Shown here one piece after another: positions 1-64,000 of a DNA stretch of 64,000 bases. Position numbers and translations under genes: made by a program. This DNA comes from Persicobacter psychrovividus (GTDB lineage Bacteria; Bacteroidota; Bacteroidia; Cytophagales; Cyclobacteriaceae), in the NCBI RefSeq assembly GCF_036492425.1, contig NZ_AP025292.1:2790001-2854000 (forward strand). The letters are read 5' to 3'. Position 1 is the first letter of the stretch, and every line of letters begins with the position of its first letter. Under the pieces are notes generated by a model, which was given only the letters and a program-made list of their open reading frames with translations, made no database searches and was not told the origin of the DNA.

Positions 1-443
1 ATAGAACCTGGTGCGCGAAGACGGTTATGTTGACCGTGCGTAGCTTGTCCAACACCACCAAAACCGTGACGTTTAACAACACCTTGGAAACCTTTACCTT
101 TGGAAGTTCCAATAGCGTCTACGAAATCACCCTCTTCAAACACATTCTCTACTCGAATCTCGTTACCCAAAGCAACTTCACCTTCGAAGTCACGGAACTC
201 AACGAGCTTTCTCTTTGGAGTAGTGTTTGCTTTAGCGAAATGCCCTTGCATCGCTTTCGAAGTGTTCTTAGCTTTCTTATCGCCGAAGCCAAGCTGAACA
301 GCATCATAGCCGTCTGATTCGACGGTCTTTACTTGTGTGATAACACAAGGACCAACCTCTACAAGTGTGCATGCGACATTTTTTTGTCCATCGGCACTGT
401 AGATGCTAGTCATTCCGATTTTTTTACCGATAATACCAGACAT
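1..443 (-). CDS. rplC: 50S ribosomal protein L3, 5' part only
   Basis: Large-subunit protein L3, which binds 23S rRNA early in assembly and reaches towards the peptidyl transferase centre. The first 147 codons are present; the rest lies beyond the window start. The N-terminus [13 protein letters not shown] is typical of L3, and the [13 protein letters not shown] stretch near residue 130 is part of the conserved L3 core. The start is the ATG at 443-441, 60-odd bases downstream of a strong Bacteroidota promoter. It follows rpsJ as in an S10 operon, but a terminator and a 370-base gap separate them, so this gene appears to begin its own transcription unit. Confidence 0.96.
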
Positions 444-758
444 ACTAACTTTTTAGTATAAAATAAATTAAAATATACGAACGACCATTCGCTCGCCATT
501 CTAAAGGACTGCAAAGTTAGGAATTATTCTCAAGAACCAAAACAATTAGAGAAATATTAAGTCACATCTCACTAAAAAAAAGGGACTTACGAAATAGAAT
601 AATTTCCCAACAACAATTAACCTCTTGAGGGATTTACAAAAAGCATGCAGAAAAGAGCAAAGCACCCCCAATTTACAGTATAAAAATGTGAATTTTCGAC
701 ACCTCAAGCTTTCCTACCATTCGATCACCCTATAAAGCTATTCTGCAATTTTGCGCAT
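444..758. other. Intergenic gap between rpsJ and rplC
   Basis: This is an A/T-rich stretch with no supportable gene on either strand. It holds the rplC promoter at 512-542 and the rplC leader. Nothing else is recognised between about 545 and 758. Confidence 0.7.
512..542 (-). promoter_or_regulatory. Promoter for rplC (S10-type operon)
   Basis: On the minus strand a TTTTG -33 element (538-542) and the -7 box TAACTTTG (512-519) are separated by 18 bases, a close match to the Bacteroidota primary-sigma consensus TTTG-N19-TAnnTTTG. The bases after the box read CAGTCC, as in the rpsL promoter. Transcription would start near 505, giving a leader of about 60 bases. Confidence 0.8.
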
Positions 759-789
759 AAAAAAAGGTCTGAAGCTAAAGCTCCAGACC
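759..789 (-). terminator. Rho-independent terminator after rpsJ
   Basis: Read on the minus strand there is a 10-bp stem (GGTCTGGAGC with GCTTCAGACC, one G-T pair), a TTTA loop and a run of T residues. It lies just downstream of the rpsJ stop and would end the rpsL-rpsG-fusA-rpsJ transcript or attenuate read-through into rplC. Confidence 0.85.
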
Positions 790-813
790 CTTAATATCAA
801 TTAAGACACAAGA

Positions 814-1119
814 TTAAACCTTGATCTCAACATCTACACCTGATGGCAATTCCAATTTCATCAATGCATCTACAGTTTTAGCTGAGTTTGAGTAGATATC
901 TACCAAACGCTTGTAAGTACAAATTTGAAATTGCTCACGTGATTTTTTGTTAACGTGAGGTGAACGCAATACAGTGAAACGTTCTTTTTCAGTTGGCAAT
1001 GGAATTGGACCGCTTACTACAGCACCCGTTGCCTTAACTGCCTTTACGATTTTCTCAGAAGACTTGTCTACCAAGTTGTGATCGTAAGACTTTAGCTTTA
1101 TTCTAATTTTTTGATTCAT
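814..1119 (-). CDS. rpsJ: 30S ribosomal protein S10
   Basis: Small-subunit protein S10 (101 residues, the usual length), which also serves as the NusE subunit of antitermination complexes. The N-terminus [18 protein letters not shown] and the [27 protein letters not shown] region are diagnostic. It follows fusA by 15 bases and is the last gene of the rpsL-rpsG-fusA-rpsJ unit, with a strong terminator immediately downstream. Confidence 0.98.
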
Positions 1120-1134
1120 ATCTATCTAACGCTC

Positions 1135-3258
1135 TTATTCTCCTTTCGCTTCTGCGATAATATCTTTAGCCAAGTTGTTTGGAACTGGATCGTAGTGTGA
1201 GAACGTCAAAGACGCAGACCCACGACCAGAAGTGATCGTACGTAAATCTGTTACGTAACCGAACAACTCAGACAATGGCACATCAGCTTTGATTACTGAA
1301 GCAGTACCTTTAGAGTCCATACCTTTCATGATACCGCGACGACGGTTCAAGTCACCTGTTACAGGACCAGTATAATCCTCTGGAGTAACTACCTCAACTG
1401 CCATGATTGGCTCCAAGATTTGTGGTTTAGCTAATTTAGCCGCCTCACGGAATCCCATACGTGCTGCCAATTCAAAAGACAAAGAGTCAGAATCGACATC
1501 GTGGAATGAACCATGGAACAAACGAACAGTCATAGCCTCAACAGGGAAACCTGCCAATGGACCATTAACCATAGAAGATTCGAAACCTTTTTGTACCGCT
1601 GGGATGAATTCACGAGGAATAGCACCACCCACGATTTGGTTAACGAACTCAAGACCGTCTTTTCCATCTTCGCGTGGCTTCAATTCGAATACGATATCCG
1701 CAAATTTACCACGACCACCAGACTGCTTTTTGTAAACCTCACGGTGCTCAACACCTGTAGTGATATGCTCACGGTAAGCTACCTGAGGAGCACCTTCATT
1801 AACCTCTACTTTGAACTCGCGTTTCAAACGATCAAGGATAATTTCCAAGTGCAACTCACCCATACCACGCAATACAGTTTGACCAGTTTCCTCGTCAGTA
1901 TTTACACGCAATGTAGGATCTTCTTCAATCAATTTACCCAAAGCCATACCCAACTTATCAACGTCAGCTTTTGACTTAGGCTCAATAGCAATACCGATTA
2001 CAGGCTCAGGGAAAGTCATTTCCTCCAATACGATTGGATTCTTTTCATCAACCAAAGAGTCACCTGTTTTGATATCTTTGAAACCAACACCTGCACAGAT
2101 GTCACCAGCTTCTACTACATCAATCGGATTTTGCTTATTTGAGTGCATTTGCATCAAACGAGAGATACGCTCTTTTTTACCAGTACGCGTATTCAATACA
2201 TAAGAACCAGCATTCAATTTCCCTGAATAAACACGGAAGAAACACAAACGACCTACAAATGGGTCAGTTGCGATCTTAAATGCCAATGCAGCAAATGGAT
2301 CTTCGATAGTCGCATTACGCGTAACCTCTTCATCAGTATCAGGATTGATACCTTGAATTGCAGGCAAGTCTAATGGAGAAGGCAAGAATGAACATACAGC
2401 ATCCAACACTGCCTGTACACCTTTATTTTTAAATGCTGAACCACACATTACAGGCTGCATTGACATGTCAATTACAGCTGCACGAATAGCCACCATCATT
2501 TCTTCTTCAGTAATTGAATCAGCGTCCTCGAAGAATTTCTCCAACAACTCCTCATCATACTCAGCTACTGCTTCAACCAATTTCTGTCTCCACTCAGCAA
2601 CCTCTTCAAGCATATCTTCAGGAACTTCTTGCTCAACATAAGTCATACCCATGTCGTCTTCGTTCCAGATAATTGCTTTGTTTTTGATCAAATCAACAAC
2701 ACCAGTAAAAGTATCTTCAGCACCGATTGGCAATTGCAACGGCACTGGATTACCTCCCAATTTGTCGATAATTTCTTGAACAGTTCCCAAGAAGTTAGCA
2801 CCAGCACGGTCCATTTTGTTAACAAAACAGATACGTGGAACATGGTACTTATCTGCTTGACGCCATACTGTCTCAGACTGAGGCTCTACACCAGAAGATG
2901 CACAGAACAATGCTACAGCACCATCCAATACACGCAACGAACGCTCTACTTCTACAGTAAAGTCAACGTGACCTGGAGTATCGATAATGTTCACAGTATA
3001 AGGTTTAGTCAAACCTTTTACGTGAGTACCTTTATCCGTTGGGTAATGCCAGTTAGTTTGGGTAGCAGCAGAAGTAATCGTGATACCACGCTCTTGCTCT
3101 TGCTCCATCCAGTCCATGGTAGCAGCACCATCGTGAACTTCACCAATTTTGTGAGACAATCCAGTGTAGTAAAGGATACGCTCAGTAGTTGTGGTTTTAC
3201 CAGCATCGACGTGAGCCATGATACCGATATTACGCAGGAAAGTTAAATCCTTAGCCAT
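1135..3258 (-). CDS. fusA: Translation elongation factor G
   Basis: Ribosomal translocase GTPase of 707 residues, full length. The G1 motif [13 protein letters not shown] is near residue 15, DTPGHVDF (G3) near 92 and NKMD (G4) near 146, followed by the EF-G domains II to V ending in the conserved SHYDPVP region. It sits between rpsG (5-base gap) and rpsJ (15-base gap) in the str operon order. No frameshift or missing GTPase residue is seen. Confidence 0.98.
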
Positions 3259-3263
3259 TTGTA

Positions 3264-3731
3264 TTAGAATCTAAAGTGAGAGAATGCTTTATTAGCCTCC
3301 GCCATGCGGTGTGTATCATCTTTCTTCTTCACAGCTGCACCTTCGCCTTTGGAAGCAGCAATGATCTCCCCAGCCAAACGTTCTTTCATGGTTTTTTCAC
3401 CACGTGAACGCGAATAACGAATCATCCATTTGATTCCCAAGTAAGTCTTACGGCTAGGTCGAACTTCCATCGGCACTTGGAATGTAGCACCACCTACACG
3501 ACGAGATTTCACCTCGACAGCTGGCATTACATTATTCAAAGCCTTTTTCCAAACCTCAAGACCGTTCTCACCCACGCGCTCTTCTACTAGATCGATCGCG
3601 TCGTAAAAAATATTATAGGCAATACTCTTCTTCCCATCTTGCATAAGATAGTTTACAAACTTAGTTACCAAAGTATCTTGAAACTTTGGATCAGGAAGAA
3701 TATACCGCTTTTTTGGTTTAGCCTTTCTCAT
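3264..3731 (-). CDS. rpsG: 30S ribosomal protein S7
   Basis: Head protein of the small subunit, 155 residues. The N-terminal [17 protein letters not shown] and the motif [16 protein letters not shown] are characteristic of S7. It is the second gene of the str operon, 37 bases after rpsL and 5 bases before fusA. Confidence 0.98.
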
Positions 3732-3768
3732 TGCTTTTTATACAATAATGTACTTAAATTTTTTAAAA

Positions 3769-4149
3769 TTATTTTTTGTCCTTAGGACGTTTCGCACCGT
3801 ATTTAGAACGAGCTTGTAGACGACCACCAACACCTGCAGTATCCAATGCACCACGAACTACGTGATAACGAACCCCAGGAAGATCCTTTACACGACCACC
3901 ACGAATCAACACGATTGAGTGCTCTTGCAAGTTGTGACCTTCACCACCGATGTAGGCATTCACCTCTTTACCATTTGTCAAACGCACACGAGCTACTTTA
4001 CGCATCGCTGAGTTTGGTTTTTTAGGAGTAGTCGTGTAAACACGCGTACATACTCCTCGACGTTGTGGACAAGAATCCAAAGCAGGTGATTTAGACTTAT
4101 CAACCAAGCTTTTTCTGCCCTTGCGTACTAATTGCTGAATAGTAGGCAT
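3769..4149 (-). CDS. rpsL: 30S ribosomal protein S12
   Basis: Decoding-centre protein S12, 126 residues. [12 protein letters not shown], the [10 protein letters not shown] loop and [13 protein letters not shown] are all present. The two lysines of the PKKPNS and GRVKDLPG loops, where streptomycin-resistance substitutions usually fall, are the wild-type residues. It is the first gene of the str operon, with a strong promoter 50 bases upstream. Confidence 0.98.
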
Positions 4150-4198
4150 TTAATAAAAACGTTTAAAGTATTAATAATACAGTTCTGAAATAGGACTG

Positions 4199-4229
4199 CA
4201 AAGGTATTGATAATCACTGACTAATCAAA
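4199..4229 (-). promoter_or_regulatory. Promoter for the rpsL-rpsG-fusA-rpsJ operon
   Basis: On the minus strand TTTG (4226-4229), a 19-base spacer and TACCTTTG (4199-4206) match the Bacteroidota primary promoter. The -7 box is followed by CAGTCC, the same downstream hexamer as at rplC. Initiation would fall near 4193, about 43 bases before the rpsL ATG. Confidence 0.85.
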
Positions 4230-4347
4230 CCATTACCGACTTATTTCTAAAAAGTTAGTGAAAAATAATTATTAATATTACCTCGAACTAACCTGATACT
4301 GAACTGCTGAAAATTCTAATTTTGAGTGCTTTGAACTGATTATCAGC

Positions 4348-4683
4348 TTAAGCTTCCCCTACTGGTCCCCCAAAATTATAGGGGTTATTATCACCTGAAG
4401 GGTTATTTTGACCAATCGGCCCACACATTGCCTCATACTTAGCAATATTATCTTGCAAAGCCTGCAATAACCGTACCGCATGCTCTGGAGTTAACACCAC
4501 CCTTGATTTCACTTTAGCTTTAGGCACGCCTGGCATAATGCGAATAAAGTCCAGTACAAACTCACTGTTAGAGTGAGCTATCATGGCTAAGTTAGCGTAA
4601 ACGCCCTCGGCCATTTCTTCTGGCAATTCGATATCAATTTTACCACCTTGCTGAGGCTTCTGATCTTGCTCTGGATTCTGCAT
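4348..4683 (-). CDS. DUF3467 family protein
   Basis: Small conserved protein of 111 residues with no assigned biochemical function. The central segment (about residues 16-90) with EGVYANLAMIAHS, EFVLDFIRIMPG and KSRVVLTPEHAVRLL is the DUF3467 signature; the C-terminal tail is glycine-, proline- and asparagine-rich. It lies between rpoC and rpsL on the same strand, 107 bases after rpoC with a terminator hairpin in that gap, and 198 bases before rpsL. As I recall, this position beside rpoC is common in Bacteroidota, which hints at a housekeeping role, but that is inference. Confidence 0.88.
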   Translation of the reverse strand: MQNPEQDQKPQQGGKIDIELPEEMAEGVYANLAMIAHSNSEFVLDFIRIMPGVPKAKVKSRVVLTPEHAVRLLQALQDNIAKYEAMCGPIGQNNPSGDNNPYNFGGPVGEA

Positions 4684-4714
4684 AAGTTTAGATATGATGT
4701 AAGAATGTGTATAT

Positions 4715-4754
4715 AAAAAGAATAGACTACAGCCTCAACGGCCGCAGTCTATTC
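4715..4754 (-). terminator. Terminator after rpoC
   Basis: On the minus strand the arms GAATAGACT and AGTCTATTC, with extra pairing (GGCC with GGCT) near the loop, are followed by a T-rich tract. The hairpin sits between rpoC and the DUF3467 gene and probably ends most rpoBC transcription. Confidence 0.82.
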
Positions 4755-4790
4755 GCTTATCTTATATGTTAGGGTGCTGAATCATCTTGA

Positions 4791-7700
4791 TTAAGCACGC
4801 TCATTTTCTGCTCTACGCTCACGCATTTCACGTAATTCTGCTTCCTCATCTTTATGAGTAACGATCAATTTACGGAAATCACGAACACCTGTACCTGCTG
4901 GAATCAAGTGACCTACGATTACGTTTTCTTTCAGTCCAAGTAATTCATCACGCTTACCACGAATTGAGGCTTCAGACAACACCTTAGTAGTTTCCTGGAA
5001 GGATGCTGCTGAGATGAACGAGTCAGTACCCAAAGATGATTGCGTAATACCTTGAAGTGTAGGTTTAGAAACTGCTGCTTGCGCATCACGTACCTGTACC
5101 AATTTCAAGTCACGACGGCGAAGGTTAGAGTTCTCATCACGAAGACGACGAGCGGTGATGATCTGACCAGCTTCTACATTTGTAGAATCACCTGCATCAG
5201 TAACCACTTTTTGATCCAATATCTTGTCGTTTTCTTCACGGAAAGAGAATTTATCAACGATTTGGTTGGTCAAGAAGATGGTATCACCTGGATCCACAAC
5301 TGTAACCTTCTGCATCATCTGGCGAACAATCACCTCGATGTGCTTATCGTTAATTTTCACACCCTGAAGACGATATACCGCCTGGATTTCGTTCACCAAA
5401 TATTCCTGAACTGAAGTAGGACCTTCTACATTCAAGATATCGTTTGGTGTTTTCGCTCCATCAGACAATGGCATACCCGCTTTCACGAAGTCATTTTCCT
5501 GAACCAAGATGTGCTTAGAAAGAGATACTAAGTAACGCTTCTTAACACCATCTTTCGACTCGATATAAACTTCACGGTTACCACGCTTGATACCTCCGTA
5601 CGTTACCACACCGTCAATCTCAGAGATTACTGCTGGATTAGATGGGTTACGTGCCTCAAATAGCTCTGTTACTCGAGGAAGACCCCCTGTAATATCGGCA
5701 GACTTACCTGCAGAACGAGGAATCTTACACAGGATTGTACCTGGCTTAATATCGTCGCCTTCTTCTACATTAAGGTATGCTCCAACAGGAATGTTATAAG
5801 ACTTGATCTCACCTTCATTTCCATTAATAGAAATCGATGGGTTCTTAGTCTTATCCTTAGTATCCATCACTACTTTCGACTGGTGACCAGTAGTATCATC
5901 CATCTCTACTTTGTAGGTGATACCCTGCTCTAAAGCATCGAAGCCAATCTTACCGCCATACTCTGAAAGGATCACGGCGTTAAATGGATCCCACTGACAG
6001 ATTTTGTCACCTTTCTCCACCTTCGCACCATCTTTGAATTTCAAGTATGCACCGTAAGGAACATTATTGGTCATCAAAGTCTTACCAGAAGCAGCGTCGA
6101 TAATTTTCACTTCGCCAGTACGTCCCATTACTACATCTGCTGGCTCATCATCAAGATCAGAATCTACAGAAATAGAACGGATTTCCTCAAATTTCAAGAT
6201 ACCTGGGAACTTCGCAATCACAGAGGCATCAGCAGCAATCGCAGATGCTGTACCCCCAACGTGGAATGTACGAAGTGTAAGCTGTGTACCTGGCTCACCA
6301 ATAGACTGTGCTGCCACAACCCCTACGGAATCACCAACCTGCGCAGAACGCAAAGTAGATAAGTTTCTACCGTAACATTTCGCACAAACACCCTTACGTG
6401 TTTCACAAGTCAATACAGAACGAACCTCAACTTTCTCAACAGCACTTTCTTCGATGCGTTGAACATGTGTTTCGCTGATTTCCTGACCTGCTTCAACCAA
6501 TACTTCACCAGACAATGGATCCTCAACATCATGTACAGAAACACGACCCAAGATACGCTCACCCAAAGGCTCAACAATTTCCTCGTTGTCTTTAAGTGGC
6601 TCCATTTCAATACCTCTCAATGTACCACAATCGTGCTCATTAATGATCACATCCTGCGCTACATCCACCAAACGACGAGTCAAGTAACCCGCATCGGCAG
6701 TTTTAAGGGCGGTATCGGCCAAACCTTTACGCGCACCGTGAGTAGAGATAAAGTACTCAAGTACATCCAAACCTTCCTTAAAGTTAGAAAGAATTGGGTT
6801 TTCAATAATTGCACCTACTGATGATCCTACGTTTTTCTGCGGCTTAGCCATCAGTCCACGCATACCACCCAACTGACGAATTTGCTCACGAGAACCACGG
6901 GCTCCGGAGTCCATCATCATGTAGATCGCATTAAATCCATTTTGATCTTCAGCCAACTGCTTCATCAATACAGTCGTCAACTGGCTGTTGATACGTGTCC
7001 AGATATCAATGATTTGATTGTAACGCTCAGTATCAGTGATAAGACCCATTTGGTAGTTCATCATCACTTCATCACGTTCCTCCTGAGCCTGAGCTACCAA
7101 TGGTGCCTTTTGGTCAGGAATCATGATATCATTAAGACCCATAGAAAGTCCACCGGCGTATGCTGTCTGGAATCCTAAGTGTTTAATATCATCCAAGAAT
7201 TTTGCAGTTTTAGCCATTCCTGTGATTTTATACACATAAGAAATGATTTGCTGCAGTTTTTTCTTGGTCAATAGTTCGTTCACGAAACCAACCTCTTCAG
7301 GTACAAACTGGTTCACAAGAACACGTCCAGCAACTGTATCAATTACTTTCGTTTCTAATTCACCCGTATCATCGTTACGAACTTTTGTTTTTACTTTAAT
7401 ATTGGCATTCTTATCACAAGCGCCTTCGTTGATCGCAATGATCACCTCTTCAGCGCCATAGAAAGTCATGCCCTCACCTTTAATTGGATAGGCAGGTGTA
7501 TTCGGACGGCCTTTTGACATATAATAAAGACCCAATACCATATCCTGAGAAGGTACGGCAATAGGCGCACCGTTGGCAGGGTTCAAAATGTTATGCGATG
7601 ATAACATCAAAACCTGTGCTTCCAATACTGCTTCATGGCCTAATGGTACGTGAACCGCCATTTGGTCACCATCAAAATCGGCGTTAAATGCAGTACATAC

Positions 7701-9098
7701 CAATGGGTGAAGCTGAATCGCTTTACCTTCAATCAATTTAGGCTGGAATGCCTGGATACCCAAACGGTGAAGTGTAGGAGCACGGTTAAGCATCACAGGG
7801 TGACCTTTAAGCACGTTTTCCAAAATATCCCAAACAACAGGATCTTTACGATCAACGATTTTCTTCGCTGACTTCACTGTTTTTACGATACCACGTTCAA
7901 TCAGCTTGCGGATAACGAATGGCTTGAACAGCTCGGCTGCCATATTCTTTGGCAAACCACATTCGTGCATTTTCAACTCAGGACCAACGACAATTACCGA
8001 ACGACCAGAATAATCAACACGCTTACCCAACAAGTTTTGACGGAAACGACCTTGCTTACCTTTCAGCATATCAGAAAGGGACTTCAACGCACGGTTACCA
8101 TCAGAACGAACAGCGTTTACTTTACGAGAGTTATCGAATAATGAATCGACAGCCTCTTGCAGCATACGTTTCTCGTTACGAAGGATCACTTCAGGAGCCT
8201 TAATATCGATCAAACGTTTCAAACGGTTGTTACGGATAATTACACGACGGTAAAGATCATTCAAGTCAGATGTTGCAAAACGACCACCATCCAAAGGCAC
8301 CAATGGGCGCAATTCTGGTGGAATTACTGGCACCATACGAATAACCATCCACTCTGGGCGGTTATCGATACGCGTACGTGAATCACGGAAAGCCTCTACA
8401 ACTTTCAAACGCTTCAAAGCTTCTGCTTTACGCTGCTGAGAAGTATCTGTTGCTGCCTGATGACGCAATGCAAAAGACAATGAATCCAACTCTGTGCGCG
8501 CCAACAACATCTCAATGGCATCAGCACCCATCTTCGCAATAAACTTGCTTGGATCATCATCGTCAAGCATTTGGTTCTCACGAGGCAATTTGTCCATGAT
8601 CTCCAAATACTCATCTTCGGTTAAGAAATCCATTTTCTGAATTTCATCTTCCTCTTTTACACCAGGCTGAATTACAACATAACGTTCGTAATAAATGATC
8701 TGATCTAATTTTTTTGTTGGAAGACCTAACAAATAACCAATCTTGTTAGGTAAAGAACGGAAGTACCAAATGTGTGCTACAGGAACTACCAATTCGATGT
8801 GTCCCATACGCTCACGACGTACTTTCTTCTCTGTTACTTCTACACCACAACGATCACAAACGATCCCCTTGTAGCGAATTCTTTTATATTTTCCACAATG
8901 ACACTCCCAATCCTTCACAGGACCGAAGATTCGCTCACAGAAAAGACCACCCATTTCCGGCTTATAAGTACGGTAATTGATGGTTTCTGGCTGAGTTACC
9001 TCCCCGAATGAACTCTCCAGAATAGATTCTGGAGAGGCCAATGAGATGGTTACTCTTGAAAAGTCATTATTGATTTTTTTATTCTTTCTGAAACTCAT
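4791..9098 (-). CDS. rpoC: DNA-directed RNA polymerase subunit beta'
   Basis: Largest subunit of RNA polymerase, 1435 residues. The catalytic NADFDGDQM motif that chelates the active-site Mg2+ is present, as are the N-terminal zinc-binding cysteines ([20 protein letters not shown], near residue 66), the second zinc site ([13 protein letters not shown]) and the trigger-loop region. It follows rpoB by 36 bases in the same operon. It is intact, at the length usual for Bacteroidota. Confidence 0.98.
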
Positions 9099-9134
9099 AT
9101 TTCTAAGGGAGAATATTTTAAATCGAGATGATGA

Positions 9135-12100
9135 TTAGTCTAATGTTACTTCAAGTGCCAATCCACGAAGCTCGTGTACCAATACGTTGAAGGATTCTGG
9201 AATATTTGGTTTACCCATATTATCCCCCTTAACAATCGACTCATAAGCTTTAGCACGACCGATTACGTCATCAGACTTAATCGTCAAGATCTCTTGAAGG
9301 ATGTGCGCTGCACCGAATGCCTCAAGTGCCCAAACCTCCATCTCTCCGAAACGCTGACCACCAAACTGAGCTTTACCACCCAATGGTTGTTGCGTAATCA
9401 ATGAGTAAGGTCCGATAGAACGAGCGTGCATCTTATCATCAACCAAGTGACCCAATTTCAGCATATATGCGATACCTACCGTAATTGGTTGATCGAAGCG
9501 CTGACCTGTACGGCCGTCATATAGGAATGAACGTCCATAATCTGGTAATCCAGCAGCTCTCAATTCACCTTGAACTTCGTCCATAGTACCTCCATCAAAA
9601 ATTGGAGTAGCGTACTTTTTGCCTAATTTACGACCTGCCCAACCAAGAACTGTCTCGAAAATCTGACCGATGTTCATACGTGAAGGTACCCCAAGAGGGT
9701 TCAAACAGATATCCAATGGAGTTCCGTCTTCCAAGAAAGGCATGTCTGCAATCGGAACGATCTTAGCCACAACCCCTTTGTTACCGTGACGACCCGCCAT
9801 TTTATCACCCACTTTCAATTTACGTTTCTTCGCCACGTAAACTTTAGCAAGCTGAACGATACCTGCTGGCAATTCATCACCTACTTCTAAAGTGAAACGA
9901 TCACGTTTGAATGAACCAGTAATTTTGTTTCTCTTGTTGATATAATTTTTCACCAAGATTACAATCAGCTCATTAATACGCTCATCATCAGTCCAATTAT
10001 CCAAATTCAAATCAGAAACCAAGTTGGCTTCCGCAGAAACGGCATATGCACTTTCATCACGATAGATATTCTCTTCTGGGAACAAGTTGTTTGAGATATT
10101 CGCGCGGTTGAATTCAACCCCTTCGCTCATAATCTCATCACCGAATTTATGCTTGATTCCACGGCTTGTTTTTCCTTCAAGAAGGCTCACCATTTTATCA
10201 ATCATTTCCGTTTTCACCTTGTTCAAATCGCTTGCATAACGCGCTTTCAATGCTTCAACATCTTTCTTCGCTTTAGCACGCAAATCTTTGTCCTTTTTAG
10301 GACGAGAGAACAATTTAGTATCAATCACTACTCCATTTAATGAAGGAGACGCTTTCAAAGAAGCATCTTTTACATCACCAGCTTTATCACCGAAGATTGC
10401 ACGTAGCAGTTTCTCTTCAGGTGTTGGATCCGTTTCTCCTTTAGGAGTAATTTTACCTACTAAGATATCACCTTCTTTGATTTCAGCCCCGACACGGATC
10501 ACGCCATGTTCATCAAGGTTTTTAACTGAATCTTCAGAAACGTTAGGAATCTCAGTAGTCAACTCTTCTTCTCCACGACGAGTGTCACGAACTTCGAGTT
10601 CGTACTCATCAATGTGAATAGAAGTATATACATCATCCTGAACAATACGTTCAGAAATAACAATCGCATCCTCAAAGTTGTATCCCTGCCAAGGCATGTA
10701 ACCTACTAACAAGTTACGGCCAAGTGCAAGCTCACCCTTCTCAGTTGCATAACCATCAACCAATACCTGACCTTTAACAACCTCATCATCTTTTAAAACG
10801 ATTGGGCGAAGGTTCACACAAGTATCTTGGTTAGTACGACGGAATTTCACCAATTCGTAGGTCACCAATTCGTTATCAAATCCTGAAGTTTTTTCATCTT
10901 CAGTCAAATCGTAACGGATAGTGATCTTTTGTGAATCAACATAAGCCACGGTACCTTTGCCTTCAGCACGCAATAAAACGCGAGAATCTTCAGCTACTCG
11001 TTTCTCCAAGCCAGTACCAACGATTGGTGCCTCAGGGCGCAACAATGGTACTGCTTGGCGCTGCATGTTAGAGCCCATCAATGCACGGTTGGCATCATCA
11101 TGCTCCAAGAAAGGAATCATCGATGCTGCAACAGATACAATCTGGTTAGGCGCAACATCCATATATGCGATGCTCTCTGGACCTTCAAGAGGGAAATCAC
11201 CTTGGTAACGTACTTTAATCTGACGTTCCTTGAAATTACCTTCACTGTCCTGAGGTGCGTTAGCCTGTGCAATATTTTTGTAATCCTCCTCTTCGGCAGT
11301 CAAGTAAGTTACTTCTTCAGTAATCTTACCATCGTCGATTTTACGGTATGGTGTTTCGATGAATCCCATATCGTTCACCTTTGCATGAACACAAAGAGAT
11401 GAAATCAAACCAATGTTTGGACCTTCAGGAGTTTCAATCGTACATAGACGACCATAGTGTGTGTAGTGAACATCACGAACCTCGAAACCGGCACGCTCAC
11501 GGGAAAGACCACCAGGACCTAAGGCTGACATACGACGCTTATGCGTAATTTCTGCCAATGGGTTGGTTTGGTCCATGAACTGCGACAACTGGTTTGTTCC
11601 GAAGAAGGAGTTGATCACAGAAGACAATGTACGCGCGTTGATCAAATCAACTGGTTTAAAGTCTTCATTATCACGAACGTTCATACGCTCTTTAATCGTA
11701 CGAGCCATACGGGCAAGACCTACACCAAACTGGCTGTAAAGCTGCTCACCTACAGTACGAACACGACGGTTAGACAGGTGGTCAATATCATCCACTACTG
11801 CCTTAGAGTTAATCAAGTGAATCAAATACTTCACGATTAACTCAATATCTTTAATCGTCAAAACTCGCATGTCCAAAGATTCATTAATCTTCAGCTTACG
11901 GTTAATACGATAACGTCCTACCTCACCCAAGTCATAACGCTTGTCTGAGAAGAACAAATTATGAATAATCTCACGAGCGGTTGCTTCATCTGGAGCATCA
12001 GAATTACGCAACTGACGATAGATCTGCTCTACCGCTTCTTTCTCTGAGTTTGATGGATCTTTATGAAGGGTATTATGAATGATCTGGAATTCCGCAATGT

Positions 12101-12995
12101 TTACATCATCGCGGTGCAATACGATTGCATCCTGACCTGAATCAACGATATCTTCAATATCTTCCTCACTAATGACGTGGTCGCGTTCGAAAATCACTTC
12201 GTTACGGTCAATAGAGATAACCTCCCCAGTGTCCTCATCTACGAAGTCTTCCGTCCATGAACGCAATACACGAGCGGCTAACTTACGGCCAACCACCTTC
12301 TGCAATGGCGCCTTTTTAGCTTCTACCTCTTCGGAAAGACCAAAGAGATCCAAAATCTCCTTATCCGATCCGTAGCCAATAGCTCGTAACAGTGTTGTTA
12401 CGGGAAATTTCTTTTTACGGTCGATGTAAGCGAACATCACGTTATTTACGTCTGTTGCAAACTCGATCCATGATCCCTTGAATGGGATAATTCGTGCCGA
12501 ATACAATGTAGTACCATTGGTGTGCTTCGACTGTGCGAAGAATACACCAGGAGAACGGTGTAATTGCGATACGATAACGCGTTCAGCTCCGTTAATAACG
12601 AATGAGCCTTTTTCGGTCATGTATGGGATGTTACCCAAAAACACTTCCTGCTCAAGCGTTTCGAAGTCCTCGTTGTCCTCATCGTTGCAAGAAAGACGCA
12701 ATTTCGCTTTTAGCGGCACAGAGTAGGTTAGTCCTCTGTCGATACTTTCGTCAACCGTATATTTTGGTGGATCAATCATGTAATCCACAAACTCCAAAAC
12801 GAAGTTCTCACGGCTGTCGCTAATCGGGAAATTTTCTTGAAAAACCTTGTAAAGGCCTTCATTCTCGCGTTTTTCGGCAGGCGTATCGATTTGGAAAAAG
12901 TCCCTGAACGACTTAAGTTGAACATCCAGAAAGTCAGGATAGTCAATTACGTGTTTAATCGACGCGAAACTTTTTCTTTCAGTTTGAATAGCCAA
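9135..12995 (-). CDS. rpoB: DNA-directed RNA polymerase subunit beta
   Basis: Second-largest RNA polymerase subunit, 1286 residues. The rifampicin-pocket segment ([20 protein letters not shown] followed by MSALGPGGL) is intact, with the Asp, His and Ser residues usually altered in resistance all wild type. The C-terminal [21 protein letters not shown] motif is present. It lies 175 bases after rplL, with an attenuator-like hairpin between, and directly before rpoC. Confidence 0.98.
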
Positions 12996-13087
12996 GGCAG
13001 TAAGATTTAAATGATAAACTGGAAAAGGAGAGAATCCGGGAAAATGATTCGTCTATGCTTAATTTAGTCAAAATGTGCATAAACGGC

Positions 13088-13115
13088 AAAAGACCGGACT
13101 ATGATAAGCCCGGTC
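13088..13115 (-). terminator. Attenuator-like hairpin between rplL and rpoB
   Basis: On the minus strand GACCGG and CCGGTC pair around a 12-base loop, followed by TTTT. The stem is short and the T run is weak, so partial termination that lowers rpoBC relative to rplJL is more likely than a full stop. This arrangement is known between rplL and rpoB in other bacteria. Confidence 0.6.
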
Positions 13116-13170
13116 AAATAAATTTCGAATTGCCCGCGTACGCTAGACATTTCAAAATTCAGAGTGTATC

Positions 13171-13545
13171 TTATTTCAACTCTACTTCTGCACCTACAGC
13201 TTCCAATTCTTTCTTAAGTGCTTCAGCTTCGTCTTTAGAGATTCCTTCTTTGATTGTAGATGGAGCGCCATCAACTACTTCTTTAGCTTCTTTCAAGCCA
13301 AGACCAGCCAATTCTTTAACCGCTTTAACTACTTTCAATTTAGCTGCGCCAGCTGCTTTCAACACTACGTCGAACTCAGTTTTCTCAGCAGCAGCGTCAC
13401 CTTCACCAGCACCAGCTACCATTACAGGAGCTGCAGCAGCTGCAGGCTCGATACCATATTCCTCTTTTAGGATTTCAGCTAATTCGTTAACGTCTTTAAC
13501 GGATAGGTTTACTAGCTGTTCTGCGAATTCTTTAAGATCTGCCAT
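13171..13545 (-). CDS. rplL: 50S ribosomal protein L7/L12
   Basis: Stalk protein that recruits translational GTPases, 124 residues. An N-terminal dimerisation helix pair ([22 protein letters not shown]) is followed by an Ala/Gly-rich hinge near residues 35-55 and the conserved C-terminal domain with [18 protein letters not shown]. It is 38 bases after rplJ. The opposite strand shows a long spurious reading frame caused by the Ala-rich codons. Confidence 0.98.
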
Positions 13546-13583
13546 CTTTGTATTAAATTAAAATTGTTTTTTTAAAATCTTTA

Positions 13584-14111
13584 TTAACGTTCAGAAAGGG
13601 TTTTGATGATACCCGCCAAGTTGTCTCCACCTGATTGAAGTGCAGAGATAACGTTTTTAGCAGGAGATTGAAGCAATCCAATAACCTCACCGATAAGTTC
13701 AGCCTTAGATTTAAGCTTGCTTAATGTATCAACATTATTATCACCAACGAACAGATCGAAATCGATGGAAGCACCTTTAAGGATCGGTTTCTCATTCGTT
13801 TTTCTAAATTCTTTGATTACTTTAGCCGGTACTGAAGCAGTCTCTTCACTGGCAAACATAATGCCAGACTGACCTGCGAATACAGCGCCGTTAGTAAATT
13901 CAGAAACATCAGCACCTAAGTTCTCTAATGCTTTCTGAATAAAAGTGTTTTTGTACAATTTGTACTCAACTCCTTGGTTGAAACATGCGCGACGCAAATT
14001 ATTTACGTCGGCCACGCTTAGCCCAGCTGCATCTGTAATGTAGAAGACATTGTTTTCTTTCAACTTTGCAGTCAGGTCATTAATGATCTGAATTTTTTCT
14101 TCTCTATTCAT
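13584..14111 (-). CDS. rplJ: 50S ribosomal protein L10
   Basis: Base of the ribosomal stalk, 175 residues, holding the L7/L12 dimers through its C-terminal helix. MNREEKIQIINDLTAKL and the GLSVADVNNLRR motif fit L10. It begins 2 bases after the rplA stop and is followed by rplL, so there is no long leader before it. Confidence 0.96.
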   Translation of the reverse strand: MNREEKIQIINDLTAKLKENNVFYITDAAGLSVADVNNLRRACFNQGVEYKLYKNTFIQKALENLGADVSEFTNGAVFAGQSGIMFASEETASVPAKVIKEFRKTNEKPILKGASIDFDLFVGDNNVDTLSKLKSKAELIGEVIGLLQSPAKNVISALQSGGDNLAGIIKTLSER

Positions 14112-14113
14112 AA

Positions 14114-14812
14114 TTACAATCCAGCTACGCTATTTTTATCAACTTTAATACCTGGGCTCATCGTAGAAGAGATGCTGATCGACTTGAAGTAAGTCCCTTT
14201 TGCTGAAGAAGGCTTCATTTTAGAAAGCGTATTCAACAACTCAAGTGCATTTTCTTCGATTTGCTCTGGAGTAAATGAGCTTTTACCGATAGAAGTATGA
14301 ATGATACCAGTTTTATCAACTTTAAAGTCAATTTTACCAGCTTTCACTTCCTTAATCGCTTTAGCAACATCCATTGTTACCGTACCAGCTTTAGGGTTTG
14401 GCATCAAGCCACGAGGACCTAACACACGACCTAAACGACCGATTTTAGCCATAACAGTAGGCATTGTGATGATGACGTCCATATCAGTCCAACCACCTTC
14501 GATTTTCTTGATGAACTCATCCATACCTACGAAATCAGCACCTGCAGCTTTTGCTTCTTCTTCTTTCTCTGGTGATACCAAAGCAAGTACACGTACTTCT
14601 TTACCAGTACCGTGAGGAAGAGCAACAACACCACGAACCATTTGATCAGCTTTACGAGGATCTACGCCCAAACGAACGTCGATATCTACAGAAGCAGCAA
14701 ATTTTGTGAATGTGATTTCCTTAACAAGTGAAGTAGCTTGAGACAAAGAGTATTCCTGCTCTCTATCAAATTTAGCCAAGGCTTCTTTTCTTTTCTTAGT
14801 TAATCTCGCCAT
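14114..14812 (-). CDS. rplA: 50S ribosomal protein L1
   Basis: L1 stalk protein, 232 residues, which guides deacylated tRNA out of the E site and in many bacteria represses its own operon. The signature region ([20 protein letters not shown], followed by KAGTV) is present. It follows rplK by 12 bases. Confidence 0.98.
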
Positions 14813-14824
14813 TGTTCCTAATTT

Positions 14825-15268
14825 TTACGCTTCCCAAGGAGCAGTTCCTTCTACTTTAAGACCCATACTACGAGCAGTACCTGCAACCATGCGCATACCT
14901 GCTTCAACTGTAAATGCATTCAAATCAGGCATTTTAGTTTCGGCGATCTCTTTAACTTGATCCCAAGTAACAGAACCAACTTTCAGACGGTTAGGCTCAG
15001 AAGAACCTTTCTTCAACTTAGCAGCGTTCATCAAAAGAACAGCAGCTGGCGGAGTTTTAACAACGAATTCAAATGACTTGTCTGAATAGTAAGTCACCAA
15101 TACAGGCAATACTTGACCTGCTTTGTCTTGAGTTCTCGCATTAAATTGCTTACAGAACTCCATGATGTTGATACCCTTACTACCAAGCGCAGGTCCAACC
15201 GGTGGCGAAGGATTCGCAGCACCTCCCTTAATTTGCAGTTTTAAATAACCGGCAATTTCTTTAGCCAT
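14825..15268 (-). CDS. rplK: 50S ribosomal protein L11
   Basis: L11 of the GTPase-associated centre, 147 residues, needed for RelA-type stringent signalling. The proline-rich N-terminal motif [29 protein letters not shown] (residues 15-43) and the C-terminal RNA-binding domain are complete. It starts 8 bases after nusG. Confidence 0.98.
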
Positions 15269-15276
15269 TTTTCTAA

Positions 15277-15843
15277 CTAATCTTGTTTTTCAACTTGAAT
15301 ATAATTCAACTCAACAGGTGTGTTACGACCAAAGATCTTCACCATCACCTTGAGTTTCTTTCTTTCGTCATAGACTTCTTCAACGACCCCGGTAAATCCA
15401 CTAAATGGACCATCCATCACCGTCACTGGCTCATTCACCAAGAAGACTACATCTTCACGAGGATTTTCCTCCTCAACTTCTTCAGATTCCTGACCGATAC
15501 CTAAAATTCGATTGATTTCCGCTTCACGAAGTGGAACGGGAACCGAATTAGCTCCAGCAGAATCTCCTAAGAAACCGATTACACCAGGTGTACTTGTTAC
15601 GATGTGCAGCGCTTCCCCATGAGAAAGGTCAGCTGACACGATCACATAACCAGGGAAGTGGTTACGCTCACGAACGCGTTTCTTACCGTTACGCATCTCG
15701 TAAACTTTCTCACTCGGAATAAGAACCTCGGCTACGAAATCCTCTAATTTATGGCGTTGAATCTCTGTTTCCAGATACGCCTTTGCTTTTTTCTCTTGTC
15801 CACTTACTACGCGGACAACATACCATTTCAACTCGCTACTCAT
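15277..15843 (-). CDS. nusG: Transcription termination/antitermination factor NusG
   Basis: RNA-polymerase processivity factor that links transcription to translation, 188 residues. The NGN domain begins [16 protein letters not shown], with the FPGYVIV core near residue 64, and the KOW motif ([19 protein letters not shown]) lies near residue 138. It is 18 bases downstream of secE, the usual order. Confidence 0.97.
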
Positions 15844-15861
15844 CAGTTACCTTTTGCGTAA

Positions 15862-16053
15862 TTAGAAATTTCCGTAGAAAAATTTCATCAGGCTGTCAAA
15901 GGACAGGTCCATCGCACCAATTAAGGCGGTAAACACCAAACAACCCACAATCACAAGGATTGTAGAGTTTTGAAGCTCACCATAAGGAGGCCAAGTCACT
16001 TTTTCACGCATCTCAACGTAAGACTCACTGATAAATGTTTTCAATTTCAACAT
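15862..16053 (-). CDS. secE: Preprotein translocase subunit SecE
   Basis: Small essential subunit of the SecYEG channel, 63 residues with one transmembrane helix (about 31-49, ILVIVGCLVFTALIGAMDL). The amphipathic segment with EMREKVTWPPYGEL before the helix is the SecE signature. The ATG at 16053-16051 is chosen because a longer frame upstream would run into the tRNA-Trp gene, whose 3' end is 23 bases away. It is followed by nusG. Confidence 0.95.
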   Translation of the reverse strand: MLKLKTFISESYVEMREKVTWPPYGELQNSTILVIVGCLVFTALIGAMDLSFDSLMKFFYGNF

Positions 16054-16076
16054 AACCTGAAAAATTAAAAAATTAG

Positions 16077-16149
16077 CACGGGAGGTAGGACTTGAACCCA
16101 CAGCCAATGGTTTTGGAGACCACTACTCTACCAATTGAGCTACACCCGT
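16077..16149 (-). tRNA. trnW: tRNA-Trp (CCA anticodon)
   Basis: A cloverleaf can be drawn for 73 bases: acceptor ACGGGTG with CTCCCGT (one T-T mismatch at pair 6-67), D arm GCTC/GAGT, anticodon loop CTCCAAA giving anticodon CCA, T stem GTGGG/CCTAC and discriminator G73. The 3' CCA is not encoded. It lies between the tuf terminator and secE, a frequent location of tRNA-Trp in bacteria. Confidence 0.95.
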
Positions 16150-16151
16150 GT

Positions 16152-16180
16152 AAAAAGCGTCCCACACTAAAGCGGGACGC
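16152..16180 (-). terminator. Terminator between tuf and tRNA-Trp
   Basis: On the minus strand GCGTCCC pairs with GGGACGC around a 10-base loop and is followed by TTTTTAC. No convincing separate promoter was found between tuf and tRNA-Trp, so read-through from tuf may still feed the tRNA-secE-nusG unit. Confidence 0.75.
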
Positions 16181-16253
16181 AAATTTAAATATTTATTATC
16201 AAGTGTGCAATATCTATTCCAAAGAATATTATTGACACTCAGATATTAAATTC

Positions 16254-17441
<1,188 letters not shown>

Positions 17442-17493
17442 GTTTCTAAATCCTCAGTTTTGTTATTTAATATATAAAAGAGTAATCGTTTTT

Positions 17494-17544
17494 AGCGTTC
17501 ACCAAAATTAACGCTCGCTTAAGTCAAAAAGACGGAAGTGAACG
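17494..17544 (-). promoter_or_regulatory. tuf leader with two mutually exclusive hairpins
   Basis: On the minus strand, CGTTCAC (17538-17544) can pair with GTGAACG (17496-17502), while AGCGTT (17510-17515) can pair with AACGCT (17494-17499). The two stems share bases 17496-17499, so only one can form at a time. The element lies inside the 5' untranslated region of tuf, about 50 bases before the ATG. A regulatory role is inference. Confidence 0.4.
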
Positions 17545-17612
17545 ATTGGCTGTCGACAAATCGAAAGTGAATTGCGAAAGACAAAATAAATATTGGCTCA
17601 ACAAACGGAATG

Positions 17613-17643
17613 CAAAGGTAGATGCTTTTTTTCATTTGTCAAA
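17613..17643 (-). promoter_or_regulatory. Promoter for tuf
   Basis: On the minus strand TTTG (17640-17643), a 19-base spacer and TACCTTTG (17613-17620), followed by CATTCC, match the Bacteroidota consensus with no mismatch. Initiation near 17607 gives a leader of about 165 bases. Confidence 0.85.
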
Positions 17644-17727
17644 TAAAAACGACAAAATTTAAAAAGGTTAAACCTTTGATTTTTAGCAGCCTGAATGCAT
17701 TCGTTTGATTTGTGTGCAAATATATGG

Positions 17728-20298
17728 TTATTCTTCCGTCCTTTCACCATTATTTTTCAATAATTTTTGGTTCTTTTCACTTGATTGTACTTCAAGGATT
17801 ATTTCCTGCAAACCATTAAAGGACAAAAAGTTCAAACTTTGAAAAGCAACCATTCTGGTGAAGTCATCTTCTGAGTTTATTGCAAGATTTTTGAGTCTTT
17901 GTGCCCCAGCCCGCTGATCTTTCTCTGGGGCGTTCATCAATAACTCACCGTAATATTGAATCAGGTACCAAAGCTCCTGATTTTCTGAATCATCGATTTT
18001 TTCCTCAAACCACCCTTTTTTATCCACCATACTGTTCTCAGCGTAGTAACTTGCCACTGCGACCACCATGTTAAGGTCTTTTTCGCCAGCAAACTGCTCG
18101 ACAACCTCATTAGCATCGGACGGATGACTTCTTACATAGCCCATCAGCGCAGTGCCGCGCACCTGATAGGAAGGGTAAGACAGGTTTCTTTTGAAGAGCA
18201 TTCTGTATTCCGCTGCTGCGTCCTCACCGAGCACCCACATTGCGGAACTCCGCACTTCATTGTCTGTATCGTGTTCTGCCAAATCTGCAACCACTGCCAA
18301 ATAGGCTTCTTTCTCCTTAACAGAACTTGTTGATATATGGTTCAGTGCCCAATCCCGAATATAACCTACCGAATCTTTCAGCGCCTGATGATATACCTGG
18401 ACATCAATATCGAGGGAATCAACCTGCAGCTGATCTATGTTTTCGAGGGCAGAAATTCTTGCGATGGCATTTTCTGCTTTTTCGTATTGGTACGTCCATT
18501 CCTTTTCAGATTTTTCATGCTTGACCACACCTACCAAATGCTGCTCAGGGTCTACCAATACCAAATCCGGCTTGGCTCCTACTGAAAACTTAAACACCTG
18601 CTGCTCATCCTCAAGCACAACCTGATGTATTGATTTCTGACCATTAGCCCAAACATCAACCTCCAAAGGCAAGCGGTAAAGCGGTGTTTTATCAAAATCC
18701 TGGGTCTGCGTCATGGTCACTACAAGCTCACCCGCCTCATATGTTTGATTCACTTTCAAAATCGGATGTCCTGCGGCATGAAACCACTGATTGAAAAACC
18801 AGCTCAAATCCTGCCCAGTAACCTCTTCAAATGCCAATCGCAACTGTGCAACCTCAGCATTTTTATAGGCGTGTTCGGTTAAATATAAATTCAGCCCCTG
18901 ATAAAATGCCTTTTCACCAATTAAATCCTCCAGCATTTTCAATATCAGCCCTCCCTTAGAGTAAGAATGCGCATCAAACATATCTTCCCTGTTTTTATAC
19001 TGATATCTAATCAGCTTCTCCTGTTTGGTCGCGGCTTCAGCGAGATAGGACTGCAACTCTGAGTAATTATGATAATCTCCTTCAGCTTTACCATACTTAT
19101 GTGCCAACCATTCTGCTTCACTAAAATTGGCAAACGCCTCATTCAGCGGCAGGTTTGCCCAAGATTCGCAGGTCACCAAATCCCCGAACCAATGATGAAA
19201 TAATTCATGGGCAATAATATAGTCCCAATTATAGTCCTTCAGTGCTATTGAATCTACATTCAGCTGATCCATAAATACCGAGGCCGTGGTATTTTCCATA
19301 GCACCAGACACAAAATCACGAACTACAATCTGGTCATATTTTGGCCACGGAAAAGGGTAATTCAGCTTTTTGGAGAAAAACTCGATCATCTCTGGGGTAT
19401 TACCAAAGATCTTCTTCGCATAAGGTGCGTAATCCCGCTCCATCCAATAATTGACTGGAATATTTTTCCAATGGTCTTCAACTTTCACAAAATCACCCAC
19501 AGCGACCATGAAAAGATATGGCGCATGGGGCTGATCCATTTTCCAATAATCCGTGCGCGTTCCATCAGAATTCTCCCGAGAATAAATCAACACCCCGTTG
19601 GACAATGTCTTATAACGCTTATCAACCGTTAAATACATCTCTTCGGTACTCTTCTGATTTGGACTATCGATGGTCGGGAACCAGCGACTGTTACTTTGGG
19701 TTTCACCTTGTGACCAAATTTGTTGCGGAACCCCTACACGGCTACTGTCAGCATTAATAAAATAAAGTCCTTTATCATCTTTTATTGCCTTACTGCCTTC
19801 CGATGGCTGATCATAAGGGTGAGCGATATAATTAATTCTAAGCTTCACCAACTCATCCTTACCATATGCACGAGGCAATGTTACCTTGAGCTGGCTACTG
19901 TCATAATCAAAATCAACGTCAGTCCAATCGTCGCCCACTTTCAACTTCACCCAATTCAGGGTAAAGCCAACAGCGTCAAGTGTTACCTCTTTTTGATCAT
20001 AAAAATGTGCTTTCAAATCCAAGGCAGCCTCCCCTATCACGGCCTTCTTCGCCCAATCAAAAGACAAATCCAATCGGGTATGTAATAAATCGTGTACCTT
20101 TGTTCGCGCAGCCTGATAGCGTGGCTGCTTGCGCAGGGTATCTGTAAGAACAACGGGAGCCTCCTGAACAGCAAGAGCAGGTGGATCTGCCTGATGCGGC
20201 ATGGCAGACTGATGAGGAGCGACTGACTTACAGCCAAATGAAAATACGCCGACCATCAGCAATAATCGAGGAACGGATTGAAGAAACTTTATTTGCAT
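17728..20298 (-). CDS. M1 family zinc aminopeptidase, lipoprotein
   Basis: Metallo-aminopeptidase of the gluzincin M1 family, 856 residues from the chosen start. It has a lipoprotein signal (MQIKFLQSVPRLLLMVGVFSFGC, lipobox Cys at 23), the GAMEN substrate-binding motif at 332-336, the zinc motif HELFH at 364-368 and the third ligand Glu387 eighteen residues later. The C-terminal 200 residues look helical, like the HEAT-type region of M1 enzymes. A start 23 codons earlier is possible, but it would bury the signal peptide, so the ATG at 20298 is preferred. Divergent from pyrH. Probably an envelope peptidase; the substrate is unknown. Confidence 0.9.
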   Translation of the reverse strand: MQIKFLQSVPRLLLMVGVFSFGCKSVAPHQSAMPHQADPPALAVQEAPVVLTDTLRKQPRYQAARTKVHDLLHTRLDLSFDWAKKAVIGEAALDLKAHFYDQKEVTLDAVGFTLNWVKLKVGDDWTDVDFDYDSSQLKVTLPRAYGKDELVKLRINYIAHPYDQPSEGSKAIKDDKGLYFINADSSRVGVPQQIWSQGETQSNSRWFPTIDSPNQKSTEEMYLTVDKRYKTLSNGVLIYSRENSDGTRTDYWKMDQPHAPYLFMVAVGDFVKVEDHWKNIPVNYWMERDYAPYAKKIFGNTPEMIEFFSKKLNYPFPWPKYDQIVVRDFVSGAMENTTASVFMDQLNVDSIALKDYNWDYIIAHELFHHWFGDLVTCESWANLPLNEAFANFSEAEWLAHKYGKAEGDYHNYSELQSYLAEAATKQEKLIRYQYKNREDMFDAHSYSKGGLILKMLEDLIGEKAFYQGLNLYLTEHAYKNAEVAQLRLAFEEVTGQDLSWFFNQWFHAAGHPILKVNQTYEAGELVVTMTQTQDFDKTPLYRLPLEVDVWANGQKSIHQVVLEDEQQVFKFSVGAKPDLVLVDPEQHLVGVVKHEKSEKEWTYQYEKAENAIARISALENIDQLQVDSLDIDVQVYHQALKDSVGYIRDWALNHISTSSVKEKEAYLAVVADLAEHDTDNEVRSSAMWVLGEDAAAEYRMLFKRNLSYPSYQVRGTALMGYVRSHPSDANEVVEQFAGEKDLNMVVAVASYYAENSMVDKKGWFEEKIDDSENQELWYLIQYYGELLMNAPEKDQRAGAQRLKNLAINSEDDFTRMVAFQSLNFLSFNGLQEIILEVQSSEKNQKLLKNNGERTEE

Positions 20299-20416
20299 GT
20301 GGCAAATATTATTATTTTTATTAAAAGTAAATACAAAGTAAGTTCTGTTTCTCAAAAATCTTTTCAATCAGACATTTTATGCCTGCTGTATTTTAGGAAT
20401 CGGCCTTGTACTCCCG

Positions 20417-20424
20417 TATATTTG
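20417..20424 (+). promoter_or_regulatory. Putative -7 box for pyrH-frr
   Basis: TATATTTG matches TAnnTTTG and lies 30 bases before the pyrH ATG. No good -33 TTTG is present at the expected distance, so the call is tentative. Confidence 0.45.
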
Positions 20425-20453
20425 TCTGATTTATTTGACAAGTGCCAGTCCTT

Positions 20454-21164
20454 ATGAAATACAAAAGAATTCTTTTAAAGCTAAGCGGTGAAGCATTAGC
20501 AGGAGCAGACAAACACGGTATCTCTCCAGAACAACTGATCCAATATACACAAGATATTAAAGCCGCTTTGGATAAAGGGGTGGAAATTGCAATCGTTATT
20601 GGCGGTGGCAATATCTTCCGCGGAATCCAGGCTGAAAAATCAGGTGTGGACCGTGTTCAGGGTGACTACATGGGTATGTTGGCCACTTTAATCAATGCCA
20701 TGGCGTTGCAGAGTGCCTTGGAAAACCAGGGAATCCAAACCCGATTGATGTCTGGTTTACAAATTAACCAAGTCTGCGAACCATTTATCCGTAGAAAAGC
20801 AGTTCGTCATCTTGAAAAAGGACGTGTTGTCATCTTTGGAGCAGGGATTGGTAATCCTTATTTCACAACGGACTCCACAGCCTCTTTGAGAGCTGTTGAA
20901 ATCGAAGCTGATGTTGTATTGAAAGGAACGCGTGTAGACGGTGTTTACACTGCTGATCCTGAAAAAGACCCTGAAGCACAAAAATTCAACAATATTTCAT
21001 TTGCTGAAGTTTATAAACGTGGATTGAACGTGATGGACATGACCGCCTTTACGCTATGTAAAGAAAATGGCCTGCCAATCATTGTTTTTGACATGAATAA
21101 AAAAGGCAATTTGGAAAGATTGGTGACTGGAGAAGATATCGGAACATTAATTTCAGACAAATAA
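20454..21164 (+). CDS. pyrH: Uridylate kinase
   Basis: Phosphorylates UMP to UDP in pyrimidine nucleotide synthesis; 236 residues. The bacterial UMP-kinase motifs [12 protein letters not shown] (N-terminus), [11 protein letters not shown] and the [21 protein letters not shown] region are present. The ATG at 20454 is preferred over a GTG four codons earlier because [15 protein letters not shown] aligns with family N-termini. It is followed by frr after 12 bases, a widely conserved pair. Confidence 0.97.
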
Positions 21165-21176
21165 TAATACATACTC

Positions 21177-21737
21177 ATGGAAGAGATCGAATTTTATTTG
21201 GAAGAAGCCAAAGAAGGTATGGAAAAAGCCATTAATGCCGTAGCGCATGAAATGACTAAAATCCGTGCAGGAAAAGCTTCTCCACAGATGCTTGATGGAC
21301 TGACTGTAGAATATTACGGATCAGTAACTCCTCTTAATCAAGTTTCTTCTGTTACAACTCCAGATGCTCGTTCTTTAGCGATCAAGCCATTTGAAAGAAA
21401 CTTAATCAATGACATCGAGCGTTCGATTATCAACTCTGATCTGGGATTGGCGCCAATGAACAATGGTGAAATGATCCTACTCACTATTCCTCCTTTAACT
21501 GAGGAACGCCGTAAGGATTTGGCTAAACAAGCAAAAAACGAGGCTGAAAATGGTAAAATCCGTGTTCGCCGCGTTCGTCAGGAAACTAACGATGCTTTGA
21601 AAAAGCTGAAAAATGATGGTGCATCTGAAGATATGATCAAAGATGCTGAGGACTCAGTTCAGAAGCTTACCACTGCATATTACGCCAAAATCGAAGAGGT
21701 TTATGCGAAGAAAGAAAAGGATATCATGACGATCTAA
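21177..21737 (+). CDS. frr: Ribosome recycling factor
   Basis: Splits the post-termination ribosome together with EF-G; 186 residues. The motifs HEMTKIRAGKASPQMLDGLTVEYYG and IRVRRVRQETNDALKKL are standard for RRF. It is co-transcribed with pyrH, and a strong terminator follows. Confidence 0.98.
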   Translation: MEEIEFYLEEAKEGMEKAINAVAHEMTKIRAGKASPQMLDGLTVEYYGSVTPLNQVSSVTTPDARSLAIKPFERNLINDIERSIINSDLGLAPMNNGEMILLTIPPLTEERRKDLAKQAKNEAENGKIRVRRVRQETNDALKKLKNDGASEDMIKDAEDSVQKLTTAYYAKIEEVYAKKEKDIMTI

Positions 21738-21760
21738 TGATATGCTTTATTCTTGAAGCA

Positions 21761-21795
21761 AAAACAGCTGAGGCCAAACCTCAGCTGTTTTTTTT
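21761..21795 (+). terminator. Terminator after frr
   Basis: A perfect 13-bp stem (AAAACAGCTGAGG with CCTCAGCTGTTTT), a CCAAA loop and a T run follow the frr stop by 23 bases. Confidence 0.9.
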
Positions 21796-21815
21796 GTCCG
21801 AAAATTTTTTAGCGC

Positions 21816-21848
21816 AAAAAAAATCCATGTCTATAATAAACATGGATT
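21816..21848 (-). terminator. Terminator after lpdA
   Basis: On the minus strand AATCCATG pairs with CATGGATT around an 11-base loop, followed by a run of T. It lies 25 bases past the lpdA stop, tail to tail with the frr terminator. Confidence 0.85.
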
Positions 21849-21873
21849 CCTTTGGTATTATTTTAATAGATTC

Positions 21874-23268
21874 TTAAAGGTGAATCACCTCATCATAAGC
21901 CGCTGCGGTAGCTTCCATCACTGCTTCCGACATTGTTGGATGAGGGTGAACAGCCTTCAATATTTCATGCCCTGTTGCCTCAAGCTTACGTGCAGCAACA
22001 ACCTCTGCAATCATCTCAGTAACGTTAGCGCCAATCATGTGGGCACCTAACCACTCCCCGTACTTCGCATCAAAGATTACTTTCACGAAACCTTCACTTG
22101 CTCCAGCCGCTTTTGCTTTTCCAGATGCCGAGAATGGGAATTTCCCTACTTTAATATCATAACCAGCATCCTTGGCTGCCTGCTCGGTATAACCTACCGA
22201 TGAAACCTCAGGCGTACAATATGTACATCCAGGAATGTTTTTGTAATCCAATGGCTCTGGGCTGTCACCTGCAATTTTCTCTACACAGATAATACCTTCC
22301 GCAGAAGCTACGTGCGCCAAAGCTGGGCCATGAACGATATCACCAATAGCATAAACACCAGGGATATTTGTACGGTAGTAATCATCTACAATCACTTTAC
22401 CACGGTCGTACATCACACCAACATCTTCCAAACCGATGTTCTCCAAATTGGTCGATACACCAACTGCAGAAAGGACTACATCAGCCTCAATAGTCTCTTC
22501 ACCCTTAGCCGTTTTCACTGTAACTACACAGCCTTCTCCTGAAGTATCTACATTTGTTACTTCAGACTTGGTTTTGATCTTAATGCCTTTTTTCTTGTAC
22601 TCACGCTCCAACTGCTTCGAGATATCTGTATCCTCTACAGGAACGATTCGGTCCATAAACTCTACAATTGTTACTTCTGTACCAATTGAGTTATAAAAAT
22701 AAGCAAACTCAACACCAATAGCACCAGAACCTACCACAACCAATTTCTTTGGCTGAGTTTCCAATGACATCGCCTGGCGGTAACCGATAATCTTTTTACC
22801 ATCAATCGGCAACGAAGGCAACTCACGCGCACGGCCACCCGTCGCAAGAATAATATGGTCAGCACTGTATTCAGTTACAACACCATCTGCAGCGGTAACC
22901 GCTACCTTCTTGCCTGCAACCAATTTACCCGTACCGTTGATTACATCAATTTTGTTCTTCTTCATCAAGAACTGCACCCCTTTGCTCATGCTTTCAGCAA
23001 CACCACGAGAACGCTTCACCATTCCTGTAAAGTCTGCTGTGGCATCACTTACCGAGATTCCGTAATCTGCTGCATGTTGAATGTATTCGTAAACCTGAGC
23101 TGATTTCAAAAGCGCTTTCGTTGGAATACACCCCCAGTTCAGGCAAATACCTCCTAAGTTTTCCTTTTCAACGATTGCTACTTTCAAGCCAAGTTGAGAA
23201 GCGCGGATTGCAGCTACGTATCCACCAGGACCGCTACCTACAATAATTACATCATGTTTTGCTGACAT
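21874..23268 (-). CDS. lpdA: Dihydrolipoyl dehydrogenase (E3)
   Basis: FAD flavoprotein that reoxidises lipoamide in 2-oxoacid dehydrogenase and glycine-cleavage complexes; 464 residues. GSGPGGYVAA (11-20) binds FAD, the redox pair is Cys42/Cys47 in GGICLNWGCIPTKAL, the NAD motif VVGSGAIGVEFA is near 180 and the catalytic HPHPT motif lies near the C-terminus. No other 2-oxoacid dehydrogenase subunit is nearby, so the partner complex cannot be assigned. Confidence 0.97.
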   Translation of the reverse strand: MSAKHDVIIVGSGPGGYVAAIRASQLGLKVAIVEKENLGGICLNWGCIPTKALLKSAQVYEYIQHAADYGISVSDATADFTGMVKRSRGVAESMSKGVQFLMKKNKIDVINGTGKLVAGKKVAVTAADGVVTEYSADHIILATGGRARELPSLPIDGKKIIGYRQAMSLETQPKKLVVVGSGAIGVEFAYFYNSIGTEVTIVEFMDRIVPVEDTDISKQLEREYKKKGIKIKTKSEVTNVDTSGEGCVVTVKTAKGEETIEADVVLSAVGVSTNLENIGLEDVGVMYDRGKVIVDDYYRTNIPGVYAIGDIVHGPALAHVASAEGIICVEKIAGDSPEPLDYKNIPGCTYCTPEVSSVGYTEQAAKDAGYDIKVGKFPFSASGKAKAAGASEGFVKVIFDAKYGEWLGAHMIGANVTEMIAEVVAARKLEATGHEILKAVHPHPTMSEAVMEATAAAYDEVIHL

Positions 23269-23570
23269 CTTATATTAGGGTATAGTTATTCGATTAGATT
23301 TGATTTTGCGAATTTATAGGTTAAGTCAATCCATGCCAACAAATAAAACGATAAATATCATCTTTTTTTATTTTTTTTATTGGATAACAGACGATAACAC
23401 TAATTTAACGCCACAAATATCTTTAAAAAATCAATATTGATAATCGGCTTGAAAAAATCAAATCCCCCGTAATTAGTTTCTTTTTTCCGAAGATTTCTAA
23501 AACTTGAAATTCTATGCCTATATTTGAGCTCATTTAGATTCTCGAAATCAAGAAAATAAAAAATAAATAC
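23269..23570. other. Intergenic gap between lpdA and fabG
   Basis: This is a divergent promoter region of 302 A/T-rich bases with no supportable gene. It carries the fabG -7 box at 23519-23526. A weak possible lpdA promoter (TTG and TATAAATT on the minus strand around 23316-23340) was seen but is not convincing. Confidence 0.6.
23519..23526 (+). promoter_or_regulatory. Putative -7 box for fabG
   Basis: TATATTTG fits TAnnTTTG and is about 45 bases before the fabG ATG. No clear -33 element is at the expected distance. Confidence 0.5.
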
Positions 23571-24317
23571 ATGAAACTTTTAGAAGGAAAAACAGCCCTT
23601 GTAACGGGTGCTTCCAAAGGAATCGGTCGGGCAATCGCCCTTACTTTTGCCGAGCAGGGTGCTAATGTCGCTTTCACATACCTTTCAAGTGTTGAAAAAG
23701 GGCAAGCTTTAGAGGCTGAATTAGCCGAAAAAGGTGTTCAGGCAAAAGGTTTCCGTTCTGATGCTTCAGACTTTGCTGCTGCAGAGGAATTGATCAACGA
23801 CGTAGTTTCGACATTTGGCCGCTTAGATGTATTGGTGAACAATGCGGGTATTACAAAAGATGGTTTGCTGATGCGAATGAACGAAGAACAATTCGACCAA
23901 GTCATTCAGGTAAACCTAAAATCTGTTTTTAATACTGTAAAAGCAGCTACACGCCAATTAATGAAACAAAGAGGTGGATCGATTATCAACATGTCATCTG
24001 TTGTCGGTGTGAAAGGGAATGCTGGTCAGGCAAACTACGCAGCCTCAAAAGCAGGTATCATTGGCTTTACTAAATCTGTTGCTTTGGAATTAGGCTCAAG
24101 AGGCATTCGTGCAAACGTGGTTGCTCCTGGCTTCATTGAAACCGAAATGACTGCCGCATTGGATGAAAAACAAGTTCAAGGCTGGAGAGATGCTATTCCT
24201 CTAAAACGCGGTGGCGCTCCAGAAGATGTTGCAAACACTTGTGTTTTCTTGGCATCAGATATGTCAGCTTACACAACTGGGCAAGTTTTTCAGGTAGATG
24301 GTGGTATGCTTACCTGA
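23571..24317 (+). CDS. fabG: 3-oxoacyl-[acyl-carrier-protein] reductase
   Basis: Short-chain dehydrogenase that reduces 3-oxoacyl-ACP with NADPH in fatty-acid elongation; 248 residues. The cofactor motif TGASKGIG is at 12-19, NNAG near 91, and the catalytic Ser, Tyr and Lys sit in SSVVGVKGNAGQANYAASK (near 140-157). High similarity to canonical FabG supports the name, but the gene stands alone rather than in a fab cluster, so another SDR substrate is possible. Confidence 0.9.
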   Translation: MKLLEGKTALVTGASKGIGRAIALTFAEQGANVAFTYLSSVEKGQALEAELAEKGVQAKGFRSDASDFAAAEELINDVVSTFGRLDVLVNNAGITKDGLLMRMNEEQFDQVIQVNLKSVFNTVKAATRQLMKQRGGSIINMSSVVGVKGNAGQANYAASKAGIIGFTKSVALELGSRGIRANVVAPGFIETEMTAALDEKQVQGWRDAIPLKRGGAPEDVANTCVFLASDMSAYTTGQVFQVDGGMLT

Positions 24318-24331
24318 TCTACAAAATTCTT

Positions 24332-24367
24332 AAAAAAAAGAGCGACCGATTCGGTGGCTCTTTTTTT
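24332..24367 (+). terminator. Terminator after fabG
   Basis: AAAAAAGAGC and GCTCTTTTTT flank a GACC-GATTC-GGTG upper stem, followed by more T. It sits about 15 bases after the fabG stop. Confidence 0.88.
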
Positions 24368-24501
24368 ATGCAAAAACTTTCCCTTCTCGTAGATCATCAA
24401 CTTTTTTTTGCATTTTTATCAGAAAATAAAAGGTACATTACGTAAAAACATTGACGGCCATTTTTTTCTGGCACCCAATTCTCAACCCATAAATTCTGTT
24501 C

Positions 24502-26580
24502 ATGGAATCAATTCAGGTTCAACTGCCCATTTCTGCCTGGTGGCTCATTCCAGCCTTATTTTTAGGCTTACTTTACGCATACCTACAGTATAAACACCCT
24601 CAGCGTTTCTCCAAACCTGTAAGAAATGTATTGGCGGTCTTTCGATTTATGATTGTTACTGTTCTTGCTTTTTTACTGATGAATCCACTGATCAAAACGG
24701 TCAGTAATAAAACAGAAGCGCCAAGTATGGTCATGCTACTCGATGCCTCCACGTCAATCAATGACTACTCCGACTCCCTTAATCTCGAAAAGAGTATCAG
24801 AGCGCTCTCCAAATGGAAAGATCAGTTAGAAAATCTGGGCTTTAAAATAGATGTGCAGGATTTGGAAGGCAATCACCTGAGTAACTTACAAGAAGTACAA
24901 TTCTCTGAGAATGCCACAAATTTATCCAATGCACTCCAAAGTGTAAAAACCAGTTATGAGGGCCGCAATTTAGCGGGTATTTTACTGCTCAGTGATGGGC
25001 TTTATAATCAAGGTATTAATCCTACTTACCTCAATTTAAATACCCCATTATATATTTTGGGAGCAGGTGATACTATTCCCAAGAATGATTTAGGAATAAA
25101 AAAATTACGATTTAACAAGGTCGTATATCAGGGCAATCAGTTTTTGCTTCAGGCTCAGGTTGAGGCTTTCGGTTTTATGGGAAAAACAGCTAACATCAGG
25201 CTAATCCATAGCGGAAAGGTCATTGCTCAGCAAAAAGTCGCCATAGAAAAGGACCGCGATTTATTGGACGTTGACTTCAAAGTAGATGCTAAAGAAAAAG
25301 GGTTACACCGATATCAGGTTGAAATTGTTCCCATCGATGGTGAATTCACGACTAATAACAATAAAAAGCAGGCTTATATTGAAGTCATTGAAGGAAAGCA
25401 AAAAATAGTCTGTATAGCTTATGCACCACATCCCGACCTCAAATTTTTACGATCAATCATTGAAGAAAATAAAAACTATGAGTTTGAGCTAAAATATATC
25501 AACAGCAAGACGGCACTCCCAAAGTCACCTTTTGACCTGGTCATATTCCATCAAATTCCCAACAAGAAGAACTTAGGCAATGCGCTGATCGCCACTGCAG
25601 AAAAAAGAAATATTCCAAGCCTATTCATGACAGGCAATACTACGGATTTCAATCAATTGAACAAGCTGAATAAAGCCCTTACTTTAGTTGGTTACCGAGG
25701 ACAAAAGGATCAAGTTTTTGGAAAGTACAATAACAGCTTTTCCTTATTCAACCTTTCCTCTGATTACCAAGGGATTATTTCATCATTACCTCCACTTACT
25801 GTCCCTTATGGTGAAGTTGCTTTGAAAGGCGCAAGTCAGACGGTCATTTTTCAACAGATTGGTGCTGTTACTACCGAAAAACCCGTGTTGGCGATAAACA
25901 CTTCTGCAGGAAGTCGAAGTGCTACATTTATAGGTTCTGGCTTGTTTCGGTGGAAGCTGAAAGAATTTGCTCAACATGGAGAAGTGGTTGCTTCAAGCGA
26001 ACTCTTTAAAAAAGTGTTACAGCTGCTTTCCAAAAAAACAGACAAAAGGCAATTTAAATTTTACCCACAAAAAAATGAATACTGGACAAATGAACAGGTT
26101 GTGTTTCAGGCAAACTTGATGAATGAACTTTTTGAGCCCATTTACGACCTGCCTATTCAACTGACCCTAACTCATGAAAATAATGCTGTTCAAAACTACG
26201 AATTTGTTCCAGGAAAAAACAATAATCGTTTCAGGGTAAAAAATTTACAGGAAGGGCTGTACCAATACAAGGCTACAGTTAAAATTAATGGAAAGCAGTT
26301 CATTAATAAAGGGGAGTTACTGATGAAAAAACAAGAGTTGGAGGCGCTGCAAATTACCGCAGACTTTGACATGCTGAGACATCTTGCTCACACCAATAGA
26401 GGTGGCTTCCAAAGTATAGATAACTTTAATCCACAACAATGGACTCCCGCACAAGCACAGGGCCGTATTTATTCTGAAGAATCTTTCAGGCCGCTTATCG
26501 ACCTTAAATGGATCTTGCTGTTATTTGCCATTTTATTAACTGCTGAATGGTTCTTACGAAAGCTCAATGGCAGCTATTAA
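24502..26580 (+). CDS. Membrane-anchored VWA-domain protein
   Basis: 692 residues. Two N-terminal transmembrane helices (about 10-28 and 45-65) precede a von Willebrand A-like domain (about 75-200) with the MIDAS triplet DASTS and the downstream LLLSDG strand. A beta-rich region and a segment near residues 300-410 that resembles a class-I glutamine-amidotransferase-like fold follow, and a final helix (about 668-686) closes the protein. Proteins of this layout are common in Bacteroidota and of unknown role; binding of a partner protein through the metal site is inferred. The gene stands alone between terminators. Confidence 0.75.
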   Translation: MESIQVQLPISAWWLIPALFLGLLYAYLQYKHPQRFSKPVRNVLAVFRFMIVTVLAFLLMNPLIKTVSNKTEAPSMVMLLDASTSINDYSDSLNLEKSIRALSKWKDQLENLGFKIDVQDLEGNHLSNLQEVQFSENATNLSNALQSVKTSYEGRNLAGILLLSDGLYNQGINPTYLNLNTPLYILGAGDTIPKNDLGIKKLRFNKVVYQGNQFLLQAQVEAFGFMGKTANIRLIHSGKVIAQQKVAIEKDRDLLDVDFKVDAKEKGLHRYQVEIVPIDGEFTTNNNKKQAYIEVIEGKQKIVCIAYAPHPDLKFLRSIIEENKNYEFELKYINSKTALPKSPFDLVIFHQIPNKKNLGNALIATAEKRNIPSLFMTGNTTDFNQLNKLNKALTLVGYRGQKDQVFGKYNNSFSLFNLSSDYQGIISSLPPLTVPYGEVALKGASQTVIFQQIGAVTTEKPVLAINTSAGSRSATFIGSGLFRWKLKEFAQHGEVVASSELFKKVLQLLSKKTDKRQFKFYPQKNEYWTNEQVVFQANLMNELFEPIYDLPIQLTLTHENNAVQNYEFVPGKNNNRFRVKNLQEGLYQYKATVKINGKQFINKGELLMKKQELEALQITADFDMLRHLAHTNRGGFQSIDNFNPQQWTPAQAQGRIYSEESFRPLIDLKWILLLFAILLTAEWFLRKLNGSY

Positions 26581-26924
26581 TTTGACCGTCTTTCTGAAGA
26601 TGATTTAAAAAAGGCTTCCCTCATTTAGGACTACTTGCTAAAAACACATCCACCAACCACCAGCGTTCTATTTTGAGAGCGTGATTTCCCTCAGATTAAT
26701 GATGCGAACTTAATGAGACGAGACTCAACAAAAACACTACTGATCTCATTAAATTTCGAAAATAAGCTTTTCTTAAGAGCGCGTGACATTCCGTTGGTCT
26801 CTTGCATTTGACAAGATAAAATCATATCCCGTCAGTTCAAATACAATAAAAGTGCCCTCTGAGTCAAATTTTACTGGAGTAGCCTTCCATTAAAAGGACC
26901 TGAGTGTCATTCATTTTCAAACAT
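26581..26924. other. Intergenic gap between the VWA gene and clpC
   Basis: The two genes converge on this gap. No supportable gene is seen. It contains a perfect 9-bp inverted repeat, TTAATGAGA (26710-26718) and TCTCATTAA (26744-26752), separated by 25 bases. No clear terminator for the VWA gene was found. Confidence 0.6.
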
Positions 26925-26960
26925 AAAAAAAGTGAACAACGAAATGCTGTTCACTTTTTT
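26925..26960 (-). terminator. Terminator after clpC (bidirectional)
   Basis: AAAAAAGTGAACA and TGTTCACTTTTTT form a 13-bp stem around a 9-base loop, with A and T tracts on either side, so it can work from both strands. On the minus strand it lies just past the clpC stop. Confidence 0.85.
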
Positions 26961-26982
26961 ATATTATGGGATATTTACTTCT

Positions 26983-29538
26983 TTATTCTTCTTCAGGCGA
27001 ATTCACTGGCTTGCGAATCTCAAGACTTAATTCTTCCTCTTTGTCTTTATGGTCTGCTACAATCACATCACCATCAGATAAACTTCCTTTCAGAATTTCC
27101 TCTGCTACGGCGTCTTCCAAATATTTTTGGATTGCCCGATTCAACGGACGAGCACCATATTGTGGATCATAACCTTTATGAGATAAGAAATCTTTAGCCG
27201 ATTCCGTCAGTTCAATACTAAAGCCAAGATCCTCAATTCTCTTGAAAAGCTTATGCAATGAGATATCAATAATCTGATGGATATCCTCCCTTTTCAAACT
27301 GTTGAATACAATCACATCATCCAATCGATTTAAAAACTCAGGACTAAATGTTTTCTTCAAAGCATTTTGAATCGTGGATTTCATATGGTCATCAACTCCT
27401 TCACGTTTTGCCTGAGTGGCAAAACCAACACCAGAGCCGAAGTCTTTCAACTCACGGATACCAATATTTGAAGTCATGATGATAATGGTATTTCGGAAGT
27501 CAACCCGACGCCCCAAACCATCTGTCAAGATACCGTCATCTAAAACCTGCAAAAGCAAATTGAAGATATCTGGATGTGCTTTCTCGATTTCATCTAAAAG
27601 CACCACAGAATAAGGTTTACGACGAACTTTTTCCGTTAACTGTCCACCTTCTTCATAGCCTACATAGCCAGGAGGCGCTCCAACCAATCGAGATACCGAG
27701 AATTTCTCCATATACTCAGACATATCAATCCGAATCAAAGAATCCTCTTTATCGAACAAGTAAGTGGAAAGTACCTTCGCAAGCTCTGTTTTCCCAACAC
27801 CCGTAGGCCCCAAGAACACAAATGAACCAATTGGCTTTTTAGGATCCTTCAAACCTACACGAGTACGCTGAATTGCTTTGGTCAGCTTGCCAATCGCCTC
27901 GTCCTGTCCAATAACTTTTCCTTTGAGTTCATCACCCATACCTACCAACTTGAGGCTCTCATTTTGAGCAACTCTCTTCGTTGGTACGCCTGTCATCATT
28001 GCAATAACTTCGGCAACGTTATCTTCATTAACAGTATATCTCTTAGTCTTCGTTTCCTCTTCCCAAGATGCCTTAGCCTTGTCCAGTTGTTCGATCAATT
28101 TTTTCTCATTATCGCGCAACTGAGCGGCTTCCTCATACTTCTGGGACTTAACAACGCGGTTTTTTTCTACCTTGATATTCTCAATAGCATCTTCAAGTTT
28201 CAGAATTTCATCTGGCACATGAATGTTATTAATATGAACACGTGCACCCGCTTCATCCAAAACATCAATTGCTTTATCCGGCAAAAAGCGATCACTGATA
28301 TATCGATCCGATAATTTTACACAAGCCTGAATAGCCTCTGGTGTATAATTAACGTGATGATGCTCTTCATATTTAGATTTGATATTATTCAAAATCTCCA
28401 TGGTTTCCTCTGGCGTCGCAGCATCGACCATTACTTGCTGGAATCGACGAGCCAAAGCTCCATCCTTTTCAATATACTGACGATATTCGTCGAGGGTAGT
28501 CGCTCCAATACATTGTATTTCTCCACGTGCAAGGGCAGGTTTGAACATATTCGAAGCATCCAGCGAACCCGAAGCTCCTCCAGCACCAACAATCGTGTGA
28601 AGTTCATCAATAAACAGGATAACATCTGGAGATTTTTCCAATTCATTCATGACCGCCTTCATTCGCTCTTCGAACTGACCACGGTACTTGGTTCCTGCTA
28701 CTAAAGATGCCAAATCCAACGTCAGCACACGTTTGTCAAACAACACACGTGAAACTTTTCGCTGAATAATTCGCAAGGCAAGACCTTCCGCTATTGCGGT
28801 TTTACCTACACCAGGCTCCCCAATCAATATAGGATTGTTTTTCTTTCGACGACTCAGAATCTGCGCAACACGCTCAATCTCTTTGTCTCTTCCTACGATC
28901 GGGTCTAATTTGCCATCTTCAGCCATTTTAGTCAAATCTCGACCAAAATTGTCTAATACTGGGGTACGTGACTTCTCGTTTCCTTTTGAGTACTCCTTGC
29001 TACTTCCACCACCAACTCCACCACTGGAAGTACCTGCAGAACCGAAAATTTGTGGAGTCTCAGGATTTTTGGTCTCATCTGACTCTCCTAAATTTCTGTT
29101 TTCCATATGATACTCAAGTAATTCTTTAACTACGTCGTAATTAACATCAAATTTCTCTAAAATTTGTGTCGCTATATTATCCTCATCACGCAATATTGAA
29201 AGTAGTAAATGCTCGGTACCTATGAGCTGTGACTTAAAAATCTTAGCTTCAAGATAAGTGATCTTTAATACTTTTTCAGACTGCCTTGTTAACGGAATAT
29301 TTGTCAGGTTTTTCACGTTACTCAGGGCGGTGCCTTTCGTTGACTGCTCAACTGCTTGGCGCAATTCCTCTAAAGTAACACCTAATTTTTTGAGCAAGTG
29401 CACCGCAACCCCCTCACCCTCACGGATGATACCGAGGAGAAGATGCTCGGTACCGATATAATCATGCCCGAGTCTCAGGGCTTCCTCTCTACTCAGGGAA
29501 ATAACCTCTTTTACTCTATTTGAAAATTTTGCTTCCAT
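26983..29538 (-). CDS. clpC: ATP-dependent Clp protease ATP-binding subunit ClpC
   Basis: Hsp100 unfoldase that feeds proteins to ClpP; 851 residues. A double Clp_N repeat (1-145) is followed by a Gly/Ser-rich linker (about 165-185), AAA+ module 1 (Walker A GEPGVGKT at 240-247), a UVR-type middle segment and AAA+ module 2 (GPTGVGKT, about 570). No clpP, ctsR or mcsAB is adjacent, unlike in Firmicutes, and no CIRCE operator is visible upstream. Confidence 0.96.
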
Positions 29539-29627
29539 ACCTATGGGGTTTGGCGGTTTAAGCGTTAAATGGATAATTATTTTTCGTTTCTCTTATTCTC
29601 ATTAAAACGGAATAAAAATCTGTTTTG

Positions 29628-30275
29628 TTACTTACACTTAACCGATTGTTGAATAACATTTCTTGCATTAGGACCTTCACAAAACAATAAGTCCAATACA
29701 CTTAAATTGCTGACAAATTCATTACCAAAGAGTTGAGGATACGGGAATGGCACTAAAATTCCATTTTTGTCATAATCAACTTTGGGCTGTAACCTGTCAC
29801 GCATGTCAATAATTTTGTCGGAGTCGGAATATTTGGCATACTCGTCTGTCAGACTGATTTCCTTTTTTATTCCTAAAAGCTTGAACAACACCTTCAGCAA
29901 TGAGAGGTTAAACTCAAAAAGCGTCGTTTGCTCCCCAAAAAACACAGGCTCAAGAAAGTCGATATAATGTTCAAAAAATGGGGCTTTACCATAAGCTGTT
30001 TTAATGGAACGCCAGTGAATTTTTCGCCACTGCTGGCGATCATCCAAAAGAATTTTCTGAATATGATGTCTTTTATTTCCAGCCACCATGGGGATGGTCA
30101 AATCACGTACCCCCTGCGATGTAAGAATACGGCAACGGTTACGGTAGGTTTGTTTACTGAAGTTTTCTTGTGCTTCGATCAGCAACTTTTCCGATTGAAT
30201 AATTGCGGCGAAATATTCTACAGAAGGCAGGTAATGCAAATCAAGTAATACCTCCTTGTTCTGTAAATCAAACAT
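29628..30275 (-). CDS. WbqC family protein
   Basis: 215 residues. The pattern LHYLPSVEYFAAI, TYRNRCRILTSQGVRDLTIPM and WRKIHWRSIKTAYGKAPFFEHY (the last two within residues 40-115) is typical of the WbqC-like family (PF08889). Members occur in O-antigen clusters and as single genes across Bacteroidota; the enzymatic role is not established. It lies 18 bases after the YciO-type gene on the same strand, so the two are probably co-transcribed. Confidence 0.85.
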   Translation of the reverse strand: MFDLQNKEVLLDLHYLPSVEYFAAIIQSEKLLIEAQENFSKQTYRNRCRILTSQGVRDLTIPMVAGNKRHHIQKILLDDRQQWRKIHWRSIKTAYGKAPFFEHYIDFLEPVFFGEQTTLFEFNLSLLKVLFKLLGIKKEISLTDEYAKYSDSDKIIDMRDRLQPKVDYDKNGILVPFPYPQLFGNEFVSNLSVLDLLFCEGPNARNVIQQSVKCK

Positions 30276-30293
30276 TGTTTATTTTTTAAATGA

Positions 30294-30923
30294 TTAAACA
30301 TACTGGGAAAGATCTCCCAATCCCTCCCTGATCACCTCAAGTTCACCATTGGTGGTGTCCACCACCGTTGAGGCGACATTATTCCCGTAGCCACCATCAA
30401 TCACAATATCGACGAGGTTGGCATATTTTTCATAAATCAACTCGGGGTCGGTAGTGTATTCAAGTACTTCGTCATCATCAAGCACCGAGGTGGTAATGAT
30501 CGGGTTCCCGAGTTCTTTCACTATTGCCCTTGGGATGTTATTATCGGGAATTCTGATACCCACCGTTTTTTTCTTGGCTGAAATAATTTTCGGCACTTGG
30601 TTATTGGCAGGAAACAGGAAAGTAAATGGCCCTGGCAGTGTTTTTTTCAACACCTTAAATACAGGTGTCGGGATCGAACGTGTATAAGCGGAAATATCAC
30701 TGATGTCGTAACAGATGAATGAAAGACGGGTTTTATTGGCTTTTACCCCTTTAATTCTACAGACCCGATCAATGGCCTTTGCATTGTTGAAATCACATCC
30801 TATACCATATACAGTATCTGTAGGGTAGATGACCACAGCGCCATTTCTAATGGCTTTCACCACTTCAATAATCTTGCGTTCATCAGGGTTTTCTGGATAT
30901 AATCGTATAAGTTCTGCAGCCAT
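30294..30923 (-). CDS. Sua5/YciO/YrdC family protein, YciO type
   Basis: 209 residues of the YrdC-fold family whose best-known members make threonylcarbamoyl-AMP for tRNA t6A. Within the family the sequence looks closest to Yci[38 protein letters not shown] and the ending VREGLGD-like VIREGLGDL. This pattern differs from the KR-S-N signature of TsaC/Sua5. A housekeeping role as a TsaC substitute cannot be excluded. It is divergent from mltG. Confidence 0.82.
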
Positions 30924-30963
30924 AAATTTAAGTGATTAAAATTTTTATTATTATTGCAAAAGT

Positions 30964-32001
30964 ATGAAAAGAACAAAAATCATAGCCATTGCCCTCATTG
31001 TAGGTTCAATGCTCAGTGCTACTTTTTTATTTTATGGATATCAACTTTTGAAATCCCCCAACATTTTGGTGGGAAAAAAAAGCCCTGAATATATCTACAT
31101 CAAATCAGGAGATACTTTCAAGGATTTGCAGAATCAATTGTTCGACCGTAAGATCGTGAATGATGCTGTGGCATTTAGCTTTGTGGCCAAGCTGATGGAT
31201 TTAGATAAAACCCTAAAACCTGGACGCTATAAACTAAAGCCTGACATGAACAACCGAGCGGCAATTGCCACTTTTCGCTCAGGAAACCAGGCGCCTGTCA
31301 ATATTACATTTAACAATTTAAGATTCCTAAAAGATCTGCCCGCTAAATTAGCGGGAAAGTTGGAAATGGACAGCGCAGCCCTTGCTGAGGCGATAAATGA
31401 TGACTCGATAATGCTGGAGTATGGTTTTGACTCCCTGAATTATAAATCAATGTTTATTCCTAATACTTATACGGTATTCTGGGATATATCGCCGAAGGAA
31501 TTGCTGCAAAGAATGAATTATGAATATAAGCGGTTTTGGAATGATAGCCGTTTGGCCAAAGCCGACAGCCTTGAACTCACTGCTCAGCAGGTCTCGACTC
31601 TGGCGTCAATCGTTTATGCTGAATCCAAAAAATCTGATGAATACCCACGCATTGCTGGCGTTTATTATAATCGACTGAAGCGGGGAATTAAGTTAGATGC
31701 TGACCCGACGCTCGTTTATGCCTGGCAGGATTTTACCATTAAGCGGGTTTTGAACAAGCATAAAGTTATTGACAGTCCTTTTAACACTTACAAAAACGCT
31801 GGCCTGCCCCCAGGACCGATCAATATGCCATCTATTAAAGCGATTGACGGTGTTTTAAACCTTGAGCATCATAAATACCTTTATTTCTGTGCCAGTGAAG
31901 ATTTCTCGGGCTATCATAATTTTGCTCGAACACTCACAGAACACAATCGAAATGCGGCAAAATTTCAGCGAGCGTTGAACAAGGCCCGAATATATAAATA
32001 A
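30964..32001 (+). CDS. mltG: Endolytic murein transglycosylase MltG
   Basis: Inner-membrane lytic transglycosylase that cleaves nascent glycan strands and sets their length; 345 residues. An N-terminal transmembrane helix (about 6-27) is followed by a LysM-like segment and the YceG catalytic domain, with the active-site Glu in IVYAESKKSDEYPRIAGVYYNRL (about residue 220) and PTLVYA/NTYKNAGLPPGPINMPS downstream. Here it stands alone with a terminator after it. Confidence 0.95.
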   Translation: MKRTKIIAIALIVGSMLSATFLFYGYQLLKSPNILVGKKSPEYIYIKSGDTFKDLQNQLFDRKIVNDAVAFSFVAKLMDLDKTLKPGRYKLKPDMNNRAAIATFRSGNQAPVNITFNNLRFLKDLPAKLAGKLEMDSAALAEAINDDSIMLEYGFDSLNYKSMFIPNTYTVFWDISPKELLQRMNYEYKRFWNDSRLAKADSLELTAQQVSTLASIVYAESKKSDEYPRIAGVYYNRLKRGIKLDADPTLVYAWQDFTIKRVLNKHKVIDSPFNTYKNAGLPPGPINMPSIKAIDGVLNLEHHKYLYFCASEDFSGYHNFARTLTEHNRNAAKFQRALNKARIYK

Positions 32002-32048
32002 GCAAGTGTGGTCGTCAGTCTATATTGCGACAATCTCAGCTTAAAAGT

Positions 32049-32085
32049 AAAGTCCATGAATCAAGAAGATCCATGGACTTTTTTT
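32049..32085 (+). terminator. Terminator after mltG
   Basis: AAAGTCCATG and CATGGACTTT pair across a 13-base loop, followed by a T run that overlaps the 3' end of the opposing reductase gene. Confidence 0.78.
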
Positions 32086-32611
32086 ATTTCTTTTTATAGG
32101 TGAGCATCAATACGCCTGAAGGGTAATTTTCTGAAGAGACCAAATCAAACCCGGTTTCCTTTACTCCCGACGGAAACAAGGGAATCCCCCCTCCAATAAT
32201 GGTTGGAATCAGGCAAATCATCATCTCATCGATCAGTTCATGGTTTAGGCAATGTCCAACTAACTGACCTCCCCCGAGTAACCACACATTTTTTTCTCGC
32301 TGAATTGAAGTCAGCACCTCTGCGTTCAACTCATTCAACACCATAGTATTTGGCGTCTTCGCCTTATAATCAGCCTGAGTGGTTACAATATAGGTTTGAT
32401 GCTCAGGGTAAGGCCAGTCCACACCAAAACCCAATATTTCCTCGTACGATTGTCGGCCCATCAGAATCACATCAACGCCGTTCAAAAAATCAGCATAGCC
32501 ATAATCCAGCTGATCGGGATTTGGTACCGCATAAAGCCAGTCCAGGCTACCATCTTGCCTGGCAATATACCCATCCAATGAGCTGGCAATGTATAATTGT
32601 AGTTTGTTCAT
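32084..32611 (-). CDS. RibD C-terminal/dihydrofolate reductase-like protein
   Basis: 175 residues with the DHFR-like fold: LYIASSLDGYIARQDGSLDWL at the N-terminus, VILMGRQSYEEIL near 50, VWLLGGGQLV near 110 and a GGGIPLFP loop near 145. Such standalone proteins reduce unknown pterin- or flavin-related substrates and are common in environmental bacteria. It begins 3 bases after the upstream FKBP gene stop, which suggests one transcript, although no functional link is obvious. Confidence 0.85.
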   Translation of the reverse strand: MNKLQLYIASSLDGYIARQDGSLDWLYAVPNPDQLDYGYADFLNGVDVILMGRQSYEEILGFGVDWPYPEHQTYIVTTQADYKAKTPNTMVLNELNAEVLTSIQREKNVWLLGGGQLVGHCLNHELIDEMMICLIPTIIGGGIPLFPSGVKETGFDLVSSENYPSGVLMLTYKKK

Positions 32612-32614
32612 CTT

Positions 32615-33073
32615 TTAAAAGCCTGTGTCTCCCATTAATGCTAACAATTCTATTTCAAAAGTCAGGTGCTTACCCGCCAGTGCATGATTTTGATCCAAGG
32701 TAACACTGTCGGCAGTCAAGGCCACTACCATTACCTGAAAAGGCTGCCCTTCGGCAGTTTGACCCTGGAGGTTTTTCCCGACCTCCAAAACCATCTCAGC
32801 AGGGAGGTTTAAGTTCGCCCTTGGAACCGTTACTACTTTTTGTTCCTCCCGCTCGCCATAGGCCTTTTCAGGGGAGAGGGTTACAGATTTCTTTTCACCA
32901 ACGGCCATACCAAATACCGCTTCCTCAAATCCACGAATCATTTGCCCAAATCCTAAAGCAAACTCCAGCGGTTCTTTGCCTAAAGAGGTATCGAACACCG
33001 TACCATCCTCAAGTTTCCCTGTATAGTGAACTCTGACCAAGTTCCCCTTCTCTGCTACTTCATTCATCATCAA
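32615..33073 (-). CDS. FKBP-type peptidyl-prolyl isomerase, SlyD-like (copy 1)
   Basis: 152 residues. FKBP core with VRVHYTGKLEDGTVFDTS, FALGFGQMIRGFEEAVFGMAVGEKK and an AYGERE loop; the IF-like insert (about 85-125) gives SlyD topology. There is no His-rich metal tail. A neighbour with the same architecture lies immediately upstream (33140-33568), so this is a tandem paralogue pair. The start is taken at the first Met of MMMNEVAEKG; MNEVAEKG two codons later is equally possible. Confidence 0.92.
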   Translation of the reverse strand: MMMNEVAEKGNLVRVHYTGKLEDGTVFDTSLGKEPLEFALGFGQMIRGFEEAVFGMAVGEKKSVTLSPEKAYGEREEQKVVTVPRANLNLPAEMVLEVGKNLQGQTAEGQPFQVMVVALTADSVTLDQNHALAGKHLTFEIELLALMGDTGF

Positions 33074-33082
33074 AAAATAAAA

Positions 33083-33117
33083 TAAAAAAAGCCGAGAAGC
33101 ATCATGCTCCTCGGCTT
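33083..33117 (-). terminator. Terminator between the two FKBP genes
   Basis: On the minus strand AAGCCGAG and CTCGGCTT pair, with further ATGC-type pairing near the loop, followed by seven T. It follows the upstream FKBP gene, so the two copies may be expressed separately. Confidence 0.85.
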
Positions 33118-33139
33118 AAATATCGGAAAAAATCGCTAA

Positions 33140-33568
33140 TTAAGCGATCTCTACTAATTCAATATCAAATACTAAATCTTCGCCAGCCAACTCATGGTTA
33201 CCATCGATAGTAACTGTCTCTTCAGTCAATTCCAAAACCTTTACAGGGAAAGGCTGCCCGTCAGGACCCTGAGCGTATAGCGTTTGACCAACGGCTACTT
33301 CCATGTCCTCAGGAAGAGAAGTACGTGGCATTTGCTGGATCATTTCAGGTCTTGACTCGCCGTATGCTTCTGCACTTGGAATAGTAATTGTTTTTTTATC
33401 ACCAATAGCCATTCCATGAACTGCTGCATCAAAACCAGGGATCATTTGACCTGCACCAAGTTCAAAAGCCAATGGCTCACGTCCTGCTGAAGAATCAAAT
33501 TGTGTTCCGTCAGTAAGACGACCTGTATAATGTACTTTTACTTGGTTTCCCTTCTCTGCTACACTCAT
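33140..33568 (-). CDS. FKBP-type peptidyl-prolyl isomerase, SlyD-like (copy 2)
   Basis: 142 residues with the same layout as the neighbour: VKVHYTGRLTDGTQFDSS, FELGAGQMIPGFDAAVHGMAIGDKK and AYGESRPEM, plus the insert domain with an NHELAGEDL-type ending. It lacks a signal peptide, so it is cytoplasmic. Prolyl isomerase and chaperone activity is expected from the family; client proteins are unknown. Confidence 0.93.
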   Translation of the reverse strand: MSVAEKGNQVKVHYTGRLTDGTQFDSSAGREPLAFELGAGQMIPGFDAAVHGMAIGDKKTITIPSAEAYGESRPEMIQQMPRTSLPEDMEVAVGQTLYAQGPDGQPFPVKVLELTEETVTIDGNHELAGEDLVFDIELVEIA

Positions 33569-33658
33569 AGTTGTATATATAATAATTTAAAATTTCATAA
33601 TTATCCTACACCTTGAACAATAAACGTTCCAAGGTATAATATCGGCCATATTGGCAGG

Positions 33659-33967
33659 TTAATCCACCTGCTCCATAATAGAGCGGTATGCCAAGGCCTT
33701 TTCTCCGAATTTTGCTTTCGATTTTTGCTGAAGTGCTGGTGAAGATTTGGTGATATACTGATTCAAAATCGCTTTTGATTTTGCAAAATACTGACAAACA
33801 TAAGTCACCCCTTCATTTTGTTTCAAATGGGACATCAGTCGAAAAATCTTATGATCCTCGAAATACCCCGTCGCCATTACTTCGGGCATATGTTCTTCTT
33901 TCATCCATTTTAGCCAGGCTTCTTCAATGCCCTCTTCCACCGATATGGTAACGTTATATACTATCAT
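33659..33967 (-). CDS. DUF4286 family protein
   Basis: 102 residues. MIVYNVTISVEEGIEEAWLKWMKEEHMPEVMATGYF and the FAKSKAILNQYI region match DUF4286, a small Bacteroidota family of dimeric alpha/beta-barrel (EthD/ABM-like) appearance with no known function. It lies upstream of, and on the same strand as, the FKBP pair, with a 90-base gap holding a weak hairpin (about 33610-33636). Confidence 0.85.
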   Translation of the reverse strand: MIVYNVTISVEEGIEEAWLKWMKEEHMPEVMATGYFEDHKIFRLMSHLKQNEGVTYVCQYFAKSKAILNQYITKSSPALQQKSKAKFGEKALAYRSIMEQVD

Positions 33968-34091
33968 ACACTCAGTTTTCTTATTACAATCTTAGGAAAC
34001 GACAAGGCGTCTCCCCTGCATCAGCCTCTATAGGACCCGCTATTATTAAATACCAAAACACAACGACATTGGTTTATTGAACTCCACAATG

Positions 34092-34115
34092 CCTGCAAAA
34101 AACTCCATTTGCAGG
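34092..34115. repeat. Perfect inverted repeat upstream of the 34211 gene
   Basis: CCTGCAAA and TTTGCAGG (8 bp) are separated by 8 bases, in the 243-base gap between the divergent DUF4286 gene and the plus-strand gene at 34211. It could be an operator or an RNA hairpin; there is no T run for a terminator. Confidence 0.5.
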
Positions 34116-34210
34116 AGATTATTCCGTGAAATCACCTCTTGAAATAGCGTAATTACCATCACTCTTTTGTATTTTTCAGTACAAAACTGCCTAAAATTTT
34201 CATAAAATCC

Positions 34211-34792
34211 ATGTCAAGTCATCATATCATCAGAGATAATCAAGAACCCGCTCTACTAATTCTGCAATTAGCCCCCACCGACGAGGCATTTTTAGACCAA
34301 ATATTGGAGTGGTCGCCAACAGTCATCACCACAACAGACTATTATGAGCGAGTAATCATGCATGGCATTAAAGTGGATTTAGTGGTGGGCCCGCCATCGC
34401 CAAATACAGAAAATCAGCCAAACCAAAAACATGATTATTTCAATTCACCCCTATCAGACTACTGGATCAATGACCTCATCAATGAATTGATTCGCAAATC
34501 CTATATTGGCTTATATATCTTCGCACCATCGAATTTATGTACGCAAATAGATACAAAAAAAGCACTACCCTTCCAAATTAGCCTGATTGACGAGCAATTT
34601 GTATGGAAATTGAGTCATAAACCCATCGACAAATGGTTTAAAGCAGGGCAAAAACTTCAATCAGCTACTGCCGATATTTATCAAAAAGAAAAAATAATCA
34701 TCAGCAAAAATGGACTATTTGAAGTACCCAATAGTGGAATGGTAAGTATTAAAGCATCTCATGCCTTTTGGTGGGCAGAGTATTTACAGTGA
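34211..34792 (+). CDS. Thiamine pyrophosphokinase-like protein, catalytic motifs apparently lost
   Basis: 193 residues. The opening MSSHHIIRDNQEPALLI, ILEWSPTVI and HGIKVDLVVG resemble, from memory, Bacteroidota proteins annotated as thiamine pyrophosphokinase. In those the two motifs DGA and GDFD follow; here the matching places read TDY and GPPS. If the alignment is right, the acidic residues that bind Mg-ATP are missing and the protein is unlikely to be an active kinase. It ends 1 base before the convergent YraN gene. Function unknown. Confidence 0.6.
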   Translation: MSSHHIIRDNQEPALLILQLAPTDEAFLDQILEWSPTVITTTDYYERVIMHGIKVDLVVGPPSPNTENQPNQKHDYFNSPLSDYWINDLINELIRKSYIGLYIFAPSNLCTQIDTKKALPFQISLIDEQFVWKLSHKPIDKWFKAGQKLQSATADIYQKEKIIISKNGLFEVPNSGMVSIKASHAFWWAEYLQ

Positions 34793-34793
34793 T

Positions 34794-35159
34794 TTAAATA
34801 AAGAAATCTTTAAAAACCGTTACCGCTTGCTCAGGCTGAAAAATCACCGATACTACATCAAAACGTATTTGCCCCTTCCAAGCCTTTTTCCGGAGGAAAG
34901 CCTCTGCCACGTACTGAATCGCCCGGAACTTTTGGACACTCACCGCTTGTTCGGGGTAACCATACTTGCTGCTATTTCTCGACTTCACCTCTACAAACAC
35001 AAGAACCCGCTGATCCCACATAATCAAATCGACCTCGTTTCTTCCGTACCTATAGTTCCTTTCTATAAGCCGATATCCTAAATTTTGTAAATGTGATAGG
35101 GCAATATCCTCTCCTATCCGCCCAAAATGTGTATTTTTGTTTTTTGTAGTGTCCTGCAT
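34794..35159 (-). CDS. YraN family protein (UPF0102), endonuclease-like fold
   Basis: 121 residues. The FGRIGEDIALSHLQNLGYRLIERN opening and the acidic series NEVDLIMWD and VFVEVKSR (Asp then Glu-x-Lys) fit the restriction-endonuclease-like fold of UPF0102 (PF02021). The family is widespread but its substrate is not known. It is divergent from lipB with only 28 bases between start codons, so each promoter lies within or next to the other gene. Confidence 0.88.
   Translation of the reverse strand: MQDTTKNKNTHFGRIGEDIALSHLQNLGYRLIERNYRYGRNEVDLIMWDQRVLVFVEVKSRNSSKYGYPEQAVSVQKFRAIQYVAEAFLRKKAWKGQIRFDVVSVIFQPEQAVTVFKDFFI
35132..35139 (+). promoter_or_regulatory. Putative -7 box for lipB inside the 5' end of the YraN gene
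   Basis: TATTTTTG fits TAnnTTTG and is about 50 bases before the lipB ATG, overlapping the first codons of the divergent gene. Confidence 0.45.
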
Positions 35160-35187
35160 ATTACAGCTATATCAAAAGAGACAAACC

Positions 35188-35904
35188 ATGAATCCGAAAA
35201 TAAATAAACAAGTACAATTCAAGCATTTGGGACTGATCGATTATCAGGAAGCCTGGGATTACCAGGAAGAGGTTTTTAAAAACACTGTTGACCTGAAAAT
35301 TGCCAATCGGAAGCTTGAGGAGTCTGCTCAAAAAATCACCGAAAACTTCCTGCTGTTCTGTGAGCACCCACATGTTTATACTTTAGGTAAAAGCGGAAAG
35401 CCAGAACATTTGTTGCTGAATGACGAACAGCTGAAAGAAAAATCAGCAACTTACTACAAAATCAACCGTGGTGGGGATATCACTTACCATGGCCCTGGGC
35501 AGATTGTGGCGTATCCTATTCTGGACCTGGAGAACTTCTTTACCGATATCCATAAATATATGCGATATATGGAAGAGGCCGTAATTATGACTTGTGCTGA
35601 TTACGGGATAAAAGCTGGTCGAGTAGATGGCCTGACAGGTGTTTGGATTGGTTTTGAGGAGATGGAAAACCCGCGTAAGATTTGTGCCATGGGCGTAAAA
35701 TCCAGTCGGTGGGTAACCATGCACGGTTTGGCATTCAATGTGAATACACAAATGGAATACTTCAAAAATATTGTCCCTTGTGGTATTTCAGACAAAGCCG
35801 TTACCTCTTTGGCGCAAGAATTGAATATGGAAATGGACATGAAAGCGGTCGAAGAAAAGCTAAAGCGCCATCTTGCTACCGTATTTGAAATGGAATTAAT
35901 TTAA
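35188..35904 (+). CDS. lipB: Octanoyltransferase LipB
   Basis: Transfers octanoyl groups from acyl-ACP to lipoyl domains, the first step of lipoate synthesis; 238 residues. The family signature GGDITYHGPGQIVAYPILDL is near residue 96, the conserved Lys is in ICAMGVKSSRWVTMHGLAFN and the catalytic Cys is in NIVPCGISD (about 190-200). The ATG at 35188 is chosen; the frame is open 17 codons further up, but that would overlap the YraN start. lipA is not in the window. Confidence 0.95.
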   Translation: MNPKINKQVQFKHLGLIDYQEAWDYQEEVFKNTVDLKIANRKLEESAQKITENFLLFCEHPHVYTLGKSGKPEHLLLNDEQLKEKSATYYKINRGGDITYHGPGQIVAYPILDLENFFTDIHKYMRYMEEAVIMTCADYGIKAGRVDGLTGVWIGFEEMENPRKICAMGVKSSRWVTMHGLAFNVNTQMEYFKNIVPCGISDKAVTSLAQELNMEMDMKAVEEKLKRHLATVFEMELI

Positions 35905-35910
35905 TTAAGC

Positions 35911-36315
35911 ATGAAAAAGGATATTCAGGTACCTGCTGTGGAAGGAGTCAGCATGGCCGTCGTAAAAAATATTATTGAAGGCGAGGCTGCCTATCATGTA
36001 TTTTTAATCAATCATAACCAGTACGACCTCGATACGGTAATCATCAATTCGCAGGGTTTTGGTAAAGGAAATGATGGAAAGGAACAAAAAACCTCACAGC
36101 TGCGTCACATTATTCAATCATTGAAAGCGGAATCTGCAGCCAAAGTGGAGCTTATCAGCCCAGAGGTTTTTCACCTGAACAACCAATACTGGATCAGCTT
36201 TTTCCATGACGGTAAAATGCTCGACAAAAAGTTCATTTTCGAGGCTAACAGCATTAAGGAGCGTAATTTCAGAACCATTAAGCACCTAAATGCAGAAGGT
36301 ATTGAAGTCAAGTAA
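35911..36315 (+). CDS. Conserved protein of unknown function, downstream of lipB
   Basis: 134 residues, soluble, no signal peptide or membrane segment. I do not recognise a named domain. It looks like an alpha/beta protein with a hydrophobic strand (AAYHVFLINHNQYDLDTVIINSQG, about 28-51), an amphipathic helix (LRHIIQSLKAES) and a final strand pair around NQYWISFFHDGKMLDKKFIF. It begins 6 bases after lipB and shares its terminator, so it is very likely co-transcribed with lipB. Confidence 0.75.
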   Translation: MKKDIQVPAVEGVSMAVVKNIIEGEAAYHVFLINHNQYDLDTVIINSQGFGKGNDGKEQKTSQLRHIIQSLKAESAAKVELISPEVFHLNNQYWISFFHDGKMLDKKFIFEANSIKERNFRTIKHLNAEGIEVK

Positions 36316-36330
36316 CTTAATTTAAAGTCT

Positions 36331-36371
36331 ACAAAAAAAGGGATCAGCCGTTGTGGTTGATCCCTTTTTTT
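36331..36371. terminator. Bidirectional terminator between convergent genes
   Basis: AAAAAAAGGGATCA and TGATCCCTTTTTT form a long stem around an 11-base loop, flanked by A and T tracts on both strands. It ends the lipB transcript on the plus strand and the MORN-like gene on the minus strand. Confidence 0.88.
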
Positions 36372-36380
36372 ATACAGATG

Positions 36381-37217
36381 CTATTTTCGTTTTTTACTGT
36401 CGTAAATCGTCCTGCCTCGCTTATCCCATTCTTTTTCCATATAAGGGACAAACTTCTCATCAAAAGGATTTTTACGGTAAACAATAACCCGCTTTCGGCG
36501 ATTTCCCACACCGTAATAGGAAGTCCACTTTCCTACTTTTCGCCCCTCAGAATATTTACCTCGAACAGCCAAAGCGCCACTTTCATAAAAACGGTAATAT
36601 TCACCTTCCACTTTGCCATAACTGATCGGGATTACTTCTTTAACTTTCGTGCGGGCGCTGTCATAATAGGAGAGCCTTGACTCTTTCAACCATCCGTGAA
36701 AGTATTTCTTTTTGTCCTGAAGAATATCTTTGCCATCGGTTCTGGTCCAACGGCCATTCTTCACGCCATAATAAAAAATGCCTTCTTCAAGCACCTGATC
36801 CCCCTTCATGAGTTTGTAAGGGCCATGCAATAATCGGCCATATTCCCAATTGATATTTCGTGAATCTTTGATCTTCCCACTTCGAAAATCAATCCAAAAT
36901 AAATCAGGAATATACTTGCTCACCTTATCAGGCATCGGCTCTTTAATATAATGGAATTGTTCTATTCTCGCATCATTACCAAAACCTCTTCGGGTAAAGC
37001 CTTTTTTGGTTTTTATACCATAGAAAACGTTCTTTTTCTTTTTCTTCTTAATCTTGGTACCAACGTTCGGATCCTTCACCTCCTCATCACTCGACAAACT
37101 AAGCGTTACTGGCTGGTATTGACTAAGGTTGAAATCCTCATCCTGTGCATGCGTAACAGTACTATGAAGCACCAATACGGATAGCATAAATATAATTTTG
37201 AACAGGTGGTTAGTCAT
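36381..37217 (-). CDS. Secreted MORN/YwqK-like repeat protein
   Basis: 278 residues. An N-terminal signal peptide (about 1-24, ending VTHA-QDE) is followed by a lysine run (KKKKKK near residue 59) and repeats of the form EGIFYYGVKNGRWTR, GEYYRFYESGALAVRGKYSEGRKVGKW, typical of MORN/YwqK-type beta-hairpin repeats. Periplasmic or surface location is inferred. No catalytic motif is seen. It is downstream of htpG on the same strand but separated from it by 140 bases including a hairpin. Confidence 0.75.
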   Translation of the reverse strand: MTNHLFKIIFMLSVLVLHSTVTHAQDEDFNLSQYQPVTLSLSSDEEVKDPNVGTKIKKKKKKNVFYGIKTKKGFTRRGFGNDARIEQFHYIKEPMPDKVSKYIPDLFWIDFRSGKIKDSRNINWEYGRLLHGPYKLMKGDQVLEEGIFYYGVKNGRWTRTDGKDILQDKKKYFHGWLKESRLSYYDSARTKVKEVIPISYGKVEGEYYRFYESGALAVRGKYSEGRKVGKWTSYYGVGNRRKRVIVYRKNPFDEKFVPYMEKEWDKRGRTIYDSKKRK

Positions 37218-37305
37218 AAAAATGATGTGCGAAGTTTGGTATTGAGTAGCAACTTAAAAAATAAATCATTGCCAAAAACTAAAATTATCAATTTTTAAGG
37301 CAAAA

Positions 37306-37332
37306 GAAAAGCCGACGAAAGGTCGGCTTTTC
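37306..37332 (-). terminator. Terminator after htpG
   Basis: A perfect 11-bp stem, GAAAAGCCGAC with GTCGGCTTTTC, around a 5-base loop, with T-rich sequence downstream on the minus strand. Confidence 0.85.
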
Positions 37333-37357
37333 GCATTCTTGTATTTTGAACTAAAAA

Positions 37358-39259
37358 TTAGTCTTCCAAAACAATATTCACTGATCTCTTGATGAAGTTT
37401 GTCAGGTCTTCACCTTTCAGCATGTTCTGAGAAAGCTTCGCCAAGTCAATCGCTTGCTTTGCCAAATTAGCCTTTTCAGCCTCATCGGTAGATTTCAAAA
37501 TCTTTTGGATAATTCCGTGGTTAGCATTTACCGACAAGTTGAACATGTCTGGCATACCACCCATCATCATCATTCCGCCACCACCATTAGCTTGCATATC
37601 TTTCATACGACGCATAAATTCTGGGCGAGTAATAATTACAGGCAGGTCATCGGTGCCTAAAGAATCTACCGATACCGTATAGCTTTTATCATCTACCACC
37701 TGTTCGTAAAGTTCTTTTACTGACTTCGACTCATCTTCAGAAAGTACACTTTCTTTCTTTTCGTCTTTGTCAATCAATTTATCTACAACATCAGCATCTA
37801 CACGCTTAAATGTGGTCTTCTCCAGCTTTTGCTCAACACCATTGATAAAGTGGTTATCGATCATGGTATCCATTTTCACCACGTCGTAACCTTTTTGTTT
37901 GGCGGCATCGATAAAAGCAAATTGCTCATCAAGATCTGTGGCATAAAGCACCACCAAATTACCGTCTTTATCCGTTTGTGTAGCAGCAAACTGCTCTTTG
38001 TATTCCTCAGTTGTGCGGAATTTACCGTCAGTAGATTCCATCAAAGCAAATTTCTTTGCCTTATCATAGAACTTCTCGTCAGAGATCATTCCGTATTTCA
38101 CAAACAAACCGATGCTTTCCCACTTTTGCTCGTAGTTCTCACGATCGTTGCGGAATTGCTCATTCAATTTGTCAGCAACCTTTTTAGTGATGTAGTTACT
38201 GATTTTTTTCACGTTACCGTCAGACTGTAAGAAAGAGCGAGAAACGTTCAAAGGAATATCTGGAGAATCGATGATTCCGTGCAATAACTGCAAAAATTCA
38301 GGTACGATATCTTTTACCTCATCAGTAATAAATACCTGGCGCGAGTAAAGGTGGATTTTGTTTTTGTTGATATCAAAATCGTTCTTCACTTTAGGGAAAT
38401 ACAACACCCCTGTTAAATTGAATGGATAATCTACATTCAAGTGAATCCAGAACAATGGATCTTCACCCATTGGATACATTTTCTTGTAGAACTCCAGGTA
38501 ATCCTCGTCTTTCAAGTCTGATGGAGATTTTACCCAAATCGGTGCATCGGCATTAATAACATGCTCCTTCTCGATGGTTTTATCTTCTCCTTTTTCATCC
38601 TTTACAGGATTTCCCTCTTCGTCTTTTACCGTTTCGGTATCAGTACCGAAAGCAATCGGAATAGGTAAGAATTTACAGTATTTATCAAGAATCTGACGCA
38701 GGCGGAACTCTTCCAAAAACTCTACAGAGTCGTCGGCTACATGAAGTACAACCTCGGTACCACGCTCTGCCTTCTCTACTTCAGAAATTTCATAAGACGT
38801 CGAGCCATCACAAGTCCATTTTGTTGCAGCACCACCTGTATGCGATTTCGTGATGATGTCTACCTCTTTAGCCACCATAAAAGCAGAGTAGAAGCCTAAA
38901 CCGAACATTCCGATCAAGCTGCCTTCTTCGCCTGTTTCTTTGTATTTCTCTACAAATTCAGTCGCTCCAGAAAAAGCGATCTGATTAATATATTTTTTAA
39001 CTTCCTCAGAAGTCATCCCGATTCCTCGGTCTTGGATTGTAATCGTTTTTGCTTCCTTATCAACCGCTACGCGAACTGTCAAGTCACCTAATTCACCAGT
39101 AAACTCTCCGATCGTGCTCAATTTTTGGAGCTTTTGAGATGCATCAACTGCATTGGACACCAACTCTCTCAAAAAGATCTCATGATCTGAGTACAAGAAC
39201 TTCTTGATAATTGGGAAAATATTCTCGGTATGGATAGAAATTGAACCTTTCTCTTGCAT
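37358..39259 (-). CDS. htpG: Molecular chaperone HtpG (Hsp90)
   Basis: Bacterial Hsp90, 633 residues. The ATP-binding GHKL motifs FLRELVSNAVDASQKL (N-terminus), DRGIGMT and IGMFGLGFYSAFMVA are present, followed by the middle and C-terminal dimerisation domains. A short Gly/Met-rich stretch (GGGGMMMMGGMPDMF, about 559-573) lies in the C-terminal domain, a position where HtpG has exposed hydrophobic client-binding helices. The gene is alone. Confidence 0.96.
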   Translation of the reverse strand: MQEKGSISIHTENIFPIIKKFLYSDHEIFLRELVSNAVDASQKLQKLSTIGEFTGELGDLTVRVAVDKEAKTITIQDRGIGMTSEEVKKYINQIAFSGATEFVEKYKETGEEGSLIGMFGLGFYSAFMVAKEVDIITKSHTGGAATKWTCDGSTSYEISEVEKAERGTEVVLHVADDSVEFLEEFRLRQILDKYCKFLPIPIAFGTDTETVKDEEGNPVKDEKGEDKTIEKEHVINADAPIWVKSPSDLKDEDYLEFYKKMYPMGEDPLFWIHLNVDYPFNLTGVLYFPKVKNDFDINKNKIHLYSRQVFITDEVKDIVPEFLQLLHGIIDSPDIPLNVSRSFLQSDGNVKKISNYITKKVADKLNEQFRNDRENYEQKWESIGLFVKYGMISDEKFYDKAKKFALMESTDGKFRTTEEYKEQFAATQTDKDGNLVVLYATDLDEQFAFIDAAKQKGYDVVKMDTMIDNHFINGVEQKLEKTTFKRVDADVVDKLIDKDEKKESVLSEDESKSVKELYEQVVDDKSYTVSVDSLGTDDLPVIITRPEFMRRMKDMQANGGGGMMMMGGMPDMFNLSVNANHGIIQKILKSTDEAEKANLAKQAIDLAKLSQNMLKGEDLTNFIKRSVNIVLED

Positions 39260-39710
39260 GACCTTTCTAAATTTTAAAGTTAACGTCTGAATTTTTTACA
39301 GTTCTGTTATTTCAAATTCTATTCCATTTCGGCACACACGAAATTTTGACACGCTTTCCGTCATTTTGACCGAAACCATGACTATTCAGGCTGACCTCTT
39401 ACCAACCCATTGCAGTGCCATTATGACCGATCAGTACATTTTTGCGCATAATCTTACATAAGCTCTGTTGGAGTTCAACCTTTTTTTACCCCATCTCGTC
39501 ATTTTTTATATAATTTTCTTAACAAGATTATATTATTGAGCGTAAGCTTTAAAGAATTATTCCTATTTTATTGCTTAATAAATATAATTGAGATTGTCAA
39601 TTCAATGAATTATCTTACTTATTCATAAAATTGAGCTAAATTGATATTCACTATATTGTTTTTATAAACAAATTTTTCAAACATCCCCCTCACTTAGAAT
39701 AACTCTACTA
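39260..39710. other. Intergenic gap between htpG and the 39711 gene
   Basis: 451 bases, A/T-rich, between two divergent genes. No supportable gene or RNA is seen. A weak promoter-like pair (TTG near 39632 and TATATTGT near 39653) may serve the gene at 39711. No sigma32-type or CIRCE element for htpG was recognised. Confidence 0.6.
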
Positions 39711-41168
39711 ATGGCTAAGTTAAAAAACATCATTCGGCAACTTTCAGAAAAAGACTTCAATGCAGTTTATGTATCGCTCATTGACAGTAACGCTGAAAAG
39801 TCTGCCTACCTGTTAAAGTCCATGAGGGAGAAGTCTGTTTCAGATACAAAAATAATGGAGGAGTTGGAGGTAAATACCAACGCTTATTATACACTCCGAT
39901 CCAGACTCAATCAAAAGATTGAAGAATACTTGCTTCAGCAGATGGAGAATCCTCGAACTGATATCCTGAAGAAAGTTGCCAACATCAATGAGATCATCTT
40001 TACCAAAAAGCGGGCAATTGCCATTGCGACCTTAAAGAAGCTTGAGAAGGAGTTGTTGGATTATGATTTGTCAAATGAATTGACGGTTGTATATAAGTCT
40101 CTGAAAAAGCTTCAAGTTCAAAGCCCTGATTACTTCACCTACTCTCAACTTTATAACCGCCATGTGGCTTATATGCTCGCCGTAGATAAGGCTGAGGATA
40201 TGGTGGCTGACTATTTCAAAAAATATGGTCATTTCACTCTTACGGGTGATGAAACGGATAAACTACAGCTGAGCCTGATCAATAAAGAGATTTATGCCAC
40301 CTGTGCACTTTATGAATCGCACCGACTGTTTGTTTACTTCAGTTGTATTAACATTTGGCACCGACTGTTTGTAGAGCCTGATGAGCACCTGCCATCGAAC
40401 CCTGAAAATGAGCCGCAGGCGATTGAGGACATGTTCCAGAAGATTGATAAAATTTTGGATGAATATCACCTTGATTCCATCTATTATCACCTGAGGATTG
40501 TTGTTGAATACCTGAAACTTGAATATTACAGCCATTATAATGTATACCGTAAGGCTGAAAAATATTATGAGGAGGTTAATGAAAGTGTTCCTGTATTGAT
40601 GAGCAACTACAGCGTATTCACTTACCCTTCGCAATTCCTGTACACCAAGCTGGAGCGTAGTTTACGCATTGGTACTGAAAAAGAGCTGGCGGAGGAGAAT
40701 GAAGTCATTTTCAATAACTTTCAGCCCGACCTGCAAGACATTCCAGAACTGCTGAACTATGTGGCTTACCGTGCTTTGTGTTGTTATTATGCGGGCAAAT
40801 ATTCCGAAGCATCGCGTTGGATCAACAACCTGCTGAATGAGGTAAGTTTAAAAAAATACCCGATGGCACAACTGGAGATCAAAGTCTTGTTGGCCTTACA
40901 GTATTGTTTGATGCGCGATTACGATCTGTTCAATCAGCTTATTAACAGTATTCAGCGACAAATCAGGATTATTGGTAAAGAACATGTAGAGTCCATTATC
41001 AATTTCACCAAAGCCCTGAAAGTTTCCATCAGTGACACTAAAAGGCAGAAGGAAACAAAAATTCGAACCATATTGGATAAATACCGCCTAAGTGAGGATA
41101 AGGATTATTTCTCACCGACAGGATTAGTAAAAATTGACAACTCGTTTATTTCTAAACTGAGTCGATAA
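39711..41168 (+). CDS. Large all-helical protein of unknown function
   Basis: 485 residues, soluble, no signal peptide. The sequence reads as continuous amphipathic helices with paired aromatic residues (for example YYHLRIVVEYLKLEYYSHYNVYRKAEKYYEE, about 262-292; ALCCYYAGKYSEASRWINNLLNE), which suggests an alpha-solenoid of TPR type. The N-terminal LSEKDFNAVYVSLIDSNAEKSAYLL and the short basic tail are not recognised. Similar-length proteins exist, as I recall, in Cytophagales but without a known role. Its own terminator follows. Confidence 0.75.
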   Translation: MAKLKNIIRQLSEKDFNAVYVSLIDSNAEKSAYLLKSMREKSVSDTKIMEELEVNTNAYYTLRSRLNQKIEEYLLQQMENPRTDILKKVANINEIIFTKKRAIAIATLKKLEKELLDYDLSNELTVVYKSLKKLQVQSPDYFTYSQLYNRHVAYMLAVDKAEDMVADYFKKYGHFTLTGDETDKLQLSLINKEIYATCALYESHRLFVYFSCINIWHRLFVEPDEHLPSNPENEPQAIEDMFQKIDKILDEYHLDSIYYHLRIVVEYLKLEYYSHYNVYRKAEKYYEEVNESVPVLMSNYSVFTYPSQFLYTKLERSLRIGTEKELAEENEVIFNNFQPDLQDIPELLNYVAYRALCCYYAGKYSEASRWINNLLNEVSLKKYPMAQLEIKVLLALQYCLMRDYDLFNQLINSIQRQIRIIGKEHVESIINFTKALKVSISDTKRQKETKIRTILDKYRLSEDKDYFSPTGLVKIDNSFISKLSR

Positions 41169-41174
41169 AATATC

Positions 41175-41203
41175 AAAGCACCTCATAGTAGGTGCTTTTT
41201 TTT
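41175..41203 (+). terminator. Terminator after the 39711 gene
   Basis: AAAGCACCT and AGGTGCTTT pair around CATAGT and are followed by a T run, a few bases past the stop codon. Confidence 0.88.
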
Positions 41204-41269
41204 GTACCTGTATCTTTCTAACTCCGTAAATATAAGCAGACTTCATTCCTTGTCATCTTTAATTTACTT

Positions 41270-42163
41270 ATGAGTAAAAATGTCGCTTTAGTTCTTGGGA
41301 GTGGTGGTGCGCGTGGCTTGGCACACATCGGTGTGCTTGAGGCCTTGCTGGATCACGGCTTTAATATCACCTCTATTGCAGGTTCCTCAATTGGTGCTGT
41401 CATTGGGGGATGTTATGCCCGAGGCAAAATGCGCGAAGGAAAAGCGTGGTTTGCCGCCCTGGATAAATTTGACCTTTTCAATCTGATCGATTTCACTTTT
41501 TCAAAACAAGGACTGGTAAAAGGCGACCGACTTTTTGACAATCTGAAAGAGATTATTGGTGACAAGCTCATTGATGATTTATACATCCCTTACATTGCAG
41601 TCGCTACGGATATTCAGCAAAATAAAGAAGTGGTCTTCAGGCATGGGAGTTTACTTACCGCAATGCGTGCCTCAGTAGCGATTCCCTCGTTTATTACCCC
41701 ATTTTTCTATCATGGCAGGGAACTGATTGATGGTGGTGTAACAAACCCACTACCGATCAACCGGATCCATCGGTTCCCAAAAGATATCTGTATCGCAGTG
41801 GACATCAATGCCAACATCCCTTACACACCCGTGATCAGCCAAAGCCTGCCACCACAAGAGCTGTTCGGCTCCGACTCCTATGAGAAAAATATGCGTTCTT
41901 TTATCTCTTTCTTCAATAAAACAGCCGACAAGAAGGTGGTGAAGATGGCCGAAACAATCGGTTTTTTGGATATCATCAATCGATCTTTTGACATCATGCA
42001 AGATCAGATTTCTGCACACATCATTCAAACTCACCCACCAGATGTGTTGATACAGGTCTCCCGAAAAGCTTGTGGTACCCTGGATTTTTATAAAATTGAT
42101 GAAATGATTGCCCATGGCCGTGAGGCGACAGAAAAGGCATTACGCGAAAAAAAACTGATTTAA
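41270..42163 (+). CDS. Patatin-like phospholipase family protein
   Basis: 297 residues with the Ser-Asp dyad of patatin/RssA-type hydrolases. The oxyanion loop GSGGARGLAHIGVLE is at 10-24, the nucleophile is Ser40 in GSSIG, and the Asp lies in the DGGVTNP motif near 155. No signal peptide, so it is cytoplasmic or loosely membrane-bound. Lipid acyl hydrolase activity is expected. Its stop codon is interlocked with that of the convergent gene. Confidence 0.9.
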   Translation: MSKNVALVLGSGGARGLAHIGVLEALLDHGFNITSIAGSSIGAVIGGCYARGKMREGKAWFAALDKFDLFNLIDFTFSKQGLVKGDRLFDNLKEIIGDKLIDDLYIPYIAVATDIQQNKEVVFRHGSLLTAMRASVAIPSFITPFFYHGRELIDGGVTNPLPINRIHRFPKDICIAVDINANIPYTPVISQSLPPQELFGSDSYEKNMRSFISFFNKTADKKVVKMAETIGFLDIINRSFDIMQDQISAHIIQTHPPDVLIQVSRKACGTLDFYKIDEMIAHGREATEKALREKKLI

Positions 42164-42648
42164 ACCAGTGGGGTAATCCCTTTTTTCAGGTCAAATTTCA
42201 GTCGATAGAATTGACAAAGCATACGTTTGAGCTCACTGATGGCCGCTTGGTGATTTCCCCGATTTAGAATACAATAGTCGAGTAAGGTCTGATGAAAACG
42301 GGTATTGAGTCCAAGCTCAAAGAGCATTTTTGCAAAGCCTTTTTGCCAATCGTCCTGGTACTTTTCTTCCAAGCTGCGGCCATCAAACAAAAATGACAGC
42401 TGGTATTCCCCGTTGTTAAATCGGTAAATAGCAGCCATGAGCTGATACACTTCTTCCAGCCCTTCCAAAAAATAATCTTCACAATCTTCCAGACTCCTGA
42501 CGGTGTCATCTTTAAGTCCTAAAGGATTGTGTAACTGAAGGTAAACCATTCGGCCTTTTTCCACTAATTCTTTCAGCATCTGGTTTAGTTCCTGTTGCTG
42601 AATAGCGTATAATTGCTGGTTAAAGTCCGAAGAGAAAAATTTCTGCAT
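42160..42648 (-). CDS. Protein of unknown function convergent with the patatin gene
   Basis: 162 residues from the ATG at 42648. The frame is open 9 codons further (TTG start), but a TATATTTG promoter box at 42673-42680 overlaps that upstream start, so the ATG is preferred. The sequence is helical and soluble (MQKFFSSDFNQQLYAIQQQELNQMLKELVEKG..., FLEGLEEVYQLMAAIYRFNNGEYQLSFLFDG), with no motif I recognise. Its TAA overlaps the patatin gene TAA by 2 bases. Confidence 0.65.
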   Translation of the reverse strand: MQKFFSSDFNQQLYAIQQQELNQMLKELVEKGRMVYLQLHNPLGLKDDTVRSLEDCEDYFLEGLEEVYQLMAAIYRFNNGEYQLSFLFDGRSLEEKYQDDWQKGFAKMLFELGLNTRFHQTLLDYCILNRGNHQAAISELKRMLCQFYRLKFDLKKGITPLV

Positions 42649-42672
42649 GAGTATCTGATTCACGATAATTTG

Positions 42673-42680
42673 CAAATATA
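42673..42680 (-). promoter_or_regulatory. Putative -7 box for the 42160-42648 gene
   Basis: TATATTTG on the minus strand matches TAnnTTTG and lies 25 bases before the ATG. No -33 TTTG is at the standard distance. The gap to the WG-repeat gene upstream is 42 bases. Confidence 0.45.
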
Positions 42681-42717
42681 TTACTTTTTGCGTTTTATCA
42701 TTGGATGCAAAGCAACA

Positions 42718-44934
42718 TTAAGGTTTTTTCCATAAAAATGATCGCTGTTGCCGTGCGATGAACTGCTTCGAGCGTGCATCATAACGAATGCCCTGATAAA
42801 TCATCGGGATCACATCAAGGCCTCCACTGCTGATCACGCCATATTTACCCCGACGGCAGGTCAGCAGCCTGTTGCTGGTCAATGGCTTAATCAAATCAAA
42901 CTTTGGGGTCAGACGTAAACTCCCTTTATTGTTAATGTAACCATACTTCCCATTCAGCTTCACCAGAAAACCACCCGTATTCATGCGTTCCATTTCGGGG
43001 TATAAGGGCTTGACGAGCTCCTGCCCATTCAAATCAACCACACCCCAAAGTCCATCTTTCTGAACCATCGCCAACCCATTTTCATAAGGCTTCACGGCAT
43101 CGTAATTGGGCTGAAGGACAATCTCCTCTTTCCTGTTCATAAATCCCCAGCCCCCTTTGATATTTACTGGGGCACGATCCTGCATATATGCACCCGCGTG
43201 ATCATATCGGTTGGCAAGTCGCAATGTGCCATGCATATCAATAAAGCCATACTGATCATCAAGCTTTGCCCCGATAAAGTCCTCGCCAAAAGTTGCATAA
43301 TGGTGCACTCCTCGCGAAAAAGGGATGACCACCTTTCCGCTATCGTCCAACAGAGCGGCCAGGCCTCCACGATATATCGCATATTTGCCGTGGGTGAGAT
43401 CAACAAGGCTGTCATAATCCACGAAAAATGTTTTTCTGCCCGCAGTATCAATAAGCCCAATTTTTTGATTGTTTCCGCGCTCAATAAATCCGAGTGGGTG
43501 AGTTGTCAGGGCGTTGAAGGTAAAATACACTTCATCGCCATTGGTATTGGTCAGCTTACTCCCAAACTGATCTTTCGAAAACCACATGCCATGTGCCCAT
43601 TGTATAGGCGTAGGCCGTGGTCTGACGATCCATTCCTCCTTACGGTTGATTACCCCAAATTTATTTAAATACTTCACCAGAAACTGCCCCTGATGCACTT
43701 CAATCACATCATCATAACGCGCATAAATCACAGGTTTGTTCGTCGAGTCCGTTACCCCCCAGTATTTACCCTGCTGAAATGCCCACATGCCATTGTTCAG
43801 TATTTTCAGACCCTTGTAGGATGCACTGAGTTTTACTCCAGTAGCACTGAAAATCGAAATGCTATTTTTATTCCTGCTCAGTACTACAAAATCCTCTTTG
43901 ACAAAAACACTGTCAAACCGAAAACGCGTGAGTTGTTCCCCTTCTACAGTAACAAGTGCCAGTTTGTCTTGCTTTCGCGCAACCAACAAATTTGAATTTA
44001 CAGGAACAAGATGCGGATAAACAATAGAGGAGCTCATTGAACCACTACTGACCACCTGATCAGCATTATTTCGGTGCAATATCGCGCGTGTTTCAGAGAT
44101 TGGACTGAGGCTATCGCCCATGTATTTTTTCTGTACCTTATTTTGGTCAGAAAGCAAAGTGAGGTCAGCAAAAGGCTCCATCTTCCAATGATCAAGCTCC
44201 CACTGAATACTTTTCTTTTCTACAGGAACAGTTACCGTTCCTTCTTTGGTCAGTAAACCAACTGCCCCATTTTTATAGGCCACCAGAGCAGGCCCCACGC
44301 TCAGCTTAAGACTATCAAAGGCGAAGTTCGTCAAGAGTTTTCCTTCAAAAGTAGCCAATGCCACTTCTCCGTCGGTATTTTTGACTACCAGTCGGTCGTC
44401 GCCCAATTTTTGAATATTCGGATACTGGAAAGGCAACAGTGCCCGACCGTGATCGTCGATAATGCCATAAAAAACATCGCTACCGATCTCTTGCCGAGCT
44501 AAGTAGTGGTCTTTTTCATCCAAGGCCCAGAGGTTCACAAAACGGAAGTCAACACTTACCTTACCTTTATCATTCAGTAAGCCGTATTTTTGCTGAAGGG
44601 AAAATTTATCACGATAGCTGGCCAATAGAAGACCTTTCTGCCCTACGGGGTAAATACTGTTGAATTTTGCAGGCACAATCTTAACATCCTTGAGGTTTAA
44701 TACCCCCCAAAGGCCTGCTTCCTGATAACCGATCAGTGAGTTTGGCGTAACCAAAGCAACATTTTTTTCACTCCACCCTAATTGGTCATATTTCGCAGGA
44801 ATGATCTGATTGCCCTGCGCGTCAATCAATCCGACCTTATTTTGTTTGGTCACCACCTGAAAATTGTCCGCAACAGCGAAACGGTAACTCCCTAACACAA
44901 AAACCAATATGAACAGTATTCTTATAAAACTCAC
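42718..44934 (-). CDS. WG-repeat protein, exported
   Basis: 738 residues. A signal peptide (about 1-22, ending SYRFAVADN) is followed by many copies of the WG (KWG) repeat with the pattern G-xx-D-x-xG-xx-xxP-x-x-Y-D: KVGLIDAQGNQIIPAKYD, WGVLNLKDVKIVPAKF, YGFIDMHGTLRLANRYDHA, GWGFMNRKEEIVLQPNYDAV, WGVVDLNGQELVKPLYPEM, YGYINNKGSLRLTPKFDLI. Such repeats fold as beta-hairpins and are thought to bind other molecules; partner unknown. It lies downstream of the small basic gene, which is cut off from it by a terminator. Confidence 0.88.
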   Translation of the reverse strand: MSFIRILFILVFVLGSYRFAVADNFQVVTKQNKVGLIDAQGNQIIPAKYDQLGWSEKNVALVTPNSLIGYQEAGLWGVLNLKDVKIVPAKFNSIYPVGQKGLLLASYRDKFSLQQKYGLLNDKGKVSVDFRFVNLWALDEKDHYLARQEIGSDVFYGIIDDHGRALLPFQYPNIQKLGDDRLVVKNTDGEVALATFEGKLLTNFAFDSLKLSVGPALVAYKNGAVGLLTKEGTVTVPVEKKSIQWELDHWKMEPFADLTLLSDQNKVQKKYMGDSLSPISETRAILHRNNADQVVSSGSMSSSIVYPHLVPVNSNLLVARKQDKLALVTVEGEQLTRFRFDSVFVKEDFVVLSRNKNSISIFSATGVKLSASYKGLKILNNGMWAFQQGKYWGVTDSTNKPVIYARYDDVIEVHQGQFLVKYLNKFGVINRKEEWIVRPRPTPIQWAHGMWFSKDQFGSKLTNTNGDEVYFTFNALTTHPLGFIERGNNQKIGLIDTAGRKTFFVDYDSLVDLTHGKYAIYRGGLAALLDDSGKVVIPFSRGVHHYATFGEDFIGAKLDDQYGFIDMHGTLRLANRYDHAGAYMQDRAPVNIKGGWGFMNRKEEIVLQPNYDAVKPYENGLAMVQKDGLWGVVDLNGQELVKPLYPEMERMNTGGFLVKLNGKYGYINNKGSLRLTPKFDLIKPLTSNRLLTCRRGKYGVISSGGLDVIPMIYQGIRYDARSKQFIARQQRSFLWKKP

Positions 44935-44955
44935 TACCTGGAAAAATTCTTAGCC

Positions 44956-44990
44956 AAAAAAAAGAGGAAGCACAAAAGTACTTCCTCCTT
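44956..44990 (-). terminator. Terminator between the small basic gene and the WG gene
   Basis: AAAGAGGAAGCAC and GTACTTCCTCCTTT pair with two mismatches around AAAA; on the minus strand a T run follows. Its loop side also contains TACTTTTG on the minus strand, which fits the -7 consensus for the WG gene. Confidence 0.7.
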
Positions 44991-45029
44991 TTAAAGAATG
45001 CTAAAATTGACCTCTTAATTCATCATTAT

Positions 45030-45185
45030 TTACGCAAATGAAGTATTAAGCGCATCAAGTCGTGCTTTTAATAATTTATGGTCGATCTGAATTTTATACT
45101 TCATGCGCAAATAGCGGTGAATAACCGCAATACTCTTGCGCCTCGACCGATGACTTTTCAGTATTTTATTGATGATATCTTCCAT
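45030..45185 (-). CDS. Small basic helical protein
   Basis: 51 residues starting MEDIINKILKSHRSRRKS. Lys/Arg-rich, with a predicted helix-turn-helix-like layout (residues about 5-25 and 33-48), which suggests nucleic-acid binding, but no family is recognised. The ATG at 45185 is preferred over a GTG 17 codons earlier because a promoter box (TAGTTTTT, 45216-45223) sits inside the longer frame. It has a promoter and a terminator of its own, which supports it being a real gene. Confidence 0.55.
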   Translation of the reverse strand: MEDIINKILKSHRSRRKSIAVIHRYLRMKYKIQIDHKLLKARLDALNTSFA

Positions 45186-45215
45186 GGGTAGTTCATTTAA
45201 GTGTGCTTTATAGTT

Positions 45216-45246
45216 AAAAACTACGCAATGCACCACTATGTTACAA
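45216..45246 (-). promoter_or_regulatory. Promoter for the small basic gene
   Basis: TTG (45244-45246), a 20-base spacer and TAGTTTTT (45216-45223, one mismatch to TAnnTTTG) on the minus strand. Initiation near 45210 would leave a 25-base leader. Confidence 0.55.
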
Positions 45247-45262
45247 GCCCTCTTCCAATAAA

Positions 45263-45886
45263 TTACTCTCCTTTAATAGATTTGATGAACTGCTTCCAGG
45301 TACCGTTATTCAATAGTGGAATCGAGAACCCCTGATATTGATTGAAATGTTGATTTACCGACTGCTGATAGTTATCCATCGGGGTGGCACTCAGGTTGGA
45401 TTGGCGGTTCCACATCACGGCACGCTCGCGATTGACATTCCCCATCACGACACGATTTGCCTGCTGATCAGGAAAACGCATTTCGGCAATGGCATCTTTG
45501 GCATCTTCTTCCGTAGCGAATGGCAGAACGTCCACGTTGGGCAATACCAGCACATCTGGCTCCAAATGCATGGCAATACTGATATTCGACTGGCGATCTT
45601 TTGGGATAATCAGTGCCCGATTGGTGTGGTTCAATGAACTGACAATAATGCTGTCTCCTGCCAAAACGGGCATGGTAAAGTAACCATAGGCATTCGAGGT
45701 GGTTCCGCGCCCAGTACTTGGCACAAAAACGTGCACGCCGTTTAGTCCTCGTTCGGTTCCCTGTTCCAGTATCACACCTGAAAACTGAATGATCTGTTGA
45801 TGTTGGTCGTTGTCAGATTGTGCTTTTGCTTCAGGAATGCCGATCCCCAGCAAGCAAAATGTTAACAACAATAAGATATATCGCAT
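45263..45886 (-). CDS. Exported protein with carboxypeptidase-like regulatory domain
   Basis: 207 residues. MRYILLLLTFCLLGIGIPEAKAQ is a signal peptide; residues about 33-105 (IQFSGVILEQGTERGLNGVHVFVPSTGRGTTSNAYGYFTMPV) form the beta-sandwich CarboxypepD_reg-like domain also found at the N-terminus of TonB-dependent receptors. The C-terminal part is not recognised. The ATG at 45886 is preferred; a longer frame from 45919 would overlap a promoter box. Role probably in the periplasm or outer membrane; not known. Confidence 0.78.
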   Translation of the reverse strand: MRYILLLLTFCLLGIGIPEAKAQSDNDQHQQIIQFSGVILEQGTERGLNGVHVFVPSTGRGTTSNAYGYFTMPVLAGDSIIVSSLNHTNRALIIPKDRQSNISIAMHLEPDVLVLPNVDVLPFATEEDAKDAIAEMRFPDQQANRVVMGNVNRERAVMWNRQSNLSATPMDNYQQSVNQHFNQYQGFSIPLLNNGTWKQFIKSIKGE

Positions 45887-45916
45887 AATAAATCGTTTGA
45901 ATCGTATTCCTTTTCT

Positions 45917-45924
45917 CAAAAATA
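45917..45924 (-). promoter_or_regulatory. Putative -7 box for the 45263-45886 gene
   Basis: TATTTTTG on the minus strand fits TAnnTTTG; TTTTTG lies 22 bases further up. It overlaps the alternative upstream start, so it supports the ATG at 45886. Confidence 0.5.
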
Positions 45925-46003
45925 TACTTATTTAACAAACTAAACGCAAAAACCTCTCGGTTTCTCTTCAGATTCCGTGATTTAAACCAACAATACCCAC
46001 CGA

Positions 46004-46396
46004 ATGCGCATAAAAAAAGTAAACCTACCCACGGGAAGCCAGCTCTACAAGGCCCTCAGTGAAGAGGCCCGTTTACGGATATTACACCTCATTTTCAGAA
46101 ATGGAGAAATGTGTATCAGCGATCTGGAGATTATCCTTGATTTTACCCAAACGAAAACCTCAAGGCACCTGAACTATATGAAACAGGCGGGACTTTTAAC
46201 CACCCGCAAGCATGACCAGTGGGTTTTCTACTCCATCAAGGAGGCTATGCAAGATATTGTCGGCACTTTACTCAGTATTGTGGAAGGGGACATGCTGCTG
46301 GACAAAGATCAGGAAATATTTCAGATCATGTACAGTAACCGTGAGCTGGCGATATATAAAGCACAGCACCTCAGAAGTCGGTATGCACTTCAGTAG
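46004..46396 (+). CDS. ArsR/SmtB-family transcriptional regulator
   Basis: 130 residues with a winged helix-turn-helix: LYKALSEEARLRILHLIF, CISDLEIILDFTQTKTSRHLNYMKQAGLL and the wing KHDQWVFYSI (residues about 15-80). The classical alpha-3 metal motif ELCVCDL reads EMCISDL, so only one Cys is in place and metal sensing is uncertain. Divergent from the 45263 gene, so it may control that gene or itself. Confidence 0.88.
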   Translation: MRIKKVNLPTGSQLYKALSEEARLRILHLIFRNGEMCISDLEIILDFTQTKTSRHLNYMKQAGLLTTRKHDQWVFYSIKEAMQDIVGTLLSIVEGDMLLDKDQEIFQIMYSNRELAIYKAQHLRSRYALQ

Positions 46397-46398
46397 CG

Positions 46399-46434
46399 AA
46401 AAAAGCCAGTAACAAAAGATGCTACTGGCTTTTT
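46399..46434. terminator. Bidirectional terminator between the ArsR and lipoprotein genes
   Basis: AAAAAAGCCAGTA and TACTGGCTTTTT pair around an 11-base loop and carry A/T tracts on both strands. It serves the ArsR gene and the convergent 46477 lipoprotein gene. Confidence 0.85.
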
Positions 46435-46476
46435 AATGTTGATCACCTAAAACAGGTGAGCTATTTTTTTTGATTA

Positions 46477-47736
46477 TTAGATTTCATTCACCTGCATGAA
46501 GGCCGTCTGAGGGATTGCTCCTCCGTCGTAAATATCATACTTCACTTTGTAGATCATACCATCTTCGAAATCACCAAAGAAACGAGCCTTAAGGATTGCC
46601 TCAATTTTCGCATTGATGGTTTCTTCAGTATTATTTCTCATATCAAAGTTAGGGTAACGCTCGCCATTTAGTTTGTAGTCTTCTTCTACTAACTCATAAA
46701 GGATTGCGCTTTCAGGCTCATTACCATCCTCTACATCCAACTTCACAACAGTGAATGGATCTGTAATCCAGGTCGATTTTGAGTAATCCTGCTTGTTTTC
46801 AGAGAACAGGTAGTTACCGAAAGCAGTCAGCTCCAAACCTTTCCAAACACCTTTTTCAAAGTCCCAGTCTCCGTAATATGCCTGAGCAACCCACATACCA
46901 TCTTCAACTTGATACTGGATCATTTCCTTTTGTGTACCATAGAATTTGAAGTTGATCGTAATTTCAGACTTCCCATTGGCGATCGAAGAAGATGCCAAGA
47001 AAGCAGGAATAAAATCCTCGGTGCTTACAAATCTGCTGAAGTAATAATTTTCTCCAGGCTGATCTTTTTCTGTACCCATTGAAACGTAATCCTGATCGGT
47101 CAATACATAGGCATCGTTACCGTTTTCCATTGTACCTTCACCAAAAGTAGCATCCTCGCCCTTTTGCGTCCAGGTACCATCCGTTCCCTTCACCCATGTA
47201 GCAAGCTGTGGCTTTGCCATTTGGTAAACCTTATATTGTAAGATTGAGCTCATGCCTTCAACAGCATAAGGATACATATTTTTTAGCAATACTGGCAAAT
47301 ACTTATCTTCCTGCCCAGCACTAACTGTTTTGTATCCTAAACCAAGATTATCGTAATCTTCGTCCGTCAAAACATAGTAGCTATTTTCTTCCAGCTCTTT
47401 GGCATTTTCCAATGGTTGCTTTTGGTTAAAGTGAGCCACCACAACCTGCATTTCTTCTCCGTAGAATTTCTTCGTCAGGATTTCAGGCAAGTATTCCGTT
47501 GCAGGATACTCTACCGTAAAAGAACCCTGTGCGCCGATGGTATGTACCGACGACAACTGATAATCAGCAGGCGTCAGGATATATTCTTCCATTGCCAACT
47601 CACGGGAGCTTTGAAACAATTCACGTTGTGCTTTAAGATCAGCGTGATCAGCCAGATCGTCACGCATTCCCGACAAAGGGTCACAAGCCATGGCCATCAA
47701 AAGGATAAGGCCAAATATGAAGTTATATGATTTCAT
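46477..47736 (-). CDS. Repeat-containing lipoprotein paired with a TonB-dependent receptor
   Basis: 419 residues. Lipobox LLMAMAC with Cys18. Four repeats start with a Y-x-L-x-x-x-D-Y motif at about 52, 121, 210 and 347 (YILTPADY, YVLTDEDY, YVLTDQDY, YELVEEDY); the first three are followed by a Y/F-(L/I)-P segment (YLPEILTKKF, YLPVLLKNMY, FIPAFLASSS) and a strand rich in Tyr/Val. It is 41 bases downstream of the receptor gene on the same strand, so the two form an operon. By analogy with SusD-type partners it may be a surface lipoprotein that helps the receptor capture a ligand, but it is not recognised as SusD; the function is unknown. Confidence 0.78.
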   Translation of the reverse strand: MKSYNFIFGLILLMAMACDPLSGMRDDLADHADLKAQRELFQSSRELAMEEYILTPADYQLSSVHTIGAQGSFTVEYPATEYLPEILTKKFYGEEMQVVVAHFNQKQPLENAKELEENSYYVLTDEDYDNLGLGYKTVSAGQEDKYLPVLLKNMYPYAVEGMSSILQYKVYQMAKPQLATWVKGTDGTWTQKGEDATFGEGTMENGNDAYVLTDQDYVSMGTEKDQPGENYYFSRFVSTEDFIPAFLASSSIANGKSEITINFKFYGTQKEMIQYQVEDGMWVAQAYYGDWDFEKGVWKGLELTAFGNYLFSENKQDYSKSTWITDPFTVVKLDVEDGNEPESAILYELVEEDYKLNGERYPNFDMRNNTEETINAKIEAILKARFFGDFEDGMIYKVKYDIYDGGAIPQTAFMQVNEI

Positions 47737-47777
47737 GATTATTCTTATTATTAAGTAAAAGGAGTAAAAAAATTGGC

Positions 47778-50336
47778 TTAGAACTCTACTTTAAAACCGA
47801 TAGTGTAAGTTCTACCCATTCCCATATAAGCGTACATCGACATCCAGTCTGCTGCATCTGTTGCATCAGCAATGTATTCGGCATCCAGTACGTTATTAAT
47901 GTTACCTGAAACAATAGCATCCACTTTACCAATTTTGAAACGGTAGTTGGCTCTCATGTCCAACAATCCGAATGTTGGTAATTTCAAGGCCTGAACACCT
48001 TCCATAGCGGCGTCAGTACGTTGTGCAGGATCAAAATAAGTGTAGTTGTTTCCGTTGAATACGTAATCAGCACCCAATTTAAAATCATTGAAGATTTCGT
48101 AATCAATTCCCATAGCGGCAGTCAGCTGTGCAGCATTTCCTACTTTCAGGTCTTTGATATAAAGTGTTTCCTGATCACCAATTTGGTTTTGGTTCTGATC
48201 GAAGAAAGTTGCATCGACGTTATTGGCCCATCTCCAGTCACCAACAGATCCCATACCTGTTACTGTAATTCGGTGTGTAGGCTTCCAGGTAACATCAGCT
48301 TCAACTCCCATATGAACAGCGTTCATTCCCAAAATATTGGCGTAAATATCTTCAGGTAATGGCTCACCACCAGGACCTGGCTGACCCGCACGCTGCGTAC
48401 GAACCATTGATTTGTTCATCCATTTTGTGTAGTAAGCATTTACGTTTGCTGCAAATGTTTTTGAACGGTAACCGTAACCAATTTCAGCAGAGAAAATACC
48501 TTCATTGATCGCCTCGTCGTTCACACGGTTAGTGTGGTTCATAAATACGGCGTTCATCATTGGAGGGCGCTGAAAATAACCTGTATTGAAGAATACATTA
48601 TGGTGTTGATCCAGATTGTAGTTCACCCCAGATTTGATACTGAAGGTATTCGATCCCTGAAAGTCTGAGATATGTTCTCCTTCTTCATAGTTTCCATAGT
48701 CATAACGACGGTAGTTTACCGAAGCTGCTGCTGCGTTTACGAAAGCCGAAAGGTTATCCTTAGAATACTCTAATTGTGAGAATAATGATCCCCAAATCAC
48801 TTCACCGTCGTTATCATAACCCATTTTATCGCCTACATGCGCGATGTGCTCGGTACGCTGACCGAAAATGTTACGGCTAACAGTAATGTACTCACCACCG
48901 ATCAAATCATCCAAACGCTGATAGTGCTCACCATAGTAATAACGTACATCAGCACCACCTGTAAAATTAAGGTATTCGTTGATCTCCCAAGATAATGTAG
49001 TGATTCCACCATACCAGCTGTGGTTGTTCATAGAGGCAATACGGTAAAGGCTTGACTCTCCGTTTTCGCCATTCTCCTGATAATGTCTTGTGAAATCAAT
49101 TGGGTTATTTACATTTCCACCCAGGTGATATAGTTCACGGTTATCAGTGATATTCAAACTCTGTCCACCACCATTACCAAATGAGGCGTAAAGAGAAGTT
49201 GCGATATTCATTTTTTCATTCAATGTCCAGTAGTGGTTCAAAGAAAGCTGAGGTTTTGAATAGAAGTTTGCACGACCATTATACTCTTCACCGTTCAAAT
49301 AACCCCAATCCTGGTTGTAACGACGACCATTGTCTTCATAAGTAGAAACCAATTGCTTCGATCTGTTCTGACCGTGCCACTGCTTGGCGCCAAAAGCGTT
49401 GAAAGCAACTGTATGGTTTTTATTGATGATCTTAGAAATGTTGGCAAAGTAAGAGTAGCCCTCGAAAGCAGTACCGTCGATATAACCATTACCTACCGTT
49501 TTTGAACCCGACAATGTGATTGCCCAGCCATTTGACATCAAACCTGTAGAGGTGGTCATGGCTAATTTTTGGTAACCATCATTACCCATTACGTAACCAA
49601 TGCTACCACCTGCTTCTGCGTCGGTAGTTTTTGTAAGGATGTTAATTGTACCCCCTGCTGTTGGAACGGCCAATTTCGATGCCCCCATACCACGCTGTAC
49701 CTGCATGGTTCTTGTTACATCCGACAAACCTGCCCAGTTCGACCAGTAAACGGCACTGTTCTCCATGTCATTAACAGGAATACCGTTGATCATTACAGCA
49801 ATATTATCGTTTCCGAAACCACGCAAAGTAATACGGGAATCTCCGAAACCACCACCATCATTAGTGGTATACACCCCAGGAGTAGATTTCAGTACCGAAG
49901 GAAACTCCGAGTTTCCTAACTTACTTTCCAATTCTTTAGGCGTTACTGTCGAAACAGCTACTGGTGTTTTTCTGTCTTGTGCCACAGAAGCAATAATCTT
50001 CACTTCATCCAGCCCGACCGCATCCGATTTCATCATGATTTCGCCAAGGTCGATGGTTGAATTGTTCAACTCAACATCAATTTCTTTGGACAACATTCCA
50101 ACAAATGAAACAACGATGGTCTGCTTGCCATCAAGCTTTGTTTTCAACTCAAAATCACCATCGATGTTGGTGATTGTTCCGTCTGTTGTTTTCTTGATAA
50201 TTACGTTGGCACCAATAATTGGCTCATTGGTACTTTCCTCCAAAATATGCCCTTTCAAAAGGGATTGAGCCTGTGCGAATGTTGTAGAGAATAAGACTAA
50301 CAACATCCCAAAAAGAACGTAAAATTTGTGTTGCAT
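47778..50336 (-). CDS. TonB-dependent outer-membrane receptor
   Basis: 852 residues. Signal peptide (about 1-23), a carboxypeptidase-like regulatory domain (about 27-110, LLKGHILEESTNEPIIGANVIIKKT), a plug domain with LRGFGNDNIAVMINGIPVNDMENSAVYW (about 168-195), then a long beta-barrel ending in a C-terminal aromatic (KVEF). It imports a ligand across the outer membrane in a TonB-dependent way; the ligand is not predictable. Its partner is the downstream repeat lipoprotein. Confidence 0.93.
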   Translation of the reverse strand: MQHKFYVLFGMLLVLFSTTFAQAQSLLKGHILEESTNEPIIGANVIIKKTTDGTITNIDGDFELKTKLDGKQTIVVSFVGMLSKEIDVELNNSTIDLGEIMMKSDAVGLDEVKIIASVAQDRKTPVAVSTVTPKELESKLGNSEFPSVLKSTPGVYTTNDGGGFGDSRITLRGFGNDNIAVMINGIPVNDMENSAVYWSNWAGLSDVTRTMQVQRGMGASKLAVPTAGGTINILTKTTDAEAGGSIGYVMGNDGYQKLAMTTSTGLMSNGWAITLSGSKTVGNGYIDGTAFEGYSYFANISKIINKNHTVAFNAFGAKQWHGQNRSKQLVSTYEDNGRRYNQDWGYLNGEEYNGRANFYSKPQLSLNHYWTLNEKMNIATSLYASFGNGGGQSLNITDNRELYHLGGNVNNPIDFTRHYQENGENGESSLYRIASMNNHSWYGGITTLSWEINEYLNFTGGADVRYYYGEHYQRLDDLIGGEYITVSRNIFGQRTEHIAHVGDKMGYDNDGEVIWGSLFSQLEYSKDNLSAFVNAAAASVNYRRYDYGNYEEGEHISDFQGSNTFSIKSGVNYNLDQHHNVFFNTGYFQRPPMMNAVFMNHTNRVNDEAINEGIFSAEIGYGYRSKTFAANVNAYYTKWMNKSMVRTQRAGQPGPGGEPLPEDIYANILGMNAVHMGVEADVTWKPTHRITVTGMGSVGDWRWANNVDATFFDQNQNQIGDQETLYIKDLKVGNAAQLTAAMGIDYEIFNDFKLGADYVFNGNNYTYFDPAQRTDAAMEGVQALKLPTFGLLDMRANYRFKIGKVDAIVSGNINNVLDAEYIADATDAADWMSMYAYMGMGRTYTIGFKVEF

Positions 50337-50891
50337 TGAACTTTTATTTGTGAGTTTGCATTAATTACGATCACAAAAGTAAGGCACTCATTATTAGCCT
50401 CTAAGTACACAATCACACATTAGTAAATCCCAAACACGCAACAAAAACCACGAAAATCAATACAATTAACTCATAATCAATATATTGTATTAATATATTG
50501 GTAAATAATTAAAATACGGCTTTACGTGTTATTTAATTATTACCATAAAATAAACAACAACACAAAACACGATCGCAACAGATTAAAACTCAACACATTA
50601 AAACATAACACCCTAAACACATTGGTACATTAAAGGTATAAATTTAACTGTTTTACATTATTACAATAACGAATCAGCATAACACCAAATCAAAGGGTTA
50701 AAAAATGATATTCTAAACGCAAAAAATCATTCACAAACCCCTACTCACGCAAATACAATTACCTTGCAATACTTTTTAAATTTACCATATTGATAAGTCA
50801 CCCGAACTAATTTGACATTATAACAAATACGCCTTCATTTTAGGTGCCAAAAATAGCAATTCATTAAGACTGCTGCGTCAGCAACAATCGA
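50337..50891. other. Intergenic gap between the two receptor genes
   Basis: 555 bases, very A/T-rich (repeated tracts of CACA, TTAA and AAAA between about 50400 and 50790). No supportable gene or RNA is seen. It holds the receptor promoter near 50374 and, at the far end, a short GCTG/CAGC hairpin (about 50868-50882) that could be a weak end signal for the Oar-like gene. Confidence 0.6.
50374..50381 (-). promoter_or_regulatory. Putative -7 box for the TonB receptor-lipoprotein operon
   Basis: TACTTTTG on the minus strand fits TAnnTTTG, about 40 bases before the receptor ATG. No -33 TTTG is at the usual distance. Confidence 0.45.
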
Positions 50892-53800
50892 CTAAAAAGT
50901 ATACCTCAACCCAAGCTGTGCCTGCCACCTTGCGCTATTCACGCCACTGTCGTCGACATCCCAGATATCTCCATTTGGCGCATCAAAAATAAATGATGGC
51001 TGATCCGTTCCTTCGCCACCCACAGACCGAATCAACTGATAATTCCCAAACTGAACAAAATATCTTCGTCCCCAATCTTTGTTAAGAAAATTGGTGAAAT
51101 TGAAAATATCAAAAGAAACTGTCAGGGTATGCTGCTTATTATTTTTTGTTTTGATGAAGAATTCTTGCGCCAGTTTCAGGTCCATTGTAAAGGTAAATGG
51201 AAGGCGATCACCATTTCGTTCGGCATACTGCCCCCTTCGCTCCGACAGATAGTCGTCATTCCGAATATAGGTATCCAAAGCCTGCCATTGTTCTTCGGCA
51301 GTAATAACCCTCCCGCCAGATTGATAATCGATCAAGTTTATTTCTGAAATATCCCTCGGAACATAAATCAGGTCTGAAGCCGTAGAGGCTGAACCAGGGT
51401 CATCATTGGACAATTGCCCCGTGCCTCGGAGTGTGTTCCCGTTGGCATCCGTTACCCGACCGCCGCCATACACATAGGAAAACCGTCGTCCTGATTCGGC
51501 AGTCCCGAACAATGAAACCGTTGTGGCCATACTCTTCAGGTATGCCTTGCGGTAGGTTACAAAACCAACAATCCGATGCCCCGGGTCAAAGTCTGAAAAT
51601 GCCAGGTCGAGGTTATTCTTACCGTTTACGTTTTCTGTAAACCTCCACTGCGATGAGTTCTGAGAGGAGGTGGCATCGGTAAGGGATTTCGTTTGGCCAA
51701 AAGTGTAAGACAGGCTCCACGCCAAACCAAAATCTGTATTCTGCTTTATAGTGGTCGATATATTATAGGAGTAACCTACGGAAGTATTTTCTGCCACGAT
51801 AATATCTGTATAGCGGGGGTCCAGTCTATTTTCCCGATCGTAAAATGGGCGGGTATCACCAGGCCCTGCCAGATTACCTTTTGGGGTGGGCGCCACATTA
51901 TAGTTTTTCACCAGAATATCGTTGAGGGTTTTGGTGTACATCAGCTCGACAGTAGCCACTAAGCCTGCAGGCAATTTTTGATCAATCGCTAAATTAGATC
52001 GCCATACCTGGGGTAATTTGAAATCGTCTCTAAATAAATCCATTTGCCCTGAAGGTTCATTGCTGATAGGGCCTGTGGGTGGCTGATTGTTCACATCGGG
52101 AATAAAAAGCTGCGAACGCTCCGAAATAGAGCCGATTTCCTGGCCATTATTGGTGTAGGCGCCTCCAAGCCAAACCAAGGGCACCCGGCTGTTGAATATA
52201 CCCGTTCCACCACGAATCTGCGTGCGCTGATCACCAAACACGTCATAGTTAAAACCTACCCTCGGCGCAAACAATGGGCGCACTTTAAACAAATCCCCAG
52301 AACGAATTCCGTTGGTATCCCAGCCCGCCTGCTGAAGCAAAGGAATGGTTTCATTATTAAATTGTTCATTCGCTTTTGGTGTATCCGTGTATACGGGAAT
52401 GTCTATCCGTAATCCAGCGGTAATTTTCAGCTGATCATTGACCTCGATTTCATCCTGTGCATAAAAGCCCAACTGAAAAGCGGTAAAATCGGCCACTGCC
52501 GTATTGGCTCCACCGACAGCCGAGGGGTTGTCAATAGAATAACTTCGATTGTACTGCACCACCAAATCAGGATCAGCATCACCATTCAGAAAATCTTGCA
52601 CGGAGTTATATTGGTAGTCACCAAAATTCTGCCGAACAAACAAGTTGAAAATCTTATAAAACTCATTATGCGTCCCCACCGTGATGGTGTGTCTTCCCCT
52701 GAATATCGAAAAATTGTCGGTGAGGGTAAAAACATCTTGCTTCAGGATGTTTGCTGCTGCAAAAGGGTCACTTCCCAATGAAATACGCGCTGCGCCATCA
52801 TTAATAGATACCGATGGAAAAGGGTCGCCAAGTACCGAACGATCATCCTCCACATGGGTATAACCCAATATCAGATTATTGGAAAATTTACTGCCGAAGT
52901 TACTGTTGATCTCCAAGGCCGAAGAGTTGGTTGTGGATGGAAACAATCGCCCATTGTTAAAGTAATTGATCCTGTTATTGCTCGATCGCCCTGGCTGTGT
53001 CGCTTCGCCATGGGTATAACTGTGCCGTACGGTCAGCTTATGATTCCTATTAATATTGTAATCTAAACGGATCAGGAATTTCTCCCCCTCCAGGCGGGCG
53101 GTATTATTCCTGAAGCCTCCAGGATCGTAACCATATTTGGTAATCAGGCTCTGGCGTAAAGCATCCAAACCTGCAGCGCCTACATCACCAGCATAACCCG
53201 CAGGATCGTAGGGTTGTGGGGTTTCGTCGCGCTGAATTTCCACATTGGCAAAGAAAAATAGCTTGTTCTTAATGATCGGTCCGCCCAATCTTGCGCCATA
53301 AGTCTGTGCCGTAAAATCCGCCAAAGATTGTCGTTCTACATCAGGATTATCGGTAGGGGTTTTTCCTGCCAACCGCTGATTCCTGAACAACCAGTAAGCA
53401 GAACCCTCAAATATATTCGACCCACTGCGGGTAACGGCGTTAATACCACCACCAGCAAAACCTCCCTGGCGCACATCAAAAGGCGCAATAACGACCTGAA
53501 ACTGCTTAATGGCATCAATACTGATTGGGGAAATTCCTGCCTGCCCTCCATTGGTTCCCCCTGAGGAGAGGCCATAGACATCGTTATTTACTGCCCCGTC
53601 AATAAAAATGGCATTATAGCGATTATTAGCCCCTGCAATGGAAATCCCGCCATTTTCAAGCTTGGCCTGTGGTGTCAGTCTGGTAAAATCATTCAAATCC
53701 CGTGAAACCGTCGGTAAAGATTCAATGCTTTTGGTGCCCACCACCGTTTGGGCTCCAGTACGGTTGCCATCAAAATCATCCTCCGCTGATGCCTTCACCT

Positions 53801-54167
53801 CCACCCCTTCAAGGGTTTTTACATCTTCGCCAAGTTTCACATTCTCTTTCAGGGTTTGCCCCAAAGTGAGGTACAAGCCCTCTTTGATATAATTACCATA
53901 GCCGACAAAGGACACCTTCAGGGTGTAAGGTCCTCCTACGGACATGCCATTAATACGATAAAAACCATTAAAATCTGCCGTACTCCCATACTCTGCCCCC
54001 GTCTGGGTGTCGGTCGCAATCACCGTGGCACCTGGTAAGGCTTCCCCTGCCGAATCGGTAACCCTTCCATTCAAAGAGGAAGTGGTGGATCCCTGCCCAA
54101 AAGCATTACAAATCAGCAACAGGGGCAGCAAAATGCTCAATAGCAGTTTCGAGGTGCAGGTCATCAT
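50892..54167 (-). CDS. Oar-like TonB-dependent outer-membrane receptor
   Basis: 1091 residues. Signal peptide (about 1-24, ending NAFG), a CarboxypepD_reg domain (SSLNGRVTDSAGEALPGATVIATDTQTGAEYGS, about 28-62), a plug-like region (NRYNAIFIDGAVNNDVYGLSSGGTNGGQAG, about 183-212, GGINAVTRSGSNIFEGS) and a large beta-barrel ending LGLRYTF. The layout is that of Oar (OmpA-related) proteins, first described in Myxococcus as adventitious outer-membrane proteins. Ligand or role unknown. It is the largest protein in the window after the RNA polymerase subunits and stands alone. Confidence 0.9.
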   Translation of the reverse strand: MMTCTSKLLLSILLPLLLICNAFGQGSTTSSLNGRVTDSAGEALPGATVIATDTQTGAEYGSTADFNGFYRINGMSVGGPYTLKVSFVGYGNYIKEGLYLTLGQTLKENVKLGEDVKTLEGVEVKASAEDDFDGNRTGAQTVVGTKSIESLPTVSRDLNDFTRLTPQAKLENGGISIAGANNRYNAIFIDGAVNNDVYGLSSGGTNGGQAGISPISIDAIKQFQVVIAPFDVRQGGFAGGGINAVTRSGSNIFEGSAYWLFRNQRLAGKTPTDNPDVERQSLADFTAQTYGARLGGPIIKNKLFFFANVEIQRDETPQPYDPAGYAGDVGAAGLDALRQSLITKYGYDPGGFRNNTARLEGEKFLIRLDYNINRNHKLTVRHSYTHGEATQPGRSSNNRINYFNNGRLFPSTTNSSALEINSNFGSKFSNNLILGYTHVEDDRSVLGDPFPSVSINDGAARISLGSDPFAAANILKQDVFTLTDNFSIFRGRHTITVGTHNEFYKIFNLFVRQNFGDYQYNSVQDFLNGDADPDLVVQYNRSYSIDNPSAVGGANTAVADFTAFQLGFYAQDEIEVNDQLKITAGLRIDIPVYTDTPKANEQFNNETIPLLQQAGWDTNGIRSGDLFKVRPLFAPRVGFNYDVFGDQRTQIRGGTGIFNSRVPLVWLGGAYTNNGQEIGSISERSQLFIPDVNNQPPTGPISNEPSGQMDLFRDDFKLPQVWRSNLAIDQKLPAGLVATVELMYTKTLNDILVKNYNVAPTPKGNLAGPGDTRPFYDRENRLDPRYTDIIVAENTSVGYSYNISTTIKQNTDFGLAWSLSYTFGQTKSLTDATSSQNSSQWRFTENVNGKNNLDLAFSDFDPGHRIVGFVTYRKAYLKSMATTVSLFGTAESGRRFSYVYGGGRVTDANGNTLRGTGQLSNDDPGSASTASDLIYVPRDISEINLIDYQSGGRVITAEEQWQALDTYIRNDDYLSERRGQYAERNGDRLPFTFTMDLKLAQEFFIKTKNNKQHTLTVSFDIFNFTNFLNKDWGRRYFVQFGNYQLIRSVGGEGTDQPSFIFDAPNGDIWDVDDSGVNSARWQAQLGLRYTF

Positions 54168-54201
54168 CTTTACATGAATTTGGTTCGACTTTCTAACATC
54201 C

Positions 54202-54209
54202 CAAATTTA
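54202..54209 (-). promoter_or_regulatory. Putative -7 box for the Oar-like gene
   Basis: TAAATTTG on the minus strand fits TAnnTTTG, about 35 bases before the ATG. No clear -33 TTTG. Confidence 0.42.
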
Positions 54210-54357
54210 ATTTCGTTAGCAGATCCCCGAAAAAATTTACCCCTACCAATAAATCCTCTCCAATCCTTTACATCTTAAACAGATTTAGTACATTTCAAGC
54301 ACCATTTGTTTTCCCCTAACTTTCGTCAGAAAAAAGACATGAAGTAATTCATTCATA

Positions 54358-54391
54358 TTTTTGATTAATCACAGACACTTCATGATCTTTG
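54358..54391 (+). promoter_or_regulatory. Promoter for rfbC
   Basis: TTTTTG (54358-54363), a 20-base spacer and GATCTTTG (54384-54391, one mismatch to TAnnTTTG) precede rfbC by 19 bases from box to ATG. Confidence 0.6.
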
Positions 54392-54410
54392 GTGAAATAA
54401 AGCATAAATC

Positions 54411-54959
54411 ATGGAAATAAAACCAACCAAAATTGAAGGGCTTGTCGAAATTCAACCTGACGTGTACGGTGATGCGCGTGGTTATTTTTTGGAGTCTTTC
54501 CACGAAGATAAATACGCTGCCATTGGCATTAAGGAGCACTTTGTTCAGGACAACCAATCTTTTTCTACCAAAGGTGTGTTAAGGGGTTTGCACTTCCAGA
54601 AAGCACCTTACGCACAGGGCAAGCTTGTCAGGGTGGTGATGGGAAAAGTGCTCGATGTGGCTGTGGATCTAAGACCCGACTCCCCGACTTTCGGCCAGTA
54701 CGACACCTGTATCCTCGATGCCGAAAAGCACAATCAGTTTTATGTACCTCCAGGTTTTGCTCATGGATTTTTAGCCCTCGAAGACTGTGTATTCAGCTAC
54801 AAATGTACGGGCACTTATCACAAAGCTTCCGAATCGGGCATCATTTATAATGACCCTGAACTGAATATTGACTGGGGAAGTGACCTGATCGAAAATCCAA
54901 CCATTTCCGAAAAAGATCAAGTATTACCTTCCTTCGCCGCTTACCGCGACAGCTTATAA
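54411..54959 (+). CDS. rfbC: dTDP-4-dehydrorhamnose 3,5-epimerase
   Basis: Third enzyme of the dTDP-L-rhamnose pathway, a cupin-fold epimerase; 182 residues. VLRGLHFQKAPYAQGKLVRVVMG (residues about 57-79, with the catalytic His in LRGLHFQ) and FYVPPGFAHGFLAL with the second His/Tyr pair are complete. No rfbA, rfbB or rfbD is beside it; those genes must lie elsewhere. Its promoter and terminator show it is transcribed alone. Confidence 0.94.
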   Translation: MEIKPTKIEGLVEIQPDVYGDARGYFLESFHEDKYAAIGIKEHFVQDNQSFSTKGVLRGLHFQKAPYAQGKLVRVVMGKVLDVAVDLRPDSPTFGQYDTCILDAEKHNQFYVPPGFAHGFLALEDCVFSYKCTGTYHKASESGIIYNDPELNIDWGSDLIENPTISEKDQVLPSFAAYRDSL

Positions 54960-54975
54960 TTTACAGGAAATATAG

Positions 54976-55012
54976 AAAAAGGGCTTTCATTCAAGGGGTG
55001 AAAGCCCTTTTT
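54976..55012 (+). terminator. Terminator after rfbC
   Basis: AAAAAGGGCTTTCA and TGAAAGCCCTTTTT form a 14-bp stem around a 9-base loop just past the rfbC stop. Confidence 0.9.
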
Positions 55013-55069
55013 GTGTTTATATTTACGCCCAAACCAACAATTCAATAACCACACAGAATCCCATAATCT

Positions 55070-56053
55070 ATGATTTTCATTACTGGTGCCACTGGCTTTG
55101 TCGGTAGCTACATTTGTCGGGCATTGCTTCTCCGCGGAGAAAAACTGCGCTGCCTGAAACGCCCCACAAGCTCTATGGCGCTACTGGAGGATGTACAACA
55201 TTTAATAGAATGGGTGGAAGGGAGCATCAATGATATTTTGTGGCTCGACGAGCAGATGCAAGGTGTGGAGAAGATCATCCATGCGGCAGCGATGGTGTCT
55301 TTTGATGAAGGACAAAAAGAAGCCCTCGATCAAAATATCGAACTGACCAAAAACCTGGTCAATGTGGCACTATCCAAACCTATTAAACAATTCCTGCAAG
55401 TCAGTTCCATTGCCGCTATTGGTCAGGCGGCCAAAGGGGAGGTAATCAGTGAAAAACACCACTGGGAGAACAGCATGCAGAATGTGTCCGATTACGCTTA
55501 CTCCAAGCACCAGGCAGAAATGGAAGTATGGAGAGGCATTCACGAAAGCCTGCCTGGGGTTATTGTAAACCCTTCGGTGGTTTTGGGCCCTTGCCCCTTC
55601 CAACAAAGTACTGGAAAATTACTGTCCTACATCAAGGAAGGCAACACCTATTATACTGATGGCAGCATTTCACTGGTGGACGTCAGGGATGTTGCAGAAG
55701 CCGTGGTCGGTTTGATCGAAAACAATACTGTGGGCGAACGCTTCATCCTCAATGCTGGGGAGTTGACTTATCTGCAATTTTTCTCATCTCTAAGAGCGCA
55801 TTGGCAACTGAAAGGCCGATTGAAACAGGTGGGAAAAACCACCCTTTCCGCCGCACGGTTCCTCGAAGGCACTACCCAGTTTTTCACTGATAAAAAGCGC
55901 CAAATCAGTCAGGATATTATTCGGCAGGTAGGTCAGCACAGCGTGTACTCAAGCGAAAAAATTGAGCAACACCTTGATTTTCATTTCCGCCCATTAGCGG
56001 AAACAATCGCCTGGACCTGTGCATCTATTTCATCATTTGATAAGACTTTTTAA
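55070..56053 (+). CDS. NAD-dependent epimerase/dehydratase family protein
   Basis: 327 residues, extended short-chain dehydrogenase. N-terminal Rossmann motif TGATGFVGSYICRAL (5-19), catalytic Ser in QVSSIAAIG and the YAYSK pair (Tyr then Lys four residues later) near 145. C-terminal substrate region is not diagnostic, so sugar-nucleotide or steroid/flavonoid-type substrates are both possible. It begins 110 bases after rfbC with a terminator between, so no link to rhamnose synthesis follows from position. Confidence 0.85.
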   Translation: MIFITGATGFVGSYICRALLLRGEKLRCLKRPTSSMALLEDVQHLIEWVEGSINDILWLDEQMQGVEKIIHAAAMVSFDEGQKEALDQNIELTKNLVNVALSKPIKQFLQVSSIAAIGQAAKGEVISEKHHWENSMQNVSDYAYSKHQAEMEVWRGIHESLPGVIVNPSVVLGPCPFQQSTGKLLSYIKEGNTYYTDGSISLVDVRDVAEAVVGLIENNTVGERFILNAGELTYLQFFSSLRAHWQLKGRLKQVGKTTLSAARFLEGTTQFFTDKKRQISQDIIRQVGQHSVYSSEKIEQHLDFHFRPLAETIAWTCASISSFDKTF

Positions 56054-56115
56054 ATATTTTTAGTTTTTTCATCCTTTCAACCTACACAAATACAATTCAA
56101 TTTTAAAGATTTTTG

Positions 56116-56123
56116 TACCTTGT
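56116..56123 (+). promoter_or_regulatory. Putative promoter box for the TPR-ComA operon
   Basis: TACCTTGT is a near match to TAnnTTTG, with TTTTTG directly before it. Initiation near 56130 would place the transcript start at the beginning of the hairpin at 56132-56171. Confidence 0.4.
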
Positions 56124-56131
56124 GAGTTGAT

Positions 56132-56171
56132 CTGTTGATTTTAGTGCCATCTGGCCATAAAGGATCAACAG
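56132..56171 (+). promoter_or_regulatory. Hairpin in the leader of the TPR-ComA operon
   Basis: CTGTTGAT (56132-56139) pairs perfectly with ATCAACAG (56164-56171), enclosing a 24-base region with partial inner pairing (TTTA with TAAA). It lies about 65 bases before the TPR gene start. No T run follows, so it is not a plain terminator. Confidence 0.45.
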
Positions 56172-56235
56172 CTATTTGTCTTGACAAGTTGTGGAGTTTC
56201 ACCATTTGTTTTTTCGACAATCTGAAGAATAATCT

Positions 56236-57642
56236 ATGAAAGAGTCACATCACAATCGGAAGGAGAAGCAAGAGATTATTCAGTCTTTTGAGGACTGCCT
56301 GGCCAAAGACCAACATCCATTGTTGAGCTTTGAAAGCTATCAGATCCTTATGGAGTTTTATATGGAAAAAGGTAATGATCAAATGCTGAAAGCAATCCTT
56401 GATTTGCTCAGCACTCAGTTCCCTTTTTCCGAAGAAGCGAAACTTGCTAAAGTGGAGCTTTTGGCCTTCATGCTTCAGTACGACGATGCTTTGGACTTGC
56501 TGGAAGAGACCCTTTCAATCTCCCCAACCAATGCAGACGCTCTCATACAAAAAGGTGAAATTTTGATCGTGCAGGAAAAATACGAGCAGGCACAGGCCTG
56601 TCTGGAATTGGCCCTGACCTTTCATCATGAACCCGCAGAAATATGGTATAACCTTGGGCTTATTGCTCAGGCACAGGAAAACCACCAGGAAGCCATTAAT
56701 CGCTTCAATCAAGCCCTTGAAACGGACCCTAAACTTGATGGGGCCTGGCTGGATTTAGGCTACAACCTTGAAATGGTGGACCGCCCTGAAGATGCCAAAA
56801 AATGTTACGAGCACTTCCTGAATCTCGACCCTTTCTCCTCTACGGCCTGGTTTAACCTTGGCGTGGTATGTTGCAGGCTCGAAGACATGGAAAGAGCCAT
56901 TGAAGCTTATGACTTTGCCCGTACCCTTGAGGAGGATTTCGCTTCGGCGCATTTCAACCTGGGGAATGTGTATATGAATGTTGAGCAATTTGACAAAGCT
57001 GCCCAATGCTACCAGACGGTTCTTGACCTTGAAGGCAGCTCGGGAGAAACCTTTTGTTACCTGGGTGCCGCCCTGGAACACCAGGGGCTTACTCAAAAGG
57101 CCGTGAAAAAATACAAAGCCGCCGTTGATTTTGACAAAGAATACGACGACGCCTGGTTTGGGCTGGCCTCCTGCGCCATCAAAATGAAAAAACCGGCAGA
57201 AGCCAAGCATTTTGTTGGAAAAGCACTGGATCTTACGCAGGACAAGCCCGTGTACTGGCTTATTGCCGCTGAAGCGGAACGTTTGCTCGGGAATGTCGAG
57301 GCTGCCGAGAAATGCTTCAGAAGTGCCAAAACCTATGGAGGTATCACTGAAGAGTTGTACATTCACTGGTCAATGATGTATTACCAATGCAATGATTTGC
57401 AACAAGCCTACAACAAAATATCCGAAGGCCTTGTAGATCTGAAAGATAATGCCAAGCTCAACTTTATTGCTGCGGCATACCTTTTGCTTAATCATCATTA
57501 CGAACAAGCGATCGAGTACCTGAAAACAGGTTTGGAACTCGATCAAGGCAAGTTCGATTCCCTTTTGGATTTCTTCCCTTCGCGGAAAACCCAAAAGGCT
57601 TTATTTGAATTTATTAATCAGTATAGAAAAGATCATATATAA
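56236..57642 (+). CDS. Tetratricopeptide-repeat protein
   Basis: 468 residues, no signal peptide or membrane segment, so cytoplasmic. At least ten TPR units can be read from about residue 35 to 450, for example AEIWYNLGLIAQAQENHQEAINRFNQALETDP, STAWFNLGVVCCRLEDMERAIEAYDFARTLEED and SAHFNLGNVYMNVEQFDKAAQCYQTVLDLE. The protein probably serves as a protein-protein scaffold; partner unknown. Its stop overlaps the start of the ComA-type gene by one base (TAATG), which implies translational coupling. Confidence 0.88.
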   Translation: MKESHHNRKEKQEIIQSFEDCLAKDQHPLLSFESYQILMEFYMEKGNDQMLKAILDLLSTQFPFSEEAKLAKVELLAFMLQYDDALDLLEETLSISPTNADALIQKGEILIVQEKYEQAQACLELALTFHHEPAEIWYNLGLIAQAQENHQEAINRFNQALETDPKLDGAWLDLGYNLEMVDRPEDAKKCYEHFLNLDPFSSTAWFNLGVVCCRLEDMERAIEAYDFARTLEEDFASAHFNLGNVYMNVEQFDKAAQCYQTVLDLEGSSGETFCYLGAALEHQGLTQKAVKKYKAAVDFDKEYDDAWFGLASCAIKMKKPAEAKHFVGKALDLTQDKPVYWLIAAEAERLLGNVEAAEKCFRSAKTYGGITEELYIHWSMMYYQCNDLQQAYNKISEGLVDLKDNAKLNFIAAAYLLLNHHYEQAIEYLKTGLELDQGKFDSLLDFFPSRKTQKALFEFINQYRKDHI

Positions 57643-58427
57643 TGAACTACTTTTTGAAGGATATCCCTGAAAGGACTCAAAAACCGAGACAATCGGGCTG
57701 TACAATGGTCATGGACAAAGGCCTTAGCCTTAGACAAGTCGAGGACTTTTTGAGCAGTGCTGGAGCATACACAGATATCGTGAAGTTGGGATTCGGGACA
57801 TCCGCGGTTACGCCTAACCTTCAGGAAAAAATCAACCTGTACAAAGAAGCGGGTATTCCTACCTATTTCGGTGGAACACTTTTCGAGGCTTTCCTTGTAC
57901 GTGGCCAGTTTGAAGATTATGTGCGCACCTTGCATAAATTTGGTGTTGAGCATGTAGAGGTTTCTGACGGATCTATTGAATTGCCGCACGATGTAAAGTG
58001 TGAGTACATTCATAAGCTTTCAAAGGAGTTCACCGTACTTTCTGAAGTAGGCTCTAAAGATGCTGAAAAGATTATCCCTCCATACAAATGGATTCAGTTC
58101 ATGCAGGCTGAGCTTGACGCTGGCGCATGGAAGGTGATCGGCGAGGCCCGTGAGGGAGGAAATGTGGGTCTTTTCCGTTCTTCAGGAGAGGTACGCTCAG
58201 GATTGGTAGAAGAAATTTTGACAAAAATTCCTTCAGAAAAAATCATCTGGGAAGCCCCTCAAAAAACACAGCAGGTATGGTTCATCAAACTTTGTGGCCC
58301 GAATGTAAATGTTGGAAACATTGCGCCTAACGAGGTTATTCCATTGGAAACAATCCGTTTGGGACTCCGTGGCGATACCTTTATGGATTTTCTATCCAAT
58401 AAAAACTTTGAAGAAACGATCATCTAA
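57642..58427 (+). CDS. comA: Phosphosulfolactate synthase (ComA family)
   Basis: 261 residues of PF02679, a TIM-barrel enzyme that joins sulfite to phosphoenolpyruvate to give (R)-phosphosulfolactate, the first step of coenzyme M synthesis in methanogens. Motifs QSGCTMVMDKGLSL, DIVKLGFGTSAV, FGGTLFEAFLVRG, VEVSDGSIELP and EAREGGNVGLF are characteristic. Bacteroidota do not make coenzyme M, so a role in sulfolactate or sulfonolipid metabolism is inferred, not shown. Translationally coupled to the TPR gene; comB and comC are absent nearby. Confidence 0.85.
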   Translation: MNYFLKDIPERTQKPRQSGCTMVMDKGLSLRQVEDFLSSAGAYTDIVKLGFGTSAVTPNLQEKINLYKEAGIPTYFGGTLFEAFLVRGQFEDYVRTLHKFGVEHVEVSDGSIELPHDVKCEYIHKLSKEFTVLSEVGSKDAEKIIPPYKWIQFMQAELDAGAWKVIGEAREGGNVGLFRSSGEVRSGLVEEILTKIPSEKIIWEAPQKTQQVWFIKLCGPNVNVGNIAPNEVIPLETIRLGLRGDTFMDFLSNKNFEETII

Positions 58428-58449
58428 AGCTCTTTTCTTGCACAATATT

Positions 58450-58481
58450 GAAGCGATCTGTCATTGGCAGATCGCTTTTTT
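58450..58481 (+). terminator. Terminator after the ComA-type gene
   Basis: AAGCGATCTG and CAGATCGCTT pair around TCATTGG and are followed by a T run, about 25 bases past the stop. Confidence 0.88.
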
Positions 58482-58564
58482 ATTTTCCATTCCTTGATCA
58501 TTTAGGTATATTTATCCTTCATAAACACAGCAAGGCTCTTGCTCAATGTATAATTTACGAATTC

Positions 58565-59491
58565 ATGAAATCCCAAATTACACTTTTTCTTAAAGGAGTC
58601 GCCATGGGCGCTGCCGATGTTGTCCCTGGCGTATCAGGAGGAACCATTGCCTTTATCACTGGCATTTACGAAACCCTGATCAACAGCATTAAATCGGTCA
58701 ATGCTACCGCCCTGAAATTGCTGTTTTCTTTCCAGCTCAAAGCTTTTTGGGAATACATTAACGGAACATTTTTACTGATCCTGTTCGCGGGTATTGCCAC
58801 AAGCGTACTCTCTTTGGCCAAACTGATCACCTACCTGCTCGAACACCACCCGATCCCAATCTGGTCATGCTTCTTTGGGCTGATCATCATATCGGCAATT
58901 TTAGTCGGCAAGCAAATCAGAAAATGGTCTGTCCCTGTATTACTGACAGGAATCGCAGGTATTGCGATAGCCTATTTTGTAACCGTAGCTACACCTACAA
59001 GCACCCCAGAAAACTATGGCTTTATCTTTTTATCGGGCGCCATTGCCATATGTGCAATGATACTCCCAGGAATTTCTGGAAGTTTTTTGTTGTTAATTCT
59101 CGGAAAATACGCTTTTATATTAAACGCGATTAAGAATTTACAATTGGACGTCATTGCTGTCTTTGGTGCAGGCTGTGTCCTCGGTTTGGCGTTATTCAGC
59201 CGTTTTATCTCCTGGTTACTTTCCAAATACCACGATTTAGCGGTAGCGCTGCTGTCTGGCTTCATGATCGGCTCCCTGAACAAAGTGTGGCCGTGGAAAG
59301 AAGTGCTTTCAACACGCATCAACAGCCACGGGGAAGAAGTAGCCCTGATCACCAAAAATATTTTACCAAGCACCTATGGACAACATGCCAATCCGCAAAC
59401 ACTGGTTGCGATCATTTGTATTGTGGGGGCTATTGCATTGGTGTTCGGATTGGATTATTTTGCTTCAAGAAGCAATACCAAACAAGCATAG
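58565..59491 (+). CDS. DUF368 membrane protein, PopT-type polyprenyl-phosphate carrier
   Basis: 308 residues with about eight transmembrane helices. The two inverted halves each carry a conserved glycine-proline turn: KGVAMGAADVVPGVSGGTIAFITGIYETL near residue 10 and AICAMILPGISGSFLLLILGKYAFIL near 160. DUF368 proteins (PopT) have been shown to flip undecaprenyl phosphate back across the membrane for cell-envelope synthesis; here that is assigned by family. The ATG at 58565 is chosen; an open frame 39 codons earlier runs through the terminator and starts inside it. Confidence 0.88.
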   Translation: MKSQITLFLKGVAMGAADVVPGVSGGTIAFITGIYETLINSIKSVNATALKLLFSFQLKAFWEYINGTFLLILFAGIATSVLSLAKLITYLLEHHPIPIWSCFFGLIIISAILVGKQIRKWSVPVLLTGIAGIAIAYFVTVATPTSTPENYGFIFLSGAIAICAMILPGISGSFLLLILGKYAFILNAIKNLQLDVIAVFGAGCVLGLALFSRFISWLLSKYHDLAVALLSGFMIGSLNKVWPWKEVLSTRINSHGEEVALITKNILPSTYGQHANPQTLVAIICIVGAIALVFGLDYFASRSNTKQA

Positions 59492-59522
59492 CGCATTGTC
59501 CTAAACCTTTTAATTCAACCCT

Positions 59523-60305
59523 ATGAAACTTTTAGGCCTTATTGGAGAAACCCTCGACTACTCTTTCTCAGAAAAATATTTTACAGAAAAATTCAAGAAA
59601 GAAGATATTGAGGGTTTTGACTACAAACTATTTGAAATTCCTAACATTGAATCTTTCCCTGAACTGTTGGAAACCAACCCCAATTTTGCAGGGATCAATG
59701 TTACGATTCCATACAAAAACGACATTATCCCGTACTTGAAATCCCTCGATGAAAGTGCCCAGAAAATTGGTGCCGTAAATGTGATTAAATTTACAGATCA
59801 GGGGCTTGTTGGTTATAACTCCGACTATTATGGCTTCAGGAATTCCGTCACGAAATGGATCGGGGAAAACCTCAGCAATATTACCGATGCGCTCGTATTG
59901 GGCACCGGAGGCGCTTCAAAGGCCGTTCGCGTTGCTTTAACCGATATGGGGATCAATGTGAAAATGGTATCAAGAGATCCGCAGAAAGCAGACTATACCT
60001 ATAAAGCGCTGAAAGAAAACCCTGAATTGGTTGCCACACACACTCTGATTGTCAATACCACGCCCCTGGGCACCGCACCCAACGAACTTGACAAGGTTGA
60101 TTTGCCTTACGAAGCCCTAACCTCCAAGCATTATTTGTACGATGTGGTGTATAATCCGGAGATTACAGCCTTTATGCAAGAAGGATTACGCAAAGGAGGG
60201 AAGGCCAAAAATGGGTACGAAATGTTAGTACTTCAGGCAGAGAAAAGCTGGGAGATTTGGCTGGATGGCCAAACGCCTGTAGCCCCACAAAGCGAAACAA
60301 CATAA
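59523..60305 (+). CDS. aroE: Shikimate dehydrogenase
   Basis: NADP enzyme that reduces 3-dehydroshikimate in aromatic amino-acid synthesis; 260 residues. The shikimate-binding region GINVTIPYKNDIIPYL holds the catalytic Lys65; GAVNVIKF and GYNSDYYGF supply Asn86 and Asp near 102; the NADP motif VLGTGGASKAVRVAL is near 128. It follows the DUF368 gene by 31 bases and is 21 bases before uvrB, so these genes probably share a transcript. Confidence 0.95.
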   Translation: MKLLGLIGETLDYSFSEKYFTEKFKKEDIEGFDYKLFEIPNIESFPELLETNPNFAGINVTIPYKNDIIPYLKSLDESAQKIGAVNVIKFTDQGLVGYNSDYYGFRNSVTKWIGENLSNITDALVLGTGGASKAVRVALTDMGINVKMVSRDPQKADYTYKALKENPELVATHTLIVNTTPLGTAPNELDKVDLPYEALTSKHYLYDVVYNPEITAFMQEGLRKGGKAKNGYEMLVLQAEKSWEIWLDGQTPVAPQSETT

Positions 60306-60326
60306 TTTAGATTCACCAATAGGAAA

Positions 60327-62345
60327 ATGGAGTTTAAACTGACCTCAGAGTATAAGCCAATGGGCGACCAGCCTCAGGCAATTGCAGAACTTACCCAGGG
60401 CCTTGCCAATCAGGAGCGTTTTCAGACCCTGCTCGGTGCAACAGGTACGGGAAAGACCTTCACCATGGCCAATGTGATCGCCCAGTCGGGGAAGCCCACA
60501 TTGGTATTGGCGCACAATAAAACTTTGGCGGCTCAGCTTTATGGCGAGTTTAAGCAGTTTTTCCCCGAAAATGCGGTGGAATACTTCATTTCCTATTATG
60601 ACTATTACCAACCCGAAGCCTACATTGCGGCCACCAATACCTTCATTGAGAAAGACCTGATGATCAATGAAGAAATTGAAAAATTGCGATTAAAGGCCAC
60701 CTCGCAGCTTTTAACAGGCCGCAGGGATGTGATTGTTGTCGCTTCGGTATCCTGTATTTATGGTATCGGTAACCCCGAAGAGTTTGGCAAAAATGTGCTC
60801 TCTTTCAAAGTCGGAGACAGCGTGCCGAGAAATCAGTTTTTGTTTGCGCTCGTGGATATTCTTTATAGCCGCACTGAAGGGGAATTCCGTCGGGGAACTT
60901 TCAGGGTAAAGGGCGATACCGTGGATATCTATCTCGCCTATGCCGATTTTGCCTACCGATTCTACTTTTGGGGAGATGAAATTGAGGCCATTCAGACCAT
61001 CGACCCAGCATCTGGCAGAAAAATTTCCGATGAAACCGCCACCACCATCTTTCCTGCCAACCTTTTTGTTACAGGCAAAGACACCATACAGGAGGCTATC
61101 AAGCAAATTCAGGATGATATGGTCAAGCAGATTCGCTTCTTTGATGAAGAAGGCCGACCAGAAGAATCCAAGCGTATTCAGGAACGTACAGAATTCGATC
61201 TGGAGATGATCCGTGAGCTGGGCTATTGTTCGGGCGTCGAAAACTATTCCCGCTATTTCGACCGACGACAACCTGGCCAGCGCCCCTTCTGCCTGCTGGA
61301 TTATTTCCCCGACGATTATTTGATTATGATTGATGAAAGCCACGTAACCTTGCCTCAGGTACGCGCCATGTATGGTGGCGACCGTGCGCGTAAAGTAAAC
61401 CTGGTAGATTATGGCTGGCGGCTACCAGCAGCAATGGATAACCGTCCGCTGAAGTTTGAAGAATTTGAAGGGATGATTAACCAGATGGTCTTTGTCTCCG
61501 CCACACCTGCAGATTACGAACTCCGCCAGTCTGACGGCGTTATTGTGGAGCAGATCATTCGACCAACAGGGCTGCTGGATCCCAAAATTGAGGTGCGCCC
61601 ATCCATCAATCAGATTGATGATTTGATGGAGGAAATCGACAATCGAATCCAACGTGATGAGCGAACGTTGGTAACGACCTTGACCAAGCGAATGGCGGAA
61701 GAGTTGACCAAGTTCCTTGAGCGTGCCAATATTAAATGTGCATACATACACTCGGAAGTCAAAACCCTCGACAGGGTGGAAATTCTGCGTGAATTACGCC
61801 TCGGTACTTACGATGTGCTCGTTGGGGTAAACTTGTTAAGAGAAGGCCTTGATCTGCCAGAAGTTTCCCTGGTAGCCATTCTTGATGCTGATAAAGAAGG
61901 CTTCCTGCGCTCTACAAAATCCCTGATTCAGACCATTGGCCGAGCCGCCCGTAATGAGGATGGTACGGTGATTATGTATGCCGACAAAATGACCGATTCC
62001 ATGAATACGGCCATTGAGGAAACCAACCGACGACGTTCAATTCAGCAAGCCTACAATGAGGAACATGGCATCACGCCGAAAACGATACGTAAATCTCGTG
62101 AGGAAATTCTCGGGCAAACCAAAGTGGCTGATAATAAAAAAGAGGCACAAGAATATTATGTAGAGGAAAACCAGCCTTCACTTGCCGCCGACCCTGTTTT
62201 GCAGTATGCGAAAAAGGAGGACATCGAAAAGATGATCGCCAAAACACAGAAAGAAATGGAAAAAGCGGCCAAAGCACTCGACTTTATCGCTGCCGCAAAA
62301 TTGCGGGATGAACTCTTCGCCCTCAAAGCCCAGCTGGAGAAATAA
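60327..62345 (+). CDS. uvrB: Excinuclease ABC subunit B
   Basis: Damage-verifying helicase-like subunit of nucleotide-excision repair; 672 residues. Walker A GATGTGKT at 38-45, the beta-hairpin SYYDYYQPEAYIAATNTFIEKD (about 88-110), the DESHV motif, the C-terminal helicase motifs GVNLLREGLDLPEVSLVAILDADKEGFLRS and QTIGRAARN, and a final UVR motif (EKMIAKTQKEMEKAAKALDFIAAAKLRD, about 634-661) are all present. Its stop overlaps the start of the AlkA-like gene by one base. Confidence 0.97.
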   Translation: MEFKLTSEYKPMGDQPQAIAELTQGLANQERFQTLLGATGTGKTFTMANVIAQSGKPTLVLAHNKTLAAQLYGEFKQFFPENAVEYFISYYDYYQPEAYIAATNTFIEKDLMINEEIEKLRLKATSQLLTGRRDVIVVASVSCIYGIGNPEEFGKNVLSFKVGDSVPRNQFLFALVDILYSRTEGEFRRGTFRVKGDTVDIYLAYADFAYRFYFWGDEIEAIQTIDPASGRKISDETATTIFPANLFVTGKDTIQEAIKQIQDDMVKQIRFFDEEGRPEESKRIQERTEFDLEMIRELGYCSGVENYSRYFDRRQPGQRPFCLLDYFPDDYLIMIDESHVTLPQVRAMYGGDRARKVNLVDYGWRLPAAMDNRPLKFEEFEGMINQMVFVSATPADYELRQSDGVIVEQIIRPTGLLDPKIEVRPSINQIDDLMEEIDNRIQRDERTLVTTLTKRMAEELTKFLERANIKCAYIHSEVKTLDRVEILRELRLGTYDVLVGVNLLREGLDLPEVSLVAILDADKEGFLRSTKSLIQTIGRAARNEDGTVIMYADKMTDSMNTAIEETNRRRSIQQAYNEEHGITPKTIRKSREEILGQTKVADNKKEAQEYYVEENQPSLAADPVLQYAKKEDIEKMIAKTQKEMEKAAKALDFIAAAKLRDELFALKAQLEK

Positions 62346-63001
62346 TGCGGTTCAAAATCCCAAATCGAGCTGTTGACCACCTGAAGCAAATTCCTGAAAT
62401 GGCTTTACTGATTCAGCATTGCCCCAATTATGCCCCCAGGGAGATCATCAAAGATCCCTTTGAGGGCATGGTTTACAACATCATCTTTCAGCAAATTTCC
62501 TTCGAAGCTGGCCTGACTGTTTTCAAACGCTTCTCCCGTTTATTCCCTCAGGGCATTACCCCTACACACCTGCTGGCCATACCCACAGATCAATTACAGG
62601 CCTGTGGTTTATCTTTCAGAAAAGTGGCCTACTGCCAGAATATTGCACAGGCATTTCTTAAAAAGCCCCTTTTTTTCAGTCGTCAGAACTTACTGACAGA
62701 AGACACCGAAACCATCAGCACTAAACTACAAAGCATCAAGGGAGTTGGCCAATGGACGGTTCAAATGTTCCTGATGTTTACCTTACAAAAAGAAGATGTT
62801 CGTGCTTTTGGAGATTTGGCCATCAGAAAAGGCATCGCATGGCTCATGCAATCCGATGGCGAACTCAGCAGAACAGACTTCAAAAAATTCACGGACCGTT
62901 GCGCACCTTACAATACGTATGCACATTTCTTCCTCTGGGAAATAACCCTGCAGCAGTTCTTTAAGTACCCCAGTATTTTTCACCTTCCTATCCAACAATA
63001 A
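62345..63001 (+). CDS. AlkA-like DNA glycosylase (HhH-GPD)
   Basis: 218 residues. The helix-hairpin-helix motif SIKGVGQWTVQMFLMF (about 130-145) is followed by the catalytic Asp157 in AFGDLAIRKGI, the standard HhH-GPD arrangement. It lacks the C-terminal FeS cysteines of the Nth type, so it is a 3-methyladenine-type glycosylase rather than an endonuclease III. Start coupled to the uvrB stop (TAATG); pairing two repair genes in one transcript makes functional sense. Confidence 0.88.
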   Translation: MRFKIPNRAVDHLKQIPEMALLIQHCPNYAPREIIKDPFEGMVYNIIFQQISFEAGLTVFKRFSRLFPQGITPTHLLAIPTDQLQACGLSFRKVAYCQNIAQAFLKKPLFFSRQNLLTEDTETISTKLQSIKGVGQWTVQMFLMFTLQKEDVRAFGDLAIRKGIAWLMQSDGELSRTDFKKFTDRCAPYNTYAHFFLWEITLQQFFKYPSIFHLPIQQ

Positions 63002-63137
63002 TCATATTACTTAGATTATTATTCCCCCTAAATAATCAATCCCCGATTTTCGGGCTAAATCCTTTCAAAAACGGCCCGCTATTCTAAAAATATTTCAATA
63101 AAGACTTATATTGACAGTACATTAATTCAACTCCTTT

Positions 63138-63608
63138 ATGCTGTTAATTGCGCTATTAATTATTGTCGGAATTATCCTTTTGCTCGTAGAAGTCATCTTC
63201 GTTCCTGGAACTACTTTTGTGGGCGTAATCGGGGCTATTGCCGTGATTTTCGGGATTTATCTTTCCTACACTGAGTTAGGCACAAGTGCTGGTCATTGGG
63301 TATTGGCAGGCTCTTCAGTGGTAGGCATCATCCTATCTATTTATGCCTTTCAGTCCAAACCATGGTTGAAAATGTCTAACCAATCGTCTGTTGAAGGTCG
63401 TGTCAATACTCGGGATGCTATCGGGCTGATGATCGGACAAGAAGGCTTGACCACTTCTGCCTTGAAACCTGTAGGCAAAGCACTCTTTGGTGAAACCGAA
63501 GAGGAGGTCAGTACCCGAGGGCTATTTCTGGAGGCTGGCACAGCCATCGAAATCATTGAAATTTATAAAAACAAAATAATTGTTCAACCTTTAAAAATTA
63601 AAGAATGA
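63138..63608 (+). CDS. NfeD-like membrane protein
   Basis: 156 residues of the short NfeD class. Two to three transmembrane helices (about 2-22, 26-47 and 57-72) are followed by a C-terminal OB-type domain (about 88-155, [27 protein letters not shown]). In the family this domain interacts with the adjacent flotillin. Its stop overlaps the floA start by three bases (ATGA), so the pair is translationally coupled. Confidence 0.9.
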
Positions 63609-64000
63609 CACCATTTGCTCCTATTATCGCGATATTACTCGGGATATTTTTATTTTTTATTATTCTATATTTTATCCCAGTAAACCTATGGATTACTGCG
63701 CTATTCTCTGGGGTGAGAATTAGTCTTGGCGAATTGGTAGCAATGCGTATTCGTAAAGTGCCACCAAGCATTATCGTTAATCCTTTGATTACGGCCACAA
63801 AAGCAGGATTGAAAATTTCCACCAATGATCTGGAAACCCACTACCTTGCGGGTGGTGATGTGCAGAATATCGTACGTGCACTAATTTCTGCGGACAAAGC
63901 CAATATCGGATTGAACTTCAAATCAGCTACTGCTATTGACCTTGCGGGTAGAGATGTATTTGAAGCCGTACAGATTTCCGTAAATCCTAAAGTGATCACC
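63605..64000 (+). CDS. floA: Flotillin-like protein FloA, 5' part only
   Basis: The first 132 codons of the UPF0365 flotillin-like family. An N-terminal membrane hairpin or helix (about 6-27, [23 protein letters not shown]) is followed by AFSG-like and [30 protein letters not shown] segments and the start of the SPFH-like domain ([17 protein letters not shown]). Members organise membrane microdomains. The rest lies beyond the window end. Start chosen at the ATG coupled to the nfeD stop. Confidence 0.92.

Follow-up and report, generated by a model that had tools for sequence, protein, structure and literature searches.

The window, a 64-kb stretch of the Persicobacter psychrovividus genome, encodes on its minus strand a TonB-dependent receptor (TBDR) followed by a lipoprotein with four internal repeats (Table 1). 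Both genes had been proposed in a first-pass annotation, which also suggested that the lipoprotein is a receptor partner of an undescribed type, and both are confirmed here.

Table 1. Features of the receptor-lipoprotein locus (positions within the window)
Feature	Position	Strand	Properties
Upstream region of the pair	50337..50891	-	Best period-11 TTAACAT site within 350 bp, 11 of 14
TBDR	47778..50336	-	852 aa; CarbopepD_reg_2 and Plug matched
Gap, TBDR stop to lipoprotein start	47737..47777	-	41 bp
Lipoprotein gene	46477..47736	-	419 aa; encodes a partner of the TBDR with four repeats
Signal peptide with its lipobox, residues 1-18 (...MAMAC, followed by DPL)	47683..47736	-	Read from sequence; Cys18
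Repeat domain 1, envelope residues 49-120 (YILTPADY, YLP)	47377..47592	-	Profile 26.8 bits, match 51-107
Repeat domain 2, envelope residues 117-202 (YVLTDEDY, YLP)	47131..47388	-	Profile 42.1 bits, match 121-194
Repeat domain 3, envelope residues 207-294 (YVLTDQDY, FIP)	46855..47118	-	Profile 24.6 bits, match 208-285
Repeat domain 4, envelope residues 344-418 (YELVEEDY, without Y/F-L/I-P)	46483..46707	-	Profile 35.4 bits, match 346-409

The four-domain lipoprotein

The lipobox Cys18 is invariant in an alignment of nine lipoprotein sequences. The strict Y-x-L-x-x-x-D-Y pattern is found at residues 52, 121, 210, and 347, and Y/F-(L/I)-P segments (residues 82, 146, and 242) follow only the first three copies, exactly the layout that the first-pass annotation had described. 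Among 20,000 shuffles of the protein, the pattern was matched at least once in 254, twice in 2, and more than twice in none. A profile of the repeat was built from relatives, leaving out the window lipoprotein, its genus homologue, and its own-genome paralogue. This profile recognizes four domains in the window protein, with a total of 117.9 bits compared to at most 12.6 bits for 500 shuffled controls, revealing a clear periodicity at the sequence level. Because these domains score so far above the controls, the motif is assigned to a predicted domain of ~70 to 90 amino acid residues that is present in four diverged copies. Domain order is conserved as well: in the 17 proteins with exactly four domains, the best outside match of repeats 1 to 4 was the same-numbered repeat in 15, 15, 17, and 17 cases, respectively. 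The protein is very acidic, with a pI of 4.3 (4.1 to 4.6 in 18 of 20 lipoproteins). Structure predictions were of very low confidence both for the mature lipoprotein alone (mean pLDDT of 30.6) and for repeat 3 with two sister repeats (mean pLDDT of 42.0).

Database searches with the window lipoprotein returned no Pfam family at an E value of ≤1, no NCBIfam match, and no PDB sequence match, and thus no homology of the whole protein to a characterized family in these collections. The SusD models (e.g., PF07980 and PF14322) matched neither this protein nor any of the nine lipoprotein members. In the PDB, the profile of these nine proteins had a single match, 3w1o (E = 0.31), and the best match of the repeat profile was 4k61, with an E value of only 0.59. 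The latter was taken as a hint of a PepSY-like fold (PF11396), a candidate that was rejected after an hhalign comparison of 29 repeats with PepSY-like proteins (probability of 3.8%, E = 0.011), a weak test, as it involved just four PepSY-like sequences. A choice-of-anchor J stretch is present in two of nine relatives. A scan of genome contigs identified one locus, from an uncultured Persicobacter, encoding an identical protein (100%); a plasmid search yielded no match, and one viral-contig scan yielded no relative. A survey of the open-access literature by title or the start of the abstract found no description of this lipoprotein, which does not prove that none exists. By these models, the predicted layout is not that of SusD and fits no named family among those searched, in agreement with the initial impression.

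A conserved pair with a receptor subfamily

The Plug domain of the TBDR is well supported (E = 3.7e-14; score of 53.6 bits, cut-off 23.9). For the outer-membrane β-barrel, no Pfam model was hit at an E value of ≤1, and this part of the protein is predicted from its length and its relatives. Pairing of the lipoprotein with the receptor, also proposed originally, is borne out by 19 of the 20 related loci fetched, which carry a same-strand upstream TBDR of the same subfamily (41 to 79% identity to the window TBDR). In the twentieth (L062), the lipoprotein profile had a match with an E value of 1.4e-10 and there is no clade receptor within its 15.5 kb; as this locus was dropped from later counts, these refer to 19 relatives, or to 20 when the window is included. 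The gap after the TBDR stop codon is 11 to 88 bp in 17 of the 19 pairs (14 to 91 bp counting the stop codon). The two outlying values, -44 and 720 bp, come from uncertain start codons; the lipoprotein frame of L055 has no evident start close to the receptor, which makes the 720-bp gap unreliable. Co-transcription of the two genes is predicted from the short gaps in the window and in its relatives.

In the phylogenetic tree, the 20 lipoprotein-linked TBDRs, including that of the window, group together with a single additional row in a cluster of 21 rows (SH-aLRT support of 92, against a mark of 95). The window TBDR falls into a single branch with its genus homologue and its own-genome paralogue (SH-aLRT of 99). 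It shares 42 to 47% identity with the eight TBDRs that are linked to nucleases.

Nucleases and a candidate Pho box in the relatives

A gene for endonuclease I lies directly downstream of the pair in 8 of the 19 related loci, with PF04231 found in all eight products, six of which also carry DUF5689 and a Por (T9SS) secretion tail; no nuclease gene adjoins the pair in the other 11. Of 148 family-level genomes, 13 have the lipoprotein and 10 of these encode PF04231, as do 23 of the 135 without it (P = 1.6e-5, uncorrected for relatedness). The window's own genome has no PF04231 match at an E value of ≤1e-3. This domain is encoded elsewhere in a genome of the same species (G049) and in a congener (G113), so that close kin may have a nuclease that acts in trans.

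A wider sample of the receptor clade comprised 40 loci, none of which encodes the four-domain lipoprotein. A PF01663 phosphodiesterase gene follows the receptor gene in seven of these and is divergently oriented in two (all nine confirmed), and PF04231 is found nearby in three (all confirmed), in one case together with 5'-nucleotidase-type genes. The remaining 28 loci showed none of the counted phosphodiester enzymes (PF01663, PF04231, and 5'-nucleotidase type). In four lipoprotein-linked loci from two genera (L043, L045, L049, and L050), a same-strand gene of the amino-sugar etherase type is located 205 to 285 bp upstream of the receptor gene, a hint of another substrate. GKRP_SIS_N was found in both products scanned, representing two of the four loci.

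The direct repeat TTAACAT-N4-TTAACAT, with at least 12 of 14 positions matched at a period of 11, is found upstream of 10 of the 20 lipoprotein-linked receptors (0 to 3 at eight other periods) and 19 of the 40 wider-clade receptors (1 to 4 at eight other periods). The motif was picked after inspection of the 20 lipoprotein-linked regions, and so only the 40 wider loci constitute a fresh test. Such sites occur in 7 of 195 control upstream regions. Three of these are a clade receptor's own site, common to the gene facing it (L044, L046, and L047), and two correspond to one shared site at another receptor of the clade (L053); of the last two, one is an additional copy in front of the Oar-like receptor of L056 and the other is located upstream of the L049 endonuclease gene. 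The operator also precedes Na_Pi_cotrans genes in three of six relatives (G036, G088, and G133), facing Porin_O_P in the latter two, and the only two sites of at least 12 in a 14-kb stretch of the window's own genome (both 12 of 14) precede its two Na/Pi genes by 83 and 85 bp. Because of these Na/Pi-cotransporter genes, we read the motif as a putative Pho box.

The idea that this operator marks phosphate genes only is weakened by three of the seven exact sites in eight genomes (two in G036 and one in G112), which have no visible phosphate link. They lie between divergent genes, one of each pair being secreted-looking; the secreted-looking protein at the G036 sites has no Pfam match at an E value of ≤1e-3. 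The background of one-mismatch sites is high (44, compared with 29 when the pattern is reversed), and such sites are also found upstream of TonB_C and DUF1573 genes. The best site of the window receptor is equaled in 38 of 100 shuffles and does not qualify as a Pho-box-like operator, and the entire 64-kb window contains no site of at least 12 of 14. The best sites of the genus homologue and the own-genome paralogue reach 10 and 11 of 14, respectively, and neither has an adjacent nuclease. For this reason, the window branch may have changed its use.

Proposed role and comparison with known systems

The repeats, the conserved pairing, the close spacing, and the clustering of the receptors, together with the nuclease linkage and the operator in relatives, are all computational results. 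We estimate at roughly one in two the probability that the pair is an uptake complex whose phosphorus source is nucleic acids or other phosphodiesters. We infer that the TBDR and its dedicated four-domain lipoprotein form this complex in the outer membrane, with the lipoprotein on the receptor's outer face, probably as a capture or lid protein, and that the window copy keeps the role. The subfamily would most likely serve during phosphate starvation: a PhoB-type regulator would turn the operon on, nucleic acids or other phosphodiesters would be cleaved extracellularly by secreted endonuclease I, or by a phosphodiesterase in other branches of the receptor clade, and the complex would import the cleavage products. 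It is the relatives that suggest the link to phosphorus and nucleic acids, and the branch containing the window pair offers the least support for it. The acidity of the lipoprotein is awkward, as it counts against direct binding of polyanions. Only tentatively can the proposal be extended to the whole lipoprotein family with its own TBDR subfamily, as a phosphate-regulated importer of nucleic acid fragments with a co-encoded secreted endonuclease I, mostly T9SS-tailed, forming a non-SusD counterpart of SusCD with a patchy distribution across Bacteroidota.

The pair might instead be an importer whose window branch now serves a peptide, a glycan fragment, or a metal complex, the phosphorus role being confined to other branches. 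This is rather unlikely but is the strongest alternative: the three receptors of this well-supported branch lack both an adjacent nuclease and a good operator, and the genome lacks PF04231. However, the window TBDR retains 42 to 47% identity to the eight nuclease-linked ones, the domain plan of the lipoprotein is kept, and a nuclease could act in trans in close kin. It appears improbable that the pair is a SusCD-like system importing glycans or amino sugars, in which the lipoprotein acts as a functional analogue of SusD. The SusC/RagA model TIGR04056 does match TBDR residues 27 to 190 and a SusC homologue in the PDB aligns with residues 3 to 244, but the former reaches 92 bits where the cut-off is 368, and no SusD family was found. 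Likewise, the choice-of-anchor J stretch in two relatives and the etherase-type gene in four loci fit such a system, but that gene is absent beside the pair elsewhere, except in L052, where it is on the opposite strand.

A system for cobalamin or another cofactor, resembling BtuB-BtuG, is very improbable. The B12 receptor model TIGR01779 matches TBDR residues 106 to 285 (E = 2.2e-15), but with 56 bits, below the cut-off of 600; the 44- to 56-kb region of the window contains no Rfam family and therefore no known riboswitch, cobalamin included; and the relatives show a nuclease and phosphate context. Equally disfavored is a chance neighborhood, the lipoprotein being an adhesin or structural protein in its own right, for which the repeat architecture would be suitable; the adjacent receptor in nearly all fetched loci and the clustering of linked receptors on the tree speak against it.

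If the phosphorus reading is correct, the pair, its secreted nuclease, and the phosphate-type operator would be a candidate system for the uptake of nucleic acid phosphorus across the outer membrane of Bacteroidota, and a non-SusD class would join the known lid or capture lipoproteins of TBDRs. TTAACAT-N4-TTAACAT, if confirmed, could also be used to map phosphate regulons throughout the phylum.

The locus resembles SusCD in having a TBDR with CarbopepD_reg_2 and Plug domains followed, after a short gap, by a same-strand lipoprotein gene, but its receptor falls well short of the SusC cut-off and its lipoprotein consists of four YxLxxxDY domains with no match to SusD. BtuB-BtuG likewise combines a TBDR with a non-SusD surface lipoprotein, BtuG being a β-propeller, but the window locus provides no evidence of B12. 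The Pho boxes of Escherichia coli and cyanobacteria are direct repeats with an 11-bp period. The candidate operator shares this period and is found near genes for Na/Pi cotransporters and the phosphate porin family, but it has a different sequence, TTAACAT-N4-TTAACAT. A further parallel comes from Flavobacterium johnsoniae, for which PMC8115612 reports that Pi depletion induces the PF04231 nucleases EndA1 and EndA2, several TBDTs, and unnamed lipoproteins; plant-associated Bacteroidota are described there as lacking the PstSABC phosphate transporter and inducing TBDTs instead. PusCD and the low-phosphate loci of F. johnsoniae resemble the present pair in that a TBDT and a lipoprotein are proposed to act on organic phosphorus, with PF04231 nucleases (PMC8115612). 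In contrast, the PusD lipoproteins are of the SusD type (pf07980 and pf14322), and FI to FIII are described as pectate-lyase/polygalacturonase-like (PMC8115612).

The receptor-lipoprotein pair

The first-pass annotation had described a TonB-dependent receptor (TBDR) paired with a lipoprotein that carries four YxLxxxDY repeats in a layout that it did not recognise as SusD or another known partner family. The pair is real and conserved; it is unnamed in the searched libraries, and the window lipoprotein has no matches by sequence in Pfam, NCBIfam, or PDB. A search with this single protein finds 9 positive genomes among 148 at the family level (E ≤ 1e-3), and a 9-sequence profile finds 13 of 148 (E ≤ 1e-6), of which 8 were sources of the profile sequences. 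The phylum sample contains at least 8 positive genomes of 395, counting that of the window, a lower bound since at most three candidates were scored per genome. A 100% identical protein is encoded in one locus labelled uncultured Persicobacter sp.

A receptor of the same subfamily lies upstream on the same strand in 19 of the 20 loci fetched with flanks, and 17 of these 19 pairs have a spacing of 11 to 88 bp. In a quick 62-row tree, the 20 lipoprotein-linked receptors (including the one in the window) form one group with a single unlinked copy from genome G010 (SH-aLRT, 92), and the window receptor groups with those of a congener and the own-genome paralogue (SH-aLRT, 99). The TBDR and lipoprotein likely form a complex. 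In one relative, L055, the lipoprotein frame has 600 codons with no evident start near the receptor, possibly reflecting a start or frame problem.

Features of the window and of selected loci from other genomes or the same genome
Feature	Sequence	Coordinates	Strand	Remarks
WG-repeat protein	window	42718-44934	-	
Small CarbopepD_reg_2 protein	window	45263-45919	-	
ArsR-family regulator	window	46004-46396	+	convergent with lipoprotein gene
Lipoprotein, 419 aa	window	46477-47736	-	four repeat domains; 3' of receptor gene after 41 bp
TBDR, 852 aa	window	47778-50336	-	CarbopepD_reg_2 and Plug matches
Second TBDR, OMP_b-brl_4-type	window	50892-54167	-	directly 5' of pair
dTDP-sugar epimerase-like gene	window	54411-54959	+	assigned by eye
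Paralogous lipoprotein	L061 (own genome)	7561-8259	-	two repeat domains; directly 3' of receptor
Second clade receptor	L053 (G010)	12645-15233	-	13/14 operator; no adjacent lipoprotein
Lipoprotein frame	L055	7450-8652	-	
Secreted-looking protein	L146 (G036)	588-1469	-	no Pfam match; beside two exact operator sites
Secreted-looking protein	L148 (G112)	724-1482	-	similar to that of L146; beside exact operator site

YxLxxxDY occurs four times in the window lipoprotein and at most twice in any of 20,000 shuffles of the same residues. The profile search of the repeat that had been proposed, made with relatives only (the window protein, its genus homologue, and the own-genome paralogue excluded), recovers four domains of 24.6 to 42.1 bits each and 117.9 bits for the whole protein, whereas the top score among 500 shuffled controls is 12.6. 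At i-E < 0.01, four domains are found in 17 of 20 proteins (19 relatives plus the window) and five in two; the own-genome paralogue, whose receptor is 52% identical to that of the window, has two. Among the 17 four-domain proteins, the same-numbered counterpart is the best match for domains 1 to 4 in 15, 15, 17, and 17 cases, respectively, which points to an old four-domain plan; window repeat 2, an exception, is closest to a repeat 3. Additional sequence separating repeats 2 and 3 makes some relatives longer, and 2 of 9 proteins scanned match the choice-of-anchor J domain.

Gene neighborhoods

In 8 of 19 related loci, an endonuclease I gene lies immediately 3' of the pair, and all eight contain PF04231. 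Six of these nucleases also carry DUF5689 and a Por secretion tail, in place of which those of L057 and L060 have Ig/cadherin-type domains. The pair-plus-nuclease arrangement is seen in 6 of the 13 family-level lipoprotein genomes (binomial p = 8e-17, assuming a generous chance of 3 in 5,000 per locus, with three of the six genomes congeneric). PF04231 is present in 10 of these 13 genomes versus 23 of 135 without the lipoprotein (p = 1.6e-5, kinship ignored). The wider clade of 40 related receptor loci has the lipoprotein in none; a PF01663 phosphodiesterase is encoded 3' of the receptor in 7 and divergently in 2 (all nine Pfam confirmed), and endonuclease I is encoded nearby in 3 (all confirmed), one of them with 5'-nucleotidase-type genes as well. 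The remaining 28 show no such enzyme genes among the neighbors listed. The flavobacterial L060, with lipoprotein and nuclease, and L119, with neither, share a setting around the receptor, namely, a glucose-6-phosphate isomerase-like gene upstream and an ~144-aa gene downstream (names by eye).

The second TBDR of the window is Oar-like, and L048 and L056 have similar receptors 5' of their pairs. Genes resembling the ArsR regulator (by appearance) adjoin the pair in L048 and L053, where WG-repeat-like and CarbopepD_reg_2-like genes are found as well (733 and 211 aa in L048; 766 and 217 aa in L053). L047 and L053 have epimerase-like genes close to the pair, which suggests an old synteny.

A recurrent upstream operator

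The 350 bp before the receptors were scanned for TTAACAT-N4-TTAACAT, scored out of 14 positions, and the 11-bp period was compared with eight other periods. The motif was picked from the 20 lipoprotein-linked regions, and the independent test is that of the 40 wider-clade regions only. In the former, 10 of 20 reach at least 12/14 (other periods, 0 to 3) and 5 reach at least 13/14 (0 to 1); in the latter, 19 of 40 (1 to 4) and 11 of 40 (0 to 1) do so. Of 195 control upstreams, 7 reach 12/14 (p = 5.5e-8 versus 10 of 20), and in five of the seven the site is one that a clade receptor shares or that lies next to such a receptor. Exact sites are scarce: eight genomes contain 7, of which 4 are at the pair locus, whereas the reversed pattern occurs once; the window genome has none. 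One-mismatch sites number 44 versus 29 for the reversed pattern, so that single sites mean little, and recurrent placement is more telling.

The operator lies 5' of Na/Pi-cotransporter genes in G036, G088, and G133, with a phosphate-porin-family gene opposite the Na/Pi gene in the latter two. In the window genome, the only two sites of at least 12/14 in a 14-kb stretch around two Na/Pi genes are 83 and 85 bp 5' of these genes. Because of this repeated placement, we read the operator, which resembles known Pho boxes, as a putative Pho box. Copies of it are likewise found ahead of TonB_C and DUF1573 genes and next to the gene of an unnamed secreted-looking protein. One-mismatch sites lie 5' of TonB_C-type genes in L173 (assigned by scan), L175, and L187 (by eye), from three genomes of one genus, and of Pfam-confirmed DUF1573 genes in L158, L162, and L179 (G007, G112, and G036, respectively). 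The lipoprotein-linked receptor of G010 has an operator of only 11/14. In L056, identical 20-bp copies precede each of two receptors (positions 944 and 4525).

Proposed phosphorus scavenging and its alternatives

On this genomic evidence, the best-supported role of the family would be to obtain phosphorus from nucleic acids or from other phosphodiesters, a statement to which, as a whole, we assign a probability of about 0.5. The same role is less likely for the window's own copy. The best operator site of its receptor scores 11/14, which 38 of 100 shuffles equal, and no site of at least 12/14 is found within the 64-kb window. By profile scan, PF04231 is absent from the window genome; it is present in the same-species genome G049 and the congeneric G113. 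As the pair in this branch has neither an adjacent nuclease nor a good operator beside it, a changed use there is a serious rival explanation.

A pure phosphorus reading is further weakened by SIS-domain genes of the amino-sugar etherase type, found 5' of the receptor and in the same orientation in L043, L045, L049, and L050 (two genera); in L052, such a gene is on the opposite strand. GKRP_SIS_N is matched in L043, L045, and L052, the three scanned. Taking these neighbors into account slightly lowers the odds of the phosphorus role and slightly raises those of a glycan or amino-sugar system, which we consider improbable. With a pI of 4.3 (4.1 to 4.6 in 18 of 20 proteins), the lipoprotein is also highly acidic and thus poorly suited to bind nucleic acids by electrostatics alone; binding bridged by metal ions, or service as a lid that does not bind them, would be more compatible.

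Flavobacterium johnsoniae responds to phosphate depletion by inducing two extracellular nucleases with PF04231, along with several TBDTs and unnamed lipoproteins, and uptake of organic phosphorus by such TBDTs has been suggested by the authors (PMC8115612). The passages and table consulted from that paper do not name the lipoprotein family of the pair; the data they contain support the general model.
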